Assembly (NCBI RefSeq): GCF_014203395.1
Contig: NZ_JACHIW010000001.1
Span: 5,315,501-5,379,500 of the forward strand
Direction of reading: 5' to 3'
Length of the DNA stretch: 64,000 nt
Origin: Saccharopolyspora phatthalungensis
Lineage (GTDB): Bacteria; Actinomycetota; Actinomycetes; Mycobacteriales; Pseudonocardiaceae
Shown here: positions 1 to 64,000 of the stretch, piece after piece
Numbering within the stretch: the first letter of the stretch is position 1
Layout: the number at the start of each line of letters is the position of its first letter
Notes under the pieces: model-generated
The model's input: the letters and a program-made list of their open reading frames with translations, nothing else
The model's database searches: none
Told to the model about the DNA's origin: nothing
Program-made: the position numbers and the translations under genes

Positions 1-375
1 CTCAAGGGAGACCGAATCAGGTTCAGGGCGGACACTCTTGATAACTCTGCCAACCCGGTAGTCCCACGCCCGTGAGTGGAACACCAGGTGGTCCATGCCG
101 CGTGTCAATGCGGCAAGCACAGCCGTTTCCAGCTCGCGCTGGTCGTGCGCTTGCGCGTCGGGAATCACGCATTCGCGCAGTGCGCGGGGTAGCGGGGATG
201 CTGTGGGGGCTTGATCGAGGATGCGATCGCGACAGTGGAGAGCCTCAAAGAGAGCCTCCCGTTCGCGCGGAGACAAGCTCTGCTCGAGTTTCCGTGTCCA
301 GCGGCTAAGTGCTTGACGCGATTCGCCGGTCCGAGCCTGGCGGTGCCGGATCAGGCGGTCTGAAAGATGACTCAT
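1..375 (-). CDS. hypothetical protein, N-terminal part (runs off left edge)
   Basis: A minus-strand frame opens at an ATG at 375 (another in-frame ATG lies at 381) and has no stop before base 1. About 125 residues are visible and the C-terminus lies outside the window. The N-terminus reads MSHLSDRLIRHRQART. The product is hydrophilic and rich in Arg, Leu, Glu and Ala, with predicted helices and no signal peptide or membrane segment. Codon third positions are strongly G/C, which supports real coding against the plus-strand frames here. I do not recognise the family. Confidence 0.6.
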   Translation of the reverse strand, partial: MSHLSDRLIRHRQARTGESRQALSRWTRKLEQSLSPREREALFEALHCRDRILDQAPTASPLPRALRECVIPDAQAHDQRELETAVLAALTRGMDHLVFHSRAWDYRVGRVIKSVRPEPDSVSLE

Positions 376-381
376 GCGCAT

Positions 382-804
382 GGAAATCCCCGTTCTGAGC
401 CGCCCGGCCAGCCGACAAGGATGAAGCACACAGCATGATTCGGTGAAATTCCAGCTTCTGCGCGGTGGGACCAACCCTCTGAGGTCCTTGCCACCTATTG
501 CCGGGAGGTAGCGACCTAACCGTGCGGACCGCGCCCGCCAACATCACTATAGCGCGACGCTTCACGGGTTGACGACGGGGTCGCGGCAGCTGCGCGCGGC
601 GAGGCTCTACTTCGGCTCACCGAGCTTGTCCGATATTTCCCGAGCGATGCTCCGGGGGGTTGCTGTCTATTGGCATTTGTACGTCGCGGTCTGCCGTTAA
701 CACGCAGATCGGCGAGCCGTTCCTGCCAGGTGGTTGCGTGCTCTTCCTGTGCCACCTGCGTTGCTCCGCGCTACCGCGCCCGGTGCACTCACAGGCTCGC
801 CCGG
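382..804. other. non-coding or decayed interval
   Basis: No convincing gene was found on either strand. Short open frames are present but show no recognisable motif, good ribosome binding site or consistent codon bias. The interval separates the partial gene at the left edge from the 3' end of the endonuclease VII-like gene. Confidence 0.5.
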
Positions 805-1802
805 CTATCGGCGGTGGGTGCCCGCCATCTCAGCCACCAGCCGGTCGAAATGCTCCACTCGACGAAGGTGGAACTCGCCGCGCCGGCGCTGGAAGGCCGT
901 GTGATTGGGGTGCGGCAACGCCAACTGCGAGGCCGGAGGATTGTTGAGGTAATAGGAGAACATGCATTCGGAGACATGAGTGCAGTGATCCACGACGTTA
1001 TTGCATGGCGTGCACACGTAGCCGCGCACCAGTCCGGTGAGGTGGTCGTGGTCGATCACGGTGGCCCAACGGACGCGGCAGATCGCGCATCGGGGGCCGG
1101 TCTCGTCAACGAGCGCGCGGCGCACGGTGAGCACTTGCTGGCTGCGCGGCGCGAAATGCCAGGGGATCAGCGACGGCGGCCACTCGTTGGTCGTGTTGGG
1201 GCAGCGGTCGGCGTTAGGGACTGATAGCAGATCGACGGCGCCCTCGATCGGCTCAACATCATCGCAGCACAGGATGTGGCCGTCGGCGTCGGCCCAGTGC
1301 CAATCCGTCTCCCGCCGGGGCGCGGCGGTCCGAGGATTCCACGGTGTCTCACCTTCTCGATGTAGCCCTCGGCGCGCTCCCGCCAGTCCTCCAACCGTGC
1401 TGACTCAGTCTTCGTGAACTCCTCCGACGGGCGTCCACGAAGTGCGAACGCAGCCTGTGCTGCAGGGCTGGCGGACCATGTTTCCGTCGACAGCATGGCG
1501 CACAGGCGAGACTCCGGCATCGGGGCTCCGTCGAGCAGATCTCCCATCGTCGGACCGAACGGACGGGCGGGGTCGTCGGTGGCATAGTGGCGCCACAAAA
1601 ACGAGTCGGGAATGACCGTGCGGCACGGGTGACTCCACGACAACTCGATCCACGCGTCGTCGACCAACGACACCCTCAGCTCGCTGCCGAACGTGGTCGC
1701 CCGTGGGTCGAAACCGAGGTCGGTCGCCAACCGAAATCGCGACGCTAACAGCCACAGGAAATTGCGCTGACGGGACTCGGGCAAGTCGTACAACGTCGCC
1801 AT
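805..1802 (-). pseudogene. endonuclease VII-like (HNH) gene, frameshifted
   Basis: The first segment starts at ATG 1802 (MATLYDLPESRQRN) and reads well down to about 1345. The frame then changes and continues as WNPRTAAPRRETDWHW through to the stop at 805. The C-terminal part carries the recombination endonuclease VII signature (Pfam Endonuclease_7 type): CAIC, then IDHDHLTG, then RG, then CTPCNN. These are two zinc CxxC pairs around the catalytic DHDH. Such proteins resolve or cut branched DNA and are common on phages and mobile elements. The shift lies near 1335-1345 and is either a true one-base indel or a sequence error; the C-terminal domain itself is intact. I know nothing about the role of the N-terminal 150 residues. 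Confidence 0.65.
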
Positions 1803-2033
1803 CACGCCCCCCGGGGAGACCATTTTCCTGGTGATGATTTCGGGTCTGCAGTCAACGGTTGGACGCGTTCCTAATCTGGCGCGCTCGCTCGCGCAACGCG
1901 TCAACGGTGGCTTCCGGCGCTCAACGAAAGTCATGCCTCGGCAACCTGACACCAGAACCGATGGTCGTCACGTACGCATGAACCAGTCAGCAAACCTGGG
2001 TGATGTGGACCTGGACTGAACGCTGACTAGTGA

Positions 2034-2960
2034 TCCGTGTCGGCTCGACGAACGGTCAGCAACAGCGTCTTCGCCGTCCCCGTCTCTGCAGCGAAGTCGG
2101 CGAGGACGCTGGCAAGCCAGCCGACGGTGTCGAGCGAGCATTCCGAGAGACATTCATGGAATGATGCTCGGGGCTCCGAATGCCCGTCTCAGAACGAATC
2201 GTCGAACGGCGCAGCGATCGCGACCGGAGTTCCGACAGCATGGTCCCAGAGTCTCGCATGGCCGTGACCCTAGAGCACCCCTCCGACATTCTCGGGTCTG
2301 TCGCCGAACGGCGAGTAGGTGCTGGTTCGCGTCGCTGGTGTCGATGGCCTCGACCGAGTCGTCGCATGCTGCTTCGGCGCCGAGTCCTCCGACCGAGGAC
2401 GCGGCCATGGCTCCGCCGGGGACGATGCCTGCCACGGCGAGGTAGTTCACGGGGCTGCCGATCACGGCTCCTGCGCCGGTGGCGTCGAGCACGACTCCGC
2501 CTGCCATGCCGACTGAGCTGGGGGCAGTGAATGCGGGTACCGTTGCGGCAACGCTAGGAGCGGGAGGTGCGCAGCGGCGCGCAGTGCGCTTTCCAAGGCT
2601 GGGTAGCGGTAGCTGTCGCCATCGCTGGCCAGGGTCTGGACCTTGCCGAGGAAAGTGTCGAATGCCGTGGCCTGGTTCGTGCCCAGGTGTGCGGTGCTGC
2701 GGAACAGCGTTACGGCCAGTCGGACATTTGCGCAGCTTCCCGGCACTGTCCGTTGTCGGCCCAGGCCGTGAGCGCCATCTGGAGGGTCTCGATGGTTAGG
2801 AACGGGGCGTGGTGCACGAGCAGCGGGCGGCTTGTGTCAACCGACAGCTTGCTCGCCGCCCCGAAAGTTCCACGCCTCGCTGAGGAACCCGAGCATGGCA
2901 GGAACACCCGCGGCTGGGGACGTGGCAGGCTTGAGGGGGCGCATGCGGTAACCGTTGAGG
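2034..2960 (-). pseudogene. multiply frameshifted gene remnant, possibly WXG100/toxin-type
   Basis: Coding-like segments occur in changing minus-strand frames: around 2900-2720 (ending ALTAWADNGQCREAAQ), 2690-2560 (TNQATAFDTFLGKVQTLA) and 2507-2300 (MAGGVVLDATGAGAVIG, a Gly/Ala-rich hydrophobic stretch). A final fragment at about 2130-2034 ends in TLLLTVRRADTDH. From memory, the central segments resemble the start of actinobacterial WXG100-like or polymorphic toxin proteins, where a helical domain is followed by a Gly/Ala-rich hydrophobic region. Stops and frame changes between the segments rule out an intact product. The assignment is tentative. Confidence 0.35.
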
Positions 2961-3047
2961 CGGCGATCACGATGAACGGGTGTGGCTCGATCCAAGCGGC
3001 GCCGAAAAACCCGTACCCGCCAGATTCCGTTCCGCAGGCCATTGGTG

Positions 3048-5345
3048 ATGCGCGCGCCGGAACTTCCCGGACCGACTCCTGAGCAGCTTGATGAAGCGGT
3101 CCAGAAGCACAAGTCTCGCGGAGCACCTCACTGGAAGCACGTCGATCCCCTCACTTGGTTCAGCCGGTGGCTGGCAGAGCTGCGCGATCCCTTCGGGGAT
3201 GTCTACCTCCAGGTCGCACCCGAACCCAGCACGATGGAGGAGAACAGGCTCGTCGTGCCCGACGAAGCCGCGTTAACGCGGCTGCGCGAGCTCGCTCCAG
3301 AGGCGGTGACTCGCTACGAGACGGCCCAGCGCCAGGCGCTGGATGTGCTCGTGCAAGCGGTGTCAGGAGCTGATCCGGCTCCGCTGCTTTGCGGAATGGT
3401 CCTACTGACCCAGCTCGAGCCGTGGGGAACCTATTTCGAGCCCGCTTCGCGGCCGACCTCGTTGGACCTGGAACTCGTGTCGGCAATAGTCACCAGCCTT
3501 CCGTGCCGCGATCGCCGTCGCGCCACGGCCGAGGATCTCCTGACTGTTGCCTCGGCAGCCCGTCAGGTGCGGTGTTGGGCCCACGCCGTCGGCCTTGCCC
3601 ATTCCTTCGCGCAGGAGTCAGACATCGCTGCGGGTGTTCGGGGTGATCTGCTGACGAGGTGGCTGGCTTGGCGAGGTAGCGCCTACCCGCCGCACGCGAT
3701 GGCGGCTGCAGGCGCGCTCGCTTCCGGCCATCACAACAATCTGCGGGCTCGACTCGGCTTCGGCTTCGCGGACCTGGCTGACTTCACCATCGCCCTGCGC
3801 CATAAGCACGAAATGTCAATTACCCCGGCACTCGATGCAGCATGGGACCACACCACGTTGGTTACCGGTGAGCGGCCGGATTGCGTGCAGGCGGGCAGCC
3901 TCCGATTCCAGGAGAAGTGGCTCGAGGCCGCGATGGGGCTGCTGGTCGACGCACTCGGCGTACCGATCGACGGTGGCCCCCACTTGCTGGACGCGAGTCG
4001 CGGTCAGACCGAGCTCGCCATCCTGCGAGCGCTGGGGCTGATGCCCGGGTCCACGGAGCCGGTGAAGTCGGTTCTGATCGATCCACCGCACAGGGCGAAG
4101 CCGTTCGCGCTGGTGCCGGCTCCACTAGGCGAGGACGATGACGAGGTCAGGCCAGAGATTGCGGTCCCAGTGAACTTGTCTGCCCTCACAACAGATCTCC
4201 ATCTCACCGTAGAGGCGCTGCTCGCGCGGACCTTTCCGAAGTGGCCGGCAACACGTGCCCGCGCTGTGGATTCCTATGCCGTGGAACTTCTTCAGCGGGT
4301 CCTTCCAGGAAGTCTCGCGTTGACCAACGTTTTCATCGATGGTCGCGAAGGCCGGCAGGAGGTCGACGGTGTCGTCGTCTACGACGACGTCGTGATCGTG
4401 ATCGAGGGCAAGGGAGCGCCGCTGAGAGTGGCAGCTCTTCGCGGCAGCGTGGACAAGCTCGTCGGTCAACTCCGAGAACTCGTCACAGAAGGCAGCAAGC
4501 AGCTCGACCGCGATCGTTCTCACGTGCTTGGTAATGATCCCGCACGTTTCTACGACGCCTCGGGCCGTTGTGTCCTGGAGATCGCGAGGTCATCAGTTCG
4601 GCGTTGTTATCAGATGTTGCCGTGCCTGGACGGACTCGGTGATGTCGGTACCGCGCTGCCGCGATTGGCAGCGCTTGGTGTGCTCGACGAGACCGCAAGG
4701 CCATGGATAGTTGGGATCGCCGACCTGAACGCAGTCATCGACGTCCTTGATAAGCCCGCCGAGTTCATCGGATATCTGGAGTTTCGCGAGCGATGGACAG
4801 GCGAACCTGGTCTCGTTGTCGCTGACGAATTCGACTTGCTCGCCCTCTACCTCTACCAGGTCGACCTCTCGGCAAGACTGGCGATGTTACCCGAAGATGG
4901 TCAACTCTTGCACGCTCCCAGTCAAGCAGTTTTCGACGCGTGGTACGACGGCCTCGCCGGGAATGGTCCAGTGGCCGACAAGCCCCGGATCAAAACCACA
5001 CCGCGGCTACGCCGGTTTGTTGATGAAGTCCAACGGACGAAGCCCGAGGGCTGGCTCGCCACGACCACCGCCGCCCTTCAAGTGCCCATCACCGTTGCCA
5101 CAGCCCTAGATCAACTTGAAGCTCAGCTTGCGCGCCGCGCGCGCAGACATGGCGCATCGGTTTCCGGCGACCCCGAACACCGCCTCGTCGTCGTCGCCCA
5201 GGACGAGGAGTATCCCATTGCCGTGGACGGGTCGGTTCCCGCGGCCACATCTCAGCGTGAACCGGTGTGGCTGTTCTTACGCCAACGCGGAAGCCGCCTT
5301 CAACTCGAGGACGCCGGCTTGCACCAATGGTCGACTGACGTATGA
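3048..5345 (+). CDS. large protein with PD-(D/E)XK nuclease-like motif
   Basis: The protein is 765 aa from ATG 3048; an in-frame upstream ATG at 2982 would add a Lys/Arg-rich leader. Around residues 438-457 there is a hydrophobic strand pattern REVDGVVVYDD followed by VVIVIEGKG. This fits the D...E-x-K core of restriction-endonuclease-like (NERD-type) nucleases: Asp in EVDG, then EGK. The long N-terminal region holds alternating helices with no motif I recognise. The C-terminal 100 residues form a separate small unit ending at QWSTDV. There is no signal peptide, so the protein is probably cytoplasmic. No partner gene such as a helicase or methylase is adjacent, so a complete restriction or defence system is not shown. 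Nuclease activity is inference from the motif only. Confidence 0.6.
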   Translation: MRAPELPGPTPEQLDEAVQKHKSRGAPHWKHVDPLTWFSRWLAELRDPFGDVYLQVAPEPSTMEENRLVVPDEAALTRLRELAPEAVTRYETAQRQALDVLVQAVSGADPAPLLCGMVLLTQLEPWGTYFEPASRPTSLDLELVSAIVTSLPCRDRRRATAEDLLTVASAARQVRCWAHAVGLAHSFAQESDIAAGVRGDLLTRWLAWRGSAYPPHAMAAAGALASGHHNNLRARLGFGFADLADFTIALRHKHEMSITPALDAAWDHTTLVTGERPDCVQAGSLRFQEKWLEAAMGLLVDALGVPIDGGPHLLDASRGQTELAILRALGLMPGSTEPVKSVLIDPPHRAKPFALVPAPLGEDDDEVRPEIAVPVNLSALTTDLHLTVEALLARTFPKWPATRARAVDSYAVELLQRVLPGSLALTNVFIDGREGRQEVDGVVVYDDVVIVIEGKGAPLRVAALRGSVDKLVGQLRELVTEGSKQLDRDRSHVLGNDPARFYDASGRCVLEIARSSVRRCYQMLPCLDGLGDVGTALPRLAALGVLDETARPWIVGIADLNAVIDVLDKPAEFIGYLEFRERWTGEPGLVVADEFDLLALYLYQVDLSARLAMLPEDGQLLHAPSQAVFDAWYDGLAGNGPVADKPRIKTTPRLRRFVDEVQRTKPEGWLATTTAALQVPITVATALDQLEAQLARRARRHGASVSGDPEHRLVVVAQDEEYPIAVDGSVPAATSQREPVWLFLRQRGSRLQLEDAGLHQWSTDV

Positions 5346-5914
5346 GACAACGCGCGCAGATGGTCGTCCCCTCGTTACCTTGCTTGTGGCTCTGATCAAG
5401 AGCCCCGCTCGCCCGGCCTGGCATGACTTTGTGCCAGTCTCGGTAGCCGTCGGGTTTCGTAGTTTGGGTAGCTCGTGTAGTTGGATGCGTACCTCGGCAT
5501 CGATCCGTTCCGCCTGCTACTTGAACACGGCGGCAGCGCGAAGGCCCGCATCGCCGAAGCCAAACACTGCGGAAGGTTGGGCGAAAACGTCGGCCTGCAA
5601 GCGAGTCTCACCGCCGTCGAGCAGAAGCTGGACACCATGTGTCAACTCGCCGCCGACCGTCACCGCACCGACTCGTCATGCCCGACTTTCGCTCGACCGC
5701 TAGCGAGAGCGAAGTCGAACACGGGCTGCTCTGGACAGCCCTGACCTCACCATGGACATCCTGTCCTGACTTCAGGAATATCCGTCGGGTTGATCAGGTC
5801 GGCGGAAGGCGCTGTTAAGGAACCAGGCCGTCCTCTGGCACGAAGATCAGTCCCAGTGTTGTGATTGAGCTCAGTAACCTGCCGCCATTCGTGTCCTGCT
5901 ACTAGAGTTGTCGA
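5346..5914. other. intergenic region without supported gene
   Basis: About 570 bases follow the large nuclease-like gene and precede the gene at 5915. Small frames exist on both strands, but none has a good start, conserved motif or consistent codon bias. No clear terminator hairpin was seen. Confidence 0.4.
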
Positions 5915-6790
5915 GTGTCGAAGAACTCTAATGCCCACGGCCCGGGGGTTCGGGATATGACCAACACGCTGCCGACGTTGGAAGACATGGCTCGGTGGGT
6001 CCTGGACCGGCCGGCGCCTGCGGGGTCTGTGCGCGAATTGGTGGATCTTGCCTCGGTTGGGATGGTGTTGCATGCGTGGCGCAATAGTCCGCTGGAGGAT
6101 GCTCATGCCTCGGCGTGGTCCCCGCTGACCGACGGCGAAATGATGCGCGCGAATGCGGCGACGACCCGCTTGGTGCGCGAGCTTTTCGTAGAGTTCAGTG
6201 CCGGCGTCCTCGATGTGGACGTTCCACCACCGGCAGCCAATGTGGATTTTACGGCCGACAACGCGGCAACTGGTGATCGCGACCTCTCGATCGAGGACTG
6301 TTCGGTTCTCGACGAGTTCGATGACATCGACTTGTTGGTCGAGGACCTGCTCCGCCCGCTACATCTGGCGCTTCTCCGGCGTGTATTGCCGTGTGGTTAT
6401 ACGGTTGCCGAAGTGACCGGTGAACTCTATGATGATCTGGATGAACATATCGCCCAGGTCCTGGACGGCTTCGCTCACATCGTCGAGATGCACGGACTTC
6501 GCGCTGCCCTGTACATGAAAGCCATCGCGGGTCGCAGCCAGAACTGGTGGCTCACGCCTGCCTGGCCGGACACCGTTCACGCTTTACAGACTGTACTTGC
6601 CGATTCGAAGCATCCGCATTGGGAGATCGGCGGATATCCCGACATGGCCGACCGGCCCGATCGGTGCGCTGAGGTCGATCAACTTGTCTCTGTACTGAAG
6701 GAAGGTCCGGACCGGCTGACTGCCGCCGAGGCCCGATGGTGTGTCCAGAAGGCTGGAATCGGGTACTGCCGCCACCGTGTACATCGGTAG
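5915..6790 (+). CDS. hypothetical protein
   Basis: A 291 aa frame opens at GTG 5915; an ATG at 5957 (MTNTLPTLEDMARW) is an equally good start. The product is acidic and mostly helical, with DEFDDIDLLVEDLL near residues 130-145 and a Trp-rich stretch (QNWWLTPAW) near 210. There is no signal peptide or transmembrane segment. It converges on the integrase gene, whose 3' end is only 94 bases away. That places it at the likely chromosomal junction of the element, so its C-terminus could have been altered by integration. I do not recognise a family. Confidence 0.5.
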   Translation: MSKNSNAHGPGVRDMTNTLPTLEDMARWVLDRPAPAGSVRELVDLASVGMVLHAWRNSPLEDAHASAWSPLTDGEMMRANAATTRLVRELFVEFSAGVLDVDVPPPAANVDFTADNAATGDRDLSIEDCSVLDEFDDIDLLVEDLLRPLHLALLRRVLPCGYTVAEVTGELYDDLDEHIAQVLDGFAHIVEMHGLRAALYMKAIAGRSQNWWLTPAWPDTVHALQTVLADSKHPHWEIGGYPDMADRPDRCAEVDQLVSVLKEGPDRLTAAEARWCVQKAGIGYCRHRVHR

Positions 6791-6883
6791 CGGCGCTGCT
6801 TTCAGTTGGGCCGGTGTGCGGGAAACTACTGTGGCGGAGGAGACGGGGCGCGGTCAGGTGGTTCGTCATCTCGCCGCGGATGG

Positions 6884-7894
6884 CTACCTGTCTGTTGCGA
6901 GTGGGTGCGGTTCTCCGGTGAGTGCGGCGAGCGCGGTAGCGATCTCTTGGAGGTCGGCGCGGACGTAGGTGGAGGTCGTGCCTGCGTCGCTCTTGCCGTT
7001 GTGGCCAGCGTATGCGCGTGCAACGGCGTAGCCGAAGTTTCGCTCGACCCAGGTGAGTGTGGTGTGGCGGAGCCAATGTGTGCTGACTTGTTGTGTCGCA
7101 ACCCATGGAAGATGTTTGCCTATGCGCTGCCATAGGTAGTCGTAGCGGCGCGCGGTGATGGCGCGTCCGTTGCGGTAGCGCAAGAGTTGGCCGGCTTCGG
7201 CGGCTCCGCGTTGCTCGGCGTGGGCGACGAGGTGCAGCATCAGGGTTGGAGACACTGGTTGCCACCGCAGCGTCTCGCCCTTCTCCTGTAGGCGTATGAG
7301 GCATTGTTCGGTATCGAGGTCTTTGGGGCGGAGTCCCAGCGCGCCGCCTCGGCGGCATGCTGTCTCGATGTGCAGGCGCAGCAGCATCGAGTCGAGCTCA
7401 GGATCGTTACCGGTCGAGCCCGCTACTCTGTTGATCTCAGCAAGGCGTGTGTCCGGTAGGGCTCGTCGCGAACTGGCAAGCCGTCTGGGCTTGGCAACGC
7501 GCGTCGCGGGGTTGTCGTTCTCTGAGATCAGTCCGTCTGCGACCGCGTGGCGATACACGCATCGGAGTGCGGAGATCAGGTGCTCGGCGGCGGTTCGGCC
7601 GCCTCGCGAGTTTTTTCGTACGACGACGTTCAGCTTGACGTGCTCAGCAAGTTGCTTGATCTCCAGCGGAGTCGGTTCATCGACTCGTCGGTCGCCCCAG
7701 ACTTCGACAACGCGCCGCCAGTAGGTGTCGTAGACGCGGCGTGTCCCCACGGGGACGGCGTCTGACACGCGGCCGATGTAGTCCCGGATCGTGGGAACGG
7801 GCCCGCTTTCCACAGGTGTCTTAAAAAGTTGCTCGGGACTGATTCCGAGGCGGGAGAGCAAGAGGCGCGCTGCCTCAATGTCATCGCCTTTCAT
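6884..7894 (-). CDS. int: tyrosine recombinase / integrase
   Basis: This 336 aa site-specific recombinase would integrate and excise the element. The catalytic set is complete: Arg at 181/182 (TACRRGGAL), the box HWLRH at 273-277, His298 (AGHNG) and the nucleophile Tyr310 (TSTYV). The N-terminal 140 residues form the usual core-binding SAM-like domain. The start ATG at 7894 overlaps the stop of the AbrB-like gene as ATGA, so translation is coupled. The integrase is thus the last gene of a four-gene minus-strand operon. No tRNA gene lies at its 3' side, so the attachment site is not a visible tRNA. Confidence 0.93.
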   Translation of the reverse strand: MKGDDIEAARLLLSRLGISPEQLFKTPVESGPVPTIRDYIGRVSDAVPVGTRRVYDTYWRRVVEVWGDRRVDEPTPLEIKQLAEHVKLNVVVRKNSRGGRTAAEHLISALRCVYRHAVADGLISENDNPATRVAKPRRLASSRRALPDTRLAEINRVAGSTGNDPELDSMLLRLHIETACRRGGALGLRPKDLDTEQCLIRLQEKGETLRWQPVSPTLMLHLVAHAEQRGAAEAGQLLRYRNGRAITARRYDYLWQRIGKHLPWVATQQVSTHWLRHTTLTWVERNFGYAVARAYAGHNGKSDAGTTSTYVRADLQEIATALAALTGEPHPLATDR

Positions 7895-8388
7895 GGCCCC
7901 GCTTCCTTTGGTTGAGACTCGTGGTACGCGAGCAGCACCTTGTCGAGCACGGATGTCGGGTAGGCCGTCAGCAGGTCGTAATCCGGATACGCGGCGACAA
8001 GAAGTTGTGCGCGGGCTTTGATGCGGCAGGAGTGCCGTACGGCCGCTGGCAGGCGGAGATGTCCTTGGAGAGTAATGGTGTCCGGCCCATGAGAGCGAGT
8101 GACAACGATAAAGAATCGGTTCAGGACGTTGATCGAAATCGAGGAGTGAGGCAGCCAGCCCAGGACTCGTAACGCTGATCGGTCGGCGAGCCGTCCACGG
8201 TTATCGATCGCCGTCACGGCGTAATACACGCTGCTCTCGTGAACGGGGGAGAGGAGACTCGCCACCGGCAGCCCACTTGTTCGGGGTCGCGTCTCCTCTT
8301 CGCCAATCGTTAATGTCGATGCAAGATAATCCCCGAGCGAGCGCTGATGTTGGATTCGACATTTCGGGCTAACTTCTCGACCAGTCAT
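7891..8388 (-). CDS. AbrB/SpoVT-like DNA-binding protein
   Basis: The protein is 165 aa. Residues about 60-140 carry a double swapped-hairpin-like pattern: DNRGRLADRSALRVLGW followed by a beta segment, then GHLRLPAAVRHSCRIKAR and LLVAAYPDYDLL. This matches what I know of AbrB/MazE-type DNA-binding proteins that accompany integrases in actinobacterial elements. Its ATG at 8388 shares a base with the TAA stop of the methyltransferase (TAATG), and its TGA overlaps the integrase start. It is therefore translationally locked between the two, and a role in controlling integrase expression or excision is likely but unproven. Confidence 0.7.
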   Translation of the reverse strand: MTGREVSPKCRIQHQRSLGDYLASTLTIGEEETRPRTSGLPVASLLSPVHESSVYYAVTAIDNRGRLADRSALRVLGWLPHSSISINVLNRFFIVVTRSHGPDTITLQGHLRLPAAVRHSCRIKARAQLLVAAYPDYDLLTAYPTSVLDKVLLAYHESQPKEAGP

Positions 8389-9431
8389 TAGGCGGCGCTC
8401 AATACAACCCGGGTTTCCAGCTGAGCATTCTTGAGTTCGGACGTGCCTTGCCGGAACACGAGCAAATCTTCGTGCGCGATCAGGTGCAAGGGCAGTCCGG
8501 CTTGGCGTTGATTGCGGATGAAGTCGCGTTGGAAGAAGCTGCCGCGAGCGACGAGATCGTTTTCGGCGACCCGGGCGAGCAGGGCCACGCAGCGCTCGAC
8601 GGGGATCAGCCCAGCCTGCCGGCCGCAGGTGGCGATCTGGGAGGGCAGGTCGATCAGTTCGGCGTGTTCGCGCCAGGGTCGCAGGGTGATCGCGACGTGC
8701 CCGCCGGGGCGGAGGAACGCCGCGGTGCTGGTGAGGATTTTGGTGAATCCGGAGAGCAGTCGGTGGTGGCCGATGTTGGCGAGGTTGCCGCGGTCGAGGG
8801 TGTTGCCGTAGCGGTGGTGGTACTTGTGGACCCCGCCGCCGGGGACGACGTTGACCTGCCCGTGGGTGGAGGGCCCATACGGCGGGCTGGTGACCACCAG
8901 GGCGACCTGACCGGCTAGATCGGGCGGCAGCAGCGTGGCCAGCTGCCGGGCATCGCCGTGGATCACCTGGCCGTCGGTGTCGATGCCGGCGTGGTGGGCG
9001 AGGGCGAGGTTGGCTTCGGTGACCTCCACCCAGTGCGGTTCGTATTCGACGCCGATTGCGCGGCGCCCCAGGTGGAGGGCTTCGACGAGGGTGGTGCCGA
9101 TTCCGCACATCGGGTCGAGGACGAGATCGCCGGGCTGGGTGTAGTGGGCGATGGCGTGCGCGGCGACGGCGGGGAGCATCTTGGCGGGATGGGCGGTGGA
9201 CTCAGCAGTGTAGCGGCCCTTGCGTTGGGCGGCGGGAGCGCGCTGCGCGGTCGCCCACACCGACACAGCCGGGGACGATGTCGGTTGGTCGGCCTGCTCG
9301 ATGAGCGTGCGCGGGATCGGCACGGTCGGCGTGTCGTCGGTGGTGTGGTCACGGCTGGCGTCGGGCACGGGATCGCCTTTCTCGATGCAGCTGCCGAGGT
9401 TGGTGGAGTAGCGGTCGGGGGCGTGATTCAT
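8388..9431 (-). CDS. DNA (N4/N6) methyltransferase
   Basis: This is a 347 aa amino-methyltransferase. The SAM-binding motif is DPMCGIGTT at residues 106-114 and the catalytic motif is TSPPYG at 181-186. The order SAM motif then SPPY indicates an N4-cytosine or N6-adenine methylase. No restriction endonuclease gene lies beside it, so it looks like an orphan methylase carried by the element to protect its DNA or mark it. Its start at 9431 overlaps the stop of the upstream degenerate methyltransferase (ATGA), and its stop overlaps the AbrB start. A fourfold-coupled operon with the integrase is the notable context. Confidence 0.9.
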   Translation of the reverse strand: MNHAPDRYSTNLGSCIEKGDPVPDASRDHTTDDTPTVPIPRTLIEQADQPTSSPAVSVWATAQRAPAAQRKGRYTAESTAHPAKMLPAVAAHAIAHYTQPGDLVLDPMCGIGTTLVEALHLGRRAIGVEYEPHWVEVTEANLALAHHAGIDTDGQVIHGDARQLATLLPPDLAGQVALVVTSPPYGPSTHGQVNVVPGGGVHKYHHRYGNTLDRGNLANIGHHRLLSGFTKILTSTAAFLRPGGHVAITLRPWREHAELIDLPSQIATCGRQAGLIPVERCVALLARVAENDLVARGSFFQRDFIRNQRQAGLPLHLIAHEDLLVFRQGTSELKNAQLETRVVLSAA

Positions 9432-10447
9432 CGGATGACTCCGGTCTCGCGTACGGCATCAGCCGGCGACAGCGACGGGCTTCGGTCCTCGTGTGGCTGC
9501 GCGAAGACCACGAGATCCGCGTGGATGCGCCGATGCGGTGCGGGCCCCTGGTGGTCATCGGCATGAGGCTGCGAACGGCCGGTACCGGTGGTCTCGGGGG
9601 TGAGCACGAACCGGCCGTCGCGGATCGGGGTGAGCAGGACGACGATGTGCTGGAGGTAGAGCAGGTCGGCGTTCTGGCAGGCGGCCACCACCGGCCCGGT
9701 TGGGTCGACGAGCTGCCCCGTGGTGTTGTCACTGTGGGTGAGCACGGCGAAGATGCCGCCGGTGCGCAGCAGCCGGGCCGCGGCCCGCGCAAGGTGATCA
9801 CTGGTGGCCTCGCCGCTGTGTGCCGGGCGCAGGCTGGCGATAACCACATCCGCCCCCGCCGCGCGATCGCCGAGGTCGTCGGGCACGGCCCCAGGGGGAA
9901 CTGTGGGCTCGATGTCGTCGAGGCCCCGTGGCCCGTCCACGAGATCGGCCCAGTAAGGCCGGGACGCCGGGGCGTGCGCCGCCGGGTTGCACGTGAGGGG
10001 GACGACCCGGGCGGTCCGGTCAAGATCCCGGATGGCGGTCAGCGCCGCTTCCACTTCTCTGTCCGGCTCGCCGTGCGGGTGGCTTTCGGGGGTAGGGGTG
10101 GAGGGCTTGTCGGTGATCGCTGCGGCACTGGGGCCGGTCAACAGCACGACCCGTCCACCGGGATGGCTGAAGGAGGTGACGATCTTCTTCACGACCGGGG
10201 TCGGCCACACCGCCTCCGGGTCGACTGGCCGGGGTCCGCATGCCCATACCGTTGCCGGGGTCGGCGCACCGGAGACGGCCCGGGACCGGGACGCGGTCCT
10301 GGTGCGGCGCGTGCTGGGCCGGGTTGCCGACGGCGGGGCGGAGCCGTCGGGGGACCCTGCGCGTCCGCCGCGCCGAGGTGGACGCGCAGGGCGTGTCGCC
10401 TCGGGGCGCCGTCGGCCGGGGGGTGGGGCCTGATGGGGAGAGTTCAT
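9428..10447 (-). CDS. methyltransferase-fold protein lacking the catalytic motif
   Basis: The protein is 339 aa. The start at ATG 10447 was chosen because GGAGG lies six bases upstream. The N-terminal 70 residues are Pro/Arg-rich and disordered. The rest follows a Rossmann methyltransferase pattern: GGRVVLLTGPS at the SAM-loop position, ADVVIASLRPAH where an active amino-methylase has SPPY, then LLRTGGIFAVLTH and a strand ending in LLTPIRDGRFVL. The catalytic SPPY/DPPY is replaced by SLRP. It may be a non-catalytic partner of the next gene's methylase, or a diverged enzyme of unknown substrate. It is first in the operon leading to the integrase. Confidence 0.65.
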   Translation of the reverse strand: MNSPHQAPPPGRRRPEATRPARPPRRGGRAGSPDGSAPPSATRPSTRRTRTASRSRAVSGAPTPATVWACGPRPVDPEAVWPTPVVKKIVTSFSHPGGRVVLLTGPSAAAITDKPSTPTPESHPHGEPDREVEAALTAIRDLDRTARVVPLTCNPAAHAPASRPYWADLVDGPRGLDDIEPTVPPGAVPDDLGDRAAGADVVIASLRPAHSGEATSDHLARAAARLLRTGGIFAVLTHSDNTTGQLVDPTGPVVAACQNADLLYLQHIVVLLTPIRDGRFVLTPETTGTGRSQPHADDHQGPAPHRRIHADLVVFAQPHEDRSPSLSPADAVRETGVIR

Positions 10448-10742
10448 AGATGCCTCCGCTGCGGTGGTGCTGCGCGTTGTGCGCTGGTGACATCCCTGAA
10501 CTCCGAAATAAAGGCCCCTGGGGGACAACCGGGCTCGAACTTTTCTGATGGACGTGGCCCGGCCGTGGTTGAGACATTTTCCGTACCCCGGGGATTCGGG
10601 AGAGAAAAGTGCGCGCACGCGCGTGAAGCACTCTCTCGCGCAGATCCACCGGCGAGGTAGAAGATCAATCACAACAATTCTTCCGGACGGCCCCGTCGGG
10701 CCTGTCCAAGAGAGGCAACATCCGGGGTGTGCTCAATCGCAG

Positions 10743-10805
10743 CTACTACCGAACTACTACGAAACTACTACCGCCTTCCCATAATCCCAGCTCGCCGACT
10801 ACTAC
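10743..10805 (+). repeat. CTACTAC heptamers, 11-bp phased array (left)
   Basis: CTACTAC occurs exactly at 10743, 10754 and 10765, one turn of helix apart (11 bp). A fourth copy sits at 10799. The spacers are CGAA, GAAA and CGCC. The array faces the oppositely oriented array at 10906-10956. Confidence 0.85.
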
Positions 10806-10905
10806 GGTGGATCATCACGCGATCTCGACACCGGTGAATGTGATCGACGCAATCACGAGTAGACGAGTAACGGTGCAGGCGAAAATGATCATTTCAAGAT
10901 CAACC

Positions 10906-10956
10906 GTAGTAAACTGGTAGTAGGTCGGTAGTAGTTTCGTAGCAGTTTGGTAGCAC
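10906..10956 (-). repeat. GTAGTAG heptamers, 11-bp phased array (right)
   Basis: Five heptamers lie at 10906 (GTAGTAA), 10917 (GTAGTAG), 10928 (GTAGTAG), 10939 (GTAGCAG) and 10950 (GTAGCAC), all exactly 11 bp apart. They are the reverse complement of the left array. The last copy ends 55 bases before the start codon of the first conjugation gene, so binding here would overlap its promoter. Confidence 0.88.
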
Positions 10957-11011
10957 CTCCTGTGGCTTCCTTTTTGGCGTCGCTGTTCTGAATCGCCGCA
11001 AGGAGCCATTC

Positions 11012-12040
11012 ATGGCCACAAAGAACGAATTCCGCCGCACCCGCAGAGGTCAGGATTCGGAGGATTCCGCACGGGATTGCATGCCTCTGGATGCGGCGCG
11101 CGCCGCTTTCGAGTTGCTGGTGACCGGGCCGCATCCGGTCTCCCTTGACGGCCGTTTGTTTCCCGGCATGCCGTCGCGTCGGGTGCCGTTGAACGAGGTC
11201 CGGGACCGGCTGCTGCACCGTTGCTGCCGGCAGGCCGCCCGGGATGCGGTGTGGGCGCATCTGGTGCTGCGTTCGCGCACCGAGGGTGCCACGTGGACGG
11301 TCGGCTGTGTGGGGGTGGCGCTGCCGGCGCTGACCCGGATCGCCGCCACGCTCTCGGCCCGGTTCGCCGGGGATGTCACCGACATCCACGCCGCAGTGCT
11401 CGTCGGCTTTTTAACCGAGATCGCCCGGATCGATCTGCGCAGGCCGCGCATCATGCTGCGCTTGCGGTGGGCGGCCTACCGTGCCGGACACACCGCCGTC
11501 CGGGAAGCACTCGATGCCCCGGTTCCCTCCGGAAACGGGTTTCGTTCGACCGAGCCCACCCGGCCGTGGGGACACCCCGACTTCGTCCTCGCCCGCGCCG
11601 TCGCCGAGGGCGTGATCACCTCCGACGAGGCCGAGTTGATCGGCTCCACCCGCCTGGAGGGGCTCCCGCTCGCCGACGCGGCGCAGCAGCGCGGGGTGAA
11701 TTACCAAGCCGTCAAGAAGACCCGGCTGCGCGCCGAGAACCGGCTGGCCGCCTATCTCCTGAACGGCACGGGCGAGGCCGACGGCGGTGCGGGCGAGGGT
11801 GATCTGGCCGCTCATGTCGCTGACGCGGTGACCATCACCGCAGCCGCTCGCGCGGCCGCCAAACCTGCCGCGGATTCACGCTCTGTCATCGAACCCGCGG
11901 CCGGGGTGGCGAGGAAATCTCGGCCGCGGGTGTCCCCAACGCGGCCGGAATCCGGAGTTCAGGGATGCGGGGCAGAACCGGCTACCCCCGCGCCGCAGAC
12001 ACCGGCCACCTCGACTCCGGAGGTCCCTCGATGCGCCTGA
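11012..12040 (+). CDS. sigma-like helix-turn-helix protein, first gene of conjugation operon
   Basis: The protein is 342 aa from ATG 11012, with AAGGAG eight bases upstream. Residues about 190-245 (FVLARAVAEGVITSDEAEL, then QQRGVNYQAVKKTRLRAE) look like a sigma-70 region-4-type helix-turn-helix. Residues 40-170 are helical and may form the rest of a sigma-like fold. The last 90 residues are low-complexity Ala/Pro-rich and probably disordered. It heads the conjugation operon directly beside the phased repeats. A role as the operon's regulator is a reasonable inference but not shown. Confidence 0.65.
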   Translation: MATKNEFRRTRRGQDSEDSARDCMPLDAARAAFELLVTGPHPVSLDGRLFPGMPSRRVPLNEVRDRLLHRCCRQAARDAVWAHLVLRSRTEGATWTVGCVGVALPALTRIAATLSARFAGDVTDIHAAVLVGFLTEIARIDLRRPRIMLRLRWAAYRAGHTAVREALDAPVPSGNGFRSTEPTRPWGHPDFVLARAVAEGVITSDEAELIGSTRLEGLPLADAAQQRGVNYQAVKKTRLRAENRLAAYLLNGTGEADGGAGEGDLAAHVADAVTITAAARAAAKPAADSRSVIEPAAGVARKSRPRVSPTRPESGVQGCGAEPATPAPQTPATSTPEVPRCA

Positions 12041-12570
12041 ACCTTCTGTCACGCCCGCCGCACATGCGGCGACACCGACCCAAGACCGCACCTGATCCAG
12101 CCACTCGAACGATCACTGCATGCGCCGCACGAGCCTCACGGCACCGAGTCCTGCCTTCCCGCCCGGCATGTGGGTGTCAGTGCAGTCATCCGAGGACTCG
12201 CCATGCCGAGCGCGGTCGATGCCCACATGGGAGCCTGCGGCGCTCGGGGTGGCTGCTGGCCGGCGAGATCGCCGTCTTAGCACTCCTGCTGACCGCCGCC
12301 GGCGCGCACGCCGAGACCACGCACGTGTTGGCCCAGGCTCCCAGCCTGGATGTGGTCTTGAACAACATTCGCAACTGGCTGATGGGGATCCTGGCGGGGC
12401 TGGCGACGGTGTTCCTCACGGTCGGTGGGGTCCGCTATGTCATGGCGGGCGGCGAGCCCGGTGAGGTCGAGAAGGCCAAGCAGGCGTTCAAGTCGGCCGG
12501 GATCGGCTATGGGCTGGCGGCGTTGGCGCCGCTGGTTGTGACGATCCTCCGCGGAATCGTGGGGGTGTGA
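12031..12570 (+). CDS. TrbC/VirB2-like pilin or small conjugation membrane protein
   Basis: The start at ATG 12031 (MRLNLLSRPPHMRRHR) overlaps the previous gene by 10 bases and gives 179 aa. An Arg/Cys-rich N-terminus is followed by a signal-like hydrophobic segment (LAGEIAVLALLLTAAGAHAE) ending in an AHA-type cleavage site. Two membrane helices follow (WLMGILAGLATVFLTVGGV and IGYGLAALAPLVVTILRGI) separated by a short charged loop (GEPGEVEKAKQAFK). This two-helix plan is typical of VirB2/TrbC pilins and of their actinobacterial counterparts. The start is uncertain because the first 70 residues look unlike a normal signal peptide. Confidence 0.7.
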   Translation: MRLNLLSRPPHMRRHRPKTAPDPATRTITACAARASRHRVLPSRPACGCQCSHPRTRHAERGRCPHGSLRRSGWLLAGEIAVLALLLTAAGAHAETTHVLAQAPSLDVVLNNIRNWLMGILAGLATVFLTVGGVRYVMAGGEPGEVEKAKQAFKSAGIGYGLAALAPLVVTILRGIVGV

Positions 12571-12576
12571 TCACCG

Positions 12577-13632
12577 ATGCCGGCCACCGCCTCGGGCACT
12601 TTCCGTGTGCTCAGCCGCGCCGTGGCGGCCGCCGCCCTCGCGCTGGCCGCAGTCCTCGGTACTACCGGTGGCATCGCCGTGGCCCAACCCGCACCCACCC
12701 CCACCCCGATCCCGACGCTGCCGGGAACCCCGCCGCCGGAATGCCCGCCGGGATCAGCGCCCGACTGCGGCACCCCACCGCCGCCACCCACAGCACCGCC
12801 CAGCGAAGAGTCACCGTCGTTGCCGCCGCCACCGTGTACGGGGCCGTACTGCATTCCGCAGGTGCCCACCACCCCCGTGCTGCCGAACCCCGGCGAAAGC
12901 GAGGATCACGGGAGTTGGCTGGCTCACTGGCTGACCGACTGCATCTGGGATTTCTTCACCGGCCTTGCGACCTCCGCACTGGGCGGTGTGCTGGATCTGC
13001 TCGGCACGTCGTTACTCGCGACACCGCAACTGGACCGGCTGCCGGTGATGGGGCAGATCTGGGGCGGTTCGCAACGCATCGTGATCGCCTGCTCCGTCGT
13101 GGTGGTCATCCTCGCGGGCCTGGTCGTGATGGCCTACCACACCTTGCAGACCCGCAGTTCGGTCAAGGAAATCCTTCCGCGGCTGGCGGTGGGGTTTCTT
13201 GCGGCGAATCTGTCGCTGTTTTTCGGTGGCAAAGCAATCGAGTTCGCCAATGCCCTGTCGTATTCCCTGGTGGGTGGCGATCAGGCGGGAGTCGAGCAAA
13301 CGGCGCGGGCATTCACTGACAGTGTGCGGGGAAATGTTCCGGCGGAGGACGCCGGATACACTGATTTGTACGCGATCTTTACCGTGCTAGTGCTGGTTGT
13401 GATGATTATCGCGGTTCTGCTGACTTACATCGTCCGTGTCGCCCTGACGGTGATTCTGCTCGCGGGTGCACCACTGTTGCTGATGTGTCACGCGCTTCCG
13501 CAAACCGAGGCGATCGCGTTCTGGTGGTGGAAAGCCTTCGGCGGGATGCTGGCCATTCAGGTCTGCCAATCCTTGGCGTTCATCGCGGCCATCAAACTGT
13601 TCTATCTTCCCGGCGGCATCACCCTGTTCTGA
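12577..13632 (+). CDS. TrbL/VirB6-like conjugation membrane protein, N-terminal part
   Basis: The protein is 351 aa. A signal peptide (residues 1-38, ending VAQPAP) is followed by a Pro-rich extracytoplasmic linker up to about 110, then at least five membrane helices, as in TrbL/VirB6 inner-membrane channel subunits. It stops at TGA 13630-13632 right after GGITLF. The next gene at 13657 is in the same reading frame and begins with the membrane helix and IPFWILGSIRGGGRSF segment that I recall as the C-terminal part of single-chain homologs. The two are thus probably halves of one ancestral protein separated by a stop codon. Confidence 0.8.
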   Translation: MPATASGTFRVLSRAVAAAALALAAVLGTTGGIAVAQPAPTPTPIPTLPGTPPPECPPGSAPDCGTPPPPPTAPPSEESPSLPPPPCTGPYCIPQVPTTPVLPNPGESEDHGSWLAHWLTDCIWDFFTGLATSALGGVLDLLGTSLLATPQLDRLPVMGQIWGGSQRIVIACSVVVVILAGLVVMAYHTLQTRSSVKEILPRLAVGFLAANLSLFFGGKAIEFANALSYSLVGGDQAGVEQTARAFTDSVRGNVPAEDAGYTDLYAIFTVLVLVVMIIAVLLTYIVRVALTVILLAGAPLLLMCHALPQTEAIAFWWWKAFGGMLAIQVCQSLAFIAAIKLFYLPGGITLF

Positions 13633-13656
13633 CCGCGCCCACAACACAAGGGGTGT

Positions 13657-14748
13657 GTGGTGACTAGCTTTCTGATCGCGATCGCGATGTGCTACATCCT
13701 GTTCAAGATCCCATTTTGGATTCTCGGTTCGATCCGTGGCGGCGGCCGGTCCTTCCTTGGCTCCGTCGTCCGAGGCTTTATCGCGTATAAAACGTTCGGG
13801 TGGATTCAGGGAACCGGCGCTGCGATTCGTGGCCGCCGAGGTTCTCGTAGTTCGTCTCTGTCGTCGCCGGATCCGTACGCCAACATCCGCTCGACCTCGG
13901 GTGGCCAATACGTGCTGCCTCTCGAAGGACTCACACGGAGGCGCGCCCGCAGATCCCCTGGTCCGCAGTCTGTGCCGAACCGCTCGTCGAAACCCAACCG
14001 GAGGGCAGCGGGGAAACAAGGTGCACTGTTCACCGCCGAGGGCACGCCCGCCCGCGGGGCACGACCGCCGAACCTGGGCCCGGGTGCCGCGCGGATCGAT
14101 CCACAGCCCGGTGAGCAGCACATGCTGCCCATCCCCACCCACCACGACCCAAACCGCACCAGCCGCCGCAGCCTGCACGAGGACCTGACCAGCCCCCGAC
14201 CGACCCGCACGACACCAAACCCGCAGCAGCCGACGCTGTTCACCCGCACAGGCCGCCCGCGACCGGCTGCCCGACCACCCCAGCCGGGCAACCCCGGGGC
14301 GATGCCCGTCCGTATCCGGCCTGGTGAGCAGCACTACCTGCCACTGGTCGGCCCCTTCACCAGCCAGGCCACCCCTCCACCGGGACCCAAACCAACCGTC
14401 CCCGCCGACCAGCCCCCACCGAGACCGGCCCGCCCGCCGGGGCAACAGGCCCTGCTGAGCACCACCGGAGAGGTTCGCCCGCAGGCCCGCGCCCGACGCC
14501 CCGCGCGCCCGAGCCCGGTGGTGCCCCCGGCCTACAAGGGCATTCGCCCGGACCGGGACGGCCAATACCGGCTGCCGCTGAACGTGCCGAAGAAACCGGC
14601 CCGGCACCGCGGTCGGCGACCGGCTGCCGAGGAACCCGGCCCTCCGAGCCCCGCGCGGCATCCGGAGCAGCCCGAACTTCCCCTGAACCTACCGGCAACC
14701 CGACCACCCCAACCCCGCACGACACCCCGAGGAGGTCGAACGCGATGA
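13657..14748 (+). CDS. C-terminal part of TrbL-like protein with Pro-rich repeat tail
   Basis: The protein is 363 aa from GTG 13657, with AAGGGG upstream (GTG 13660 is also possible). One membrane helix lies at residues 3-25, then the segment GSIRGGGRSFLGSVVRGFIA, then a 290-residue Pro/Arg-rich tail. The tail alternates two short motifs: one like GEQHYLPL (GGQYVLPL, GEQHMLPI, GEQHYLPL, DGQYRLPL) and one like QQPTLFT (KQGALFT, QQPTLFT, QQALLST). It is in frame with the preceding gene, separated only by TGA and seven codons. Its stop overlaps the PrgI start (ATGA). Confidence 0.75.
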   Translation: MVTSFLIAIAMCYILFKIPFWILGSIRGGGRSFLGSVVRGFIAYKTFGWIQGTGAAIRGRRGSRSSSLSSPDPYANIRSTSGGQYVLPLEGLTRRRARRSPGPQSVPNRSSKPNRRAAGKQGALFTAEGTPARGARPPNLGPGAARIDPQPGEQHMLPIPTHHDPNRTSRRSLHEDLTSPRPTRTTPNPQQPTLFTRTGRPRPAARPPQPGNPGAMPVRIRPGEQHYLPLVGPFTSQATPPPGPKPTVPADQPPPRPARPPGQQALLSTTGEVRPQARARRPARPSPVVPPAYKGIRPDRDGQYRLPLNVPKKPARHRGRRPAAEEPGPPSPARHPEQPELPLNLPATRPPQPRTTPRGGRTR

Positions 14749-15950
14749 CCGAGCCATATCGGATTCCGGCTGATGTGGACAGAGAAGACCGCATCGTGGC
14801 GGGCCTGACCGCGCGCCAGGTGGTGATCCTCGCCGTGACCGGCATCGTGCTCTACGCCGCATGGACCGTGACCCGCGCCCTCATCCCGTTGCCGGTGTTT
14901 CTGATCCCGGCGATCCCGATCGGCGCGACGGCGGCGATCCTCGCACTGGGCCAGCGCGACGGCATCACCCTGGACCGGCTGCTGCTTTCGGCGATCCGCC
15001 AACGCCTCGGTCCCCGACACCGGGTCGCCGCCCCCGAAGGCATCTGCCCCGTCCCGGACTGGCTCACCACTCACGCCACCACGACCGGCGACACACCAGC
15101 CACCCGGGGTGGGTCCGGGGTGTGCCCGTCGGCGCTGCGGCTGCCCGCCGAAGCCATCACCGACACCGGGGTCATCGACCTCGGCAGCGATGGCCTCGCC
15201 GTCCTCGCCGTGGCCTCCACCGTCAACTTCGCCCTACGCACCCCGGCGGAACAGGAAGGTCTGGTCGCCACTTTCGGCCGCTACCTCCACAGCTTGACCA
15301 CACCAGTGCAGGTACTCGTCCGCACCGAACGCCTCGATGTGTCCGCCCAGATCACCGAACTCCGCGAACGCGCCGGCGGCCTGCCCCACCCCGCGCTCGA
15401 ACAAGCGGCGCTGGAGCACGCCGACTACCTCGCCCAACTCGGAGAACACACCGACCTGCTGCGCCGCCAAATCCTCCTCATCCTTCGCGAGGGCCTGCGG
15501 CCGGCCGGTGACGCGGCTGCGGTCGGTGGTTCGTCGGCGTTCGCGGCCCTGATTGCGGGGAGTGGGCGCAAGGCCACACGGCAGAAACGTGGGGATTCCG
15601 CGGCTCGCCGTGCTGCGGAGTCACGGCTGGTGCGGCGTCTCGGGGAGGCCGTTGAGCTGCTGGCACCGGCCGGAATCGTGGTGACTCCACTGGATGCCGG
15701 GCAGGCCACCGCCGTGCTCGCCTCCAGCTGTAACCCCGACACCGTGCTGCCGCCGGCCACCGGCCTGGCCGGCGCCGACGAGGTCATCACCAGCCCTAGC
15801 GGGCAGCCCTTCGATCCCTACTCCCGAGGCGGGTTCAGCGCTACGGCGGGCCTGCGGGCCGGGGTCTGCGACCCGGCCGAGGCGCACGACTGGGACTACG
15901 ACACCGAAGACGACGAGGACGAGTTCGAAGAGAGGGGGCGAGTCGCATGA
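14745..15950 (+). CDS. PrgI/SCO6880-like type IV secretion protein
   Basis: The protein is 401 aa. The N-terminus (MTEPYRIPADVDREDRI) and two adjacent membrane helices (residues 25-60) match the PrgI family, small T4SS membrane proteins equivalent to VirB3 that precede the VirB4 ATPase. Here PrgI is fused to a soluble 300-residue C-terminal domain, as in the actinobacterial SCO6880-like form. Start and stop both overlap the neighbouring genes by four bases, so it is translated in step with TrbL-C and VirB4. It is expected to anchor VirB4 at the membrane. Confidence 0.82.
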   Translation: MTEPYRIPADVDREDRIVAGLTARQVVILAVTGIVLYAAWTVTRALIPLPVFLIPAIPIGATAAILALGQRDGITLDRLLLSAIRQRLGPRHRVAAPEGICPVPDWLTTHATTTGDTPATRGGSGVCPSALRLPAEAITDTGVIDLGSDGLAVLAVASTVNFALRTPAEQEGLVATFGRYLHSLTTPVQVLVRTERLDVSAQITELRERAGGLPHPALEQAALEHADYLAQLGEHTDLLRRQILLILREGLRPAGDAAAVGGSSAFAALIAGSGRKATRQKRGDSAARRAAESRLVRRLGEAVELLAPAGIVVTPLDAGQATAVLASSCNPDTVLPPATGLAGADEVITSPSGQPFDPYSRGGFSATAGLRAGVCDPAEAHDWDYDTEDDEDEFEERGRVA

Positions 15951-17872
15951 TGCTGCGTACACGCCATCGCGCCAGCCAGGCTTCGGTCGCAGCGCCGACC
16001 GCCAGTGCGTTCACGCCGGATGCGGTGAGCGTGGGTGCCCGGCATTTGGAAGTCGGCGGCGAGTGGGTCGCCTCCTTCGCCATCGTGGGCTATCCGCGTG
16101 AGGTCCATCCCGGCTGGCTGCAGCCCCTGCTGACCTATCCCGGCAGGTTGGATGTGTCGCTGCACATCGAGCCGATCGACCCCGCCACCGCCGCCACCCG
16201 TCTCAAACGGCAGCTGGCCAAACTGGAGAGTGGTCGGCGGCACACCGCCGAGCACGGCAGACTGGCCGACCCGCACGTGGAAGCGGCCACCGAGGACGCC
16301 TACGATCTCTCGGCCCGTATTGCGCGCGGCGAGGGCAAACTGTTCCGCCTCGGTCTGTATCTGACCATCCACGCCCCGTCGCAGGAGGCGCTGGCTGATG
16401 AGGTCGCCGCGATCCGGTCTCTGGCCGCGTCGTTGTTGCTGGACGCCAAACACACCACCTACCGCAGCCTGCAGGGGTGGGTGTCGACACTGCCCATGGG
16501 CCTCGATGTGGTGGGCATGCGCCGCACCTTCGACACCAGCGCCCTGTCGGCGGCGTTCCCGTTCACCAGCCCGGACTTACCGCCGACCGACCCGACCAGC
16601 GTGGCCGCGCCGTCCGGGGTGCTCTACGGCTACAACGCCCAGTCGCAAGGACTGGTGCACTGGGACCGCTTCGCACTGGACAACCACAACAGCGTGGTCC
16701 TGGGGCGCTCCGGCGCGGGAAAGTCCTACCTGGTCAAGCTTGAGCTTTTGCGCAGCCTGTATCGGGGGATCGAGATCTATGTCGTCGATCCCGAAGACGA
16801 ATATGCGCGGCTGGCGGCAGCGGTCGGCGGCACCTACGTCCACCTCGGCGCAGCGGGCGTGCGGCTCAACCCGTTCGACCTGCCCATCACTCTCGGGCCG
16901 GATGGGCGGCGCACCGCCCCGAAGGACGCCCTGATCCGCCGAAGCTTGTTCCTGCACACCGTGATCAGCGTGCTGATCGGCGCTGAGCCGGGCGCTGCCG
17001 AGCGGGCGGCGCTGGATCGGGCGATCGCCGCCACCTACCACCGCGTGGGGATCACCGCCGATGCCCGCACCTGGAGCCGACCCGCCCCCATCTTGGGGGA
17101 TCTCCGCGACACCCTCGCCGACGCGGGCAACAGTGGTGACGCGGCGGCGGGGGAGTTGGCCGCGCGGCTTCATCCCTATGTCGATGGTGCGTTCAAGCAC
17201 CTCTTCGACGGCCCTACCACTACCCGTCCGGATGGGCACCTCGTGGTCTTCTCGCTGCGTGATCTGCCCGACGAGCTCAAAGCGATCGGCACGCTGCTGA
17301 CGCTGGACGCGGTCTGGCGGCGGGTGTCCAATCCGGCGATCCGCAGGCCGCGGCTGGTCGTGGTCGACGAAGCGTGGCTGTTGATGCAACAACACGCCGG
17401 TGCGCAGTTCCTGTTCCGGATGGCCAAAGCCTCCCGCAAACACTGGGCCGGACTCACCGTCGCGACGCAGGACACCGCGGACGTGCTGGGCAGCGATCTC
17501 GGGAAAGCCGTGGTCGCCAACGCCGCCACGCAGATCCTGCTGCGGCAGGCGTCGCAGGCCATGGACGAGATCACCCGCACCTTCGATTTATCCGCCGGGG
17601 AAAGGCAATTCTTACTCTCAGCGGAGCGGGGCCAGGGCCTGCTGTCCGCGGGGACGCAGCGCGTGGCCTTTCAGAGTATTGCCTCGCCCACCGAGCACTA
17701 CCTGGTCACCAGCGACCCGGCCGAACTCGCCGACTATGCCGCCGATGCAGACCTCACCGACCCCGGCGCTGACGGATCCTATCTCGACCTCGGGGCCTTG
17801 GCCGAGGACAACGCCCTGATCGAGGGCGACGAATTCGGCCCCGGCGAAGTCCAGCTCGACCTCGACGCGTGA
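15947..17872 (+). CDS. virB4: VirB4-like conjugation ATPase
   Basis: The protein is 641 aa. Walker A is GRSGAGKSY near residue 254, followed by the VirB4-typical strand EIYVVDPEDEY. Walker B is RLVVVDEAWLLM near 470, and a downstream TVATQDTADVL segment carries the conserved Gln. The N-terminal 230 residues match the VirB4/TraC-type N-terminal region. This is the universal T4SS ATPase that powers channel assembly. Its start overlaps the PrgI stop. The C-terminus is acidic (EGDEFGPGEVQLDLDA). Confidence 0.92.
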   Translation: MMLRTRHRASQASVAAPTASAFTPDAVSVGARHLEVGGEWVASFAIVGYPREVHPGWLQPLLTYPGRLDVSLHIEPIDPATAATRLKRQLAKLESGRRHTAEHGRLADPHVEAATEDAYDLSARIARGEGKLFRLGLYLTIHAPSQEALADEVAAIRSLAASLLLDAKHTTYRSLQGWVSTLPMGLDVVGMRRTFDTSALSAAFPFTSPDLPPTDPTSVAAPSGVLYGYNAQSQGLVHWDRFALDNHNSVVLGRSGAGKSYLVKLELLRSLYRGIEIYVVDPEDEYARLAAAVGGTYVHLGAAGVRLNPFDLPITLGPDGRRTAPKDALIRRSLFLHTVISVLIGAEPGAAERAALDRAIAATYHRVGITADARTWSRPAPILGDLRDTLADAGNSGDAAAGELAARLHPYVDGAFKHLFDGPTTTRPDGHLVVFSLRDLPDELKAIGTLLTLDAVWRRVSNPAIRRPRLVVVDEAWLLMQQHAGAQFLFRMAKASRKHWAGLTVATQDTADVLGSDLGKAVVANAATQILLRQASQAMDEITRTFDLSAGERQFLLSAERGQGLLSAGTQRVAFQSIASPTEHYLVTSDPAELADYAADADLTDPGADGSYLDLGALAEDNALIEGDEFGPGEVQLDLDA

Positions 17873-17908
17873 GACCAGGCCCTGCTGGAGCCTCGCGTCT
17901 CCACGGTA

Positions 17909-20590
17909 GTGCGTACCTCGGCTCCTTCCGTCTCTCCTCAATTTCTTGGAGGTTGCGCCACGTCTGCTGTCACGTCCGCGTCAATAACGACCACGGCGAC
18001 CCTGACCGGTGATGTCCACGCCACCAACGAGACTGGCGGATGGATCGGCGACTACCTGCGTGACCCCGGCGGCGCGCTCCACCACGTCCTTGCCTCCCTT
18101 GCCGAGTGGGCGATCACCTTCGGCCCGATCGTCGGCCCGCTGCTGGCAGTCGGGCTCGGCTTGCTGATCGGGGTGCGGCGGTGGTGGCGCCGCCACTGCC
18201 ACCAGCGCCTGGCGGCCGATGCGCGGATGGTGACGGTGCTGGCCCCGCCGAGGGTGGATCCGGCGGGCGGGGCGGCGTTGTGGTCCCACCTCGTCGGGCT
18301 GCTGCGCCCGGCCTGGAAGCGCTGGTTCACCGGTCAGCCGCATGTGGGCTGCGAGTACGTCTTCTCCGAAACAGGCGTTGCGATCCGGTTGTGGGTGCCC
18401 GCAGTGATCCCTCCGGGGTTGGTCGAGCGGGCGGTCGAGGCCGCGTGGCCCGGCGCCCACACCCGCACCAGCACCGCCGAGCCACCCTTGCCCGAGGCTG
18501 GGTCGGCGCAGCGGCGCGTGGTCGTGGGGGGCGAGCTCCGGCTGGCCCGTGCGGAGGCGCTGCCGATCCGTACCGACTTCGACGCCGACCCCATCCGGGC
18601 GTTGATCGGCGCACCGGTCGGCCTCGGCCGCAACGAACATGCCTGCGTGCAAGTCCTGGCCCGCCCCGTGACCGGTCACCGGGTCGCCAAGGCCCGCCGC
18701 GCGGCCCGCCGAGTCCACACCGGTAACTCCGCTCACCTCGTCGGCAGGCTGCTGGACCACATCACCCCCGGCGCCCGCACCCACCGCAAGCCCACCACCG
18801 GCTCGGCGACCTCGGGTCGTGATCCGCAAACCGCACTGGAACACAGCGCAGCGAACCGGGCGATCGTCGGCAAACAACGCGGTTCCCAGTACGAGACCGT
18901 GATCCGCTACGCCGTGGCCACCGTACTCCCGGACAAGGCGAGCGATGCCGAGTTGCGCCGGGCGCGGGAGGTCGCGCGAGGCCGCGCACACGCGCTTGCG
19001 GCATCCTTTGCCTCCTACACCGAACACAACCACTACACCCGCCATCGGCTGCCTCACCCGGGCGCCACCTTCGCCGACCGGAGGCTTGGCCGCGGGGATC
19101 TGCTGTCGGTGCCCGAGCTGGCCGCGCTCGCTCACCTGCCCACCGATGAAGCGATTCCCGGTGTGCAACGAGCCGGAGCGAAAGCGATCGCCCCACCACC
19201 GGGAATCGCGACCCCCGGACGGGAAGCCAAGCCACTGGGGGTGACCGACACCGGCCACCCACGGCCGGTGGCGCTGCGGGTGCCGGATGCCCGGCATCAC
19301 CTGCATGTCCTCGGAGCCACTGGCTCGGGTAAATCCACGTTGCTGGGCACCATGATTCTCGCGGATGCCGAAGCGGGCCGCGGCACCGTGGTGATCGACC
19401 CCAAGGGAGACCTCGTCACCGACGTGCTCTCCCGACTACCCCGCTGGGCGGCGGACCGGGTGGTGCTCTTCGACGCCGACTCGCGGCACCGCCCGCCCTG
19501 CCTCAACCCCCTTGACGGTGGGGAAACCGATCTCACCGTCGACAACCTCGTGTCGGTGTTCCGGCGGGTGTACTCGGCGTTCTGGGGACCCCGCACCGAC
19601 GACGTCATGCGGGCAGCGTGTCTGACCCTGCGCGTGCAGGACGGCGTCGCCACGCTCGCGGACCTGCCGAAGTTGCTGGCGGAACCCGCCTTCCGCTCCC
19701 GCGTCACCGCGGGTCTCACCGATCCGGTGTTGAAGGGCTTCTGGTCCTGGTATGACGAACTCACCGACTCCGCCCGCTCCCAGGTCATCTCACCCCTGAT
19801 GAACAAACTCCGGGCTTTTCTGCTGCGGCCCTTCGTCCGCGACGCCATCGCAGCAGGACGCTCCACGGTGGACATGGGTAGGGTGCTTGACGGCGGGATC
19901 TGCCTGGTGCGTGTTCCGAAAGGCTCATTGGGGGAGGAGACCACCCGGCTGGTCGGCTCACTGGTGGTGGCCCGCACCTGGCAGGCCACCACCGCCCGCG
20001 CCAGTATCCCGCAGCGCCAGCGCCGGGATGCCTCGATGGTGATCGACGAGTGTCATAACTTCCTCAATCTCCCGTATCCGCTGGAAGACATGCTCGCCGA
20101 AGCCCGCGGGTTCCGGGTCGCGATGACTCTGGCGCACCAGCACCTCGGACAGCTCCCCCGCGAACTCAGGGCGGGTATTTCGACCAACGCCCGGTCGAAG
20201 ATCTTCTTCAATGCCAGCCCCGAAGACGCCCGCGAACTCGCCCGCCACACCGCACCCCGGCTCTCCGACCACGACCTGGCGCACCTGGGCGTCTACCACG
20301 CCGCCGCCCGACTCGTCCTGCGCGGCGAAGAAGCCGAACCCTTCACCCTCACCACCCAGCCCCTGCCACCGGCGATTCCTGGACGCGCCCGCGACATCCG
20401 CCGGACCGCCCGACAGTCCACCCACACACGAGGACCAAACGCACCGAAAACGTCCACATCGGACCGGTGCGACGCAGACTCCCGTCAGTCGACGGCCACC
20501 GCTGCGCGTCCACGTCCCCAAGCAGCGCCTGGCAGTTCACCTCGGTCTGCCCGGCGGCCCCGCAGCACCGATCCGCGTCGTCACGGCTGA
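17909..20590 (+). CDS. VirD4/TraG-type coupling ATPase
   Basis: The protein is 893 aa as drawn from GTG 17909. There is one membrane helix near residues 65-90 (ITFGPIVGPLLAVGLGLLIG). Walker A is GATGSGKST near residue 469, followed by VVIDPKGDLVTDVL; Walker B is SMVIDECHNFL near 710. The pattern fits T4SS coupling proteins that deliver the DNA-protein complex to the channel. The C-terminal 100 residues are Thr/Pro/Arg-rich. The start is doubtful: GTG 17909 has only a distant GGAG, while a perfect GGAGG at 17948 sits seven bases before an in-frame ACG at 17960. Confidence 0.88.
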   Translation: MRTSAPSVSPQFLGGCATSAVTSASITTTATLTGDVHATNETGGWIGDYLRDPGGALHHVLASLAEWAITFGPIVGPLLAVGLGLLIGVRRWWRRHCHQRLAADARMVTVLAPPRVDPAGGAALWSHLVGLLRPAWKRWFTGQPHVGCEYVFSETGVAIRLWVPAVIPPGLVERAVEAAWPGAHTRTSTAEPPLPEAGSAQRRVVVGGELRLARAEALPIRTDFDADPIRALIGAPVGLGRNEHACVQVLARPVTGHRVAKARRAARRVHTGNSAHLVGRLLDHITPGARTHRKPTTGSATSGRDPQTALEHSAANRAIVGKQRGSQYETVIRYAVATVLPDKASDAELRRAREVARGRAHALAASFASYTEHNHYTRHRLPHPGATFADRRLGRGDLLSVPELAALAHLPTDEAIPGVQRAGAKAIAPPPGIATPGREAKPLGVTDTGHPRPVALRVPDARHHLHVLGATGSGKSTLLGTMILADAEAGRGTVVIDPKGDLVTDVLSRLPRWAADRVVLFDADSRHRPPCLNPLDGGETDLTVDNLVSVFRRVYSAFWGPRTDDVMRAACLTLRVQDGVATLADLPKLLAEPAFRSRVTAGLTDPVLKGFWSWYDELTDSARSQVISPLMNKLRAFLLRPFVRDAIAAGRSTVDMGRVLDGGICLVRVPKGSLGEETTRLVGSLVVARTWQATTARASIPQRQRRDASMVIDECHNFLNLPYPLEDMLAEARGFRVAMTLAHQHLGQLPRELRAGISTNARSKIFFNASPEDARELARHTAPRLSDHDLAHLGVYHAAARLVLRGEEAEPFTLTTQPLPPAIPGRARDIRRTARQSTHTRGPNAPKTSTSDRCDADSRQSTATAARPRPQAAPGSSPRSARRPRSTDPRRHG

Positions 20591-20694
20591 CCACCGAAGC
20601 AGGCCACTGAACTCGGCTCCCCCTGGTCTTTCGCCTGCCGCGGTCGCGGTGCGGCGGTCCCTGTCCTGCCCCCGGCGCTTGGAGGTCTGTCATC

Positions 20695-21771
20695 GTGATC
20701 AACCAGCCTGTCCGCCAACGTGCGCTGCGTGGCCTCAGGCCCGCACGCCCCACCCCGCGCGTGGCGAACTCGATCGAGCATCAAGCCACGCTCGCGTGGC
20801 GGCTGACCCCACGGGATAAGTGGATCATCCGGATGCTGCACGAGCACCGCGTGCTCACCGCCAGCCAGATCACCCTGTGCGCGTTCCCGTCGTTTCGCTC
20901 CGGACGGCAACGACTGCGGGAGTTATTCCAATGGTCAGTCCTCGACCGCTTCCAGCCCTCGATCGTCCTGGGCACCGCGCCCATGCACTACGTCCTCGGA
21001 CCCGCCGGCGCCGCGGTGCTGGCCGGTGAAGAGGGCCTGGATGTCAAAGACCTCGGCTATCGCCGGGACCGGGCGATGGGAATCGCCCACAACCTGCGCC
21101 TTGCCCATACCGTCGGCGTCAACGAATGGTTCACCACGCTGATCGCCCACGCCCACGGACACCCGGAGGAAACGGTCGGGGCGTGGTGGTCGGAGACTCG
21201 CTGCGCGAAGCATTTCGGTGATCTGGTGCGCCCCGACGCCTACGGCCGCTGGCAGCACAGCGGACGGGAGTTCGAGTTCTTCCTCGAGTTCGACCTCGCC
21301 ACCGAAGCGCAGGCGCGTGTGGCAGCCAAACTCCACGGCTACGCCCAACTTGCCGCCGCCACCGGCATCACCACCCCGGTCCTGGTGTGGCTGCCCACCG
21401 CACGCCGTGAAACCGCCACCCGCCGGCTGCTCACCCGCACGTGGCGCGACCTCGATGAACCCCACCGCGTTCCCATCGCTACAGCCGCAGCCGACCTGCT
21501 TAACCCCGACGTACCGGAGCCCAGCCCCGCCGAACCGGTCTGGCTCCTACTGGCCGCCAGCACCACCAGGGCCGCCTCGACTCGGCGAGGTCTGCACGAG
21601 TTGCCCGACGCCTGGCCGCATCTCCCGCCACCGACCGTCTCACCCGAACCCACCACGAACTCGGTGTCCTCACCGGCCATGCTGCCGCCACCGGCACCGA
21701 TGCCTCCGAAGGCCCACGCCCCACGGCACACCTCCGCGCGGAACCAGGGGCCGGAGGTGACACCCGAATGA
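20695..21771 (+). CDS. replication-relaxation family protein
   Basis: The protein is 358 aa from GTG 20695, with TTGGAGG upstream. It has the features I associate with the replication-relaxation family (Pfam Replic_Relax): an N-terminal winged helix (TPRDKWIIRMLHEHRVLTA, then ITLCAFPSFRSGRQRLREL), then HYVLGPAGAAVL, then a central NEWFTTL segment and RPDAYGRW with EFFLEFDLATE, a nuclease-like acidic core. No MOB relaxase is otherwise visible in the window, so this protein next to the coupling ATPase is a candidate for nicking or DNA processing. That function is inferred. Confidence 0.8.
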   Translation: MINQPVRQRALRGLRPARPTPRVANSIEHQATLAWRLTPRDKWIIRMLHEHRVLTASQITLCAFPSFRSGRQRLRELFQWSVLDRFQPSIVLGTAPMHYVLGPAGAAVLAGEEGLDVKDLGYRRDRAMGIAHNLRLAHTVGVNEWFTTLIAHAHGHPEETVGAWWSETRCAKHFGDLVRPDAYGRWQHSGREFEFFLEFDLATEAQARVAAKLHGYAQLAAATGITTPVLVWLPTARRETATRRLLTRTWRDLDEPHRVPIATAAADLLNPDVPEPSPAEPVWLLLAASTTRAASTRRGLHELPDAWPHLPPPTVSPEPTTNSVSSPAMLPPPAPMPPKAHAPRHTSARNQGPEVTPE

Positions 21772-22730
21772 CCAAGCTCATGGTTGCCGTGCTCGGCGTT
21801 ATCATCGGGTTCCCCCTCTTCCTCGCCTTCGCCGTCACGGGAGCGTTCTCTGCGCTCTCCGGCAACAGCTCCAGCGCAGACGCGGCCTGCATACCCACCG
21901 GCGCCACGTCCGAAGGCGTGGCCGGATACGGTCCCGAGCAGATGGCCAACGCCGCCACCATCGTCGCGGTGGGCAAGAAGATGAACGTTCCCGAAGAGGG
22001 CTGGGTGATCGCGATCGCCACCGCACTGCAGGAATCCGGCCTGCGCAACCTCGACCACGGCGACCGCGACAGCCTCGGGCTCTTCCAACAACGCCCCTCC
22101 CAAGGCTGGGGCACCCCCACACAGATCACCGACCCCACCTACGCCGCCACCCAGTTCTACCGACACCTGCTCGCGCTCCCCGGCTGGCAAGACATGAGCG
22201 TCAACGACGCCGCGCAGGCCGTCCAACAATCAGGACTCCCCTACGCCTACGCACAACACGAGCCCGCCGCGCGCACCGTCGTCGCCGCAGTGAGCGGTGC
22301 TACGTGCACCACCCCCGAAACCGGCGACTGCGACAACATCCAAGCACCCAACCCAACCGCGCTCGCCGCGATCAACTACGCCTGCGGACAACAAGGACTC
22401 CCGTATGTCCAGGGTGGCAACGGACCCGAAGCCGGCCACGCCGGATTCGACTGCAGCGGACTGACCACCGCCGCCTACCAAGCAGCCGGAATCTCCTTAC
22501 CCCGCAAAGCACAATGGCAATACGACGCTGGCCCGCTGCTGCCAGCCGACGCATCCCTGCAACCCGGAGACCTCGTCTTCTACGGCACCCCACACAACAT
22601 CCACCACGTCGGCCTCTACATCGGAGCCGGACAAATGATCAACACACCTGACTTCGGCCAACCCGTCCAAGTCAACAACATCCGCTGGCCCGGCGACGAC
22701 TACGCCGGAGCCACCCGACCAACGAATTGA
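21768..22730 (+). CDS. NlpC/P60 cell-wall hydrolase of the conjugation system
   Basis: The protein is 320 aa. One N-terminal membrane anchor (MVAVLGVIIGFPLFLAFAV) is followed by a lysozyme-like segment (IATALQESGLRNL, then DSLGLFQQRPSQGWG) and a C-terminal NlpC/P60 domain. The catalytic Cys is in GFDCSGLTT, the His in NIHHVGLYIG, and the polar third residue lies downstream. It would open peptidoglycan for the transfer channel, analogous to VirB1. Its start overlaps the replication-relaxation stop (ATGA). It is the last gene of the conjugation operon; codons near the end become A-richer. Confidence 0.88.
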   Translation: MTKLMVAVLGVIIGFPLFLAFAVTGAFSALSGNSSSADAACIPTGATSEGVAGYGPEQMANAATIVAVGKKMNVPEEGWVIAIATALQESGLRNLDHGDRDSLGLFQQRPSQGWGTPTQITDPTYAATQFYRHLLALPGWQDMSVNDAAQAVQQSGLPYAYAQHEPAARTVVAAVSGATCTTPETGDCDNIQAPNPTALAAINYACGQQGLPYVQGGNGPEAGHAGFDCSGLTTAAYQAAGISLPRKAQWQYDAGPLLPADASLQPGDLVFYGTPHNIHHVGLYIGAGQMINTPDFGQPVQVNNIRWPGDDYAGATRPTN

Positions 22731-22732
22731 CT

Positions 22733-22772
22733 ATTGCTGTATTTTCCGCGCAAGAATGACAGTTTCCGCATG
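22733..22772 (+). repeat. imperfect direct repeat, copy 1
   Basis: About 40 bases starting ATTGCTGTATTTTCCGC, three bases after the NlpC/P60 stop, match the segment at 23945-23984 with a few substitutions and single-base gaps. Each copy contains two TTTCCGC-type boxes. The pair brackets the HNH-like gene. Confidence 0.6.
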
Positions 22773-22910
22773 CCGATGATAGTTGTCCGATCTTTTGATC
22801 AGTTACCGCGGAAAGAGTTGCACTCGGCCATACCACCGATCACCGGTGACACGGCGGCGCGTCAGCCTAGCCACTTGCGTAAGGCCCAGTTCTCCGCTGC
22901 CTGGCTCAGG

Positions 22911-23696
22911 TCAGGCCCCAGGTATCCGGGGAACATCCACGGAGGCGCGCCATGCTGCGACCGGTGGCCACCAGATCGTGGGCCGCTGCGCTGGCCAGAG
23001 CGGCAGAGTAATCGTTCGGAACTCCTTGCTGGGCTGATCCTTCATCGTGGTCGCGGTTGTCACATAGCCGAGGATGCAGAACACGACGTTCAGCAGCCGG
23101 ATGGTGGCGCGGTACATCCGGATGTTGGTGCTGCTGTCACCGCTAATCAGGACGCCCAGGCTGGGCTCTAACAAGTACGCGGCGAGGTGCTCACCCTTCG
23201 ATGGGTCCGAGGGGATCTCGCACATACCGATCCGGATCCATGCTTGGTTAGGCGGCTGGTCGTTCTCGTAGAACTCGCGGCGATGCTCTTTGGGAAAGGG
23301 CTCCACCTGCTGATTTTTGTCAGCGTAGGCACACACCACAGCGGTCTTGAAGGCCCACCGCGCCAGGGTGAGCTGGGCATCCTCTTCGAGTGGGATCGAC
23401 CTGCCATGCGACCTGAACAAGTGGATAAGCAGCGGCTTCGCATCCTGTTCTAGCCGACTCATCCACCCGTTGTTGCAGGACGCACAGACGATCTGGAGTT
23501 TCTTGCTGAACACGCCACCACGCTGGACGATTGGAGGGTCACCGATCTCTCGAAGACCAACGCCGTTGTAACCGAGCTTGCGAAGCCAGTCACCGAAGAT
23601 GTGCTCCTGGGTCAACCGACCTGGTGCGTCACAGAACACGCAGGTCTTCTTTGTTGATGCTGCGGCGCGACGAGACGCTCGTGTGTGGTGATCCAT
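22911..23696 (-). CDS. HNH-like zinc-binding protein
   Basis: The protein is 261 aa. The N-terminal half has CVFCDAPGRLTQEHIFGDWL, then about 35 residues later VCASCNNGWMSRLE: two CxxC zinc pairs around an EHIF motif. This fits a degenerate HNH/zinc-finger endonuclease family found scattered in bacterial accessory regions. The rest is alpha/beta with no motif known to me. It is transcribed opposite to the conjugation operon and bracketed by direct repeats, so it looks like inserted cargo. The start at ATG 23696 gives the full zinc domain. Nuclease activity is not proven by sequence. Confidence 0.65.
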   Translation of the reverse strand: MDHHTRASRRAAASTKKTCVFCDAPGRLTQEHIFGDWLRKLGYNGVGLREIGDPPIVQRGGVFSKKLQIVCASCNNGWMSRLEQDAKPLLIHLFRSHGRSIPLEEDAQLTLARWAFKTAVVCAYADKNQQVEPFPKEHRREFYENDQPPNQAWIRIGMCEIPSDPSKGEHLAAYLLEPSLGVLISGDSSTNIRMYRATIRLLNVVFCILGYVTTATTMKDQPSKEFRTITLPLWPAQRPTIWWPPVAAWRASVDVPRIPGA

Positions 23697-23944
23697 AGGC
23701 GAACAACGGTAGTGGAACGCGCACCAACGAGGCGTGGACGACCACCGATTGATCCAACAGTCGGCCGAGGACCAGGGCCCTCACTACTACACGGCACACG
23801 CTGGCATGCTGCTGAGCGAGCGGCAGTAGCCAAGACACGTGGGTGATCAGATCGCATGAAAACCAGTCATGCCCGACGTGATCAAGTCGTACGAAAACAG
23901 CAGGTCGCGTGAGCTGACCTGATCATGTTCGTCCGGAACGTACA

Positions 23945-23984
23945 ATTGCTGTACTTTCCGCAGCAAGATGAGCATTTCCGCGTG
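23945..23984 (+). repeat. imperfect direct repeat, copy 2
   Basis: ATTGCTGTACTTTCCGC and the following GCAAGATGAGCATTTCCGCG match the copy at 22733-22772. The copy is immediately followed by a perfect 12-bp inverted repeat. Confidence 0.6.
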
Positions 23985-24017
23985 TACTTGAGCACTGGGC
24001 GAGCAAGTGCTCAAGTA
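23985..24017. promoter_or_regulatory. perfect 12-bp inverted repeat
   Basis: TACTTGAGCACT at 23985-23996 and AGTGCTCAAGTA at 24006-24017 flank a nine-base loop. There is no following T-run on either strand, so an operator or transfer/recombination site is as likely as a terminator. Confidence 0.6.
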
Positions 24018-24116
24018 AGGCGGAAGGTCTTCACCGTAACCACGTAACTACACGGCCATGCGTCTAGAGCAACGCTCGCACGCCGAGGGTCCGAAGCCGC
24101 ACGGCCACACCGACGA

Positions 24117-24155
24117 GACGTGCCCGTGCCCGTCGATGACGGGCACGGGCACGTC
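24117..24155 (-). terminator. strong hairpin terminator of the cold-shock gene
   Basis: Perfect 18-bp arms (24117-24134 and 24138-24155) flank a three-base loop, about 14 bases past the stop of the cold-shock gene. The hairpin is GC-rich and lacks a clear U-tract, as is usual in actinomycetes. Confidence 0.8.
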
Positions 24156-24168
24156 GGTGCCTCAGCAC

Positions 24169-24372
24169 TCAGATGACGCGCACGCCCTGGGCCTGCGGTC
24201 CCTTCTGCCCCTGGCCGATCTCGAACTCGACCCGCTGGCCCTCGTCGAGGGACTTGAAGCCGCTGCCCTGGATCTCCGAAAAGTGAACGAAGACGTCAGG
24301 TCCGCCGCCGTCTTGGGCGATGAACCCGAAGCCCTTCTCGCCGTTGAACCACTTCACGCTGCCTTGCGCCAT
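24169..24372 (-). CDS. csp: cold-shock domain protein
   Basis: This 67 aa single cold-shock domain protein is complete. It starts [18 protein letters not shown] (RNP1 region KGFGFI) and contains [10 protein letters not shown] (RNP2 type). CspA-family proteins bind single-stranded RNA or DNA and act as RNA chaperones. Length and motifs are typical. The start ATG at 24372 has a GGAG-type site upstream. It has its own strong terminator, so it is probably monocistronic. Confidence 0.95.
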
Positions 24373-24474
24373 GCCGAACTCTCCTAGCGGCGCCGTTCCG
24401 CCTCACGGTGAGGTCAGCCGACAACCGGCTAGACAGATTACATGCTCGCTCGGTCGGTGTCGGCGCAAGGCGGC

Positions 24475-24822
24475 TCAGCGCGGGGCGCCGTCCGTTCCAC
24501 ACTCCGGCCAAGTCTCATCGCATCCCGGCGCAGCGCATTGACGTGTCTGGTTCGGCCCGATTCTGTAAAGTGCGCAGAGCTGCCGCACGTGCGACGACGT
24601 GTAGGCCAGAGCGTCGAGAGCGAACAGAGGCCGGTCGAGGTGGTCGAAGCCTTTCAGCTCTCCGACTTTCCGCCAGTAGCGTTCGTGCGCGTGCCTGATG
24701 CGAGGTCCGGACTTCGGGATGTTGCGGTGGTCGTAGCGCCAGGACGCCTCCGGAGTGAGCCACGCTACGGCGACGGCGCTAAGTCCGCACACCACTGAAC
24801 TGACCACGATCTGCTCTAGCAC
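24475..24822 (-). CDS. hypothetical small membrane-anchored protein
   Basis: The protein is 115 aa from GTG 24822, which overlaps the stop of the small frame upstream by seven bases. An N-terminal hydrophobic helix (IVVSSVVCGLSAVAVAWL) is followed by a basic segment (RYDHRNIPKSGPRIRHAHERYW) and, near the end, CAAPGCDETWPECG, four Cys in a possible metal site. No family is recognised. Stop and codon pattern are consistent with coding, but evidence is modest. Confidence 0.45.
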   Translation of the reverse strand: MLEQIVVSSVVCGLSAVAVAWLTPEASWRYDHRNIPKSGPRIRHAHERYWRKVGELKGFDHLDRPLFALDALAYTSSHVRQLCALYRIGPNQTRQCAAPGCDETWPECGTDGAPR

Positions 24823-24989
24823 GATGCCAATCGGGTCGGGACCGAGTTGCTTGCTTGCGGTGGTTTACGTGCCACGAGGGCCTCGCGCAGTTGGCCCGTG
24901 GCCGGCCCCAGGGCGGCGACTAGGCCCATCACGGCTGCTGGGATGGAGGCGATGAGGTGGGGCCATTCTGGGCTGACACCGGTCCACAA
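24816..24989 (-). CDS. possible small hypothetical protein
   Basis: A 57 aa frame runs from TTG 24989 (LWTGVSPEWPHLIASIP) to a stop overlapping the next start. A hydrophobic stretch (AAVMGLVAALGPATG) suggests a membrane association. It sits between two other small minus-strand frames with tight spacing. Weak evidence. Confidence 0.3.
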   Translation of the reverse strand: MWTGVSPEWPHLIASIPAAVMGLVAALGPATGQLREALVARKPPQASNSVPTRLASC

Positions 24990-25000
24990 CCGACCTGGCT

Positions 25001-25219
25001 CTAGCGGCCTTGATAGGCCAGCAGCAATTCGATGTCCGCTCGCGTCGGGTCGTCGGGGTCGTCGATGTGTGGGGGCGGGCCAAGCCGGAGCACGAGGGCG
25101 CCGTCGACGATGTCGGCGGCGTGGTGCTGGGGTTCCCTGCATCCGGCGAACAAGGTGACGCTCTCGCTGTCGGCGATGTCAACCGCCACGACCAGCATCG
25201 CCCACGCGTCAGCGGGCAT
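25001..25219 (-). CDS. hypothetical small protein
   Basis: The protein is 72 aa from ATG 25219, compact and acidic (DIADSESVTLFAG, then DIVDGALVLRLGPPPHID), probably an alpha/beta fold. It ends 12 bases before the next small frame and overlaps the preceding one by 11 bases, so these frames could form a small operon. No family is recognised. Confidence 0.45.
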   Translation of the reverse strand: MPADAWAMLVVAVDIADSESVTLFAGCREPQHHAADIVDGALVLRLGPPPHIDDPDDPTRADIELLLAYQGR

Positions 25220-25430
25220 CCCATCGGCGGGGTGGTCGCGATCGGTGCGGCGAGGAGGACCACGTCGTCAGGCAAGCCTTCCCGTTGGCGCAGCGACGCC
25301 TTCTCGCCCGGGCCGGCGCGTCGACCGGCGGGGTCGGCGGATCTGGTGCGGTCACCGGTGCAGGCGGGTCAGCGGAGACGCTAGGGCCCGCCGCGCGCGT
25401 TTCCGGGGTGGTGTGCTGGTTGGTCATCAT
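25209..25430 (-). CDS. possible small Pro/Arg-rich protein
   Basis: A 73 aa frame opens at ATG 25430 with GAGAGG ten bases upstream. The first 40 residues are Pro/Ala-rich (TAPDPPTPPVDAPARA) and the rest is Arg/Ser-rich. The composition is compatible with a disordered small protein or with chance. It is kept because of the good ribosome binding site and the overlap with the next frame. Confidence 0.3.
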   Translation of the reverse strand: MMTNQHTTPETRAAGPSVSADPPAPVTAPDPPTPPVDAPARARRRRCANGKACLTTWSSSPHRSRPPRRWDAR

Positions 25431-25608
25431 CGTGCACCTCTCGGGGTTTGTCGTGGTGATCGGTACTGACCATGGATATGGACGCTTCGTCCCGGCGGTA
25501 GTGTCAACGCCGATTCGGGTCGCTGGCAGCTGAAGAACCGGAATGGCCCAAAGCCAATGATTCTCCGGACCACGTCCACACAAGACAGTCATCTTGTTGT
25601 CGAAATAC

Positions 25609-25739
25609 CTTGACGTCACGAGGCAAAGGAAGCGTTCATATCCGTGTAGCCCGCACGACCGGCAGCGCACCGGGGGCTACACCGCCCCCGGGGGCATGAC
25701 CATCACCATCCCGCTTCACCCGTGAAGGAGAGGGTTGTC
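25609..25739 (+). promoter_or_regulatory. conserved leader with two palindromes (copy 1)
   Basis: The upstream region of the winged-helix gene is shared with the decayed copy at about 30215-30345. It contains TTGAC near 25611, a 9-bp inverted repeat (GTGTAGCCC at 25644-25652, GGGCTACAC at 25674-25682) and a perfect palindrome GCCCCCGGGGGC at 25684-25695. AAGGAG lies before the ATG at 25740. Conservation of both stems between copies suggests a regulatory RNA or operator. Confidence 0.6.
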
Positions 25740-26492
25740 ATGCCCAGGAAGAACAACAACGCCCACAAGCCGACCAAGCCCCGCGCCCTGCAGGCCCTGC
25801 CTGCCAGCAGCCCGGCCGTACCGGTGCGCACCGACGCCGAGGACAAGGTGTGGGCCGCGCTGTACGCCCACCCCAACTCGACTACCGCCGAGCTGGCCGA
25901 GGCCGCCAAGGTGGGTCGGTCCACTGCCGGGAAGGTCCTCGCCGCCTGGGACAAGGACGGCACCGTCACCCGCATCTGCGGTATCGCCGAAGGCGGTCGC
26001 CGCGCCGCCGACCGGTGGACGGTCAACGACGCCGCGGATACCGCGATCCCGGAGGCGGAAACGGTCGACGAGCCGTCGAACGCCAATGAGGCCAGCACCC
26101 CCGCGGATGTCCTCGACGAGCCGGGGGCCGACACCGCAACGACGGAGGAGATCCCCACCGAGGACACCGTGTCCAGCGTGGACTGCTCCCCGCTCGAGCC
26201 GGTCCCGGATTTGCCCACGCAGCCGGACACCGGGGCGAACAACTCCTCCGGGAAGCCGCCGTCGGCGAAGGCTGGCCGGTTGGGCAAGGGGGAGCTGCGG
26301 GGCATGGTTGAGGACTTCCTGACCGAGCACGCGGGCGAGCAGTTCAGCCCGAACGCGATCGGTAAGGCCCTAAACCGGTCTGCGGGCGCGGTGAACAACG
26401 CGCTGGAGAAGCTGGTCGCCGACGGCTACGCCCTCAAGACCCAGAACTCGCCCAAGCGTTTCGCCGCCAAGCTCGACGAGCCCGGCGCCTAA
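25740..26492 (+). CDS. two-domain winged-helix DNA-binding protein
   Basis: The protein is 250 aa from ATG 25740 (AAGGAG upstream). A Lys/Arg-rich N-terminus (PRKNNNAHKPTKP) is followed by a first HTH (residues 38-100: KVWAALYAHPNSTTAELAEA, then KVGRSTAGKVLAAWDKDGTV). An acidic, Pro/Thr-rich linker (105-180) joins it to a second winged helix (190-245: GKGELRGMVEDFLTEH, then NAIGKALNRSAGAVNNAL). The second domain is closely similar to the N-terminal domain of the MoxR-like ATPase at 36559-37854. A MarR-like transcription factor is the best description. A decayed paralog lies at 30346-31052. Confidence 0.72.
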   Translation: MPRKNNNAHKPTKPRALQALPASSPAVPVRTDAEDKVWAALYAHPNSTTAELAEAAKVGRSTAGKVLAAWDKDGTVTRICGIAEGGRRAADRWTVNDAADTAIPEAETVDEPSNANEASTPADVLDEPGADTATTEEIPTEDTVSSVDCSPLEPVPDLPTQPDTGANNSSGKPPSAKAGRLGKGELRGMVEDFLTEHAGEQFSPNAIGKALNRSAGAVNNALEKLVADGYALKTQNSPKRFAAKLDEPGA

Positions 26493-26516
26493 CCCGGTGG
26501 TGCGGATGCGGCGGCG

Positions 26517-26566
26517 TGGCGTGGTGGTGTTCCAGCCGATCGCCCGGCTGGGACACCACCACGCCA
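26517..26566 (+). terminator. long hairpin terminator
   Basis: The 14-bp arms TGGCGTGGTGGTGT (26517-26530) and their complement (26553-26566) are continued by an inner CCAGCC/GGCTGG stem. It sits 24 bases after the stop of the winged-helix gene. Confidence 0.75.
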
Positions 26567-26642
26567 CTTGGCGCTAATCGGCATCCGGGTGGGGCGAGTC
26601 CCGGGAAGATCCGCTCCCATTATGGCCGAAGGGAGGGTCGTC

Positions 26643-26867
26643 ATGTGCGTCACCGATCTGCCCTGCCCGAACTGCGGAGGAGTGTCGGGGCATTGGCGCA
26701 GCCTTATGTCGCCGACATCGCGGTGTGCCCCGTGCTGCTCCGGTATGGTCGTTTGGCATGGGCGAGGATGGCGGTGGCACGCGCGGCTGGGGCCGGAACT
26801 CGTTACACGGGACTCGGAGGCCGAGGCGGCGGCCGGTTCAGCGGAGTGCGTTTTCGGGCGCCGATGA
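26643..26867 (+). CDS. possible small Cys-rich protein
   Basis: A 74 aa frame opens at ATG 26643 with GAAGGGAGGG upstream. It has CPNCGG and, 21 residues on, CAPCCSG, spaced like a zinc ribbon. The C-terminal half is less convincing and may be out of frame with a once longer gene. A good ribosome binding site and the Cys pairs are the only support. Confidence 0.4.
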   Translation: MCVTDLPCPNCGGVSGHWRSLMSPTSRCAPCCSGMVVWHGRGWRWHARLGPELVTRDSEAEAAAGSAECVFGRR

Positions 26868-27560
26868 CGGCTGGGGCGTTGGTGCCGGAAGCGCAGCGGG
26901 TGCAGAGCCGACGAGAGTTCAAGGCGAAGCAGCGGCTGCTGGCCGAGCCTCGTTGCTGGGACTGGTCGGTGCCGCTGCATATGGTCGATGGCCTCTGCGT
27001 ATGCGTTCGGGCGGCGCATCTGGTGCGTGGGCCGAGCTGTCCGTGTCCATCGATCATCTGCGTGAGCGCACGGTCATGGTCCTGGCCCATGCGCCTCGGG
27101 CGGAGGGCGGAGGGCATCGTGATCTAACCGCCTGAGGCGGGGTGTCGTTGGTGTCGTTGACGGTCGGCGGCCACGAGGATTTGATGTGTATGCCCTCGCC
27201 GATGGTGCCCGTGATCAGGTCGAGGACCTGGTGCGGGAGCTAGCGCGGCGGGATGGGGCCGCATTCGACCGGCTGCTCGACCACGCCGGTCAGATGGCGG
27301 TCCGGCACGGGGAGGACGAGCTTGCGCTTGGCGGCGGCGGTGTGCTGCACACTGAGCTAGAGGTAACTGGTATCGATCAACGGATGCGGGAGCGGAGGCC
27401 GTCGGACAATGAGTGATCACAGCTGGAGACCGATGGGTGGGAATGGACGGCGTCTGGTGTGATCGGTGCCCCGCCGTTCACTGCGGCGGCGGACCTCGCC
27501 CTGCCGTTGGTCGCCTAATTCGTCCGCCGGCGTTCCGGCATTGAAGTCGGACATCTTGAG
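26868..27560. other. decayed or non-coding interval
   Basis: Open frames exist on both strands, but none keeps coding character throughout. A minus-strand frame between 27130 and 27400 reads sensibly in pieces (LVLPVPDRHLTGVVEQPVE, then HQVLDLITGTIGEGIHIKS) but is interrupted by stops, suggesting a ruined gene. Confidence 0.4.
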
Positions 27561-27614
27561 GTGCCGCGGCCGACGGTGATGCTCGTGGCTCTGGCGTTGT
27601 TCCAGGCAGCGCGG

Positions 27615-28076
27615 ATGGAGGCACCTTTCGATCCCGCCCATTCCTCTTACAACCTGTATCTCTCGCCCTGTATGTCAGTGGCCCGGCGATTTCTCGCCGA
27701 CGATGAGTCATCGCGCATGCTCGCGCAGATTCGTCCCTCAGGTGGTTTCTACCGGCTACACAGTAACTATGAGCATGTCCAGCGACCAAAGGATGAGGTA
27801 GGCACTCTGCCCCGGGAGGACGTGGCCGCGTTTGAGACGCTGCTTGCGGATCCCGCTGCATGGCAGGCCCGCCGCGAAGAAGCCCATGATGCGCTGGCCA
27901 GGTACATCGATGATGACGCGCTGGGCGAGGTCATCGGCGACAACGGCGCTGTCTCGCCGTTCGTGGATCCGGGGCCGCTAAACGACATCGCGAACCGGTT
28001 GGGGGTTCGGCTGTGGTGGCTGGACAAGCCGTCGCTGCCGCCCTACCTCACAGACGGGGAGAAGGGAGCGTCCTGA
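27615..28076 (+). CDS. hypothetical protein, possibly N-terminally truncated
   Basis: A frame with convincing coding character runs from about 27615 (ATG, MEAPFDPAHSSYN) to 28076; GTG 27561 or ATG 27672 are other starts. It is rich in Asp, Glu, Arg and Ala, with helical segments (REDVAAFETLLADPAAW, REEAHDALARYIDDDAL) and ends in YLTDGEKGAS. No ribosome binding site marks any start well, so the 5' end may be lost. No family is recognised. It lies among ruined genes. Confidence 0.45.
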   Translation: MEAPFDPAHSSYNLYLSPCMSVARRFLADDESSRMLAQIRPSGGFYRLHSNYEHVQRPKDEVGTLPREDVAAFETLLADPAAWQARREEAHDALARYIDDDALGEVIGDNGAVSPFVDPGPLNDIANRLGVRLWWLDKPSLPPYLTDGEKGAS

Positions 28077-28920
28077 AGGTCCAGGTCCACACCGGGCCCG
28101 GGAATTTCGCGGATCGGCACCTACACCCTTTTGAAGCTCTACGACGATGCTGCGGAGTAGCAGACCCTACGACCTGGGTTTTACCAGGTGATCCAGACGC
28201 TCGACGTGGATGTGTTCGTGTTCCAGAAGTCATGGCGCCCACCGACGGTGGGGAAGCCGCATTCAAGCGACTGGGCGCGTCGGGCTACTGCTGTCGGACT
28301 GGGTCGCCCTGGTCGTGGGTAGCGGGAGGGAGTGCGGTAGCGAGATGTGGCGCAAACTGATCGCGGGGACCGCGAGCGTAGAGGACGTCCGGCTCAGGGC
28401 GGTCAGCTACCACGCCGCCGTTCGGCCGTGCTCGTCGAGTTGATGAGCGCCGAGCGGGTCTTTGTGACGAAGTTGACCGACCAGGGCCTTCCTGTCGATC
28501 TCGCACATCACCGATGACGGCATCCCTGAAGCACTCCATCCCACAGTCGTCGAACTCAAACGCCGCTATGACGCCTCGGCCAGCCCAGTCATCTGCCGCA
28601 ACCAGCACGACATCAATGCACTGCTCGGAGATTTCGTTCCCCTGCCCCGGCGTGTGCTGGGCCCTGGAATGGCGCCGCACATTCCCACACGCCGCTTCGC
28701 AAATCGCCTTCACCAGTCCCAGCCACTCAGGCATCTGGCCAGGTGTGGGACCGAAAAACAAGCGCAGGCGTACCGGCCCCGGACACCCAGGCACCCGCGA
28801 CCAAGGAACCCGAAAGAACCCATTGAATTCGGGGGCGGTGTGGCCCCATCGCTGCAAGTGGGTGGTCGCGAAAAGGCTCCCAGCGCTCGGCCTCTCGCAG
28901 CCAAGGTCTTATGAGTGGAC
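28077..28920 (+). pseudogene. remnants of one or more decayed genes
   Basis: Coding-like plus-strand segments appear in different frames: 28110-28240 (RIGTYTLLKLYDDAAE, an in-frame TAG, then LRPGFYQVIQTLDVDVFVF), about 28425-28510 (LVELMSAERVFVTKLTDQG) and 28510-28660 (GIPEALHPTVVELKRRYDAS, then NQHDINALLGDFVPLPRR). Stops and shifts separate them. The family is not recognised. Confidence 0.4.
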
Positions 28921-29204
28921 GGGCATTCTGCAATGCGGCGAGTGATCAAGTAGTGCTTGCACCAGCCGCTTGCGGCCACTGGGGCGCAGTTAGAGACCAC
29001 GGCGTAAAGGGGGTGTGGCGCATGCTGAACTCGAAGGGGCGCTACACGGTTAGGACCCGGCCGAGTGTGGATCATACGCTGAGTATGAGACTTTTCGCGG
29101 CCCGAAGGTAACTCCGCAGGGCCGGCGGTGTGGTTGCAGCGTTGAGCGGTTTCAACCGACCATGGGGTCAAGCGGTCGCACCTGGTGGAATGGTGGTTCG
29201 GGTA

Positions 29205-29408
29205 TCATTCGTTGACGAGGCGCAGCACGCGTTCGAGTGACCACAGAACCCGGCCGTCGTCCATACGTACCTCGACGCGCAGCTGGCCTTCAGGGAATTC
29301 GTTGACAGTAGTGCGCCCTGTCGTGGTCCCTGTACCCGCTCGGTGGTACGTTGTGGTGGCTACTCGTTGGCCGGGCTTCCATGCGATCTGTTCCATATGA
29401 GCCTCCAT
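29205..29408 (-). CDS. small hypothetical protein
   Basis: A 67 aa frame from ATG 29408 (an internal ATG follows at codon 5, MEAHMEQIAWKPGQRV). It is a beta-rich, SH3/KOW-like small protein (GQRVATTTYHRAGTGTTTGR, then LRVEVRMDDGRVLWSLE). It is complete and has good codon bias in a region otherwise full of broken genes. Function unknown. Confidence 0.55.
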   Translation of the reverse strand: MEAHMEQIAWKPGQRVATTTYHRAGTGTTTGRTTVNEFPEGQLRVEVRMDDGRVLWSLERVLRLVNE

Positions 29409-30214
29409 TGCTCGGCGTTGTGGCTAGGATTGAACGATCTACAATAGATGAACACATTGTCGTGGCGCGAAGTCAAGAATTTGTCTAGGAATGCGTCCCG
29501 TAATCACGCGCATGGGCGGTCGTGGATTGCAGGTGATGGGGTTGATCGGGCGGTGTGGATACCGACGTTCACGGGCTGCGGGTGCGGAGGTTCGGCATAC
29601 TGGGGCATTGTGCGCCGTTGCGGGGCTGAACAGTCCGGGGCAGGTTGCTGGTGGAGTTGTCGCTGGAGGGCCGGGTGCTGTTGGTTGCGTCATGAGCGCT
29701 GTGGCCAGGGTTGGGTGCGGGTTCGGGGCTGCTGCGTGACGGCGAGCTGTTGCGGGGGGAGCTGTGCTGTTGGACGAGGATGGTTTGCTGCGGGGCGTCG
29801 ACGATGTCCGGCGGGTACTGCTGGTGACGATGCTGGGCGGACACTCCGGCGGAGTTCGGCTGCTCAATGGTGCTGAGGACGGTTTGGTTCAAGACGGCGG
29901 AACCGAGTGTGTCGGAGATCAGTGTCCGCCGAATGGGTGTGGTCGTTGCGCGCGAGGCGAGGCCGGCTCTCGTGGCTTGCCGGGGCGCCTGGGGTACTCA
30001 AACGTTTACTGGGATGGATAGCCGAATAGTCGGCACACGTCTAAGGATGCCACCGATTTGTTGCCTCAGCGTGAACTCCGGGCCCTTGGTCGGTGCCAAC
30101 AAGGGATTCTGCCAACCTGTCGTGAAGGGGAATCTCAACAATGCTGTCATCTGTGTCAGTCTGCCCGAGCGGCCGAGTTCTCGATCCGGGTGGTCCACGT
30201 CCTTTTCGGCGATA
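29409..30214. other. decayed or non-coding interval
   Basis: A gene-sized stretch with plus-strand fragments in changing frames (LVELSLEGRVLLVAS near 29650; GLLRGVDDVRRVLLVTMLGG near 29785). There is no intact gene and no recognised family. Confidence 0.4.
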
Positions 30215-30345
30215 TCACTTGACTGTTGCGGTGCAACAGAGCGTCCATATCCGTGTAGCCCGAACAACGGCCGCGCACCGTCGGCTACAGCCCCGGGGCA
30301 TGAACATCAACGTGTCGCTTGACTCCGGAAAAGGGGAGGATTGTC
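30215..30345 (+). promoter_or_regulatory. conserved leader (copy 2)
   Basis: This is a diverged copy of the leader at 25609-25739: TTGAC near 30220, the shared string CATATCCGTGTAGCCCG, a 7-bp stem (TGTAGCC at 30254-30260, GGCTACA at 30283-30289) and the palindrome GCCCCGGGGC at 30290-30299. It is followed by GGGGAGG and the GTG start of the decayed paralog. Confidence 0.6.
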
Positions 30346-31052
30346 GTGCCCAGAAAGAACGACAAGGCTCGAAGGCAGGCCAGGCCCCGCACGCTGCGGG
30401 CCGTGCCCCCGGCCGGCGCTGCCGCTGATGGATCAGTACGCACCGCGGCGAAGGACAAGGTGTGGACGGCGCTGTGTGCCCAACCCGGCGCCACCACCTC
30501 CGAGCTGGCCGTGGCAGCAGAGGTGGGCAAGTCCACCGCTGGAAAGATCCTGGCGTCCTGGGACAAGGACGGCACCGTCACCCGCCTCCCCGGTACCGCC
30601 GAAGGCGAGCGACGCGCCGCCCATCGATGGATGATCTGCGACTCCGCCACCACTGCGGTGAGCACGGGACCCGGGATCCCAACAGCCGAGCAGCACCAAA
30701 ACAACGACGACAGCACCGTTACCGAGTCCGGCCCAACCGATGACGGCGAGCCACATGGTGTCGCGGCCAGAAACGGCCCGGGATCGCTGTGAGGCTTTGA
30801 CGCAGGAGCCGGTGACCGCAGCGTCTGACCGGCTCAAGAAGGGAGAGCTGCGTGGGATGGTCGAGGATTTCCTGACCGAGCATCCTGGAGAACAGTTCGG
30901 CCCGAATACGATCGGTAAAGCGCTGCATCGCTCGCCAGGCGCGGGTGCGCAACGCCTCGGAGAAGCTCGTGGATGAAGGTTACGCCGTGAAAACCCAGGA
31001 CCAACCGAAGAAATTTGGTATCAAGCCTCCCACCGACGGCTCCGCCGCGTAA
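30346..31052 (+). pseudogene. decayed paralog of the two-domain winged-helix protein
   Basis: Starts at GTG 30346 (PRKNDKARRQARPR). The first domain (KVWTALCAQPGATTSELAVA, then EVGKSTAGKILASWDKDGTV) is close to the intact copy at 25740, but this frame ends at 30792. The second domain continues in another frame (KKGELRGMVEDFLTEHPGEQ), then shifts again near 30945 into NASEKLVDEGYAVKTQ, ending at TAA 31052. At least two frame changes are needed to rebuild it. The N-terminal 148 aa could still be made as a stand-alone HTH protein. Confidence 0.75.
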
Positions 31053-31076
31053 GAACTCGGCGGCTCGATCCAGGCG

Positions 31077-31107
31077 TGAACGGCCCAGCACACCGCTGGG
31101 CCGTTCA
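31077..31107 (+). terminator. hairpin terminator of the decayed paralog
   Basis: Perfect 13-bp arms TGAACGGCCCAGC (31077-31089) and GCTGGGCCGTTCA (31095-31107) flank a five-base loop, 24 bases past the stop at 31052, as in the intact copy. It may also terminate the convergent gene. Confidence 0.7.
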
Positions 31108-31476
31108 CCACGGTATCCAATGCCGTGACACCTCATTCGCTCCCCGTGCGGTGACGATCGAGCCTCCAGCAGCCAGGACAGAAACCGCCTCTGGGCGGTC
31201 CAGTACGACGGCGTCGCCCCACTCTAAGCCACCTGGATGCTGGGGATAGGGTTGTAGCGGGCGGGCGTCGACGTCGCTGACATAGGGCGGGCAGAGCGCT
31301 CGCTCGACGTGGGTGTGATCGGTCAGAGTTGGCAGCGCCCTGCCTGCGTTGGTGTCTTTATCCACCTCGGTGGTGGTGTATTCCCAGACTGTTTCGAACT
31401 GGTGATTCGCTCTGTGGCGCGGGCTTCCAGTAGTCGAGAACCGGGTCCCTCCAGTTCGACAGCCGCCTTTGATCAC
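31105..31476 (-). CDS. hypothetical protein, 5' end uncertain
   Basis: A 123 aa frame from GTG 31476. The frame stays open upstream to about 31550 (TWWSSRDTLYWLADHHAV), but no good start is visible there. A well-placed ATG in a different frame near 31577 (MPVDKPLEYNEFPHPR) hints at a frameshift near 31500. The middle part (LPTLTDHTHVERALCPPYVS) and the end (GGLEWGDAVVLDRPEAVSV) look like normal protein. No family is recognised. Confidence 0.4.
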   Translation of the reverse strand: MIKGGCRTGGTRFSTTGSPRHRANHQFETVWEYTTTEVDKDTNAGRALPTLTDHTHVERALCPPYVSDVDARPLQPYPQHPGGLEWGDAVVLDRPEAVSVLAAGGSIVTARGANEVSRHWIPW

Positions 31477-31634
31477 GGCGTGGTGATCGGCCAGCCAGTA
31501 CAGGGTGTCCCGTGACGACCACCATGTGGCCGTGGGTGGGGGAACTCGTTGTATTCGAGGGGCTTGTCAACGGGCATCGCCGGTGTCCTTTCTCGTGTGT
31601 ATGAACGGGTTTTCGCCCTGTGGTGTGTCTGTCG

Positions 31635-32162
31635 TTATGTGTTGTGCTTCGGCGGAGGTTGTATGGCGTTGCAGCCCGCGAGGTGGGCGGGGTCGCTGTG
31701 GAATTCCTCGGGGTGCTGGATGGGGTGGTGGGGGTTGAGGTAGTCGCCGAGGTCGGCGAGTGTGGCGATGCGCGTCCTGGGCACGGCGGCGCCGCATCCG
31801 GGGCAGGAGTCGATCATTAGCCACCCGTCGCCAGGGGTGGCGAGGTCGGGAATGAAGTGCCACCTGCGCGCGGCAGGCCTATCCGTGATGGTGATGAGGT
31901 CGCCGGGGACTTCTCCGCTGCGGGCGCGGTAGTCGCGTTGGGTGTCGTCGGTGATGGTCACCCGGCTGATGGGGATCTGGAGTGCGGCGGCGATGGTGCG
32001 GGCGACGCGTGCGCGACGCTTCCATCGTGTCCATTGTGGCGAGTTGTCGTGGCGGTGTGTGAAACCGCCGGGGTCGGTGGCTCGGTGGGCGTGTGCGGCG
32101 TTGAGTGCTCGTCCGGCGAGCCCTGTGGCGTGGTGTGTGGCTGGTGTGCTGGTATATGTCAT
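31635..32162 (-). CDS. hypothetical protein with CxxC motif (intact copy)
   Basis: The protein is 175 aa from ATG 32162 (MTYTSTPATHHATGLAGR). Key parts are ARTIAAALQIPISRVTITDD, a strand WHFIPDLATPGDGWLMID, the metal-like SCPGCGAAVP, and RIATLADLGDYLNP. It is not a known family to me. A decayed paralog with the same order of segments lies just upstream (32344-32755), so this is a gene type that was duplicated in the element's accessory region. Confidence 0.6.
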   Translation of the reverse strand: MTYTSTPATHHATGLAGRALNAAHAHRATDPGGFTHRHDNSPQWTRWKRRARVARTIAAALQIPISRVTITDDTQRDYRARSGEVPGDLITITDRPAARRWHFIPDLATPGDGWLMIDSCPGCGAAVPRTRIATLADLGDYLNPHHPIQHPEEFHSDPAHLAGCNAIQPPPKHNT

Positions 32163-32343
32163 TGGTCATCACCGTGTAATCAGTGCCGTGTGGGGGTTTT
32201 CGAATCGGAAGTCGTTGTTAGGCAGGCGGTACGCTCTTTTCCACGCGGTGGTGGGGTGTGTGGGTGTTCGGCCACAGTGTCAGGTGGTCGTGATGGCGCA
32301 GTGTGGGCGGTGGCCCGGGGCGCCGTGTTGTTCGGCGGGCAGG

Positions 32344-32755
32344 TGGTTCTAGCGTTCGTCGTTGTCGGGGGCGAGCCAGTCGCCGAGGTCGGCGAGCGTG
32401 GCGACGCGTGCCATATGGTTCCGCCGCTGCCGGGGTATTCGTCCAGTGGCGTCCACTCGTCGTCGGACGTGGCCGGGTCGGGAAAGAACTGCCAGGTGTG
32501 CCCGGTGCTCGGGTTGATCAGGTCCGAGTGCACATGGTGGGCGTGGCGATTGCCCGGTGCGAGGTCGTCGGTGATGAGCACGTGATCAACCGGCACCCCC
32601 AGCGCGTCGGCGATGGTGCGCGCCGCGCGACAGCTCGGAGTCCACTGTGGTCATTTGTGGTGGCGATGGTGTAGGGCGTCGGGTTCGGCCGTGCGGTAGC
32701 GGCAGGCGGCGTTGATCGTACGTCGGGCAAGCCGTTGGAGGCTGGTGGTGGTCAC
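32344..32755 (-). pseudogene. decayed paralog of the gene at 31635-32162
   Basis: Starts at GTG 32755 (TTTSLQRLARRTINAA), overlapping the preceding stop as GTGA. A TGA interrupts it after LHHRHHK, then a frame change leads into ARTIADALGVPVDHVLITDD and WQFFPDPATSDDEWTPLDEYP. A last shift gives ARVATLADLGDWLAP. Each block aligns with the intact neighbour, and the CPGC motif has become YPGSGG. Confidence 0.7.
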
Positions 32756-33000
32756 CGCTGCCAACCCAACGCGTCGGCGGCGCTGTCGGACAGGTAGCCG
32801 ACCTGCTCGCCTTCGCCCAGCCACACCACCGGCTCCTGCGTTGGGGGTGTGCCGTCGCGGTCGGTGTTGGCCGGGGTTTGCACGACGGCGCCGATGGTGT
32901 ATTCGAATGGCCGCCCCGGTTGCGCGGCCCACCGGATCGGGGTTTCGGAGTCGTGGTCTTTTAGAGCGGCGAGCAAGTCGCCGACGGTCTCGATTCCCAT
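32752..33000 (-). CDS. small hypothetical protein
   Basis: The protein is 82 aa from ATG 33000, with CTGGAGG upstream. N-terminus MGIETVGDLLAALKDHDSE, then PIRWAAQPGRPFEYTIGAVV and WLGEGEQVGYLSDSAADALGW. It looks like a compact alpha/beta protein, similar in style to small proteins of actinobacterial mobile elements. Its stop overlaps the start of the decayed paralog, so the two belonged to one operon. Function unknown. Confidence 0.6.
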   Translation of the reverse strand: MGIETVGDLLAALKDHDSETPIRWAAQPGRPFEYTIGAVVQTPANTDRDGTPPTQEPVVWLGEGEQVGYLSDSAADALGWQR

Positions 33001-33160
33001 CACAGACCTCCAGAGAGTCACAATAGACAGAAGGGTTTGATGTTCAATTGGTTGTTGGGCTGGCGGGTGCTTCGCGGTGTAACGATGGTGGCGGCGATGC
33101 TGACCGGCGAGGGTGCTCTGGTCAGCGTGGCGCCATGGAACGCCGTGGATTTTGGTGTGG

Positions 33161-33493
33161 TCAGTGTTGCGCCGGATGGGGCGGGTCACCGATGATGATC
33201 AGGGCGCGATCGATCAGTTTTTCGGCGATGGGTGCCAGTTCGGCAACGGTGTCGAGGTGTTTGTCGCGTGGCACCGGTGTCGTGTCCCACCATTGTTCCG
33301 GCGGCTCGAAGGTCAGATCGGTCCAGGTCATGTCGTGGGTGAGGACTTGTGCGAGCGCGAAGCTTTGGTGTGGGTAGAAGTCGCGGTGCACCGTGGCGCG
33401 TACTGTGCTCCCGGTTGGTGTCCGCACTGTTCGGATGTAGACGTAGGTGTGGTTGTTGCCCGTTGTTGTCTCGTCGGTGATCACGGAATTCAT
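33161..33493 (-). CDS. small hypothetical protein, paralog A
   Basis: The protein is 110 aa from ATG 33493. The central part (YVYIRTVRTPTGSTVRATVH, then FALAQVLTHDMTWTDLTFEP and WWDTTP) aligns along its length with the protein at 33567-33926. The C-terminal helix (TVAELAPIAEKLIDRAL) is also shared. A beta-rich core plus a terminal helix is suggested. No family is recognised. Confidence 0.6.
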   Translation of the reverse strand: MNSVITDETTTGNNHTYVYIRTVRTPTGSTVRATVHRDFYPHQSFALAQVLTHDMTWTDLTFEPPEQWWDTTPVPRDKHLDTVAELAPIAEKLIDRALIIIGDPPHPAQH

Positions 33494-33566
33494 GATGTGC
33501 TTTCGGCTCGTGGTGGATGGCGTGCGTCAGGTAGGGAAATGTATTTCCAGGTTTTCTGGTGGCGAT

Positions 33567-33926
33567 TCAATGGTGGCTCTGCCGCGCGGTGGGTGGCTGG
33601 TCGTTGTCGGGTGGCACGGTAAGGATTTCGGCGCTGCGGTGGATCAGCCGCTGCGCCAGTCCGCCGAGTACGGTGGGGGCGATGATCGCAGGGCTCGGTG
33701 GTGGGGTGGTGGTGATCCAGTTCGCGGGGCAGTCCTCGGTGAGGTGGGTCCAGGTCCTTTTCTCGGTGAGTACTTCGCTGACTGCGAAGCTGTGATGGGC
33801 GGAGATGTCGCGTCGAATGCGGACTCGCACGGTGCGCCCGTTGATCTGGACGACCCGGATGTAGTGGTAGCTGTGCGGGGTGATTCCGACGCTTTCGTCG
33901 ATTTCATTGATGTCCGGGGCAGGCAT
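33567..33926 (-). CDS. small hypothetical protein, paralog B
   Basis: The protein is 119 aa from ATG 33926, with GGAGG upstream. It matches the neighbour at 33161-33493: YHYIRVVQINGRTVRVRIR, FAVSEVLTEKRTWTHLTED, WITTTP and a C-terminal LGGLAQRLIHRSAEIL helix. A local tandem duplication is the simplest explanation. Both copies look intact, so both may be functional. Confidence 0.6.
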   Translation of the reverse strand: MPAPDINEIDESVGITPHSYHYIRVVQINGRTVRVRIRRDISAHHSFAVSEVLTEKRTWTHLTEDCPANWITTTPPPSPAIIAPTVLGGLAQRLIHRSAEILTVPPDNDQPPTARQSHH

Positions 33927-34258
33927 GGATTTCCTCCGTGACTATTCAGGTGGTTTCCGGGCTGTGAGGTTTTGAGGCGTGCCTGTGGGGGCATTGCGGG
34001 CAGGGCGTTACCCGGTGGTCGCTGTTACCGGGCGGCGGGAGTTGCGGCGGTTCGGAGTCGTTGGGGTGGTCCTGATCGCCGCGTTGCTTGCGGGGCTTTT
34101 CCGGTGTGGTCGCGTTAACCGGTGGCGAGGATCGGGTTCCCATTCGGCGGCGCGGTGCTGTTGTGCTGGTGAAGGCAGCGTCGAGCAGACCCTTGTCCCG
34201 ATGCGGAAGTGTGGTGTGGTGTGGTGAAATGGGCGTGTTGGTGGCGCTCGGGGGCCGG
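33927..34258. other. no clearly supported gene
   Basis: A minus-strand frame (stop at 33946) covers most of this interval but is low-complexity (Pro, Arg, Thr, His), and its upstream part overlaps the better-supported gene at 34259. Its end contains CPQCPHRH, which could be a small zinc motif. It is not called as a gene. Confidence 0.35.
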
Positions 34259-34690
34259 TCAGGTTGCGGGCGTTGTCTGTGTGGTGGGAGGGAGTTCCAG
34301 CCGTACGGTTTGGCTGTGGCAGCGGTACAGGGCGGTGGGGTTGAGCCAGTCACGGTCGCGCCCGTCGTCGGGTTTCACGCCGATATTGGTGTTTCCGTGG
34401 TGGGAGGCAGCGAGGAACAGACGTCCGGGGCCCAGGCTGATTTCCTCGCCTACGGTCGGCGTGCTGGGATACAGGCCCCGGGCCCAGTCGCCGCTGTGCG
34501 GAGAGGGCCGGGTGGCCAGAACAACGGCGACCAGGTGCCCGTGCATGCCGACTGGGGCGGCATCGAATGTCACGAGGTCGGGTGTGTGGTCACGGGTGGC
34601 GCGGGTGAGGCATACGGTGCCGTAGCGGTCGGTGCGCCGTTCGTCACTGTCCCAATATAGGCGTCCGGTACCGAGAACAACGGTGTCCAT
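34259..34690 (-). CDS. hypothetical protein
   Basis: The protein is 143 aa from ATG 34690 (MDTVVLGTGRLYWDSDERR), beta-rich, with VTFDAAPVGMHGHLVAVVLA, EEISLGPGRLFLAAS and a final RLELPPTTQTTPAT. It has good codon bias and a stand-alone start. It lies immediately downstream of the VWA gene in the same orientation. No family is recognised. Confidence 0.55.
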   Translation of the reverse strand: MDTVVLGTGRLYWDSDERRTDRYGTVCLTRATRDHTPDLVTFDAAPVGMHGHLVAVVLATRPSPHSGDWARGLYPSTPTVGEEISLGPGRLFLAASHHGNTNIGVKPDDGRDRDWLNPTALYRCHSQTVRLELPPTTQTTPAT

Positions 34691-34780
34691 TGTGGATTCC
34701 TTTGTTGTGGGTGAGGTGCGGGTGTGGTGGTCCGGGGGCGGCCCTGGGTGAGCTCTGGGGGCCGCCCCGGGGGTGTGTGG

Positions 34781-36514
34781 TCAGGGGGTGGCGCGCAGGG
34801 CTGTGGTGGCGGCGCGGCCGATGGCCTGCGCGGTGGTGGTGGGGTCGGTCAGGGTGTGCACGGTGACGCCGCGCATCGGGCGGGTGTAGGGGGTGTCGGG
34901 GGCGAGCCAGAGCACGGCGCATCCGTTGGCGCGCAACCGGTCGAGGCGTTTCTGCCCGTCGTGGCGGGCGTCGGGGCGGTAATTGCCGTCGGAGACGATG
35001 ACCAGCAGCCGCGCGGCACCGGGGCGGTAGAGGTGCAGGGCGCCGTCGAGGGCGTCGATCGCGCGGGGGATGTTCTCGTCGTTGTCCTTGGCGTCGAATT
35101 CGGTGACCTCGCTGGGGGTGGTGCCGGGGTGGGTGATGGCCCGGACTCGGCGTCCGTAGATGACGGTGGCGGTGGTGGCGGGGATGTGGGCGTGGTGGGC
35201 GGCGTGGGCGAGGATCCAGGCGGCGGAGGCCACCGGCCCGGCGAATTCGCCCATGGAGCCGGAGACGTCGCAGGCGATCGCCAGCCGCAGCGGTGGCGTG
35301 GGGACGGTGCGGCGGGTGGTGCGGGTGAAGGGTTCGGCGGTGGGCAGTGCTCCGGCGGCGCGTTGCGCGTCGGCGGCCAGCGCGCCGCGCATCCGTAGGC
35401 GTCCGGGTGGTGTGGCCGAGGTGGTTTTCGTCGCGACCCGGTCGCGGATTCCGGCGGTGCTCAGCGCGCGGGCCAGGTGTCGTGCGGCGTTGCGTTCGTG
35501 GTGTGTGGGTGGGCGGGTACCGGCGATCGCGGTGCGGCCGGTGCGTGGGCCGCTGGGGGTGAACACGGTGCGCGCGGCTTTCGCGGCGGCCTGTTGTGCT
35601 TGTTGTTCGGCGGCGCTGGCTTGGGCCGCTTCGGTGGCCGGGTCGGTGGGTGCGGGTTCACCGGCGCTGTTGGCCGTGATCTCGGCGACCGCAGCGCTGA
35701 TCGCCTCGGCCAGCGGTGATGGTGTCCCGCAACCGTGGGCGGCCTCAATGCTGGGGGGTGGTGTGCCGGGGTCGGCGCCGAGGGCGTCGCACCAGCGGTG
35801 GCCGAGGTCGAGCATGGTCTGGGCGTCGTCGTCGTCCACGTGGAGGGCGTTCTGCCAGATCTCCTGTAGTCGCTGGAGAGTCGCGGTACCGAAGATGGTC
35901 TCGACGGTGCGGGCCAGGGGTGCGGTTTCGGTGGGGGTGAGGATTCCAGCGTCGGCGCGGCCCATCAATAGGGCGGCGGCGCGGGCGGCCTCGTGCGGGG
36001 TCATGGCCGGGGCGCGGGCGGGGTCCTCGGCGTGGGTGTCGGCGAGAATGAGGTGGGTGGCCGAGGCTCGCAGCCAGTGCCGGTCGTCGGGGCGGCGGTG
36101 GATCTGGGCGGCTTCGATGCGGGTTTCTTCCAGCAGCATGGCGGCTTCGAGGGCGCCGGGCGGCGCGCCGCGTGGTGGTTCCCAGGTGCTGTGGCGGGCG
36201 TGGGCGCATTCGTGGGTGAGCAGTCCCCACGCTATGGCGTAGCGGGCGCGGTCACCGGCCAGATGCGGGGTGAGGGTGGCCGGGTCCACGCCGCCGAGGT
36301 GGGTGCCGTCGATTTCGATGGTGGCGTGGTGGGGCAGAAAACACGCGGGCGAGCCGTGACCGGCACCGGGCGCGATGGTGACCAGCAGATCTTCCCTATC
36401 GGCGATAGTGGGGACTTCGTCGGTGATACGGGCCGACAGCGCCAGCCAGGCGGCATCGCGGGCCGCGTCGAGGGTGGTGGCGGTGGTGTCGTCGGAGATC
36501 AGGTGCGCGTTCAT
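34781..36514 (-). CDS. VWA-domain protein with HExxH-like N-terminal region
   Basis: The protein is 577 aa; ATG 36514 is preceded by AAAGGA. The C-terminal von Willebrand A domain (residues about 400-575) has an intact MIDAS: DVSGSMG, a downstream Thr and VIVSDGN. The N-terminal half contains LLTHECAHARHS, reminiscent of a metal-binding HExxH-type helix, then a long Ala-rich helical middle. It is the CobT/CbbO-like partner of the MoxR ATPase encoded just upstream. Such pairs act as ATP-driven chaperones that activate or remodel target proteins. The target here is unknown. Confidence 0.82.
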   Translation of the reverse strand: MNAHLISDDTTATTLDAARDAAWLALSARITDEVPTIADREDLLVTIAPGAGHGSPACFLPHHATIEIDGTHLGGVDPATLTPHLAGDRARYAIAWGLLTHECAHARHSTWEPPRGAPPGALEAAMLLEETRIEAAQIHRRPDDRHWLRASATHLILADTHAEDPARAPAMTPHEAARAAALLMGRADAGILTPTETAPLARTVETIFGTATLQRLQEIWQNALHVDDDDAQTMLDLGHRWCDALGADPGTPPPSIEAAHGCGTPSPLAEAISAAVAEITANSAGEPAPTDPATEAAQASAAEQQAQQAAAKAARTVFTPSGPRTGRTAIAGTRPPTHHERNAARHLARALSTAGIRDRVATKTTSATPPGRLRMRGALAADAQRAAGALPTAEPFTRTTRRTVPTPPLRLAIACDVSGSMGEFAGPVASAAWILAHAAHHAHIPATTATVIYGRRVRAITHPGTTPSEVTEFDAKDNDENIPRAIDALDGALHLYRPGAARLLVIVSDGNYRPDARHDGQKRLDRLRANGCAVLWLAPDTPYTRPMRGVTVHTLTDPTTTAQAIGRAATTALRATP

Positions 36515-36558
36515 CTGGGCCGTGTCCTTTCTGGACAGTTGGACTGGTGGGGTGAGGG

Positions 36559-37854
36559 TTAGATGCGGCTGCCGAGGGCGAGTGGTTGCACTGTGGTGCC
36601 GAAGGCGTCGCGTACGACAGTGGCGACGGTGTCGCGGTCCTCTTCCGGGGCGATGCCCACGAGGTTCCCGGCGGCGGCGTCCGGCCCGAGTACGGCCGAG
36701 ATCCGCTCGAAGGCGATCAGCTCCCGCAACTGCGGCGCCCAGCCGATCTCGCCTTTGCGTTGCCGGGTGGCGAGATTGCGTGCCACGCGCACGGCCCGCC
36801 GGTCTATTTTGAGTTGTTTGGCGAGGTCGAAGTTGGTGGAGACCTGTATCTGGGCGGCAAACCGCGAGGAGAGGGCGTCGGTGAGCACCGCGCCGTGCAC
36901 GCCCGGGTTGTGTCCGGCCACGACGTAGAAGCCGGGCTCGGCGGTGACGATCTCGCCGCCGTTGGCTTTCACCACGATCTGGCGGCGTCCGTCCATGGCG
37001 GGGTAGACCACCGCCAGCACGGTGGGCGGGATCAGCGTGGCGTCGTCGATGAACAGACACCGGCCCTCACGCATCGCGGTGACCAGCGGGCCGTGCACGA
37101 ACACATACCGGCCGTCGGGGGTTTGGGTGTACTCGCCGACGAAATCGGCGACCGTGGTGTCTCCGTCGCCCTGTACGGTGATCAGATCCGGGAAGGCGGC
37201 CTCGACCACTGAGGTTTTGCCGGTGCCGGGCGGGCCGTAGAGCAGGGAGGAAATCCCGGCCGTGCGCAGTTTGCGTAGCGCGGTCACATCCGGCAATCCC
37301 GACAGTAGCCTCGGGTGGTAGGTCTGGCCGTTGGGGCGTGTCACCGGCCCGGACACCGGCTCCTTCTCACTGACCGGAACTGTCCTTTCTGGACTACTCG
37401 GGGCGGTGGTGGGTGGTGTGGTTTTCCGGGAACGGCCGGACGTGCGCGCCGGGGACGCGGTCGCGGCTGGGGCCGTCGCGGCGGTCGTTGTGGTCGTGCT
37501 CGCCCGGTAGCGGATCGGTGCGGTCGATGTTTGCTCGGCCTCGCCCCGCCCGGCCAGCACAGCCAACGCGTTGCCGACCGCGCCGGAAGACCGGCCCAGC
37601 TCGCCCGCTATCTCACGCGGGGTGATTTCCCGGCCGGGCTGGTCGGCTAGCCGTTGCGCCACCTGCCGACGCAATTCGCCGCTGCGCAACCGTCCCCCCG
37701 TCGCGGTGCCGGTGCCGGGCGTACTGGTGGCCTCAGGTGTCGCCGTGGGGGGTGTGGCCATGGTCAGTGTTCCTTGCATACGGGGCGGCCATACGATCTC
37801 GGCGTCGTCGGGCACTGCGTGGATCTGGTCGGTGATGCGAATTGCGGCGGTCAC
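36559..37854 (-). CDS. MoxR-type AAA+ ATPase with N-terminal winged helix
   Basis: The protein is 431 aa. GTG 37854 was chosen because AGAGGAG lies just upstream; ATG 37761 would remove 31 residues. Residues 60-120 form a winged helix (RSGELRRQVAQRLADQPG, then REIAGELGRSSGAVGNAL) like that of the DNA-binding protein at 25740. The AAA+ domain (about 200-430) has Walker A GPPGTGKTS, Walker B CLFIDDA and the sensor segment VVAGHNPG. It pairs with the VWA protein 44 bases downstream. Fusion of a DNA-binding-type domain to a MoxR ATPase is unusual. Confidence 0.82.
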   Translation of the reverse strand: MTAAIRITDQIHAVPDDAEIVWPPRMQGTLTMATPPTATPEATSTPGTGTATGGRLRSGELRRQVAQRLADQPGREITPREIAGELGRSSGAVGNALAVLAGRGEAEQTSTAPIRYRASTTTTTAATAPAATASPARTSGRSRKTTPPTTAPSSPERTVPVSEKEPVSGPVTRPNGQTYHPRLLSGLPDVTALRKLRTAGISSLLYGPPGTGKTSVVEAAFPDLITVQGDGDTTVADFVGEYTQTPDGRYVFVHGPLVTAMREGRCLFIDDATLIPPTVLAVVYPAMDGRRQIVVKANGGEIVTAEPGFYVVAGHNPGVHGAVLTDALSSRFAAQIQVSTNFDLAKQLKIDRRAVRVARNLATRQRKGEIGWAPQLRELIAFERISAVLGPDAAAGNLVGIAPEEDRDTVATVVRDAFGTTVQPLALGSRI

Positions 37855-37929
37855 GGTGGCTCCTCTGATAGGCATAGCTCACGCCGGGCGTGGAATTCAC
37901 TTGATTTCCGGGATTCTCGGTGACCATTT

Positions 37930-38240
37930 AAAGGTAACTCGACCACGCGCCCGCAGCAACAAATAACACCCCCATTTTCAAGACTCTTTACGGATCACCC
38001 GAATAGGCAATGCGTAAACGAAACAAAAAAGGGCCTGTATTTAATGGGAATCCTGTTGCTGGTTGGTATTCCGGTGAACCAAGGGAAAGAAAAGGGAGCC
38101 AGGAAAAACAAAGAAAGGGAATGGGTAATTAATGGGGGAATGTGAGTTTGTGTGAGGAGTGTGTGTGGATGGGGAGCCTGTGCCGGGAGGATCATGTTGG
38201 GGCCTTGCCGTCGCGCCGCCCCCCGATGTGTCTTTCCGGC
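37930..38240. other. A/T- and purine-rich intergenic region
   Basis: This is the most A/T-rich stretch noticed in the window, with A/G-rich runs near 38080-38150 (AAGGGAAAGAAAAGGGAGC). No gene is supported. It lies between the MoxR start and the lsr2 3' side. Such DNA is a preferred target of Lsr2, so autoregulation or silencing nearby is plausible. Confidence 0.5.
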
Positions 38241-38373
38241 TTGCGGGCAAGCCAGTCTGGGACACCTCCGGATCCCTCTCAGCCCGCGCCGAGCAGCACC
38301 TGCGCAGCCTGGCGGGGGTGGCGCTTTAGCCGGTGCCCCCTGCGGATCCTCCTGATGATCCTCGGTATGCACC

Positions 38374-38439
38374 CCCGATGACACCGCCCTCTGCGCCTGT
38401 GGCTGGCCGGGGGTGGGTGCCGTCGGGGGTGTCATCGGG
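38374..38439 (-). terminator. possible 3' hairpin of lsr2
   Basis: Inverted 12-bp arms CCCGATGACACC (38374-38385) and GGTGTCATCGGG (38428-38439) overlap the lsr2 stop codon. The 42-base loop is long, so the terminator role is uncertain. Confidence 0.35.
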
Positions 38440-38761
38440 CTTGGTCGTAGGCATGGGTGATCCCGGCGGGGATACGGCCGCGGCCGGATACCCGCATGCC
38501 GTGCTCGCGGGCCCATTCCCGGATGTCCTGGTTACGTTTCTTATTCGTGGCCGGCGGTGCCGACGGTGTGGTGGGGTGGTGACGGCCGCTTGTGCGGCGG
38601 GCATGGGCCACGTAGGCCGCGAGGGTGTCTCGCAGTCCGGTGGCGTTGTTAGGGGAGAGATCGATGGCGTAGCTGATTCCGTCCAACTCGAAATCGATGG
38701 TCTCCGCAGTTGGTGTGCCGTCGAGGTCGTCGACGAGCCGGACAGTGACTTTCTGAGCCAT
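38432..38761 (-). CDS. lsr2: Lsr2 nucleoid-associated xenogeneic silencer
   Basis: The protein is 109 aa. The N-terminal dimerisation domain (MAQKVTVRLVDDLDGTP, then ETIDFELDGISYAIDLS) is joined by a linker to the C-terminal DNA-binding domain (IREWAREHGMRVSGRGRIP), whose RGR inserts into the minor groove of A/T-rich DNA. Lsr2 bridges DNA and silences foreign genes in actinobacteria. A copy carried on the element could silence its cargo or complement host Lsr2. It is divergent from a truncated Lsr2-like gene 244 bases away. Confidence 0.95.
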   Translation of the reverse strand: MAQKVTVRLVDDLDGTPTAETIDFELDGISYAIDLSPNNATGLRDTLAAYVAHARRTSGRHHPTTPSAPPATNKKRNQDIREWAREHGMRVSGRGRIPAGITHAYDQAR

Positions 38762-39004
38762 GTGCTTTCCTTCGCTTTTTCAGGGGTTTGTCTGCTCGGT
38801 TTCTCGCGCGGATACCGGCCATAGGATCGCCCGAGGTATCAATAGCCGATCATGCATCGAGCAGATCATGGTCTTCGATTTCCGGTATGAACCGCGCGGA
38901 CTGGCTTTTCGGGTGGAAATGTTCTATGCTCGCAAAATGCAGGCGCGTCGCACAAAAGTGCGTGTCCTGGCGTGAGTTTCCCTTCCCGTAGTTGAGGTGG
39001 CGCT

Positions 39005-39427
39005 TTGGCTGAAAAGACCATGGTTGAGTTCGTTGACGACATCGACGGCTCGCCGGCCCAGCAGACCATCACGTTCGCTTTGGACGGGGTGACCTACGAG
39101 ATCGACCTCAACGCCCGGCACGCGCAGCACCTGCGATCCGTGCTGGAACACCACACCAAACACGGCCGCAGGAAAACCGCCCGTGACGCCGAGCGCGCCG
39201 AACGCCGGGCCCGCGAGACCAACAACGATCTGACTGCACAGATCCGCGCCGCCGCGCAGCGCACCCGCGACCACCTGACCGCCCAGGCCGCAGCCCAGCG
39301 AACCCCGCGCACCGATCCCGGACCGGCCGTACAGGCGACGATGCCGGCGGCCGCACCGCGAAGCACGAAAGAAGCCAAGAAACCCGCGCCTGCCTCGGAG
39401 TTGGCTCCGCAGTTCTCATCGGCGTAG
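39005..39427 (+). CDS. Lsr2-like dimerisation-domain protein without the DNA-binding domain
   Basis: The protein is 140 aa from TTG 39005 (ATG 39020 is alternative). The first 55 residues match the Lsr2 N-terminal domain (MVEFVDDIDGSPAQ, then ITFALDGVTYEIDLNARH). After that, the IREWAR...RGR DNA-binding domain is absent. In its place is an 85-residue basic, Ala/Arg/Thr-rich helical tail (DAERAERRARETNND, then RTRDHLTAQAAAQ). It could form mixed oligomers with Lsr2 and either antagonise it or add new contacts. The GAGG-type site before TTG is acceptable. Confidence 0.8.
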   Translation: MAEKTMVEFVDDIDGSPAQQTITFALDGVTYEIDLNARHAQHLRSVLEHHTKHGRRKTARDAERAERRARETNNDLTAQIRAAAQRTRDHLTAQAAAQRTPRTDPGPAVQATMPAAAPRSTKEAKKPAPASELAPQFSSA

Positions 39428-39446
39428 TCAGACGCCGGAGTGCCTG

Positions 39447-39968
39447 TCATCGCTGGGAAGACACCGCACGCAGCCTGGTCGGGAGGGTGCCCGCGTCCTG
39501 GCGAGCAGAGCGGGTGTGTCGTGCGGTCAGGGCGGCATGGATCAGCGGTGCGGCGCGGTAGGTCCAGCCGGGCCCGGAGTTCTTCCAGCAGCCCACCCGC
39601 AGCCAGCGACCGCCACGGGTGATCCACAGCCACACGTCGGCCAGGTCGGGGTCGTCCCCGCCGGTGGGCGGGAGTAGTTGTAGGACAACGGTCCCGGTGG
39701 GCAGGATGCCCGGGCTCAGGTGCGGATTCCAGGTCCCGGTGAATCCGGTCAGGGCGTGGGCGGGGTCGGTGTCGGCGGAGGTGATGACGATGCCGCCGGT
39801 GTTGCGGGGCATCCGCATGGGCGGCGGGGGACCGAGCGTGCATGCCACCCGGCTGCGCAGGGCTCCCGGGGGAGGCGCTGCGGGTGTTCTTTGGTGCGTT
39901 CGCGGCCCTGGGGCGCGGAGTTGCCGTGTGGGTGGAGTATGCATCACGGAACGGTCTACTGAGGACAT
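39447..39968 (-). CDS. hypothetical protein
   Basis: The protein is 173 aa from ATG 39968, with AAGGAG upstream. A Pro/Arg-rich N-terminus (70 residues) is followed by an ordered domain: GGIVITSADTDPAHALTGF, TGTVVLQLLPPTGG, ADVWLWITRGGRWLRVG and a C-terminal helix. It lies downstream of the LysM-BTAD gene in the same direction, with a 180-base gap. No family is recognised. Confidence 0.55.
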   Translation of the reverse strand: MSSVDRSVMHTPPTRQLRAPGPRTHQRTPAAPPPGALRSRVACTLGPPPPMRMPRNTGGIVITSADTDPAHALTGFTGTWNPHLSPGILPTGTVVLQLLPPTGGDDPDLADVWLWITRGGRWLRVGCWKNSGPGWTYRAAPLIHAALTARHTRSARQDAGTLPTRLRAVSSQR

Positions 39969-40149
39969 GAGTGGTTTCTCCTTGTCGCGGTGTGGTCGTG
40001 TGGTCTGTACGGATATGTTGTATGGACGCTTCGGTGAGGGTGCTCTGTCAACGGTTGTGCCGCTGTGGGGTGAATCCGACAGGTGTGGTCGAACGGCCGT
40101 TGCCACTGCGGATGGGCCGAGGGCCGAGCGAACTGTCGGCTGGCTCGTG

Positions 40150-43100
40150 TCACTTCGCTGCGGCCGTTCCACGGTGATTTCCTGCATGCTGCTGGCGGAT
40201 GGGGGATGTGGTGGACTCGGGGCGGTGTTGCAGGCGGGCGGCGAGTGTGAGGGCCTGGGGTGTGGGCTGCTCGCCGATCTCGGCCATGCGGGCCGAGAGC
40301 AGGGTGAGGGTGCGGGGGATCGCGTCGTGGTGGTCCAGGCGGTCTTGCAGGCGCATGATGTCGCGGTAGAGCAGTTCGTTGTGGGGGTCGAATTCCCGCG
40401 CGGTTTCCAGCAGGTCGAGCGTATATTGCGGGTCGGTGTCGACGTGGGCTCTCGCCAGTGCGGCCACGGCGTCGATGGCGTCGCGTCGGGCGGCTTCGCG
40501 GGCGGCGTCGATCCATTCGGTGTCCATCCCGTCGGCGAGTTGTCCGCCGTAGTGGGCGACGATGTGTCGCAGTGCGGTGATGCGTTCGGTGTCGGTGGTG
40601 GCCGTGCGTCGCGCCGCGATGGCGTGGTGGAAGTGCCAGTAGTCGGTATCGACCAGGGTGGGGTCGAGGTGGTAGCGGCCTTGTTCGGTGAGGGTGATGT
40701 CGGACAGGGCGCCGTCGGTGGCCTCGCGCACGCAGCGCCGCAGCCGTGACAGTGCGGTGTTGAGGGCGTTGGTGGGCCGGTCGGGAGGGTTGGCTTCCCA
40801 GAGCGCGGCCACGAGTGCGTCGCGGTGCACACCGTCGGGGTGCAGTGCCAAAAACACCAGCAGCTGGCGTTGCCGGGGCGGAAACACGGCGGTGACATCG
40901 CATTCCAGGCTGTCCTCGTCGTGACCATCGCGGCGCCAGCGCACCCGGGGCGAGCCCAGCACGGTCAACACGATCGGCGTGACCGGGCGATCACAGGCGA
41001 GTTCCTGCTCGGGTGCCTCGACGCCGTATCCGCCCGGGGAGACCGCGGAGTCGGTCACCAAAGACGCGCCGGTGTTGGCCGGCGTTCCTTCGGTGATCGC
41101 GGTGACCTCTAACTCGGCGTCGTCGCCGGCAGGGGTGGCCTCAGGCGGGTGTGTCGACGAGTCCTGCGTGTTCCCCGGTGTTTCGGGGGCGTTATCTAAC
41201 TGGGCTTGGTGTAAGAGGTTCATCAGGTCAGCGGCGGCGGCTTCGGGGAGCCGGAAAACGCGGGTGCCGCGGAGTGCTTCGCCGGGGCCGGGGCTGGTGG
41301 TCGAGATGGTGCCCTCCGAGCGGATGTAGGCGGTGATGCCGGGTCGCCATTGGCCCAGCAGGAGGCCGACGAGCCCAAGGTGGACACCGTTGTCCAAAAC
41401 CGACTGCAACCGCTGGGTGTCCTGCTGCGGGCTCCGGGCGACCAGGGCCAGGACCGGCCATTCCTGATGGTGGGAGCGGTGGTCGTCGCGGGTGCGGCGC
41501 AGGATCTCGGCCTCCAGCTCGTCGAGTGCGGTGTCCAGATCGGCCACGACCCGCAGCGTGGTGGGCCATTGGGTGCGGGTGTGCTGCTGTCCCAGCAGGA
41601 ACTGCAAGTGCTCGGCTGGGATTATCACCATGGCCCCGGCCTGTGACGGGCGTGGGGCTTTCCCGGCGGACGTGTTCTCGGTGGCCAGCATGCTGATCAG
41701 CAGCGCACGGGCCGCGGCTGGCGCACCCGCGCCGACTAATCCCAGTCCGTGTGCGGTGGCCAGCTCCAGCGCGATGTCACGTCCCTCGCGCACGCCGATC
41801 CCCGCTGCCGTATCCCCATCGAGACGAGCCCGGGCGTCGGCCGCGGCATTCGGGTCGGAATGCGTGCCCACGACAAGGGGTTTTGCGGAATGACGCCGAC
41901 CGATAGGGCTCCCGGTATCGGTGTCCGGGTTCTGGTTCTGGTCGGTGTCCTCGTGTTCGGCGCGCAGGTGCGCCAGCCGCAGCTGGTAGACCACCGGGGC
42001 GACAGGCAGGTCGTCGCGGCGCCGGCTGCCGGGCTGGTAGGTGCGGCGAGAGCGGCGGCGGGCGATCAGCAGCGCGGTACTGATCGCTGTGGCCAGACCC
42101 ACGCCGACGAATATCTCCGGGCTCAGGGCGATACCCGGATCACCTTGCGGGCGGGTGCCGGTCGGCGGGTCCGGTGCCGCCGGGCGGGCGGGAGTGGCCT
42201 GTTTCTGGGACGGGGACGGCGAAAGCATGGTTGAAGGAGCAGGTACGGGGGACAGGTAGGGCGGCATCGAGGCCAGCGGAGGCGGCATCGTGAGCGTGCC
42301 GTCCTGATCATCGTTGCGCGGTGGGGAGGTTGCGGGAGAGGTGGTGGGTGGCAGGGCGAGTTCTTCGCCGGGATAGATCAGATTCGGGTTGGTGAGTCTG
42401 CCTCCGCCGGGTTGGGGTTTTCCTTTGTTCGCCTCGAAGATCTCGGGCCAGCGGGTGCCATCGCCCAGGGTGCGTGCCGCGATGCGCGACAACGAATCGT
42501 GCACACCGTCTTCCGGCCCGCGCACGATTACGGTCGTCGCCACGGCCGCCGGGATCTCGGCGGAAGGGTGAACGGTCGAACCGTGAATGGTGCGCTGGAC
42601 CGTCGTGATTGAGTGGAGACAGGGTGGCGTTGGGTCCCATGCGGGGGCGGTCGCTGTGATCGCAGCACTGCGTCCGCCGGCGCCGTCGGAGATGCCGGCG
42701 GCGGTGGCAACGGCGCGGTTGCCCAGCACTGCGGCAACCAGGACGCCGACGAGGATCGCGGCCACGGCATGCACTGGCCCGCCAGGCTGCGGGTGCGGCC
42801 ACCGCAGGCCCTGCAAGGCAGCGACGGTGCAACGGGCGACGTCGACGACGAACGCCGCCCAGGTGATCCAGCACAGGCACGCCAGCACGTTCAGCACAAC
42901 CGACGTTGACATCGGGCCCAGCAGCACCGCCTCCATTTCGCCGACGTCGGGGAGATGGTCGGGCAGCGGCCAGCCGAGGTAGTGCCACAGCGCCCACGGC
43001 AACCCGGCCACCAACGCGACCAACAACACCGAGGCCAGCACACCCAGAACCAGGCGAGCCGCGATCCTGGCCACAGCCACGACAATCGGCCACACCAGGG

Positions 43101-43161
43101 TCGGCGCGCCGATGCGACGGCGATGTCGGCGGTGTCGATGGCGCGGTGGCGAGGCGGTCAT
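40150..43161 (-). CDS. membrane protein with LysM and BTAD domains
   Basis: The protein is 1003 aa. It has an Arg-rich N-terminus, several membrane helices between residues 25 and 165, then a LysM-like domain (about 215-265: VHDSLSRIAARTLGDG, then NPNLIYPGEELALP), a Pro-rich stretch and another membrane helix near 345 (VGVGLATAISTALLIARR). A large cytoplasmic part ends in a bacterial transcriptional activation domain (about 745-990: RPTNALNTALSRLRR, then an all-helical repeat region) of the SARP/AfsR type. It is probably a membrane-bound sensor or regulator. It is the downstream gene of the Tad operon on the minus strand. Confidence 0.78.
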   Translation of the reverse strand: MTASPPRHRHRRHRRRIGAPTLVWPIVVAVARIAARLVLGVLASVLLVALVAGLPWALWHYLGWPLPDHLPDVGEMEAVLLGPMSTSVVLNVLACLCWITWAAFVVDVARCTVAALQGLRWPHPQPGGPVHAVAAILVGVLVAAVLGNRAVATAAGISDGAGGRSAAITATAPAWDPTPPCLHSITTVQRTIHGSTVHPSAEIPAAVATTVIVRGPEDGVHDSLSRIAARTLGDGTRWPEIFEANKGKPQPGGGRLTNPNLIYPGEELALPPTTSPATSPPRNDDQDGTLTMPPPLASMPPYLSPVPAPSTMLSPSPSQKQATPARPAAPDPPTGTRPQGDPGIALSPEIFVGVGLATAISTALLIARRRSRRTYQPGSRRRDDLPVAPVVYQLRLAHLRAEHEDTDQNQNPDTDTGSPIGRRHSAKPLVVGTHSDPNAAADARARLDGDTAAGIGVREGRDIALELATAHGLGLVGAGAPAAARALLISMLATENTSAGKAPRPSQAGAMVIIPAEHLQFLLGQQHTRTQWPTTLRVVADLDTALDELEAEILRRTRDDHRSHHQEWPVLALVARSPQQDTQRLQSVLDNGVHLGLVGLLLGQWRPGITAYIRSEGTISTTSPGPGEALRGTRVFRLPEAAAADLMNLLHQAQLDNAPETPGNTQDSSTHPPEATPAGDDAELEVTAITEGTPANTGASLVTDSAVSPGGYGVEAPEQELACDRPVTPIVLTVLGSPRVRWRRDGHDEDSLECDVTAVFPPRQRQLLVFLALHPDGVHRDALVAALWEANPPDRPTNALNTALSRLRRCVREATDGALSDITLTEQGRYHLDPTLVDTDYWHFHHAIAARRTATTDTERITALRHIVAHYGGQLADGMDTEWIDAAREAARRDAIDAVAALARAHVDTDPQYTLDLLETAREFDPHNELLYRDIMRLQDRLDHHDAIPRTLTLLSARMAEIGEQPTPQALTLAARLQHRPESTTSPIRQQHAGNHRGTAAAK

Positions 43162-43204
43162 GGCCGGGGTCCTTCTGGTCTTACGGTTCGATTGTCTGAA
43201 CTGT

Positions 43205-43215
43205 CGTGGGTTCGC
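43205..43215 (+). repeat. possible left end of the recombinase element
   Basis: CGTGGGTTCGC here is the exact inverse of GCGAACCCACG at 47822-47832, beyond the GNAT gene. A near-identical CGTGGGTTCG occurs at 48935-48944, upstream of the truncated recombinase copy. Confidence 0.45.
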
Positions 43216-43354
43216 TCGGAAGCCTCGGTCCGAGGTCGAGCCTTTGTCCTGGTGGAAATGGGTTCACTCGATTGCATGGAGATTCCGACATTTGGTCGAG
43301 ATTTCCGACAGTATGCCGATGTTCTTGGCGCATTCGGTCTCCTGATGAACAGAG

Positions 43355-44434
43355 GTGTCCGTGGTACTGGCTGAGGTGCGGTCGTTGGGGACCGCGCGGC
43401 GGTTGCGCACTGCTGAGGAGTTGGAGGACTTCGAGCAGGAGCTGGTGGATCAGTTCGCGTTGGCGCAGGCGGGTGCGGGTTTGACCGACGGCGTGGTGGG
43501 GTCCTATCGGTCGGTGGTGTTCGAGTTCGTGCGGTTCCTTGGCCGCCCGGTGTGGACGACGCGCGCCGAGGATGTCGACCGGTTTCTGACTGATCAGCGC
43601 AAGAGGGGCCGGGCAGCGTCCACTGTGTATAAAAAGGCGGGAACGTTGGCGGCGTTCTTCGACTTCCTCGTTGTGCGGTATCAGGGTGATATCCACGCAG
43701 TGACGAGTTATGTGGTTGAACAGCCGGTCGATGAGTTCAACCGCCCGTCCAACCCGGACTGCGTGGCGCTGCGGGTGCCTCCGTCGCAGGACGAGGTCGA
43801 CATCCTGTTCACCGCGTGGCGTGAGGCGTTGCCGCATGCCCGGAAGTTCCTGCCGGCGGCGCGGGACTATATGGCCGCCTCGTTGTGGCGCCGGGCGGGT
43901 TTGCGGATCACCGAGACGGTGATGTTGGACATTCGTGATTGGCGGCCTGATTTGGGGGAGCGCGGCAAGCTGCACGTTCGGTTCGGCAAGGGGAGCCGGG
44001 GGCGCGGCCACAAGCCTCGCCTGGTGTCGGCTATCAACGATGTCGACGCGTTGGTGGAGTGGTGGCTGATTGATGTGCGCCACCAGTTCGGCCCGGACTG
44101 GTCGGACCCGGATGCTCCGCTGCTGCCGAGCGAGCGGCGCGACCGGGATACCGGTTTGTGTGTGCGTGTTGGTGATGATGCGTTGCGCTCGGGTCTGGCT
44201 GGGGCGGTGGGCCGGTGGCTTCCGGCGTGGGTGGGTCGGTTGACGCCGCATGGGTTGCGGCACTTTTGCGCCTCGTCGTTGTACACGCGTGGCATGGATC
44301 TTAAAGCTATACAAGAGATTTTGGGGCACGAGTGGCTGTCCACCACGACGCGGTACATCCATGTCCACGCCAACCACGTCGAACACGCCTGGGAGACGGC
44401 CAATCAGCGGGTGGCCTCCCGGCTCGGACAGTAG
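43355..44434 (+). CDS. tyrosine recombinase (first gene of a three-gene module)
   Basis: The protein is 359 aa from GTG 43355. The N-terminal core-binding domain spans residues 20-125. The catalytic set is complete: Arg184 (RRAGLRITE), a central basic segment GKGSRGRGHK, the box HGLRH at 299-303, His325 (LGHEWL) and Tyr334 (TTRYIHV). It is unrelated in length and sequence to the integrase at 6884. It is followed at 14 bases by a small HTH gene and then a Cys-rich recombinase-like gene. Its first 50 codons recur as a broken copy at 49039-49194. Confidence 0.92.
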   Translation: MSVVLAEVRSLGTARRLRTAEELEDFEQELVDQFALAQAGAGLTDGVVGSYRSVVFEFVRFLGRPVWTTRAEDVDRFLTDQRKRGRAASTVYKKAGTLAAFFDFLVVRYQGDIHAVTSYVVEQPVDEFNRPSNPDCVALRVPPSQDEVDILFTAWREALPHARKFLPAARDYMAASLWRRAGLRITETVMLDIRDWRPDLGERGKLHVRFGKGSRGRGHKPRLVSAINDVDALVEWWLIDVRHQFGPDWSDPDAPLLPSERRDRDTGLCVRVGDDALRSGLAGAVGRWLPAWVGRLTPHGLRHFCASSLYTRGMDLKAIQEILGHEWLSTTTRYIHVHANHVEHAWETANQRVASRLGQ

Positions 44435-44447
44435 CGGAGATGAACTG

Positions 44448-44762
44448 ATGCGGTGGAATCTGCGTATGAAGGCGGCTGAGGCCGGGATCTGGAAGTCCAC
44501 CGAGATGCGCCGACGGCTGGCCGAGGCCGGGTTGGAGATCAGCGCGGGCAAGATGTCGGCGCTGTGGACCGGGACTCCCACCACGATCCGGTTGGACGAC
44601 TTGGACGTGATCTGCGCGGTGCTGAAATGTGAACCCACCGATCTGCTGATCCGCGAGCAGGAGAAGGTGGCCGCCCGCAGGCCGCGGAAGGCGGCGGAGG
44701 CCACCGGCGGCACGGTGGTCACCCCACGGTTTGGCCGGCACCGGTCGGTGCCCCCAGCGTGA
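44448..44762 (+). CDS. small XRE/Cro-like helix-turn-helix protein
   Basis: The protein is 104 aa from ATG 44448 (MRWNLRMKAAEAGIW). The helix-turn-helix spans residues 12-70 (MRRRLAEAGLEISAGKMSAL, then IRLDDLDVICAVLKCEPTDL), of the Cro/C1 type with the typical 'dLd.IC..L.c...dLl' ending. It is sandwiched between two recombinase-like genes; its stop overlaps the next start as GTGA. It is likely the module's regulator or directionality factor, by position only. Confidence 0.82.
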   Translation: MRWNLRMKAAEAGIWKSTEMRRRLAEAGLEISAGKMSALWTGTPTTIRLDDLDVICAVLKCEPTDLLIREQEKVAARRPRKAAEATGGTVVTPRFGRHRSVPPA

Positions 44763-47086
44763 GTGGACGCCCGTGGCCGCGGCCCTGCCGTGTGTGCGGT
44801 CAGCGACCGGTCAAGCACCGCCAGTCTGATTACTGCTACACGTGTCAGCCCGGCGGACCGGTGACCCCGCCGCCCTGCCTGCGCTGCGGCTCCACGCAGA
44901 ACTACTACAGCGCAGGCTTGTGCGCGCGCTGCCACCGGTTCTCCCCGCTGACCATCGACTCGTGCGACGACTGCTACGCGTGGGGCGCGACCCGCACGAA
45001 CAAGTGGCTGTGCCAGGGCTGCCGCAGCTGGCGGCGTCGCCGCCCGGTCGCCGACTGTCGCACCTGCGGTCGGCACGTGGCCGTCGACCCCGTCCTCGAC
45101 GTATGCCGGTTGTGCTGGCGTCAGGCCGAACTGCTGGGCACCGACGACATCGCCGCCGCTGTTGAGCACGGGCATCAGTTGTTCTTCGCCGAGCTGTTCC
45201 GCAGCCGCAGAGGAAAGGCCACTCGCCCCGGTCCACAGGGTCGCCGTCCGGGACCGACACCGCAGTTCGCCGCAACTGGAGCACCGTCGCGGAAAGTGCT
45301 GCAGTGGACCATCTTTGACGCGCTGCGGCCGAACAAAGTCACTACTCCACGGCCATGCACTCGGTGCGGCCAGCGGCCGGTCAAGTCCGCCCAGTCCGAC
45401 TACTGCTATCCCTGCCAGCCCGGTGGGCCCGTGACTCCGCCGCCGTGCCGAAAGTGCGGCTCGACCACCGACTACTACACCGCCGGCCAGTGCATCCGCT
45501 GCCACCGGTTCTCGCCACTGACGGTGGACTCCTGCCCGGACTGCCACGCATGGGGTACACGGCGAACCAACAACTGGCTGTGCGAGGGCTGCCGCAGCTG
45601 GCGCCGCTACCACTCCAACGTCGCCGCCTGCCACATCTGTGACCGAACGCGGCACGTCAACGACGACGGCGTATGCCGGTTGTGCCGCAAACAGGCGCTG
45701 TGGCTGCCCAATGGCGCAGCAGAGCTTGCGGCGCACATCCGGAGTTGGGGACACCAGTTGTTCTTCGCGGACATGTTCGCCGGGCTCGGCGTGCGTGCCG
45801 CTCGCGCCGCCGCTGCCGAGCGGAACCGGCTCCTGGCTGCGCAACCGATCCCGCCCCGGCGCCCGGTCCGCCACCAGCAGCTGGTCGCCTTCACCCTTCC
45901 CCGAGACCTGCACACTGGCCGCGAGCGTGGCTTTCCTCAGCCCCGCGATCGTGGACTGGTTACCTACCTGGACGCGTGCGTCACCGACCACGCAACCCGG
46001 CATGGCTGGGAGGCAAAGGTCGCCACCCGCGCAAGGATGGGGCTGCACATCCTGCTCGGGCTGCAGGACACCCCAGGCGCGGCCATCAACGCCAGCGACG
46101 TGATCGCGCTGTCCTGTTTGGAAGTTCCCGTGCGCCCGATCCTCGACGTCCTGGCCGTCGCCGGGTTCCTCCGTGACGACCGGGTCCCCACCATCGACCT
46201 GTGGTTCGCCGCCAAGACCGCCGACCTGCCCGCCGCGATGGTGATTGACCTGCAGTTGTGGTTCGAGGTGATGCGTCACGGCCGCACCAGCCCGCCACGC
46301 AGCAAACCCCGCGCCCCGAGAACGGTCCAAGCGCAACTGCGGCGGGCGCTGCCCGCCCTGCACACGTGGGCCGCGGCCGGGCACGAGCATCTGCGGGAGA
46401 TCACCCGCGACGAGGTACTCGCCGTACTGCCCGCCTCCGGAACGGCCCGGCACACCATGCTCTCGGGACTGCGGTCCATCTTCCGGCTGCTTAAAGCCCA
46501 CAAGCGCGTGTTCCTCAACCCGACCGCACGCATTCCGGTCGGCAGGCTCACCGGCCGCGTCCCGCTGCCCACCCCGGTGAAGCGAATCCGCGAGGCGTTG
46601 GGCAGCGACGACCACACCCGCGCTGCCATCGCCGCGCTGGTCGCCTTCCACGCCTTGTCCCCCGGGCAGCTGCGCAACCTGCAGCTCACCGACATCTACG
46701 ACGCCCGCCTGCACCTGGGCGACCGCAGCATCCCGCTCGCCCGACCGGTGCATGAGCGGCTGCGGGCTTACCTCGACTACCGCGCCGCCCGCTGGCCGGC
46801 CACGGCCAACCCACACCTGTTCATCCACTACCGCAGCGCCAACCACCTCGGCCCCGTCCAGATCGAATGGCTGGCCCACCGGCTGGGCCTTTCCACCCAA
46901 GCCCTGCGCGAGGACCGCATCCTCCACGAAGTCCACGCCACCGGCGGCGACATCCGCCGCCTCTGCGACCTGTTCGGCCTGTCCGTCGGCGGCGCCGAGC
47001 GCTACACCACAGTGCTCGACCACCCTGCCATCAACAGCACCAACAGCCAGGCGGCCAGCCGCACCGACCCCACAGGACCAGCCTGA
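44759..47086 (+). CDS. 32-cysteine protein with degenerate tyrosine recombinase domain
   Basis: The protein is 775 aa from GTG 44759. Two nearly identical zinc modules (residues 10-120 and 200-310) each hold eight CxxC pairs at matching positions 190 residues apart, with shared strings such as QSDYCY and PGGPVTPPPC. The C-terminal part (about 500-760) follows the tyrosine recombinase pattern (AALVAFHALSPGQLRNL, then REDRILHEVHATGGDIRRL, then GLSVGGAERYTTVLDH). It keeps the Tyr but lacks the first catalytic Arg, the H of the HxxR box and the LGH histidine. A DNA-binding or architectural partner of the active recombinase is the best guess. Confidence 0.75.
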   Translation: MSGRPWPRPCRVCGQRPVKHRQSDYCYTCQPGGPVTPPPCLRCGSTQNYYSAGLCARCHRFSPLTIDSCDDCYAWGATRTNKWLCQGCRSWRRRRPVADCRTCGRHVAVDPVLDVCRLCWRQAELLGTDDIAAAVEHGHQLFFAELFRSRRGKATRPGPQGRRPGPTPQFAATGAPSRKVLQWTIFDALRPNKVTTPRPCTRCGQRPVKSAQSDYCYPCQPGGPVTPPPCRKCGSTTDYYTAGQCIRCHRFSPLTVDSCPDCHAWGTRRTNNWLCEGCRSWRRYHSNVAACHICDRTRHVNDDGVCRLCRKQALWLPNGAAELAAHIRSWGHQLFFADMFAGLGVRAARAAAAERNRLLAAQPIPPRRPVRHQQLVAFTLPRDLHTGRERGFPQPRDRGLVTYLDACVTDHATRHGWEAKVATRARMGLHILLGLQDTPGAAINASDVIALSCLEVPVRPILDVLAVAGFLRDDRVPTIDLWFAAKTADLPAAMVIDLQLWFEVMRHGRTSPPRSKPRAPRTVQAQLRRALPALHTWAAAGHEHLREITRDEVLAVLPASGTARHTMLSGLRSIFRLLKAHKRVFLNPTARIPVGRLTGRVPLPTPVKRIREALGSDDHTRAAIAALVAFHALSPGQLRNLQLTDIYDARLHLGDRSIPLARPVHERLRAYLDYRAARWPATANPHLFIHYRSANHLGPVQIEWLAHRLGLSTQALREDRILHEVHATGGDIRRLCDLFGLSVGGAERYTTVLDHPAINSTNSQAASRTDPTGPA

Positions 47087-47137
47087 ACAGCAACAATTCC
47101 CTCGCCACCGCGAAACCTCACTGGTTTGATCGCACCC

Positions 47138-47749
47138 ATGACCTCGATCTGGACTGGTAGCAAGGTCCGCCTGCGCGGCATCGAGCCCGAGGACTGGCAA
47201 GCCTTCCAACGCTTCGACGAGCACTCGACGGACATGCGCAACGGCGACATGATCCACCCACCCCGCTCGGCCGCCGGCTACCGCGAATGGGCAGCAACCC
47301 AGGCCGCCAAGCAGAGTGCGGGCGACGAGCTCCTGCTCGCCATCGAAACGCGTGCCGACCAGACCCTCGTCGGCACACTCTCCACAGGAAACATCGATCA
47401 GCGCGCAGGCCGCTTCAGCTACGGAATCAGCATTGGCCACGACCACCACCGGCTTGGCTACGCCACCGACGCCATCCGCCTGCTGCTGACCTACATGTTC
47501 GGCGAACGTCGTTACCACAAGTGCGAAGTCAGCATCTACGCCTTCAACGAAGCATCGATCGCGCTGCACCGAAAGATCGGCTTCCAGACCGAAGGGCGGC
47601 TGCGTGACCACGAATACTTCGCAGGACACCACCACGACCTCGTGGTAATGGGACTGACTATCGACGAATTCGCCGCAAGCCACCCCTTTGCCGACGTCCA
47701 GGAACATGCTCAGTCGGCCGGACTCCCAGACGGGGCCGCCGGTTTCTGA
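47138..47749 (+). CDS. GNAT-family acetyltransferase
   Basis: The protein is 203 aa from ATG 47138 (MTSIWTGSKVRLRGIEPEDW). It has the RimJ/RimL-type GNAT pattern: KVRLRGIEPEDWQAF, TLVGTLSTGNID, YGISIGHDHHRLGYATDAIR for acetyl-CoA binding, and NEASIALHRKIGFQTEG near the end. It presumably acetylates a small molecule or protein N-terminus. It sits 51 bases after the recombinase module and ends just before the shared Tad 3' tail, like the methyltransferase in the second insertion, so it looks like cargo. Confidence 0.85.
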   Translation: MTSIWTGSKVRLRGIEPEDWQAFQRFDEHSTDMRNGDMIHPPRSAAGYREWAATQAAKQSAGDELLLAIETRADQTLVGTLSTGNIDQRAGRFSYGISIGHDHHRLGYATDAIRLLLTYMFGERRYHKCEVSIYAFNEASIALHRKIGFQTEGRLRDHEYFAGHHHDLVVMGLTIDEFAASHPFADVQEHAQSAGLPDGAAGF

Positions 47750-47769
47750 ACCGAAGCATCCGACTAGCC

Positions 47770-48306
47770 TCATCCAGCACCAGCCTCACGTGAGTTCCCG
47801 CCACCGTCCACTTCAGAATTGGCGAACCCACGGGAAATGCCCACCACCCCGCGCTGTGGGTGCGCGCTGCCGCTGCCGTGCACCGGCAGCGACGAAATCC
47901 CCACCAGGCCCAGAAGTTGGGTGCGCTGAGTGCTGGTGACGGCGACGGTCACGGTGTCGCCGGACACCGACACCGTGCCGGTCGCGCCCACCCGAGCGAG
48001 GTAGCTTTGGGCCTCGGCGACGGCCTGGTCCGGCACCAGCCGCATCGTGCCGCTGGCGCGGTAGGCGTTGAGGTCGAGGGCTTGGGCGCCGGCGCGTGCG
48101 GCGGCTTCGGCGTGGCCACCTGCGCGGACTTTCGCCGCCAGGGCCAGGCCGCCGTCCAAGGTCAGCCCGGCCATGGCGACGATCGCGACCACCAGGGTTA
48201 CGACGAACGCCGAGACCCGGCCCTCCTCGGTGCCCCACCACTGTCGCCGCCCTCGCAGCCACGAGCCCACCCTGCCGGTGCAGGAGGGCGGTGCGTGTCC
48301 GGTCAT
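47770..48306 (-). CDS. TadG/TadE-like pilus assembly protein
   Basis: The protein is 178 aa from ATG 48306, overlapping the previous stop (ATGA). A cytoplasmic basic N-terminus is followed by one membrane helix ([20 protein letters not shown]) and then an Ala-rich extracytoplasmic domain, the plan of Tad/Flp minor pseudopilin-like proteins; [20 protein letters not shown] is typical of TadE/TadG 'putative helicase/secretion neighbourhood' proteins. The last 20 residues ([17 protein letters not shown]) resemble the tail of the protein at 50046, although the bodies differ. Confidence 0.75.
47795..47829 (-). repeat. shared 3' tail, copy 1
   Basis: TTCCCGCCA at 47795 and CTTCAGAATT.GCGAACCC at 47811-47829 recur at 50071-50108 with one codon more between them. 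Both copies encode the C-terminal tail of a Tad gene and both lie directly after a convergent cargo gene. Confidence 0.6.
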
Positions 48307-48839
48307 GAACTGCTCCCACCGCCGTTGGTCAGGATTGAACGCCAGACGTCCACGGGTTCGCTTGCGGTGGCGGACAACTCTTTCTGCCCGGGCACGGCGA
48401 GGATCAGGGCATCGCTGAAGTCGACCGCGCATGTCACGGTCACCGTGACCGCACCGCCGGCCACCATGCCGGAGGTGTCGGTGTCCACTCCCAGCGACTC
48501 GCACACCACGCCCGCGGTCGACAGGGCGCTGCTGGCGGTGGCCTGCGCGGCGGTGATGGCGGCGGGTGCGGAGCGTTCGATACTGGCCGCGCGGGCGGCC
48601 TGGTGCGCGGCGTCGTCCAGCCGCAGCCGCGCATCGACACCGCGATGGATCACGACCGCGACGAACACCAGGAGCATGACCAAAAATGGCGTGAGGAGGG
48701 TGACTTCGGCGGCCACGGAGCCGTGATCGTCCCGCCACCACGCGCCCCAGTTACCCTGTCGATCGCCGCGCCGGTCGCGGCGCGCTGGGGCGTCGTAGGC
48801 GCGTATTCGGCGGTTCCTCGACGGTGTCGGGGCTGTCAT
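48303..48839 (-). CDS. TadE-like pilus assembly protein
   Basis: The protein is 178 aa. A basic N-terminus is followed by [20 protein letters not shown], the TadE signature (an acidic residue, G-S-x-x-x-E, then a hydrophobic helix). An extracytoplasmic part contains [20 protein letters not shown] and a Val/Thr-rich strand region ([11 protein letters not shown]). It is coupled to the TadG-like gene downstream by ATGA. Its upstream flank is the second insertion, so it is now separated from the rest of the Tad operon. Confidence 0.82.
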
Positions 48840-48934
48840 GGCCGGTTCACCTCCCGCTCGCGGCGAGATCTGTCAGAACACTCACGAGTTCCCTTGGTCT
48901 GACGAAGCCCTGGTCATCGCTTCTTGCCGGTAGC

Positions 48935-48944
48935 CGTGGGTTCG
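48935..48944 (+). repeat. possible left end of the second insertion
   Basis: CGTGGGTTCG matches the presumed left end of the larger element (43205-43215) and is inverted relative to CGCGAACCC at 50100-50108. Confidence 0.4.
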
Positions 48945-49038
48945 TACGATCGCGATGGAAAGTTGACGTTCGTTCGAGATTCCTGATAGATCGTCGATCT
49001 ACGCGACGGATGGTCGTGCCTGGCGAAGTGAGGTGCTC

Positions 49039-49194
49039 ATGTCGGTCGCGGTGGTGCGGTCGCTGGGTAGCGGGCGGCGGCTGCGGACGCCGTAGGAGTT
49101 GGAGGACTTCGAGCAAGAGTGGGTCGACCAGTACCTGCTGGCCGCCGTCGGCGCCAGCCGGTACACCACTGGGCTCACCGGCGCCCGGCAGTAG
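49039..49194 (+). pseudogene. truncated copy of the module recombinase N-terminus
   Basis: ATG 49039 begins MSVAVVRSLGSGRRLRTP, then a TAG, then ELEDFEQEWVDQYLLAAVGA, ending at TAG 49194. It aligns with residues 1-48 of the recombinase at 43355 (MSVVLAEVRSLGTARRLRTA, then ELEDFEQELVDQFALAQAGA) and has no catalytic part. It is a relic of a second copy of the same element. Confidence 0.85.
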
Positions 49195-49203
49195 CCTGGG
49201 ATC

Positions 49204-50001
49204 GTGACGGAGCTGGACCGGGAACTGCTGCGAACGACCTTCGGCGAAGACGCCGACCGATACGATCGTTGCCGGCCTGGCTATCCGTCCGAGCTGTTCG
49301 ACGATCTCGTAAGCCTCGCCCCCATTCACTCTCGATCTCGCGCGCTGGAAATTGGCTGCGGCACCGGCCAAGCAACGCTTCCGTTGGCCCGGCTTGGATG
49401 CGCGGTTGTCGCGGTCGAACTCAGCGCTGACATGACTGACATCGCACGGCGGCATCTCTCCGGATTTCCCGCAGCACAGGTGGTGGTGTCGGCTTTCGAG
49501 GAGTGGCCGTTGCCCGCTACGAAGTTCGACGTCGTGCTCTCGGCGACGGCCTTCCACTGGATCGACCCCGACATCCGGATGAACAAGGCCGCCGACGCCC
49601 TCCACCCTGACGGCACCTTGGCACTGATCTCGACCCACCACATCGCCGGTGGCACCGAGGCATTCTTCGCCGAAGTCCAGAGCTGTTACGAGCGCTTCGA
49701 CCCCAACACACCACCAGGCTTGCGCCTGCCAGCAACTGATGCTGTGCCCACCGATTCCACCGAGATCGATCAATCGAACCGCTTTGGTCCCGTCGAGTTC
49801 CGTCGCTACGAGTGGGAACAGACCTACAGCACCCAGGAATACATCGACCTGTTGCTGACCTACTCGGGACACCGCGCCCTGCACCCAGACCGCCAACAAC
49901 GCCTGCTGAGCTGCATCGCGAACCTGATCGACACCAACTACGGCGGACAGATCACCAAGCGATACTTGACGCAGTTGGTCACCGCACACCGCGCAAGCTG
50001 A
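49204..50001 (+). CDS. SAM-dependent methyltransferase (cargo)
   Basis: The protein is 265 aa from GTG 49204. It is a class I methyltransferase: ALEIGCGTGQATLPLA (motif I), VAVELSADM (motif II), FDVVLSATAFHWID (motif IV, the FHWI form typical of small-molecule methyltransferases) and LHPDGTLALIS (motif V/VI). The substrate is unknown. It starts nine bases after the recombinase relic and ends 45 bases before the 3' end of the convergent Tad gene. Confidence 0.88.
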   Translation: MTELDRELLRTTFGEDADRYDRCRPGYPSELFDDLVSLAPIHSRSRALEIGCGTGQATLPLARLGCAVVAVELSADMTDIARRHLSGFPAAQVVVSAFEEWPLPATKFDVVLSATAFHWIDPDIRMNKAADALHPDGTLALISTHHIAGGTEAFFAEVQSCYERFDPNTPPGLRLPATDAVPTDSTEIDQSNRFGPVEFRRYEWEQTYSTQEYIDLLLTYSGHRALHPDRQQRLLSCIANLIDTNYGGQITKRYLTQLVTAHRAS

Positions 50002-50045
50002 GGCGACGCCAACCGTCCGAGTCGAACCGGAACGCACTGATACCG

Positions 50046-50648
50046 TCATCCGGTTCCTCCAGCACTCGGATTCCCGCCAGAAGAGACCGCTTCAGAATTC
50101 GCGAACCCGTCAACGTTGGGTACGAACCTCTCCACGGGCCCTGCGGCTTCGGCGTGGACTGGCAAAGCGAGCAATGGGATCACCGCGGAGGCTTCACCGG
50201 TCACGCGGATCGAGGCGGCATCGGCACCACGCGTGGCCGCGATGTGGGTGTTGGTCAGCGGGCCACGGCCAAGCTGATCGAGCACCTGCTGGGCCTCCGC
50301 GCTGCCGTCGGCCGCCGTGCCGGTTTGTACCCGTGCGGCAGCCAATCCCTGCGAGGCGGCGGCTTGGGCGATGTGGGTGGCGTGCGACCACAGCGCGAAC
50401 TGTACGATCGCCAGCAGCATGAGCAGTAACAAAGGGGTAGCGATCACGAGCTCGGCGCTGACCGATCCCCGATCCCCGCCCAGCACCTTGCGCAGCTGTG
50501 GCAGCCTGGCCGCGTGCCAGATGGCTGGCCGTGATCGGTAGCGGTTCTGTAGGGATTCCGTGGAGTTGTCCGCTCGGGACGGCGTCCTGTCCATCGGTTC
50601 CTGCGGAAACGGTGTGAACTTTCGGCGTGCTTGTCCGTGGCGGAGCAT
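50046..50648 (-). CDS. TadE-like pilus assembly protein
   Basis: The protein is 200 aa from ATG 50648 (AAGGA upstream; ATG 50594 is possible). GDRGSVSAELVIATPLLLLM is a clear TadE signature and membrane helix, followed by AQAAASQGLAAARVQTG and an Ala/Val-rich extracytoplasmic domain. The C-terminal tail GFANSEAVSSGGNPSAGGTG resembles that of the 47770 protein. It is the last uninterrupted gene of the main Tad operon before the second insertion. Confidence 0.82.
   Translation of the reverse strand: MLRHGQARRKFTPFPQEPMDRTPSRADNSTESLQNRYRSRPAIWHAARLPQLRKVLGGDRGSVSAELVIATPLLLLMLLAIVQFALWSHATHIAQAAASQGLAAARVQTGTAADGSAEAQQVLDQLGRGPLTNTHIAATRGADAASIRVTGEASAVIPLLALPVHAEAAGPVERFVPNVDGFANSEAVSSGGNPSAGGTG
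50071..50108 (-). repeat. shared 3' tail, copy 2
   Basis: TTCCCGCCA at 50071 and CTTCAGAATTCGCGAACCC at 50090-50108 match the segment at 47795-47829. See that entry. Confidence 0.6.
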
Positions 50649-50883
50649 TGCAGTTGTCCTTTTCCTTGACCGTGGCTGCCCTCTGCCGTCCGCTGACAGG
50701 GCAGACGCTGTGCTTGCGGTCTGTGCGATATCGCCGTGTCACCAGCAGAATCGGCAACCGATGTCCGTTCGTGGAAGGACAAGTAGCCAGCGTCTCGGAC
50801 ACGGGAAGGACAAGTAAGGTGCTCAGAGGGCATCTTCGTTGCCTCCCTACAGGTTCGGTCGCGTCGTGAGCCGGGGGCTCATG

Positions 50884-51081
50884 TCACATTCCGAGGTTGA
50901 TCTCGTTGGCCTTGGACACGGCCTTGGCCACCACAATCCCGACTACCACCAGAGCAGCCGCGATCAGCACCGCCGTGACGACGACCGTTTCGGTGGTGTA
51001 GCCCGCGTCGGGGTGGCGGCGCAGCTCGTCGATCCTGGCGCGCACCGTGCCGAACAGCAGGGTCAGGTAGGTCCACATCAT
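50884..51081 (-). CDS. flp: Flp-type pilin
   Basis: The protein is 65 aa. A short basic leader (RARIDELRRHPDAG) is followed by YTTETVVVTAVLIAAALVVVGIV: a prepilin-like processing site (G before Y), a Glu at position +4 and a hydrophobic helix, then a short tail ending KANEINLGM. Size and layout fit the major Flp/Tad pilin of actinobacteria. It is followed on the minus strand by TadE and preceded by TadC. Processing would need the A24 peptidase at 58027. Confidence 0.8.
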   Translation of the reverse strand: MMWTYLTLLFGTVRARIDELRRHPDAGYTTETVVVTAVLIAAALVVVGIVVAKAVSKANEINLGM

Positions 51082-51111
51082 CTTCTTGCCTCTTCTCCTG
51101 CGCAGGGCGGA

Positions 51112-52005
51112 TCACAGTCCATTGAGGACCTGTGTCAGTGCCGGATATCCGATGAATACGAGGAACCCGAGGAACAAGGCCACCACCGGTAGGGACATGC
51201 GTTCGGTGGCTGCCTGGGCTTCGGCTTCGGCGTCGGTGATCTGGTGGGTTCGCAGTGCTGCGGCCTTTGCCGCCAACGACGCGCGGACCTTGGCGCCTTC
51301 GGTGCCGGCCAGCGAGACGGAGGCGGCGAGTTCGGATAGTTCGGTGACGTCGAGTTCGTCGCCGAGTTGCCGCAGGGTGGCCCAGGGCGTGGTGCGTGTG
51401 AGCCGCGCGGTGGACAACGCGCGGCGGATCTGTGCGAAGGCCCAGCCGCGGCCGACGGCGACGGAGTCGCCGAGTGCGCTGTCCACGCCGGCGCCGCCGG
51501 CCAGGGTGATCCACACCAGATCGAGGTAGGCCGAGAGCGCATGCCGGAATCCGGTACGCAGCTTCGCCGCTTCGGAGCGGGAGCGCAGATCGGGGAGGAG
51601 GAATCCGAGTCCGGCCAGCACGAGCCCGGCGATTACCGGTACCTCCAGCCCCAGCCAGACCCCGCCGAGGGCCAACACCAGTTGCACGGCCACGGGTAGA
51701 AGCAGCCCGATCAGCGCCACCGTGGCCTTTTCCGCCAGATGGGTGGAGATCGGACGGCCGAACACCGCCAGGTCCCGGCGAAGCCGAGCACTGGGCAACC
51801 CGAGTGCTCGCAAAGGGCTAACGAACGGGCGGCCCAGCCGCGCCGCCCAGCCTTCGGCGTCGGTCGCCAGGATAGGCGGAGGCGCCACCGGTCTGGTCGC
51901 TCGGGCCAGCACCTCACCCAATGCGGGACGGGGCGGGAACAGCCACACGCTCAGCGACCACAACCCGACACCGAGCCCCATTCCAAGCAGCAGCACGGTG
52001 ATCAC
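51112..52005 (-). CDS. tadC: TadC (GspF-like) inner-membrane protein
   Basis: The protein is 297 aa from GTG 52005, overlapping the TadB stop (GTGA). Membrane helices lie near both ends and in the middle (VALIGLLLPVAVQLVLALGG), with the T2SSF-type cytoplasmic domain containing GFRHALSAYLDLVWITLAGG and LSELAASVSLAGTEGAKVR. With TadB it forms the platform that couples the TadA ATPase to pilus assembly. Confidence 0.88.
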   Translation of the reverse strand: MITVLLLGMGLGVGLWSLSVWLFPPRPALGEVLARATRPVAPPPILATDAEGWAARLGRPFVSPLRALGLPSARLRRDLAVFGRPISTHLAEKATVALIGLLLPVAVQLVLALGGVWLGLEVPVIAGLVLAGLGFLLPDLRSRSEAAKLRTGFRHALSAYLDLVWITLAGGAGVDSALGDSVAVGRGWAFAQIRRALSTARLTRTTPWATLRQLGDELDVTELSELAASVSLAGTEGAKVRASLAAKAAALRTHQITDAEAEAQAATERMSLPVVALFLGFLVFIGYPALTQVLNGL

Positions 52006-52922
52006 GGCGACACCTGCCTTCCCGAGACGTCCTCCCCTTGGCCTCCAGCAATGCCAGGCGCTGCTGCTGCCAAGAACCGCGTTGGCTCGGACACCGTGGC
52101 GATGCGGGCCAGCCAGGCGAAGCCCAACGCGAATAGCCCGCCGACGGCCAGCAGCATCAGCTGCCCGGTGGGTGAGTCGTAGGCGGCCAGGTAGGAGCGG
52201 TTGAGCAGCACGATCCCGACGGCGAACGCGCAGGTGGTGCCGACGATGACCCGCACGGAGGTGCGGGTGCGAGCGCGACCGGCCTCCACCCGCATCCGCA
52301 TCGATGCCTGGTCCCGCGCTGCCTTGGCCAGTGATCCGAGGAGTTCGCCGAGCTGGCGGGCTCGTTGTTCGGAGGCCAGCACCAGCGAGGCGATCACCAA
52401 GTCCCCGGTGGGATCGGCCAGTTGGTCGGCCAGCACGCGCAGGGACGGCGCCAGGCGTTCGCCGTTTTCCAACCGTGCGGCGAGTTCGGTGATCTCAGGC
52501 CGGATCGCCGTGGGTGACAGGGGTGCGGTGGCGAGAATCGCTTGTTCCAAGCCGGCTGCGGAGGCGAGGGTGTCGCGCAGCATTTCCGTCCACGTGGCGA
52601 TGGCCTCGATCCGGGCGATGCGCCGGGCGTGCTCCGGATCTCGCCCGAGCACGCGCGGCAAGGCCCAGCACGCCAACCCGGCCAACAGCGCACCGACGAC
52701 CCATCCGGTCACGACCCCCGCGAGCAGGCCGACCGTCAGGACGCCGGTCACGCGCAGCAGAAGCCGTTGCTGGTTGCGGTTGCCGCGGTGCCAGCGCGCG
52801 AACCTTCGGGGCCGGTGCGCAGGCACGCCGCGCCAGCCGCTGATCACCAGCAGCAGGCCCACGCCGATCCCAAGTCCGAGCACGGCGGCCACCACCGTGG
52901 TGGTATTGATCGCCGGTGTCAT
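52002..52922 (-). CDS. tadB: TadB (GspF-like) inner-membrane protein
   Basis: The protein is 306 aa from ATG 52922, which overlaps the TadA stop (ATGA). An N-terminal helix (VVAAVLGLGIGVGLLLVISG), a second pair near 75-110, and a T2SSF domain (IEAIATWTEMLRDTLASAAG, then LRVLADQLADPTGDLVIASL) are followed by two C-terminal helices. It is the partner of TadC. Confidence 0.88.
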   Translation of the reverse strand: MTPAINTTTVVAAVLGLGIGVGLLLVISGWRGVPAHRPRRFARWHRGNRNQQRLLLRVTGVLTVGLLAGVVTGWVVGALLAGLACWALPRVLGRDPEHARRIARIEAIATWTEMLRDTLASAAGLEQAILATAPLSPTAIRPEITELAARLENGERLAPSLRVLADQLADPTGDLVIASLVLASEQRARQLGELLGSLAKAARDQASMRMRVEAGRARTRTSVRVIVGTTCAFAVGIVLLNRSYLAAYDSPTGQLMLLAVGGLFALGFAWLARIATVSEPTRFLAAAAPGIAGGQGEDVSGRQVSP

Positions 52923-54406
52923 CGCGGCCACCAGCCCTCGGGGGCTTCGAGCAGGTCCGGGTCGAAGCCGGCGTCGATGAGGTCGTCAAGGGTGTCGGTG
53001 CGCAGCGCCCCAGGCACCGGCAGCGCGCGGCGGTCGGGGCCGGGCCTGTAGACCTCGTTGGAGATGACCTGCGCTCCGTCGGCACCGACGACTTCGCGGA
53101 CCGAGGAGACCACCCGGGTGGTGCGGTCGGTGGCTTTGGCCAGGTGCACCACGAAATGCACGGCGGAAGCGACCAACAGGTTCGTGGCTTCCACCGGAAG
53201 ACGTTCGGGGCCTTGGGCGGCGTAGGAGGCCAGGCGGGTGAACGCGATCCGCGATGACGAGGCATGCAGGGTGGCCATCGATCCATCGTTGCCTTGGGAC
53301 ATGGCGTTGCACATCGGGATCACTTCGGGTCCGCGGATCTCGCCGACAATGACCCGGTCCGGACTCATGCGCAGGCCCCAGCGGACGAGTTCGGCCTGGG
53401 AGATCGCGCCCTCGCCTTCGACGTTGGCCTCGCGGGCCTGGAAGGCGGTGACGTCCGCGTGCAGTTCCGGGTCGATCTCCAGGCCGAGCTCGAAGGCGTC
53501 CTCGATGGTCACCAGGCGTTCCATCGGGTCCATCTCCGAGGCCAACGCTCGCAGCATGGTGGTCTTGCCGATGCCGGTACCGCCGGTGATGAGAATGTTC
53601 TTGCGTGCCCGCACCAATGCGCGCAGGAACGGCTCCAAGCCGGGGTCGATGGTGCCCTGGGCGCGCAGCTGGGCCAGGGTCACGGTGAGGTAGGCGTGCC
53701 GGCGGATCGACAGCGACGTCACCCCACCCGAGGTCAACCCCATCACCGCGAACAACCGCTCCCCGCCGGGAAGTTGCAGGTTCACCGCCGGGGAACCCCG
53801 GTCGAACCGCCGTTCTTCCGACGACGCCCGGGCAGCGAGCATCCGCACCAGATCGGTCAATTCCTCATTCGAGGCGGCGATCGGTGCGACCTGCGTGCGG
53901 CGTCCGTCGTTGTACTGGACGAAGACCCGGTCGAACCGGTTGGCGTTGATGGTCTCCACCGTCGGGTCGTCCAACAACGGTTGCAGACCCGCCATGCCGA
54001 ACACTTCGTTGATGACTTCGGTGATCGCTTGTTGCTCGATGTCTTTGGTGACGAGCATGCGGTTGGCCATCAGCTCGGTTTCGCTGTGGGAGCGCACCGC
54101 CTCGTCGAGGATGGCTCGCGCCAGCTCGCGGCGTCCCTCGCGGGTCACCGCTGTGCCGGTGCGTCGCTGCTGGGCATCCGCGGCATTGGGTAGTTCGGTG
54201 GCCAGCGCGTCGCGGAGATGTTGTCGCAGCCGGGCTAGCGCCGCCGTCGCCTCGGACGACGTTTCGCTGGATGGCTGTAAGGCGGAGGCAGACGGACTGC
54301 GGTGTTGCCAGGGCGATTCCTGCCCTGGCTCGGACGGCGTGATGGGCTGTCCACCGGGCTGCGGCAGCGGGATCGGTTGCGGGGAGCCGTTGTTCGGAAA
54401 AGTCAT
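52919..54406 (-). CDS. tadA: TadA/CpaF pilus assembly ATPase
   Basis: The protein is 495 aa from ATG 54406, whose first bases overlap the TadZ stop. A Pro-rich N-terminus is followed by an N-terminal domain and a GspE/VirB11-type ATPase: Walker A GGTGIGKTT, the Asp box VTIEDAFELGL, Walker B-like DRVIVGEIRGPE, and the His box MATLHASS. It powers pilin polymerisation at the inner membrane. All key motifs are intact. Confidence 0.93.
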   Translation of the reverse strand: MTFPNNGSPQPIPLPQPGGQPITPSEPGQESPWQHRSPSASALQPSSETSSEATAALARLRQHLRDALATELPNAADAQQRRTGTAVTREGRRELARAILDEAVRSHSETELMANRMLVTKDIEQQAITEVINEVFGMAGLQPLLDDPTVETINANRFDRVFVQYNDGRRTQVAPIAASNEELTDLVRMLAARASSEERRFDRGSPAVNLQLPGGERLFAVMGLTSGGVTSLSIRRHAYLTVTLAQLRAQGTIDPGLEPFLRALVRARKNILITGGTGIGKTTMLRALASEMDPMERLVTIEDAFELGLEIDPELHADVTAFQAREANVEGEGAISQAELVRWGLRMSPDRVIVGEIRGPEVIPMCNAMSQGNDGSMATLHASSSRIAFTRLASYAAQGPERLPVEATNLLVASAVHFVVHLAKATDRTTRVVSSVREVVGADGAQVISNEVYRPGPDRRALPVPGALRTDTLDDLIDAGFDPDLLEAPEGWWPR

Positions 54407-55296
54407 GGCATGCCTCCAGTTCGCGATGTGTCCTCCGAGGACGGCGCGTTCGTCGGCGGTGTGCTCGGTGACCCGGCCCGGTGCCCGTTCGGCGTCGCAG
54501 GCTGGGTGGCCTCCCCGGAGACCGCACGCAGCACCGGCACGGGAGGACTCGCCGCGTCGCCGGAGGGTGCAGCGGGCCGGTGCGCCAGCACGGCCCGCGC
54601 CACGCCGCGTGCGGTGCGGCCCAACGCGGACCGCGACGGGCCGCGTCGACCGCCGGGTCGACCGCACAGCACCGCCGCACCGCGACGGTCCTCGGGAATC
54701 CGGCCCATTGCCGGCACACCCAGCTCACGGGAGACCTCAGCGGTCGAGTAGCCCTCGCCGACCAGCAACAGCCCCGGGCGAGCCGACCATCGGCTCACCG
54801 TGTTCAGGCGGGTGGCCACGTGCGCCAAGTCGTCGGCGTGCGCTCTGCTCAACACCAGCAGCACGTCCGCCGACCGCACGATCGGCAGTACCACAGATCC
54901 GGGATCGACCCGCCCGCAGTCGGCAATCACCACCGTGTCCGGTGCTCCTGCCGCGAGCTGCAGCACGCCCTCGTCGGCGCGTCCAGGGGCCAGTGCCGCT
55001 AATGCGGCTCGCGCATGGTCCGCGCCCGGCGGAGCGGCCACCACCGGCAACCCGCCCGGCAACGGCTGCGTGTGCTGCCACAGCAACCCCGCCTCGGTGC
55101 TGCGTCGTGCCGCCGCGGCCAGGCTCACCACCCCGGGCGAGGAGGCCAGCGAGAACCGGGTCGCGATGTCCCCGCCAGAAGGGTCGCACTCGATGAGCAC
55201 ACACCGCGCTTCGCCGGGCCAGCGCGCCGCCAGCGCGACCGAGAAAGTCGTCACCCCAGGGGATCCCTTGAGACTGCAGACGGCCACCAACATCAC
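54403..55296 (-). CDS. tadZ: TadZ/CpaE-like P-loop protein
   Basis: The protein is 297 aa. SLKGSPGVTTFSVALA is a deviant ParA/MinD-type Walker A, followed by CVLIECDPSGGDIATRF and VVIADCGRVDPGS (the second Asp box). A Pro/Ser-rich C-terminal 90 residues are probably disordered. TadZ positions the Tad machine at the pole or membrane. It is tightly coupled to CpaB upstream and TadA downstream. A related but partial protein lies at the right edge of the window (63572-64000). Confidence 0.8.
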   Translation of the reverse strand: MMLVAVCSLKGSPGVTTFSVALAARWPGEARCVLIECDPSGGDIATRFSLASSPGVVSLAAAARRSTEAGLLWQHTQPLPGGLPVVAAPPGADHARAALAALAPGRADEGVLQLAAGAPDTVVIADCGRVDPGSVVLPIVRSADVLLVLSRAHADDLAHVATRLNTVSRWSARPGLLLVGEGYSTAEVSRELGVPAMGRIPEDRRGAAVLCGRPGGRRGPSRSALGRTARGVARAVLAHRPAAPSGDAASPPVPVLRAVSGEATQPATPNGHRAGSPSTPPTNAPSSEDTSRTGGMP

Positions 55297-56021
55297 CGTC
55301 CACCTCCCCCGGAGAGCATCACTACGGACAGCTGCCCCGCCGGCACCGCGGCGACCTGGCGGGCGGCGGCCTCACCAAGTTGCACCGACACGACCGTGGT
55401 CTGCTCATTTGCTCGTGCGGCCACGCTGGTGACGGTGGCCGGCCACCCCGAGGAAGCGTCCTGCGCCGACGGGGGCGTGCTGGCCGAGCCCGTGGTCGAG
55501 CCGGGCACGAACACCACCGCCACCCGCGCCCCGGGTGCCAGTTCGGGCGGGAACTGGCCCGCCTTCAACGCCAGCGACGCGAGGGCTTGCCCCGGGCCGG
55601 GAACCCGCCCTGCCCCGAGAACGTCGGGGGTCAGCAGCGACCCGGCGGGCAGGCTGGTCGCCATCGTCTGACCGACCACAGTGGACGCTTGTGCAGCAGG
55701 CATCGTGGCCACACCGGGATCGGTGGCGATGCTCACCTCACGCACATCCTGGGGTGACAGGACATGACCGACCGCCACGGGGCGGGCCAGCGCCAGCACG
55801 GGGCGACGGTCACCGACGTTCAGCGACCACATCACCACCCCCGCCGCGCAGGCCAGCACCAACAGCGCCCCGAGCAGCAGGTGCGGAATGCTGCGCCGTC
55901 GGCCACCGCCCCGCAGCCGCGAACCAGTACCCGGCGTCTTCCGGTTGGTCACCCATGATCCGCTCGGCGGTGGCGTCACAGGGCGCTCGGTGTCAGGTGA
56001 GGTGGTGCTGGATGGGTTCAC
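55293..56021 (-). CDS. cpaB: CpaB/RcpC-like SAF-domain pilus protein
   Basis: The protein is 242 aa. A basic, Pro-rich N-terminus precedes one membrane helix (PHLLLGALLVLACAAGVVMW). A SAF-type domain follows (VLALARPVAVGHVLSPQDV, then LPAGSLLTPDVLGAGRV), and a C-terminal beta part ends SVVMLSGGGGR. CpaB acts in periplasmic assembly of Flp pili. It is the first gene of the tightly coupled Tad core. Confidence 0.8.
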   Translation of the reverse strand: MNPSSTTSPDTERPVTPPPSGSWVTNRKTPGTGSRLRGGGRRRSIPHLLLGALLVLACAAGVVMWSLNVGDRRPVLALARPVAVGHVLSPQDVREVSIATDPGVATMPAAQASTVVGQTMATSLPAGSLLTPDVLGAGRVPGPGQALASLALKAGQFPPELAPGARVAVVFVPGSTTGSASTPPSAQDASSGWPATVTSVAARANEQTTVVSVQLGEAAARQVAAVPAGQLSVVMLSGGGGR

Positions 56022-56146
56022 CGGGTGCCTCCAGACATAGGGGTCCTACGCCGCGTCGCTGGAGTTGATCAACGAGCGGACAAGACTGACTGCGTGTGTG
56101 TTGTGGGTTCGACCTCGGCTCCGAGTCCGAGGCGAATACCCGTGGT

Positions 56147-57163
56147 TCAGCCGCCGGTGCCCAGTGCCTGGGACTCGGCGACCCGGAACGCCGCTGTCGA
56201 GCTGGTGGTCATGTCCGGGAAGACACCGGACTGACCGGCGCCGGACCAGGTGATCGTCCAGTGCACCGTGGCGATCACCGGGAACGCCTGATTTGGCTGG
56301 CCTGCTGACGAAGTGCGGTAGATGTGGCCGCAATCCGGGGAGGCTGCTTTCGGGTCGCTGCCCGTAGAGAACGGGGTTCCCGGGCCTGTGCAGGTCACCG
56401 TCCGGCCGTCGCCCATCGACCACGACACCGACGTCGGCGTCGCGACCGCTGTCACCGAGACCCCGGGAACCGACGCGGTCGCCGACCGCTGACCCCAACT
56501 GGCCTGATTCAGCCACAACCAGGTCGGCAGGTGCACCAGCTGATCCCCCGCCGGATTGGCCTCGATCCGCGGCGACGGCAGTCGGAGCTGATTGCGAGCC
56601 TGCTCCGCCAACTCCGCCGGTGATGGCAAGGGCGCGCCGGGCTGCCCATCGGGGATCCACACCGGCGGCCGGTACAAGGCGTCCGCGAAACCCGGTTTGT
56701 CGCATCGATAGACGTACCACGCACCCGACGGCGCCGGAGCCTGCGTCAACACCGTCGGCCGAGCAGGCTTGCGCAGGAACACCGCAGGCTGAACCGTGAT
56801 CGCGCCCGACTCCTGCGGCGGCCGGTAGGCGACCGTGGCCACCCCGTCGACCGGAGGCCGGTAATCACTACGAACGTACGAGCAATGGGACCCAGGGTTA
56901 TCGCCGCCGACGATGGCATCGCCGCCGCCGTCCTCGCCGCCCTCAGCCGAACCATCACCGCCGGAGTGCTGGCCACTATCCTGTGGGCGGCCCGGGTTGC
57001 CGCCGCCAGGGTTGGTTCCGCCTTGGCCCGCGCCCAGGTCGCATGTGGGGTTGGGGTTTTGGCTGCAATCCACGCTGCCCCAAGGATCTGCGACGGCCGG
57101 CACGGTGCTCGCGAAGGCGAGAAGGACAACGCCTCCGGCAGTGGTGATCAATCGCCTTAACAT
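56147..57163 (-). CDS. secreted protein of the Tad locus, function unknown
   Basis: The protein is 338 aa from ATG 57163 (MLRRLITTAGGVVLLAFAST). The signal peptide ends near PAVADP. A Gly/Asn/Asp-rich low-complexity stretch (residues 35-95) is followed by a beta-rich domain with conserved Cys pairs (GSHCSY, YVYRCDKPG, VTCTGPGT, PDCGHIY) and VSWSMGDGRTVTC. From memory, such proteins are regular members of actinobacterial Tad and conjugation clusters. It overlaps the stop of the upstream lipoprotein gene by seven bases. Confidence 0.7.
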   Translation of the reverse strand: MLRRLITTAGGVVLLAFASTVPAVADPWGSVDCSQNPNPTCDLGAGQGGTNPGGGNPGRPQDSGQHSGGDGSAEGGEDGGGDAIVGGDNPGSHCSYVRSDYRPPVDGVATVAYRPPQESGAITVQPAVFLRKPARPTVLTQAPAPSGAWYVYRCDKPGFADALYRPPVWIPDGQPGAPLPSPAELAEQARNQLRLPSPRIEANPAGDQLVHLPTWLWLNQASWGQRSATASVPGVSVTAVATPTSVSWSMGDGRTVTCTGPGTPFSTGSDPKAASPDCGHIYRTSSAGQPNQAFPVIATVHWTITWSGAGQSGVFPDMTTSSTAAFRVAESQALGTGG

Positions 57164-57750
57164 GTCCCGACCGCCAAAACGCCGAATTCCGTCACCTTCC
57201 ACGAGCCGTCCACGGCCTTTTTCACGATCGCGTTGATCTGTCGTCTGCCGCTGGGGCCGTCGTTGGCCGGTTGCCCGTTGTCGGCGCGGACTCTCGTCCA
57301 GTTCGTGGAGTCGCCGCAGTCCGAGATCACGACCTTGGTTGGCGCGCTCGCAGGGTCCGTTGAGGACACTTGAGGATTGAGAACAGGCTGTCCGCGAGAC
57401 ACAAGCCCGTTGTAGTGGTCGGCGTACAGCCCGCGAGAGAGCGTGGAGAGTGCGTTTCCGGTCGCGTTCTGCGCCAGCTGGGGAGACTGCCAATCCGACG
57501 TGGTGGCGGCATTGGCGAAATTTCGCCACATTCCCAGATAGGCAGCGACTGCTTGTTCTCGCGCTGCATCGGCTGGTGAGGTCGACGATGGTGGCGCTTC
57601 GATGGTTGGCGCTGGCGAGTCGAGCGTTGGCGAATCCGGGCCCGAAGAACCGCCCGAACTGCAGCCTGTCAGAGCCAGAACGAAGAACGCCGCTGTCGCT
57701 GCCCCGACTGCTTGGACGCCGACGGGCGTAGGGACTTTGCCCTTGATCAC
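57157..57750 (-). CDS. lipoprotein of the Tad locus
   Basis: The protein is 197 aa. The signal sequence ends in the lipobox LTGCSS (Cys at about residue 30), then a Ser/Pro-rich linker, then a soluble domain (ADAAREQAVAAYLGMWRNF, then KVVISDCGDSTNWTRVRADN) ending FGVLAVGTC, of the type seen in actinobacterial 'hypothetical lipoproteins' with a NTF2-like fold. It is the first gene of the minus-strand Tad locus. It was probably anchored on the outer face of the membrane. Confidence 0.72.
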   Translation of the reverse strand: MIKGKVPTPVGVQAVGAATAAFFVLALTGCSSGGSSGPDSPTLDSPAPTIEAPPSSTSPADAAREQAVAAYLGMWRNFANAATTSDWQSPQLAQNATGNALSTLSRGLYADHYNGLVSRGQPVLNPQVSSTDPASAPTKVVISDCGDSTNWTRVRADNGQPANDGPSGRRQINAIVKKAVDGSWKVTEFGVLAVGTC

Positions 57751-58026
57751 GACTTCACCCCCAGATCAGGAGAGGAGATCATTTTCGCTGGTAGGCGATC
57801 TGGGTTTCAGGTCTACACCGTTCCCCATTGCCGACTTCAAGGTGCGCATGAACGCCTCTTGAGGTGCGTATGGGCTATTTGGGCAAAGATCACCCGAATG
57901 GGCTAGTGATTGCGGGGCAAAAGACACTGGCAGGTAAGACTGGAGGGCACTCCAACGGCCGCATCATCACCGCGGGAGGTGCCGTGATCGATACCCCCTG
58001 TAGTTTTCCCGTACGGCGACAGTTAG

Positions 58027-58692
58027 ATGCGCGACGGGGTCGCAACCGTGAATGAGTGGTGGGTGATCGCAGCGTGGAGTCTGCTCGGCGGTGCCGTTGG
58101 TGCTGTGATGAGCGGGCCAATCCGTCGACTGCTCGCAGTCCGAGTAGAGGGGCATCCGCTGGTTGCGACCACGGTCTTCGTGCCCGCGATGGCTGTCCTT
58201 TTTGGACTACTCGCCTGGCGCCTGGGCCTTCACGTCGAACTGCTCGCCTACAGCGCCTTGGCCGCCGTGTGCGTGCCGCTGGCCGCCATCGATCTCGTGG
58301 AACAGCGCATGCCGACCAAGCTGCTGTTGCCCGCTTACCCCGCGTTGGCGTTGCTGTTCGCGCTTGCGGCGGTGATCGACCACGACGCAGCGGCTATGGT
58401 GCGCTCGCTGCTGGGTATGGCCAGTCTGTTCGTCTTCTACCTGGTCATTGCGTTGGTTGCCACTGGTTCGATGGGCGCGGCCGACGTGCTGCTCGCAGGA
58501 CTGCTGGGACTGGCGCTGGCCTGGCGGGGATGGACAATCCTGGCCGCAGGAGCCATCCTCGGCCTGTTCTACGGCGCCCTCGTCGGTGCAGTCCTGATCG
58601 CGCTGCGGCGAGCGTCTCGACACACCCCTATCCCATTCGGCCCGGCCCTGATCGCGGGGGCCTTCACTGCGCTGCTGATCCCGTTCGATTGA
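58027..58692 (+). CDS. A24-type prepilin peptidase
   Basis: The protein is 221 aa from ATG 58027 (GTG 58048 is alternative), with about seven membrane helices. The aspartyl-protease positions fit A24 peptidases: the first Asp in AAIDLVEQRMPTKLLLP, the second in MGAADVLLAGLLG. The second motif is GAAD rather than the common GxGD, a difference seen in some actinobacterial forms. It would cleave the Flp pilin leader. It is divergent from the Tad operon with a 276-base gap that probably holds both promoters. Confidence 0.82.
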   Translation: MRDGVATVNEWWVIAAWSLLGGAVGAVMSGPIRRLLAVRVEGHPLVATTVFVPAMAVLFGLLAWRLGLHVELLAYSALAAVCVPLAAIDLVEQRMPTKLLLPAYPALALLFALAAVIDHDAAAMVRSLLGMASLFVFYLVIALVATGSMGAADVLLAGLLGLALAWRGWTILAAGAILGLFYGALVGAVLIALRRASRHTPIPFGPALIAGAFTALLIPFD

Positions 58693-58789
58693 TCATCTGT
58701 CGAGCTTGCATCGGCTCACCGGTGAGCGAGCCGACCCGATCAGCGGTGACGATGAGGCTGTCGTGGGATGTGGCAGGAAGGGAGAGGAC

Positions 58790-59050
58790 ATGGCAAGCAA
58801 GAGACCGTTGGACTCGGACGCGCTTCTCAGCGGCGACGAGACGGAGGCGCTCCTCGCCCTGCTCTCCGATGTCGCCCAAGGCCACGGGGATGACGAGGGT
58901 GTCCGTCAGGCAGCAAGCGCAGGGTGGGCGTTGTTGTCCAACCGCGTCGTTTCCCAGCACGGCTACGGGGCCACCCGCGAGGACAGCTACTACGAGGGGC
59001 TCCTCGAGCGCATGCAACATCGCGACCGTCCCTGGCACACCCGGAAATAG
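58790..59050 (+). CDS. small hypothetical protein
   Basis: The protein is 86 aa from ATG 58790, with GGAGAGG upstream. It is a helical, acidic, soluble protein (DETEALLALLSDVAQGHGDD, then ASAGWALLSNRVVSQHGYG) ending HRDRPWHTRK. It is followed by a clear terminator hairpin. No family is recognised. It may be cotranscribed with the prepilin peptidase (97-base gap). Confidence 0.55.
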   Translation: MASKRPLDSDALLSGDETEALLALLSDVAQGHGDDEGVRQAASAGWALLSNRVVSQHGYGATREDSYYEGLLERMQHRDRPWHTRK

Positions 59051-59066
59051 CCACTGCTAGTCACCA

Positions 59067-59104
59067 GGGGGAGGTCGAGGGGAGGTGGGGCACTCGACCT
59101 CCCC
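59067..59104 (+). terminator. hairpin terminator
   Basis: GGGGAGGTCGAG (59067-59078) and CTCGACCTCCCC (59093-59104) pair perfectly around a 14-base loop, 17 bases after the stop at 59050. Confidence 0.75.
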
Positions 59105-59198
59105 GCGGCCGGTGGGCAGCCGCCCCATTCGCGGGCGGTGACGACGGGTCGGCTGCGGGACGCAGTCCCCGGTGGCAGATGCCGTTTACGAGAAGGCG

Positions 59199-59240
59199 GC
59201 TGTGGGAGGCCGACCTGGGGCGGGATCGACCTCCCACAGC
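59199..59240 (-). terminator. possible terminator between convergent genes
   Basis: 15-bp arms (59199-59213 and 59226-59240) with one mismatch flank a 12-base loop, about 80 bases beyond the HxlR-like 3' end. Confidence 0.55.
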
Positions 59241-59321
59241 CTCGGGGCAGCCGACTCGTTCGGGGGCGGGCTGCTCGAGTCGGCTGCTGGACCTGTTGTC
59301 CGCCCCCTTCGTCCCGGCGGC

Positions 59322-59667
59322 CTATCCGGCGCGTGTCAGGGCGCGCTGCTGTGCTTGTGTGATGAGTTCTTGGTGTTGGTGGCTCCACAGCACGCCGGGC
59401 ATGGCTGCTTGGAGGAGTTTGTGGGCGGCTGGTGTGAGTTCGTAGGAGACGGAGCGGGGCCAGACGCCGGATTCTTCGGTGCGGTGTATGAGCCCGTCGC
59501 GTTCGAGGCGTCGCAGGGTGCGATGCAGGATGCTGTCGTGGATGTGACGTTTTCGTCCTGTCCAGGCGTCGACTGCAGAAGAGGTACGGATGGTCTCAAG
59601 TAGTTCGGTGTAGCGGCGAGGGCCGGTCGACAGTGCCAGCAGCACATCTATGTTCCAGTGTCCACTT
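59322..59667 (-). pseudogene. HxlR/MarR-like regulator, 5' end removed by IS21
   Basis: The C-terminal 107 codons are intact (LLALSTGPRRYTELLETIR, then HIHDSILHRTLRRLERDGLI and ELTPAAHKLLQAAMPG), an HxlR-type winged helix. Upstream, the frame reads VASGHWNIDVLLALS and then stops at a TAA near the left end of the IS. The expected start and N-terminal segment are missing and are not found beyond the right end of the IS. An internal ATG/GTG could still give a truncated product. Confidence 0.6.
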
Positions 59668-59862
59668 GCGACTGTTTATGCCGGGTAGTTCCGGCCCCGG
59701 TTGTCCGGTGAGTTCTGGCCCCGGCTGAGTTCGTCCGGTGGGTTTTGGCCCCACCGTGTCCGATGTGGACACGCCCACGATGGTGTGAAGGACCGGTCTT
59801 CCCCCGTTGGTACGGGCAACGATGTGCGCCTTGAATCCAAGCGGTCGTGTCGGAGGCCGGAG

Positions 59863-61569
59863 TTGTCGTTGTCGCGCGTTGAGTTGTTCGCACGCATACG
59901 CCGTGATCGGCGGTTGGAGCCGGACCTGTCGGTCCGGGCGTTGGCCGAGCGGTATGGGGTGCACCGCCGGACGGTGCGGGAAGCGCTGGAGTCTGCGGTG
60001 CCCAAGGAACGGAAGAAGCCGCCGCCGCGCCGCTCGGTGCTGGAGCCGGCTTATGGGTTGATCGACGAGATGCTGCGCGCGGATCTGTCGGCGCCGCGCA
60101 AGCAGAAGCACACGACCGCGCGGATCTACCAGCGGCTGATCACAGAGCATGGGTTCACCGCAGCGGGCCGGACCGTGGTCTACGAGTACGTCGCCCGGCG
60201 GCGGCCGGAGCTGGTGGCCGAGCTGCGCGAGGAACAGCGGCACCTGCAGGGCATGGTGCCCCAGCAGCATCAGCCCGGCGAGGAAGCCGAGGTCGACTTC
60301 GCCGACGTGTGGGTCCGCGTCGCGGGCACGGTGCTGAAGTGTCACCTGTTCACGCTGCGGCTCAGTTTCAGCGGTCGCGCGGTGCACCGCGTGTTCCTGT
60401 CCGAAGGGCAGGAGGCGTTCATGGAAGGCCACGTCGAGGCGTTCCGGGCGCTGGGCGGGATCCCGACCCGCCACATCCGCTACGACAACCTGCGACCCGC
60501 GGTCCAGCGGGTCTGCTTCGGCCGCTCTCGCGTCGAGTCCCAGAACTGGGTCAAATTCCGTTCACACTTCGGTTTCGATGCCTTCTACTGCATCCCGGGC
60601 AAAGACGGCGCGCACGAAAAAGGCGGCGTCGAGCAGGAAGGCGGCCGGTTCCGCCGCACGCATCTGGTCCCGGTCCCGGAGGTCGCCAGCCTGACCGAGC
60701 TGAATGAGAAGATCGCCGCGATCGACCTGGCCGAGGACGAGCGGATCCTGCACGGACAACGGGTCAGCATCGGGTTCAACTTCGCCCACGAGGCCGAGCT
60801 GCTCGCGCCGGTCCCGTTCGAGGAGTTCGACACCGGCAGCACGCTGACCCCGAAGGTCGGCCGGGATTCGCGGATCACCGTGCGGCAGTCGCAGTACTCG
60901 GTGCCGGCGCGGTTCATCGGCCGGAAAGTGCGAGTCTCGTTGCGCGCCAACGAGGTGCTGGTGTTCGACCGCACCACGATCATCGCCCGGCACGTCCGGC
61001 TCACCCGCCGCGGCGAGTCGCATGACGAGCTGGATCACTACCTGGAGATCCTGCTCGGCAAGCCCGGCGCGCTGGCGGGGTCCACCGCGCTGGCCACCGC
61101 CCGCGCCGAGGGCACCTTCACCTCGGCGCACGAGGCGTTCTGGTCGGCCGCTCGCGCCGCGCACGGCAACGGCGACGGGACCCGTGCGCTGATCGAGGTC
61201 CTGCTGCTGCACCGCCGCCTGCCCGCCGAGGCGGTGATCACCGGCATCACCACCGCGCTGGACGCCGGGTCGACCAGCCCGGAGCTGGTCGCGATCGAAG
61301 CCCGCAAGGCCGCCGCCAGCACCGCCCGCGACCAGCCGCTGCTCGACGATGCCGACCTGTCCGACCTCGGCATCGACACCACGGTGATCCCGAAGATCAT
61401 CGACGACACCCCTGATCCCCGCGAGCACGCCCCACCCACGCCGGTGAGCACCGCTGCACCGGTGATCTCCCTGCGTTCGCGCCGGGAACTGCCCGCGACC
61501 TCGACCCCGCTGCCCTCGGTGGCGATCTACGACCAGCTGCTTCGCCGCACGAAAGGCACCTCCGCATGA
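59863..61569 (+). CDS. istA: IS21 transposase IstA
   Basis: The protein is 568 aa from TTG 59863, chosen because GGAGG lies just upstream and the product then begins at the usual LSRVELFARIRRDRR. The frame is open further upstream to 59701. An N-terminal HTH (LSVRALAERYGVHRRTVREA) and a DDE integrase core follow: Asp in EAEVDFADVW, Asp in IRYDNLRPAV and Glu in GAHEKGGVEQE. It catalyses transposition together with IstB. Intact. Confidence 0.92.
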   Translation: MSLSRVELFARIRRDRRLEPDLSVRALAERYGVHRRTVREALESAVPKERKKPPPRRSVLEPAYGLIDEMLRADLSAPRKQKHTTARIYQRLITEHGFTAAGRTVVYEYVARRRPELVAELREEQRHLQGMVPQQHQPGEEAEVDFADVWVRVAGTVLKCHLFTLRLSFSGRAVHRVFLSEGQEAFMEGHVEAFRALGGIPTRHIRYDNLRPAVQRVCFGRSRVESQNWVKFRSHFGFDAFYCIPGKDGAHEKGGVEQEGGRFRRTHLVPVPEVASLTELNEKIAAIDLAEDERILHGQRVSIGFNFAHEAELLAPVPFEEFDTGSTLTPKVGRDSRITVRQSQYSVPARFIGRKVRVSLRANEVLVFDRTTIIARHVRLTRRGESHDELDHYLEILLGKPGALAGSTALATARAEGTFTSAHEAFWSAARAAHGNGDGTRALIEVLLLHRRLPAEAVITGITTALDAGSTSPELVAIEARKAAASTARDQPLLDDADLSDLGIDTTVIPKIIDDTPDPREHAPPTPVSTAAPVISLRSRRELPATSTPLPSVAIYDQLLRRTKGTSA

Positions 61570-62387
61570 CCGCCACCCTGCCCGCGCCCACCACCTCTGC
61601 CACCGCGGCGACCGTTCCGGCCGTCGCGCCCGGCGTCGACAGCATGGACGCCCTGATCGACCAGGCCTGCCGCACGCTGCGGTTGCCCACCATCGGCTCC
61701 CGGTTCGAGGAACTCGCCGCCGCGGCATTGCGGGAACAGGCGTCCTACAAGGCGTTCCTGCTCACCCTGCTCGACGCCGAATGCGAGCACCGCGACGAAC
61801 GCCGCAAGATCCGCCGCGTCCGCGAGGCGAACTTCCCCCGCTCGAAGCGGCTCGACGACTTCGACTTCGCCGCCAACCCGAACGTCGTTCCCGAGGTCAT
61901 CAACACCCTCACCACCCCAGGCTGGGTCAACGCCGGGCAGCCGCTCTGCCTGATCGGCCAGTCCGGCACCGGCAAGTCGCATCTGCTGATCGGCATCGGC
62001 ACCGCGATCGCCGAATCCGGGCTGAAAGTCCGCTACACCACGACAGCGAACCTGGTCAACGAGCTCGCCGAGGCCGCCGACGACCGGCAGCTGACCCGCG
62101 TGCTCAACCGCTACAGCAAGGTCGACCTGCTCTGCTTGGACGAATTCGGCTACCTCGACCTGGACAAGGCCGGCGCGAAGCTGCTGTTCCAGGTCTTCAC
62201 CGACCGAGAGGAACGCAGCGCGATCGCCATCGCCTCCAACGCCCCGTTCTCCGAATGGGACCAGACCTTCACCGACAAACGGCTCTGCTCCGCGATCGTC
62301 GATCGGCTCACCTTCAACGGCAACATCATCGAGACCGGCGCCGAGTCCTACCGGCTGCGCGCCACCCAGCAACGCCCGCGCGGCTGA
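61566..62387 (+). CDS. istB: IS21 ATPase IstB
   Basis: The protein is 273 aa, overlapping istA by four bases (ATGA). It is a DnaC-like AAA+ protein: Walker A GQSGTGKSHL, Walker B LLCLDEFGYL and the sensor segment AIAIASNAPFSEW. It selects the target site and activates IstA. Intact. Confidence 0.93.
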   Translation: MTATLPAPTTSATAATVPAVAPGVDSMDALIDQACRTLRLPTIGSRFEELAAAALREQASYKAFLLTLLDAECEHRDERRKIRRVREANFPRSKRLDDFDFAANPNVVPEVINTLTTPGWVNAGQPLCLIGQSGTGKSHLLIGIGTAIAESGLKVRYTTTANLVNELAEAADDRQLTRVLNRYSKVDLLCLDEFGYLDLDKAGAKLLFQVFTDREERSAIAIASNAPFSEWDQTFTDKRLCSAIVDRLTFNGNIIETGAESYRLRATQQRPRG

Positions 62388-62394
62388 CCCGCTG

Positions 62395-62643
62395 ATGCCG
62401 CAACTCTGGATCGGCGACGAACCACCCGACGACCTGTCCGTCGCTGACCCGGCCGAGGGGCCGAGCCGGTCGCACCTGCTCGAGCTCCTCGGCGTCTGCG
62501 CGGACTTCCTCGGCACCGCCAGCCCCGCGGTGCACCACGAGCTGCGCGTGTTCCTCATCGCCCGCGGAGATCACGCCATCGCCGGGCTGCCCGCGTTCCT
62601 CGACCAGCTGGCCCTCACCGCCGCCGCTCAGCCAAGGCCCTAA
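62395..62643 (+). CDS. small IS21-associated hypothetical protein
   Basis: The protein is 82 aa from ATG 62395, seven bases after istB (MPQLWIGDEPPDDLSVADP). It is helical, with HLLELLGVCADFLGTASPAV and FLIARGDHAIAGLPAFLDQL. From memory, similar small frames follow istB in actinobacterial IS21 elements. Function unknown. Confidence 0.6.
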   Translation: MPQLWIGDEPPDDLSVADPAEGPSRSHLLELLGVCADFLGTASPAVHHELRVFLIARGDHAIAGLPAFLDQLALTAAAQPRP

Positions 62644-63575
62644 ACGAAAAAGGGCCGACTGCTCACGGATCCAGCCTTGTCGGAGGCGGAGCCATGAACA
62701 CCCGGCGAGCAGAACGCTAGCTCTCCACCCCGTTCACCGGAGCGCACACCACTCGGCACCCGCGAAGTTTCACCCATCCAGGGGCGGGGCCAAAACTCGC
62801 CGGACACCGTCAGCCCCCGGCGGCCCAGCCCGCCGGACACACCCGGCACCGGAGCCTGAACAACCCGGACCAACGGGTCCAGAAAACACCGGCAAAAACA
62901 TGCGACCATGTGGAAGAAGTTCCGTAGATGTTGCAGACAGGCATTGTGGTCGAGTGCTTGCACCGGGCTCTCCGGGAAGTGCTGCTGGATCAGCTGTGCC
63001 TGCGGGACGGACTGCTGAGCGATGGCGAGCCTTTCGTCGCCTGCGCGGACCTGATTTCGCCCGTTCTGCTTGGCATGCAGCAAAGCGGCGTCCGCGGCCA
63101 AGACCAACCGCCCGATGCACCCGAGTTTGTCCGGTGGTGTCGTGGTGAGGCCGATGGAGGCGGAGATGTCGGTCAGCAGCACCTGGTTTCCGGAGGTGGC
63201 GGTCACCGTGACTGCGAGATCGGCGATGTGCCGGAGGAGGCTTTCCGCAACCTGAATCGGGCGCTGGATATCGCCATGGGCGAGCATCACCAGGAACTCG
63301 TCGCCGCCGTAACGGCCGATGACGCCGTTCCCAAAGGAAACGACAGTGCGTAGCACACGGGCGACGCCAGCGAGGACCGCGTCGCCGGCGAGGTGCCCCC
63401 AGGTGTCGTTGATCGCTTTGAAGTGATCGAGGTCAACAAGGAGCAGGGCCACGTGGTCACCGGTGTTCCGCGCATTGTTCAGCAGGTGGGCGGCGTGGGT
63501 TTCCCATGCCCAGCGGTCGGGCAGACCGGTGAGCTTGTCGACCGTGGTTGGCGCAGTGGGTGGGCGAATCATCAC
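62640..63575 (-). CDS. GGDEF-domain protein, C-terminus fused into IS21 DNA
   Basis: Starts at GTG 63575 (AAGGAGG upstream; ATG 63572 is alternative). The GGDEF domain is complete: DLDHFKAINDTWGHLAGDAV, then the active-site RYGGDEF, then SIGLTTTPPDKLG. This suggests diguanylate cyclase activity making c-di-GMP; no clear RxxD inhibitory site was seen. After about 62,860 the frame reads through the IS21 right end to a stop at 62640, so the last 70 or so residues are IS-derived. Its start overlaps the stop of the ParA-like gene (GTGA). Confidence 0.82.
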   Translation of the reverse strand: MMIRPPTAPTTVDKLTGLPDRWAWETHAAHLLNNARNTGDHVALLLVDLDHFKAINDTWGHLAGDAVLAGVARVLRTVVSFGNGVIGRYGGDEFLVMLAHGDIQRPIQVAESLLRHIADLAVTVTATSGNQVLLTDISASIGLTTTPPDKLGCIGRLVLAADAALLHAKQNGRNQVRAGDERLAIAQQSVPQAQLIQQHFPESPVQALDHNACLQHLRNFFHMVACFCRCFLDPLVRVVQAPVPGVSGGLGRRGLTVSGEFWPRPWMGETSRVPSGVRSGERGGELAFCSPGVHGSASDKAGSVSSRPFFV

Positions 63576-64000
63576 GCAGCACCTCCTTGGGAGCGAAGTA
63601 TGGAAAGCGGTCCACGGTCCGGGGAGTTGTGTCGTGCGTGAGGGCTGAGCCACGTGTGGAATCGGCGAGCAGCCTTGTGTGTGGCCTGGTGCAGCTGGCA
63701 TTGCTCTGGGTCGTGGTGGCGTCGCGCGCCCTCGCTGAATACCCGTGCCCCGTCGGGTTCGTCGGGGAGCTCCAAGACCAGCGGTGATCCCAGGACGCGA
63801 GCGACGAAATGTGCCGAGCGGTGGGCGGTGGCGCACACCGCTAACCCCAAGCGGTCAGGTGGGACGGTTTCGTGCAGCGTTCGGGCTATGGGCAGCGCGG
63901 CTTGAACGTGCCGCAGGCTGGGGCGCACGGTCAGCAGCACCAGGTCGGCTTCAGTGATCAAGGGCCAGGGTGTGCCGGGCACCCACCGGCCAGCATCGAT
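63572..64000 (-). CDS. ParA/TadZ-like P-loop protein, C-terminal part (runs off right edge)
   Basis: About 142 codons are visible; the frame is open at base 64000. The segment begins IDAGRWVPGTPWPLITEADL, continues VLLTVRPSLRHVQAALPIAR and DRLGLAVCATAH, and ends ILRSQGGAA. It is similar in order to the C-terminal half of the TadZ-like protein at 54403 (DCGR, then ADVLLVLSRAH, then LLLVGEG), so it is probably a second MinD/ParA-type ATPase. The Walker A region lies outside the window. Its stop overlaps the GGDEF start, so the two are coupled. Confidence 0.65.
   Translation of the reverse strand: MDAGRWVPGTPWPLITEADLVLLTVRPSLRHVQAALPIARTLHETVPPDRLGLAVCATAHRSAHFVARVLGSPLVLELPDEPDGARVFSEGARRHHDPEQCQLHQATHKAARRFHTWLSPHARHNSPDRGPLSILRSQGGAA

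Follow-up and report, generated by a model that had tools for sequence, protein, structure and literature searches.

Tn554 is a transposon that carries cargo. The available parts of PMC10214605 and PMC3414803 assign the catalytic motif to both of its recombinases, TnpA and TnpB, and a 6-bp footprint is reported in PMC10214605 both for Tn554 and for the strand-biased circularizing integrative elements (SE). As described in the accessible part of PMC10214605, SE have four core genes (intA, tfp, intB, and srap) with two catalytic recombinases and are reported only in Gammaproteobacteria; RIT elements are given there with a catalytic motif in all three proteins and 34-bp inverted repeats. GInt elements have a ginABCD operon encoding three integrases and a small HLH protein, and zinc modules are not mentioned in the available part of their description (PMC5385486). 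In actinobacteria, a Tn554-related class (Famint27/33, 36/41, and 53/62) comprising short and long recombinase genes on plasmids including pNOCA01 is described in the accessible part of PMC3414803. XER modules are presented as XerD-XRE-XerC in the available part of PMC6305408, without ends, a footprint, a target rule, or zinc modules.

This study analyzed a 64,000-nucleotide stretch of Saccharopolyspora phatthalungensis DNA (the window), for which an earlier note had described three coupled genes, here termed p1, p2, and p3. The trio was confirmed as described: an intact tyrosine recombinase, an HTH protein, and a degenerate recombinase with 16 CxxC pairs. The only Pfam match of p2 was HTH_26. 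The trio lies in an insertion, element 1, and a related, non-autonomous insertion, element 2, lies 1 kb away. Taken as a whole, the sequence comparisons are best explained by element 1 being a site-specific transposon that relies on a tyrosine-recombination machinery of three proteins, a reading that we consider highly probable. The features are listed in Table 1.

Table 1. Features of the two elements and of their surroundings (window coordinates).
Feature	Position	Strand	Remarks
T4SS genes PrgI, VirB4-like (TraG P-loop), coupling-protein-like	14745..20590	+	same island as element 1
Left neighbor of element 1	40150..43161	-	weak LysM and Trans_reg_C matches, both under Pfam cut-offs
Left flanking hexamer TTCGAT	43187..43192	+	same as empty-site hexamer, L130 site 1
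Left end of element 1	43193..43215	+	inner repeat CGTGGGTTCGC at its close; boundary +/- 1-2 bases
p1 tyrosine recombinase, 359 aa	43355..44434	+	PF00589 4.6e-17; complete R-K-HxxR-H-Y set by residue conservation
p2 Cro/C1-type HTH protein, 104 aa	44448..44762	+	PF13443 1.4e-13
p3, 775 aa	44759..47086	+	two 8-CxxC modules (16 CxxC pairs) and degenerate tyrosine-recombinase fold
Cargo GNAT acetyltransferase	47138..47749	+	PF13302 1e-20
TadG-like gene hit by element 1	47770..48306	-	PF13400 Tad 3.1e-5, above cut-off
Right end inner repeat GCGAACCCACG	47822..47832	+	inverted copy of left repeat
Right hexamer GGAAAT	47833..47838	+	absent from empty site; putative brought-in footprint
Element 2	48871..50117	+	1247 bp including right hexamer AACGTT; related to element 1, non-autonomous
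Decayed p1-type gene start in element 2	49019..49142	+	73% to 43341-43464; internal stops
Element 2 cargo methyltransferase, 265 aa	49204..50001	+	PF13649 3.4e-19
TadE gene hit at 3' end by element 2	50046..50648	-	PF07811 3.9e-11; C-terminal tail changed
Tad genes: T2SSF x2 (TadB/TadC type) and T2SSE ATPase	51112..54667	-	

Element 1 lies in a conjugation-like island (window 14745-22730 and 40150-54667) that contains PrgI, VirB4-like, coupling-protein, Replic_Relax, and NlpC/P60 genes and a Tad pilus locus. The island recurs in the same genome at 3.66-3.69 Mb (loci L130, L131, and L133), and the VirB4 and TadG proteins of that copy were 91% identical to those of the window. L130 aligned with the window in four pieces, with DNA identities of 74.8%, 92.6%, 89.0%, and 94.2%, and the alignment jumped at two places in the window, 43192 to 47837 and 48864 to 50108; L130 therefore lacks both elements. 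The borders carried one or two ambiguous bases, and no target duplication was seen at either element in this base-level comparison. Element 1 thus defined spans 43193-47838 (4646 bp) and includes the GNAT cargo gene, for which tblastn found no match in the named loci; the exact inverted match between its ends is 11 bp. Its right end replaces the last codons of the TadG-like gene, the product of which ends in ...GVEDIEP* in L130 and in a different 26-letter tail in the window. Element 2 consists of a left end at 48871, the decayed p1-type start, the methyltransferase gene, a right end at 50111, and the hexamer, and it has no p1-p2-p3 trio of its own.

Other parts of the surroundings were also inspected. 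The 3' region of VirB4 (window 17860-17910), a frequent target of the family elsewhere, carried no element in this window. In pNOCA01, a LysM-domain gene adjoins a TadG-related gene. Window 59701-62387 contains two adjacent genes, presumably of the IstA/IstB type, with relatives near L032.

An independent case came from the Paenarthrobacter plasmid NZ_CP101182, an empty version of the site occupied in Arthrobacter pZXY23, which fixes the ends of a relative. The two were 99.1% identical over 1001 nt of flank, longer flanking pieces were 97.0% and 97.9% identical, and the net insertion in pZXY23 was ~3.47 kb with one ambiguous base. When hexamer borders (left hexamer, element, right hexamer) were placed, which was done after the sites had been inspected, exactly one end hexamer equaled the empty-site hexamer in all three filled/empty comparisons, and the other hexamer differed. 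The footprint polarity was not uniform: the matching hexamer was on the left in element 1 (TTCGAT) and pZXY23 (TTCCGA) and on the right in element 2 (AACGTT). The polarity of SE, in which the right end bears the brought-in 6 bp and the left end those of the target, thus fits two of the three comparisons and is reversed in the third, which may stem from the history of the paralogous site. Right hexamers differed among related copies with conserved neighboring bases (L038/L042, L044/L052, and L139 and L142 versus L141/L143). One right hexamer was common to L021, L022, and L025 and another to L071, L074, L141, and L143, as copies from one donor would show; within these groups, L022/L025 and L071/L141/L143 are close relatives located at different sites. 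Read from these alignments, insertion proceeds without target duplication and with a 6-bp footprint.

The family scan, in which named genomes were searched with p3, yielded 78 loci. Both p1 and p2 preceded p3 in 77 of them, the exception being L086, where p1 was not found upstream; because the loci were found through p3, only a p1 search of 100 genomes views this linkage from the other side. Among these 100 (the own genome and 99 relatives), 15 had a p3 match, some of them fragments, and p3 adjoined p1 in nine of the ten relatives (own genome excluded) with a p1 match at E <= 3.2e-51, G059 being without p3. Several contigs of ~3.4 kb consisted of the trio alone, which is expected of collapsed multi-copy elements, and their starts exhibited a similar 17-18 nt and GTTC-like layout to the left end of element 1. 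The first ORFs after p3 were read as MerR and YnfA, ArsR with efflux, thioredoxin reductase, kinase, and GNAT genes. In five informative pairs (L064/L065, L066/L070, L081/L088, L083/L084, and L085/L089), elements 92-99.9% identical were joined to dissimilar left flanks, and the shared sequence began at the left end or no more than a few bases from it. The earlier note had read the module as a cargo-bearing mobile unit bracketed by inverted ends; that proposal survived both the gene-linkage comparison across the 78 loci and the filled versus empty comparison in the own-genome island and NZ_CP101182, and it is supported by the empty sites, the related elements in unrelated flanks, and the conserved gene order.

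Several more distant or atypical loci were observed. G006, from the same genus, had nine p3 matches of ~33-45% identity, several of them short or split, that adjoined p1 relatives. In L148 and L149 (Rhodococcus and Mycobacterium plasmids) the p1-p2-p3 order was present with third genes annotated at 271 and 328 aa, the starts of which are perhaps mis-annotated. A possible remnant of a distant trio was seen at ~186100-188440 of plasmid pREL1 (NC_007491), where recombinase fragments, an HTH gene resembling p2, and a weak match to the p3 profile (E 1.1e-11) stand in a row. In L072, L073, L064, L093, and L096, sequences resembling right ends by eye directly preceded the left ends, which suggests side-by-side insertions at one site.

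The targets were counted in the 62 loci whose flank reached 2.5 kb or more on one side, by searching each for similarity to one constant panel of query proteins. T4SS genes were neighbors in 33 loci and Tad genes in 15 (together 48 of 62), ssb in five, and none of the queried genes in nine. In 15 of the 48, no more than 300 nt separated the T4SS or Tad gene from the point where the p3 alignment stopped, and cargo or up to ~8 kb intervened in the others; ssb lay 164-205 nt from p3 in three of its five cases and farther away, not at the junction, in two, and L037, an ssb case, abuts a glutaredoxin-like gene (PF00462). Some queries were taken from the loci themselves (L060, L067, L068, L073, and L031); the first four loci also had PrgI or coupling-protein matches, and L031 is an SSB by Pfam. 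The same queries gave no match in any of 40 control stretches (17.6 kb each, two from each of 20 related genomes), a contrast that serves as a guide and not as a matched test, because the controls came from the largest contigs of one order and the loci span more orders and plasmids. All matches in the element loci were antisense to the element (0 plus, 415 minus). Thirteen plasmid records had one place covering at least 80% of p3; ten were opened, and T4SS or Tad genes were present in all ten stretches. In seven of these ten, the right end abutted a TadB gene or an ATPase gene next to SCO6880/PrgI. The ATPase was named VirB4-like by position and by mostly sub-threshold DUF87, AAA_10, or TraG matches, and its homolog in the window scored above the cut-off.

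At 30 hand-placed junctions, many of which lie in mutually homologous genes, the residue three codons before the joint was aromatic in 18, and counting aliphatic residues as well brings the number to 29; three of the frames contain or end in a stop. The C-terminal tail was altered in all three empty-site cases, with the VirB4-like KWTTSETLLEPAAPVLPSEGASE becoming KWTTNSEKFA and the TadG and TadE tails also changing. L083 and L085 had identical left flanks (299/299) and different elements, L083 being 79% identical to L089, the 99.4% near-twin of L085; this pair could reflect independent insertion at one base or an exchange by homologous recombination. Judged by these neighbors and junctions, members of the family insert repeatedly, with a single orientation, into DNA-transfer and Tad-pilus genes that lie on plasmids and islands of actinobacteria.

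Sequence comparison of the family gives defined ends, the fixed order p1-p2-p3, and cargo between p3 and the right end. Insertion is antisense to the host gene, often in the 3' region of tadB, tadE, tadG, a T4SS VirB4-like gene, or ssb, and the right end supplies a new short tail. We infer mobility from these regularities. Counting against the transposon reading are the placement of the hexamer borders after inspection, the mixed polarity, the right hexamers shared by close relatives at different sites, the nine loci without a queried neighbor, the two ssb cases away from the junction, and the alternative of homologous recombination for L083/L085. In the proposed mechanism, p1 would cut and join through a circular intermediate, and the circle joint would comprise two inverted arms flanking a 6-bp spacer, as in Tn554, SE, and Tn916. 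The degenerate recombinase domain of p3 would bind core sites, its zinc modules would contact neighboring DNA or hold the synapse and thereby bias target choice, and p2 would bind the ends, either to regulate the reaction or as a directionality factor. Insertion into genes on conjugative plasmids and islands could let the element be carried from host to host.

For p2 and p3, we infer the roles from the protein folds and from gene linkage. The recombinase fold of p3 is supported, its catalytic set is degenerate, and a PF00589 search does not detect it. Among its relatives, R-II was retained in 78/78 loci, the Tyr in 74/77, the first Arg in 35/78, and all three in 31/78; p3 in the window keeps R-II and the Tyr, and p3 may therefore not be wholly inactive. 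This retention would accord with p3 itself working as a recombinase beside p1, with an unusual active site and in the manner of TnpB or IntB, and so would the two recombinases employed by Tn554 and SE (PMC10214605, available part). Both catalytic His, however, are lost in nearly all relatives (H-II present in 4/78 and H-III in 0/78), the p3 of the window lacks the first Arg as well, and we regard a second working recombinase as rather unlikely. About equally unlikely is that p3 acts only as a regulator or immunity factor and that p1 and p2 suffice for movement and target choice. The full catalytic set in p1 alone, the better conservation of p1 and p2 than of p3 across loci, and the short annotated third genes of the Rhodococcus and Mycobacterium plasmid relatives, should their starts be correct, are consistent with such a limited role; the company of p3 and p1 in 77 of 78 loci, although these were found through p3, and in nine of the ten other relatives with a strong p1 match argues against it. 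A contribution of the zinc-finger p3 to targeting or architecture is plausible, and p3 probably helps in the choice of T4SS and Tad sites. A stronger version, held only tentatively and as less probable than not, is that this pseudo-recombinase is the target-choosing subunit and that every subgroup of the family is adapted to a conserved coding site within conjugation or Tad-pilus genes; the element would then ride on actinobacterial conjugative DNA and leave the host gene readable with a new tail.

The T4SS/Tad neighborhood might also reflect selection instead of targeting, insertions that tune conjugation or pili being kept as helpful to the host, and the changed C-terminal tails of the hit proteins would suit this idea. 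It is nevertheless improbable, given that the same base is occupied by different elements in L083 and L085, that all target matches share one orientation, and that the residue three codons before the joint is so constrained, even if homology links many of these genes. Elements 1 and 2, with their short distance and common end motifs, might be parts of one composite insertion; yet they lie in different genes, the empty copy aligns across the 1 kb between them, and the left end of element 2 is closer to that of L035 (Amycolatopsis vastitatis) than to that of element 1, which makes a single insertion very improbable.

With element 1 read as a site-specific transposon, its precise ends and the natural empty/filled pairs make the mechanism directly testable. 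The family represents transposons that would settle, with varied cargo, in the genes by which conjugative plasmids and islands of Actinomycetota are transferred. The literature searched, mostly without subscription papers and including the available part of PMC8138268, contained no account in which the ends, the footprint, the T4SS/Tad target rule, or the degenerate partner with its zinc modules are described. The ends, footprint, target rule, and scope are apparently new; the gene order was already known from XER modules.

The XER modules of Antarctic Arthrobacter plasmids, noted in 2018, are the closest in gene order and are perhaps distant cousins: as described in the accessible part of PMC6305408, they share with element 1 a tyrosine recombinase, an XRE/HTH regulator, a large third gene, and then cargo. 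The module of pA40H2 (NZ_MH067971) encodes proteins of 373, 116, and 828 aa, and the 828-aa product contains 18 CxxC; its core proteins were 26/30/27% identical to p1/p2/p3 (E 3e-14, 4e-11, and 2e-6, the last over a cysteine-rich stretch), and the A2 profile gave no significant whole-protein match. XER modules are inserted between umuD and umuC, whereas element 1 lies at tadG and element 2 at tadE.

Plasmids pNOCA01 and pREL1 each carry, at positions other than that of the trio, a separate short/long pair above the PF00589 cut-off, which would be Famint36/41. The Tn554-related class of PMC3414803, as seen in its available part, thus appears to be a different pair on the same plasmids, and the trio was rejected as a member because the long partner there is a recognizable recombinase with a catalytic motif and p3 is not. 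A different short/long tyrosine-recombinase pair was also observed at 23314-25701 of L140 (Pseudonocardia pFRP1-2), on the same plasmid as a trio. RIT elements resemble element 1 in their three tightly coupled genes of ~3.5 kb (PMC3414803, available part). The earlier note had likened the trio to them, and this comparison failed: one protein alone has the full catalytic set, p2 is an HTH protein, p3 lacks both the H-II and the H-III His, and the exact inverted match is only 11 bp.

By analogy, SE, GInt, and Tn554 would be the closest in mechanism, and element 1 would work like Tn554 and SE. The likeness to Tn554 comprises a three-gene recombination module, site specificity, and a 6-bp footprint (PMC10214605 and PMC3414803, available parts), and sequence comparison found the Tn554-type footprint and target specificity in the element family; element 1 was rejected as Tn554 since the RHRY set occurs in p1 alone and in both TnpA and TnpB of Tn554. 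GInt, as far as described in the accessible part of PMC5385486, shares a GinC without the first Arg, site-specific insertion including ssb and gene 3' ends with altered C termini, and cargo; element 1, without a ginABCD operon with three integrases, was rejected as a GInt. SE share a tyrosine recombinase and a recombinase-fold protein without the catalytic set in a coupled operon, inverted end motifs, a 6-bp footprint, target specificity, and cargo (PMC10214605, available part). Element 1 departs from SE in having a single full catalytic set together with an HTH protein and zinc modules, and it was rejected as an SE because its core comprises three genes, which several 3.4-kb contigs carry alone, in place of four. 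Element 1 would thus add a three-protein, zinc-bearing branch to the few known groups of tyrosine-recombinase transposons, and it offers a simple system for the role of degenerate recombinase partners, a question that applies equally to Tfp of SE and GinC of GInt.
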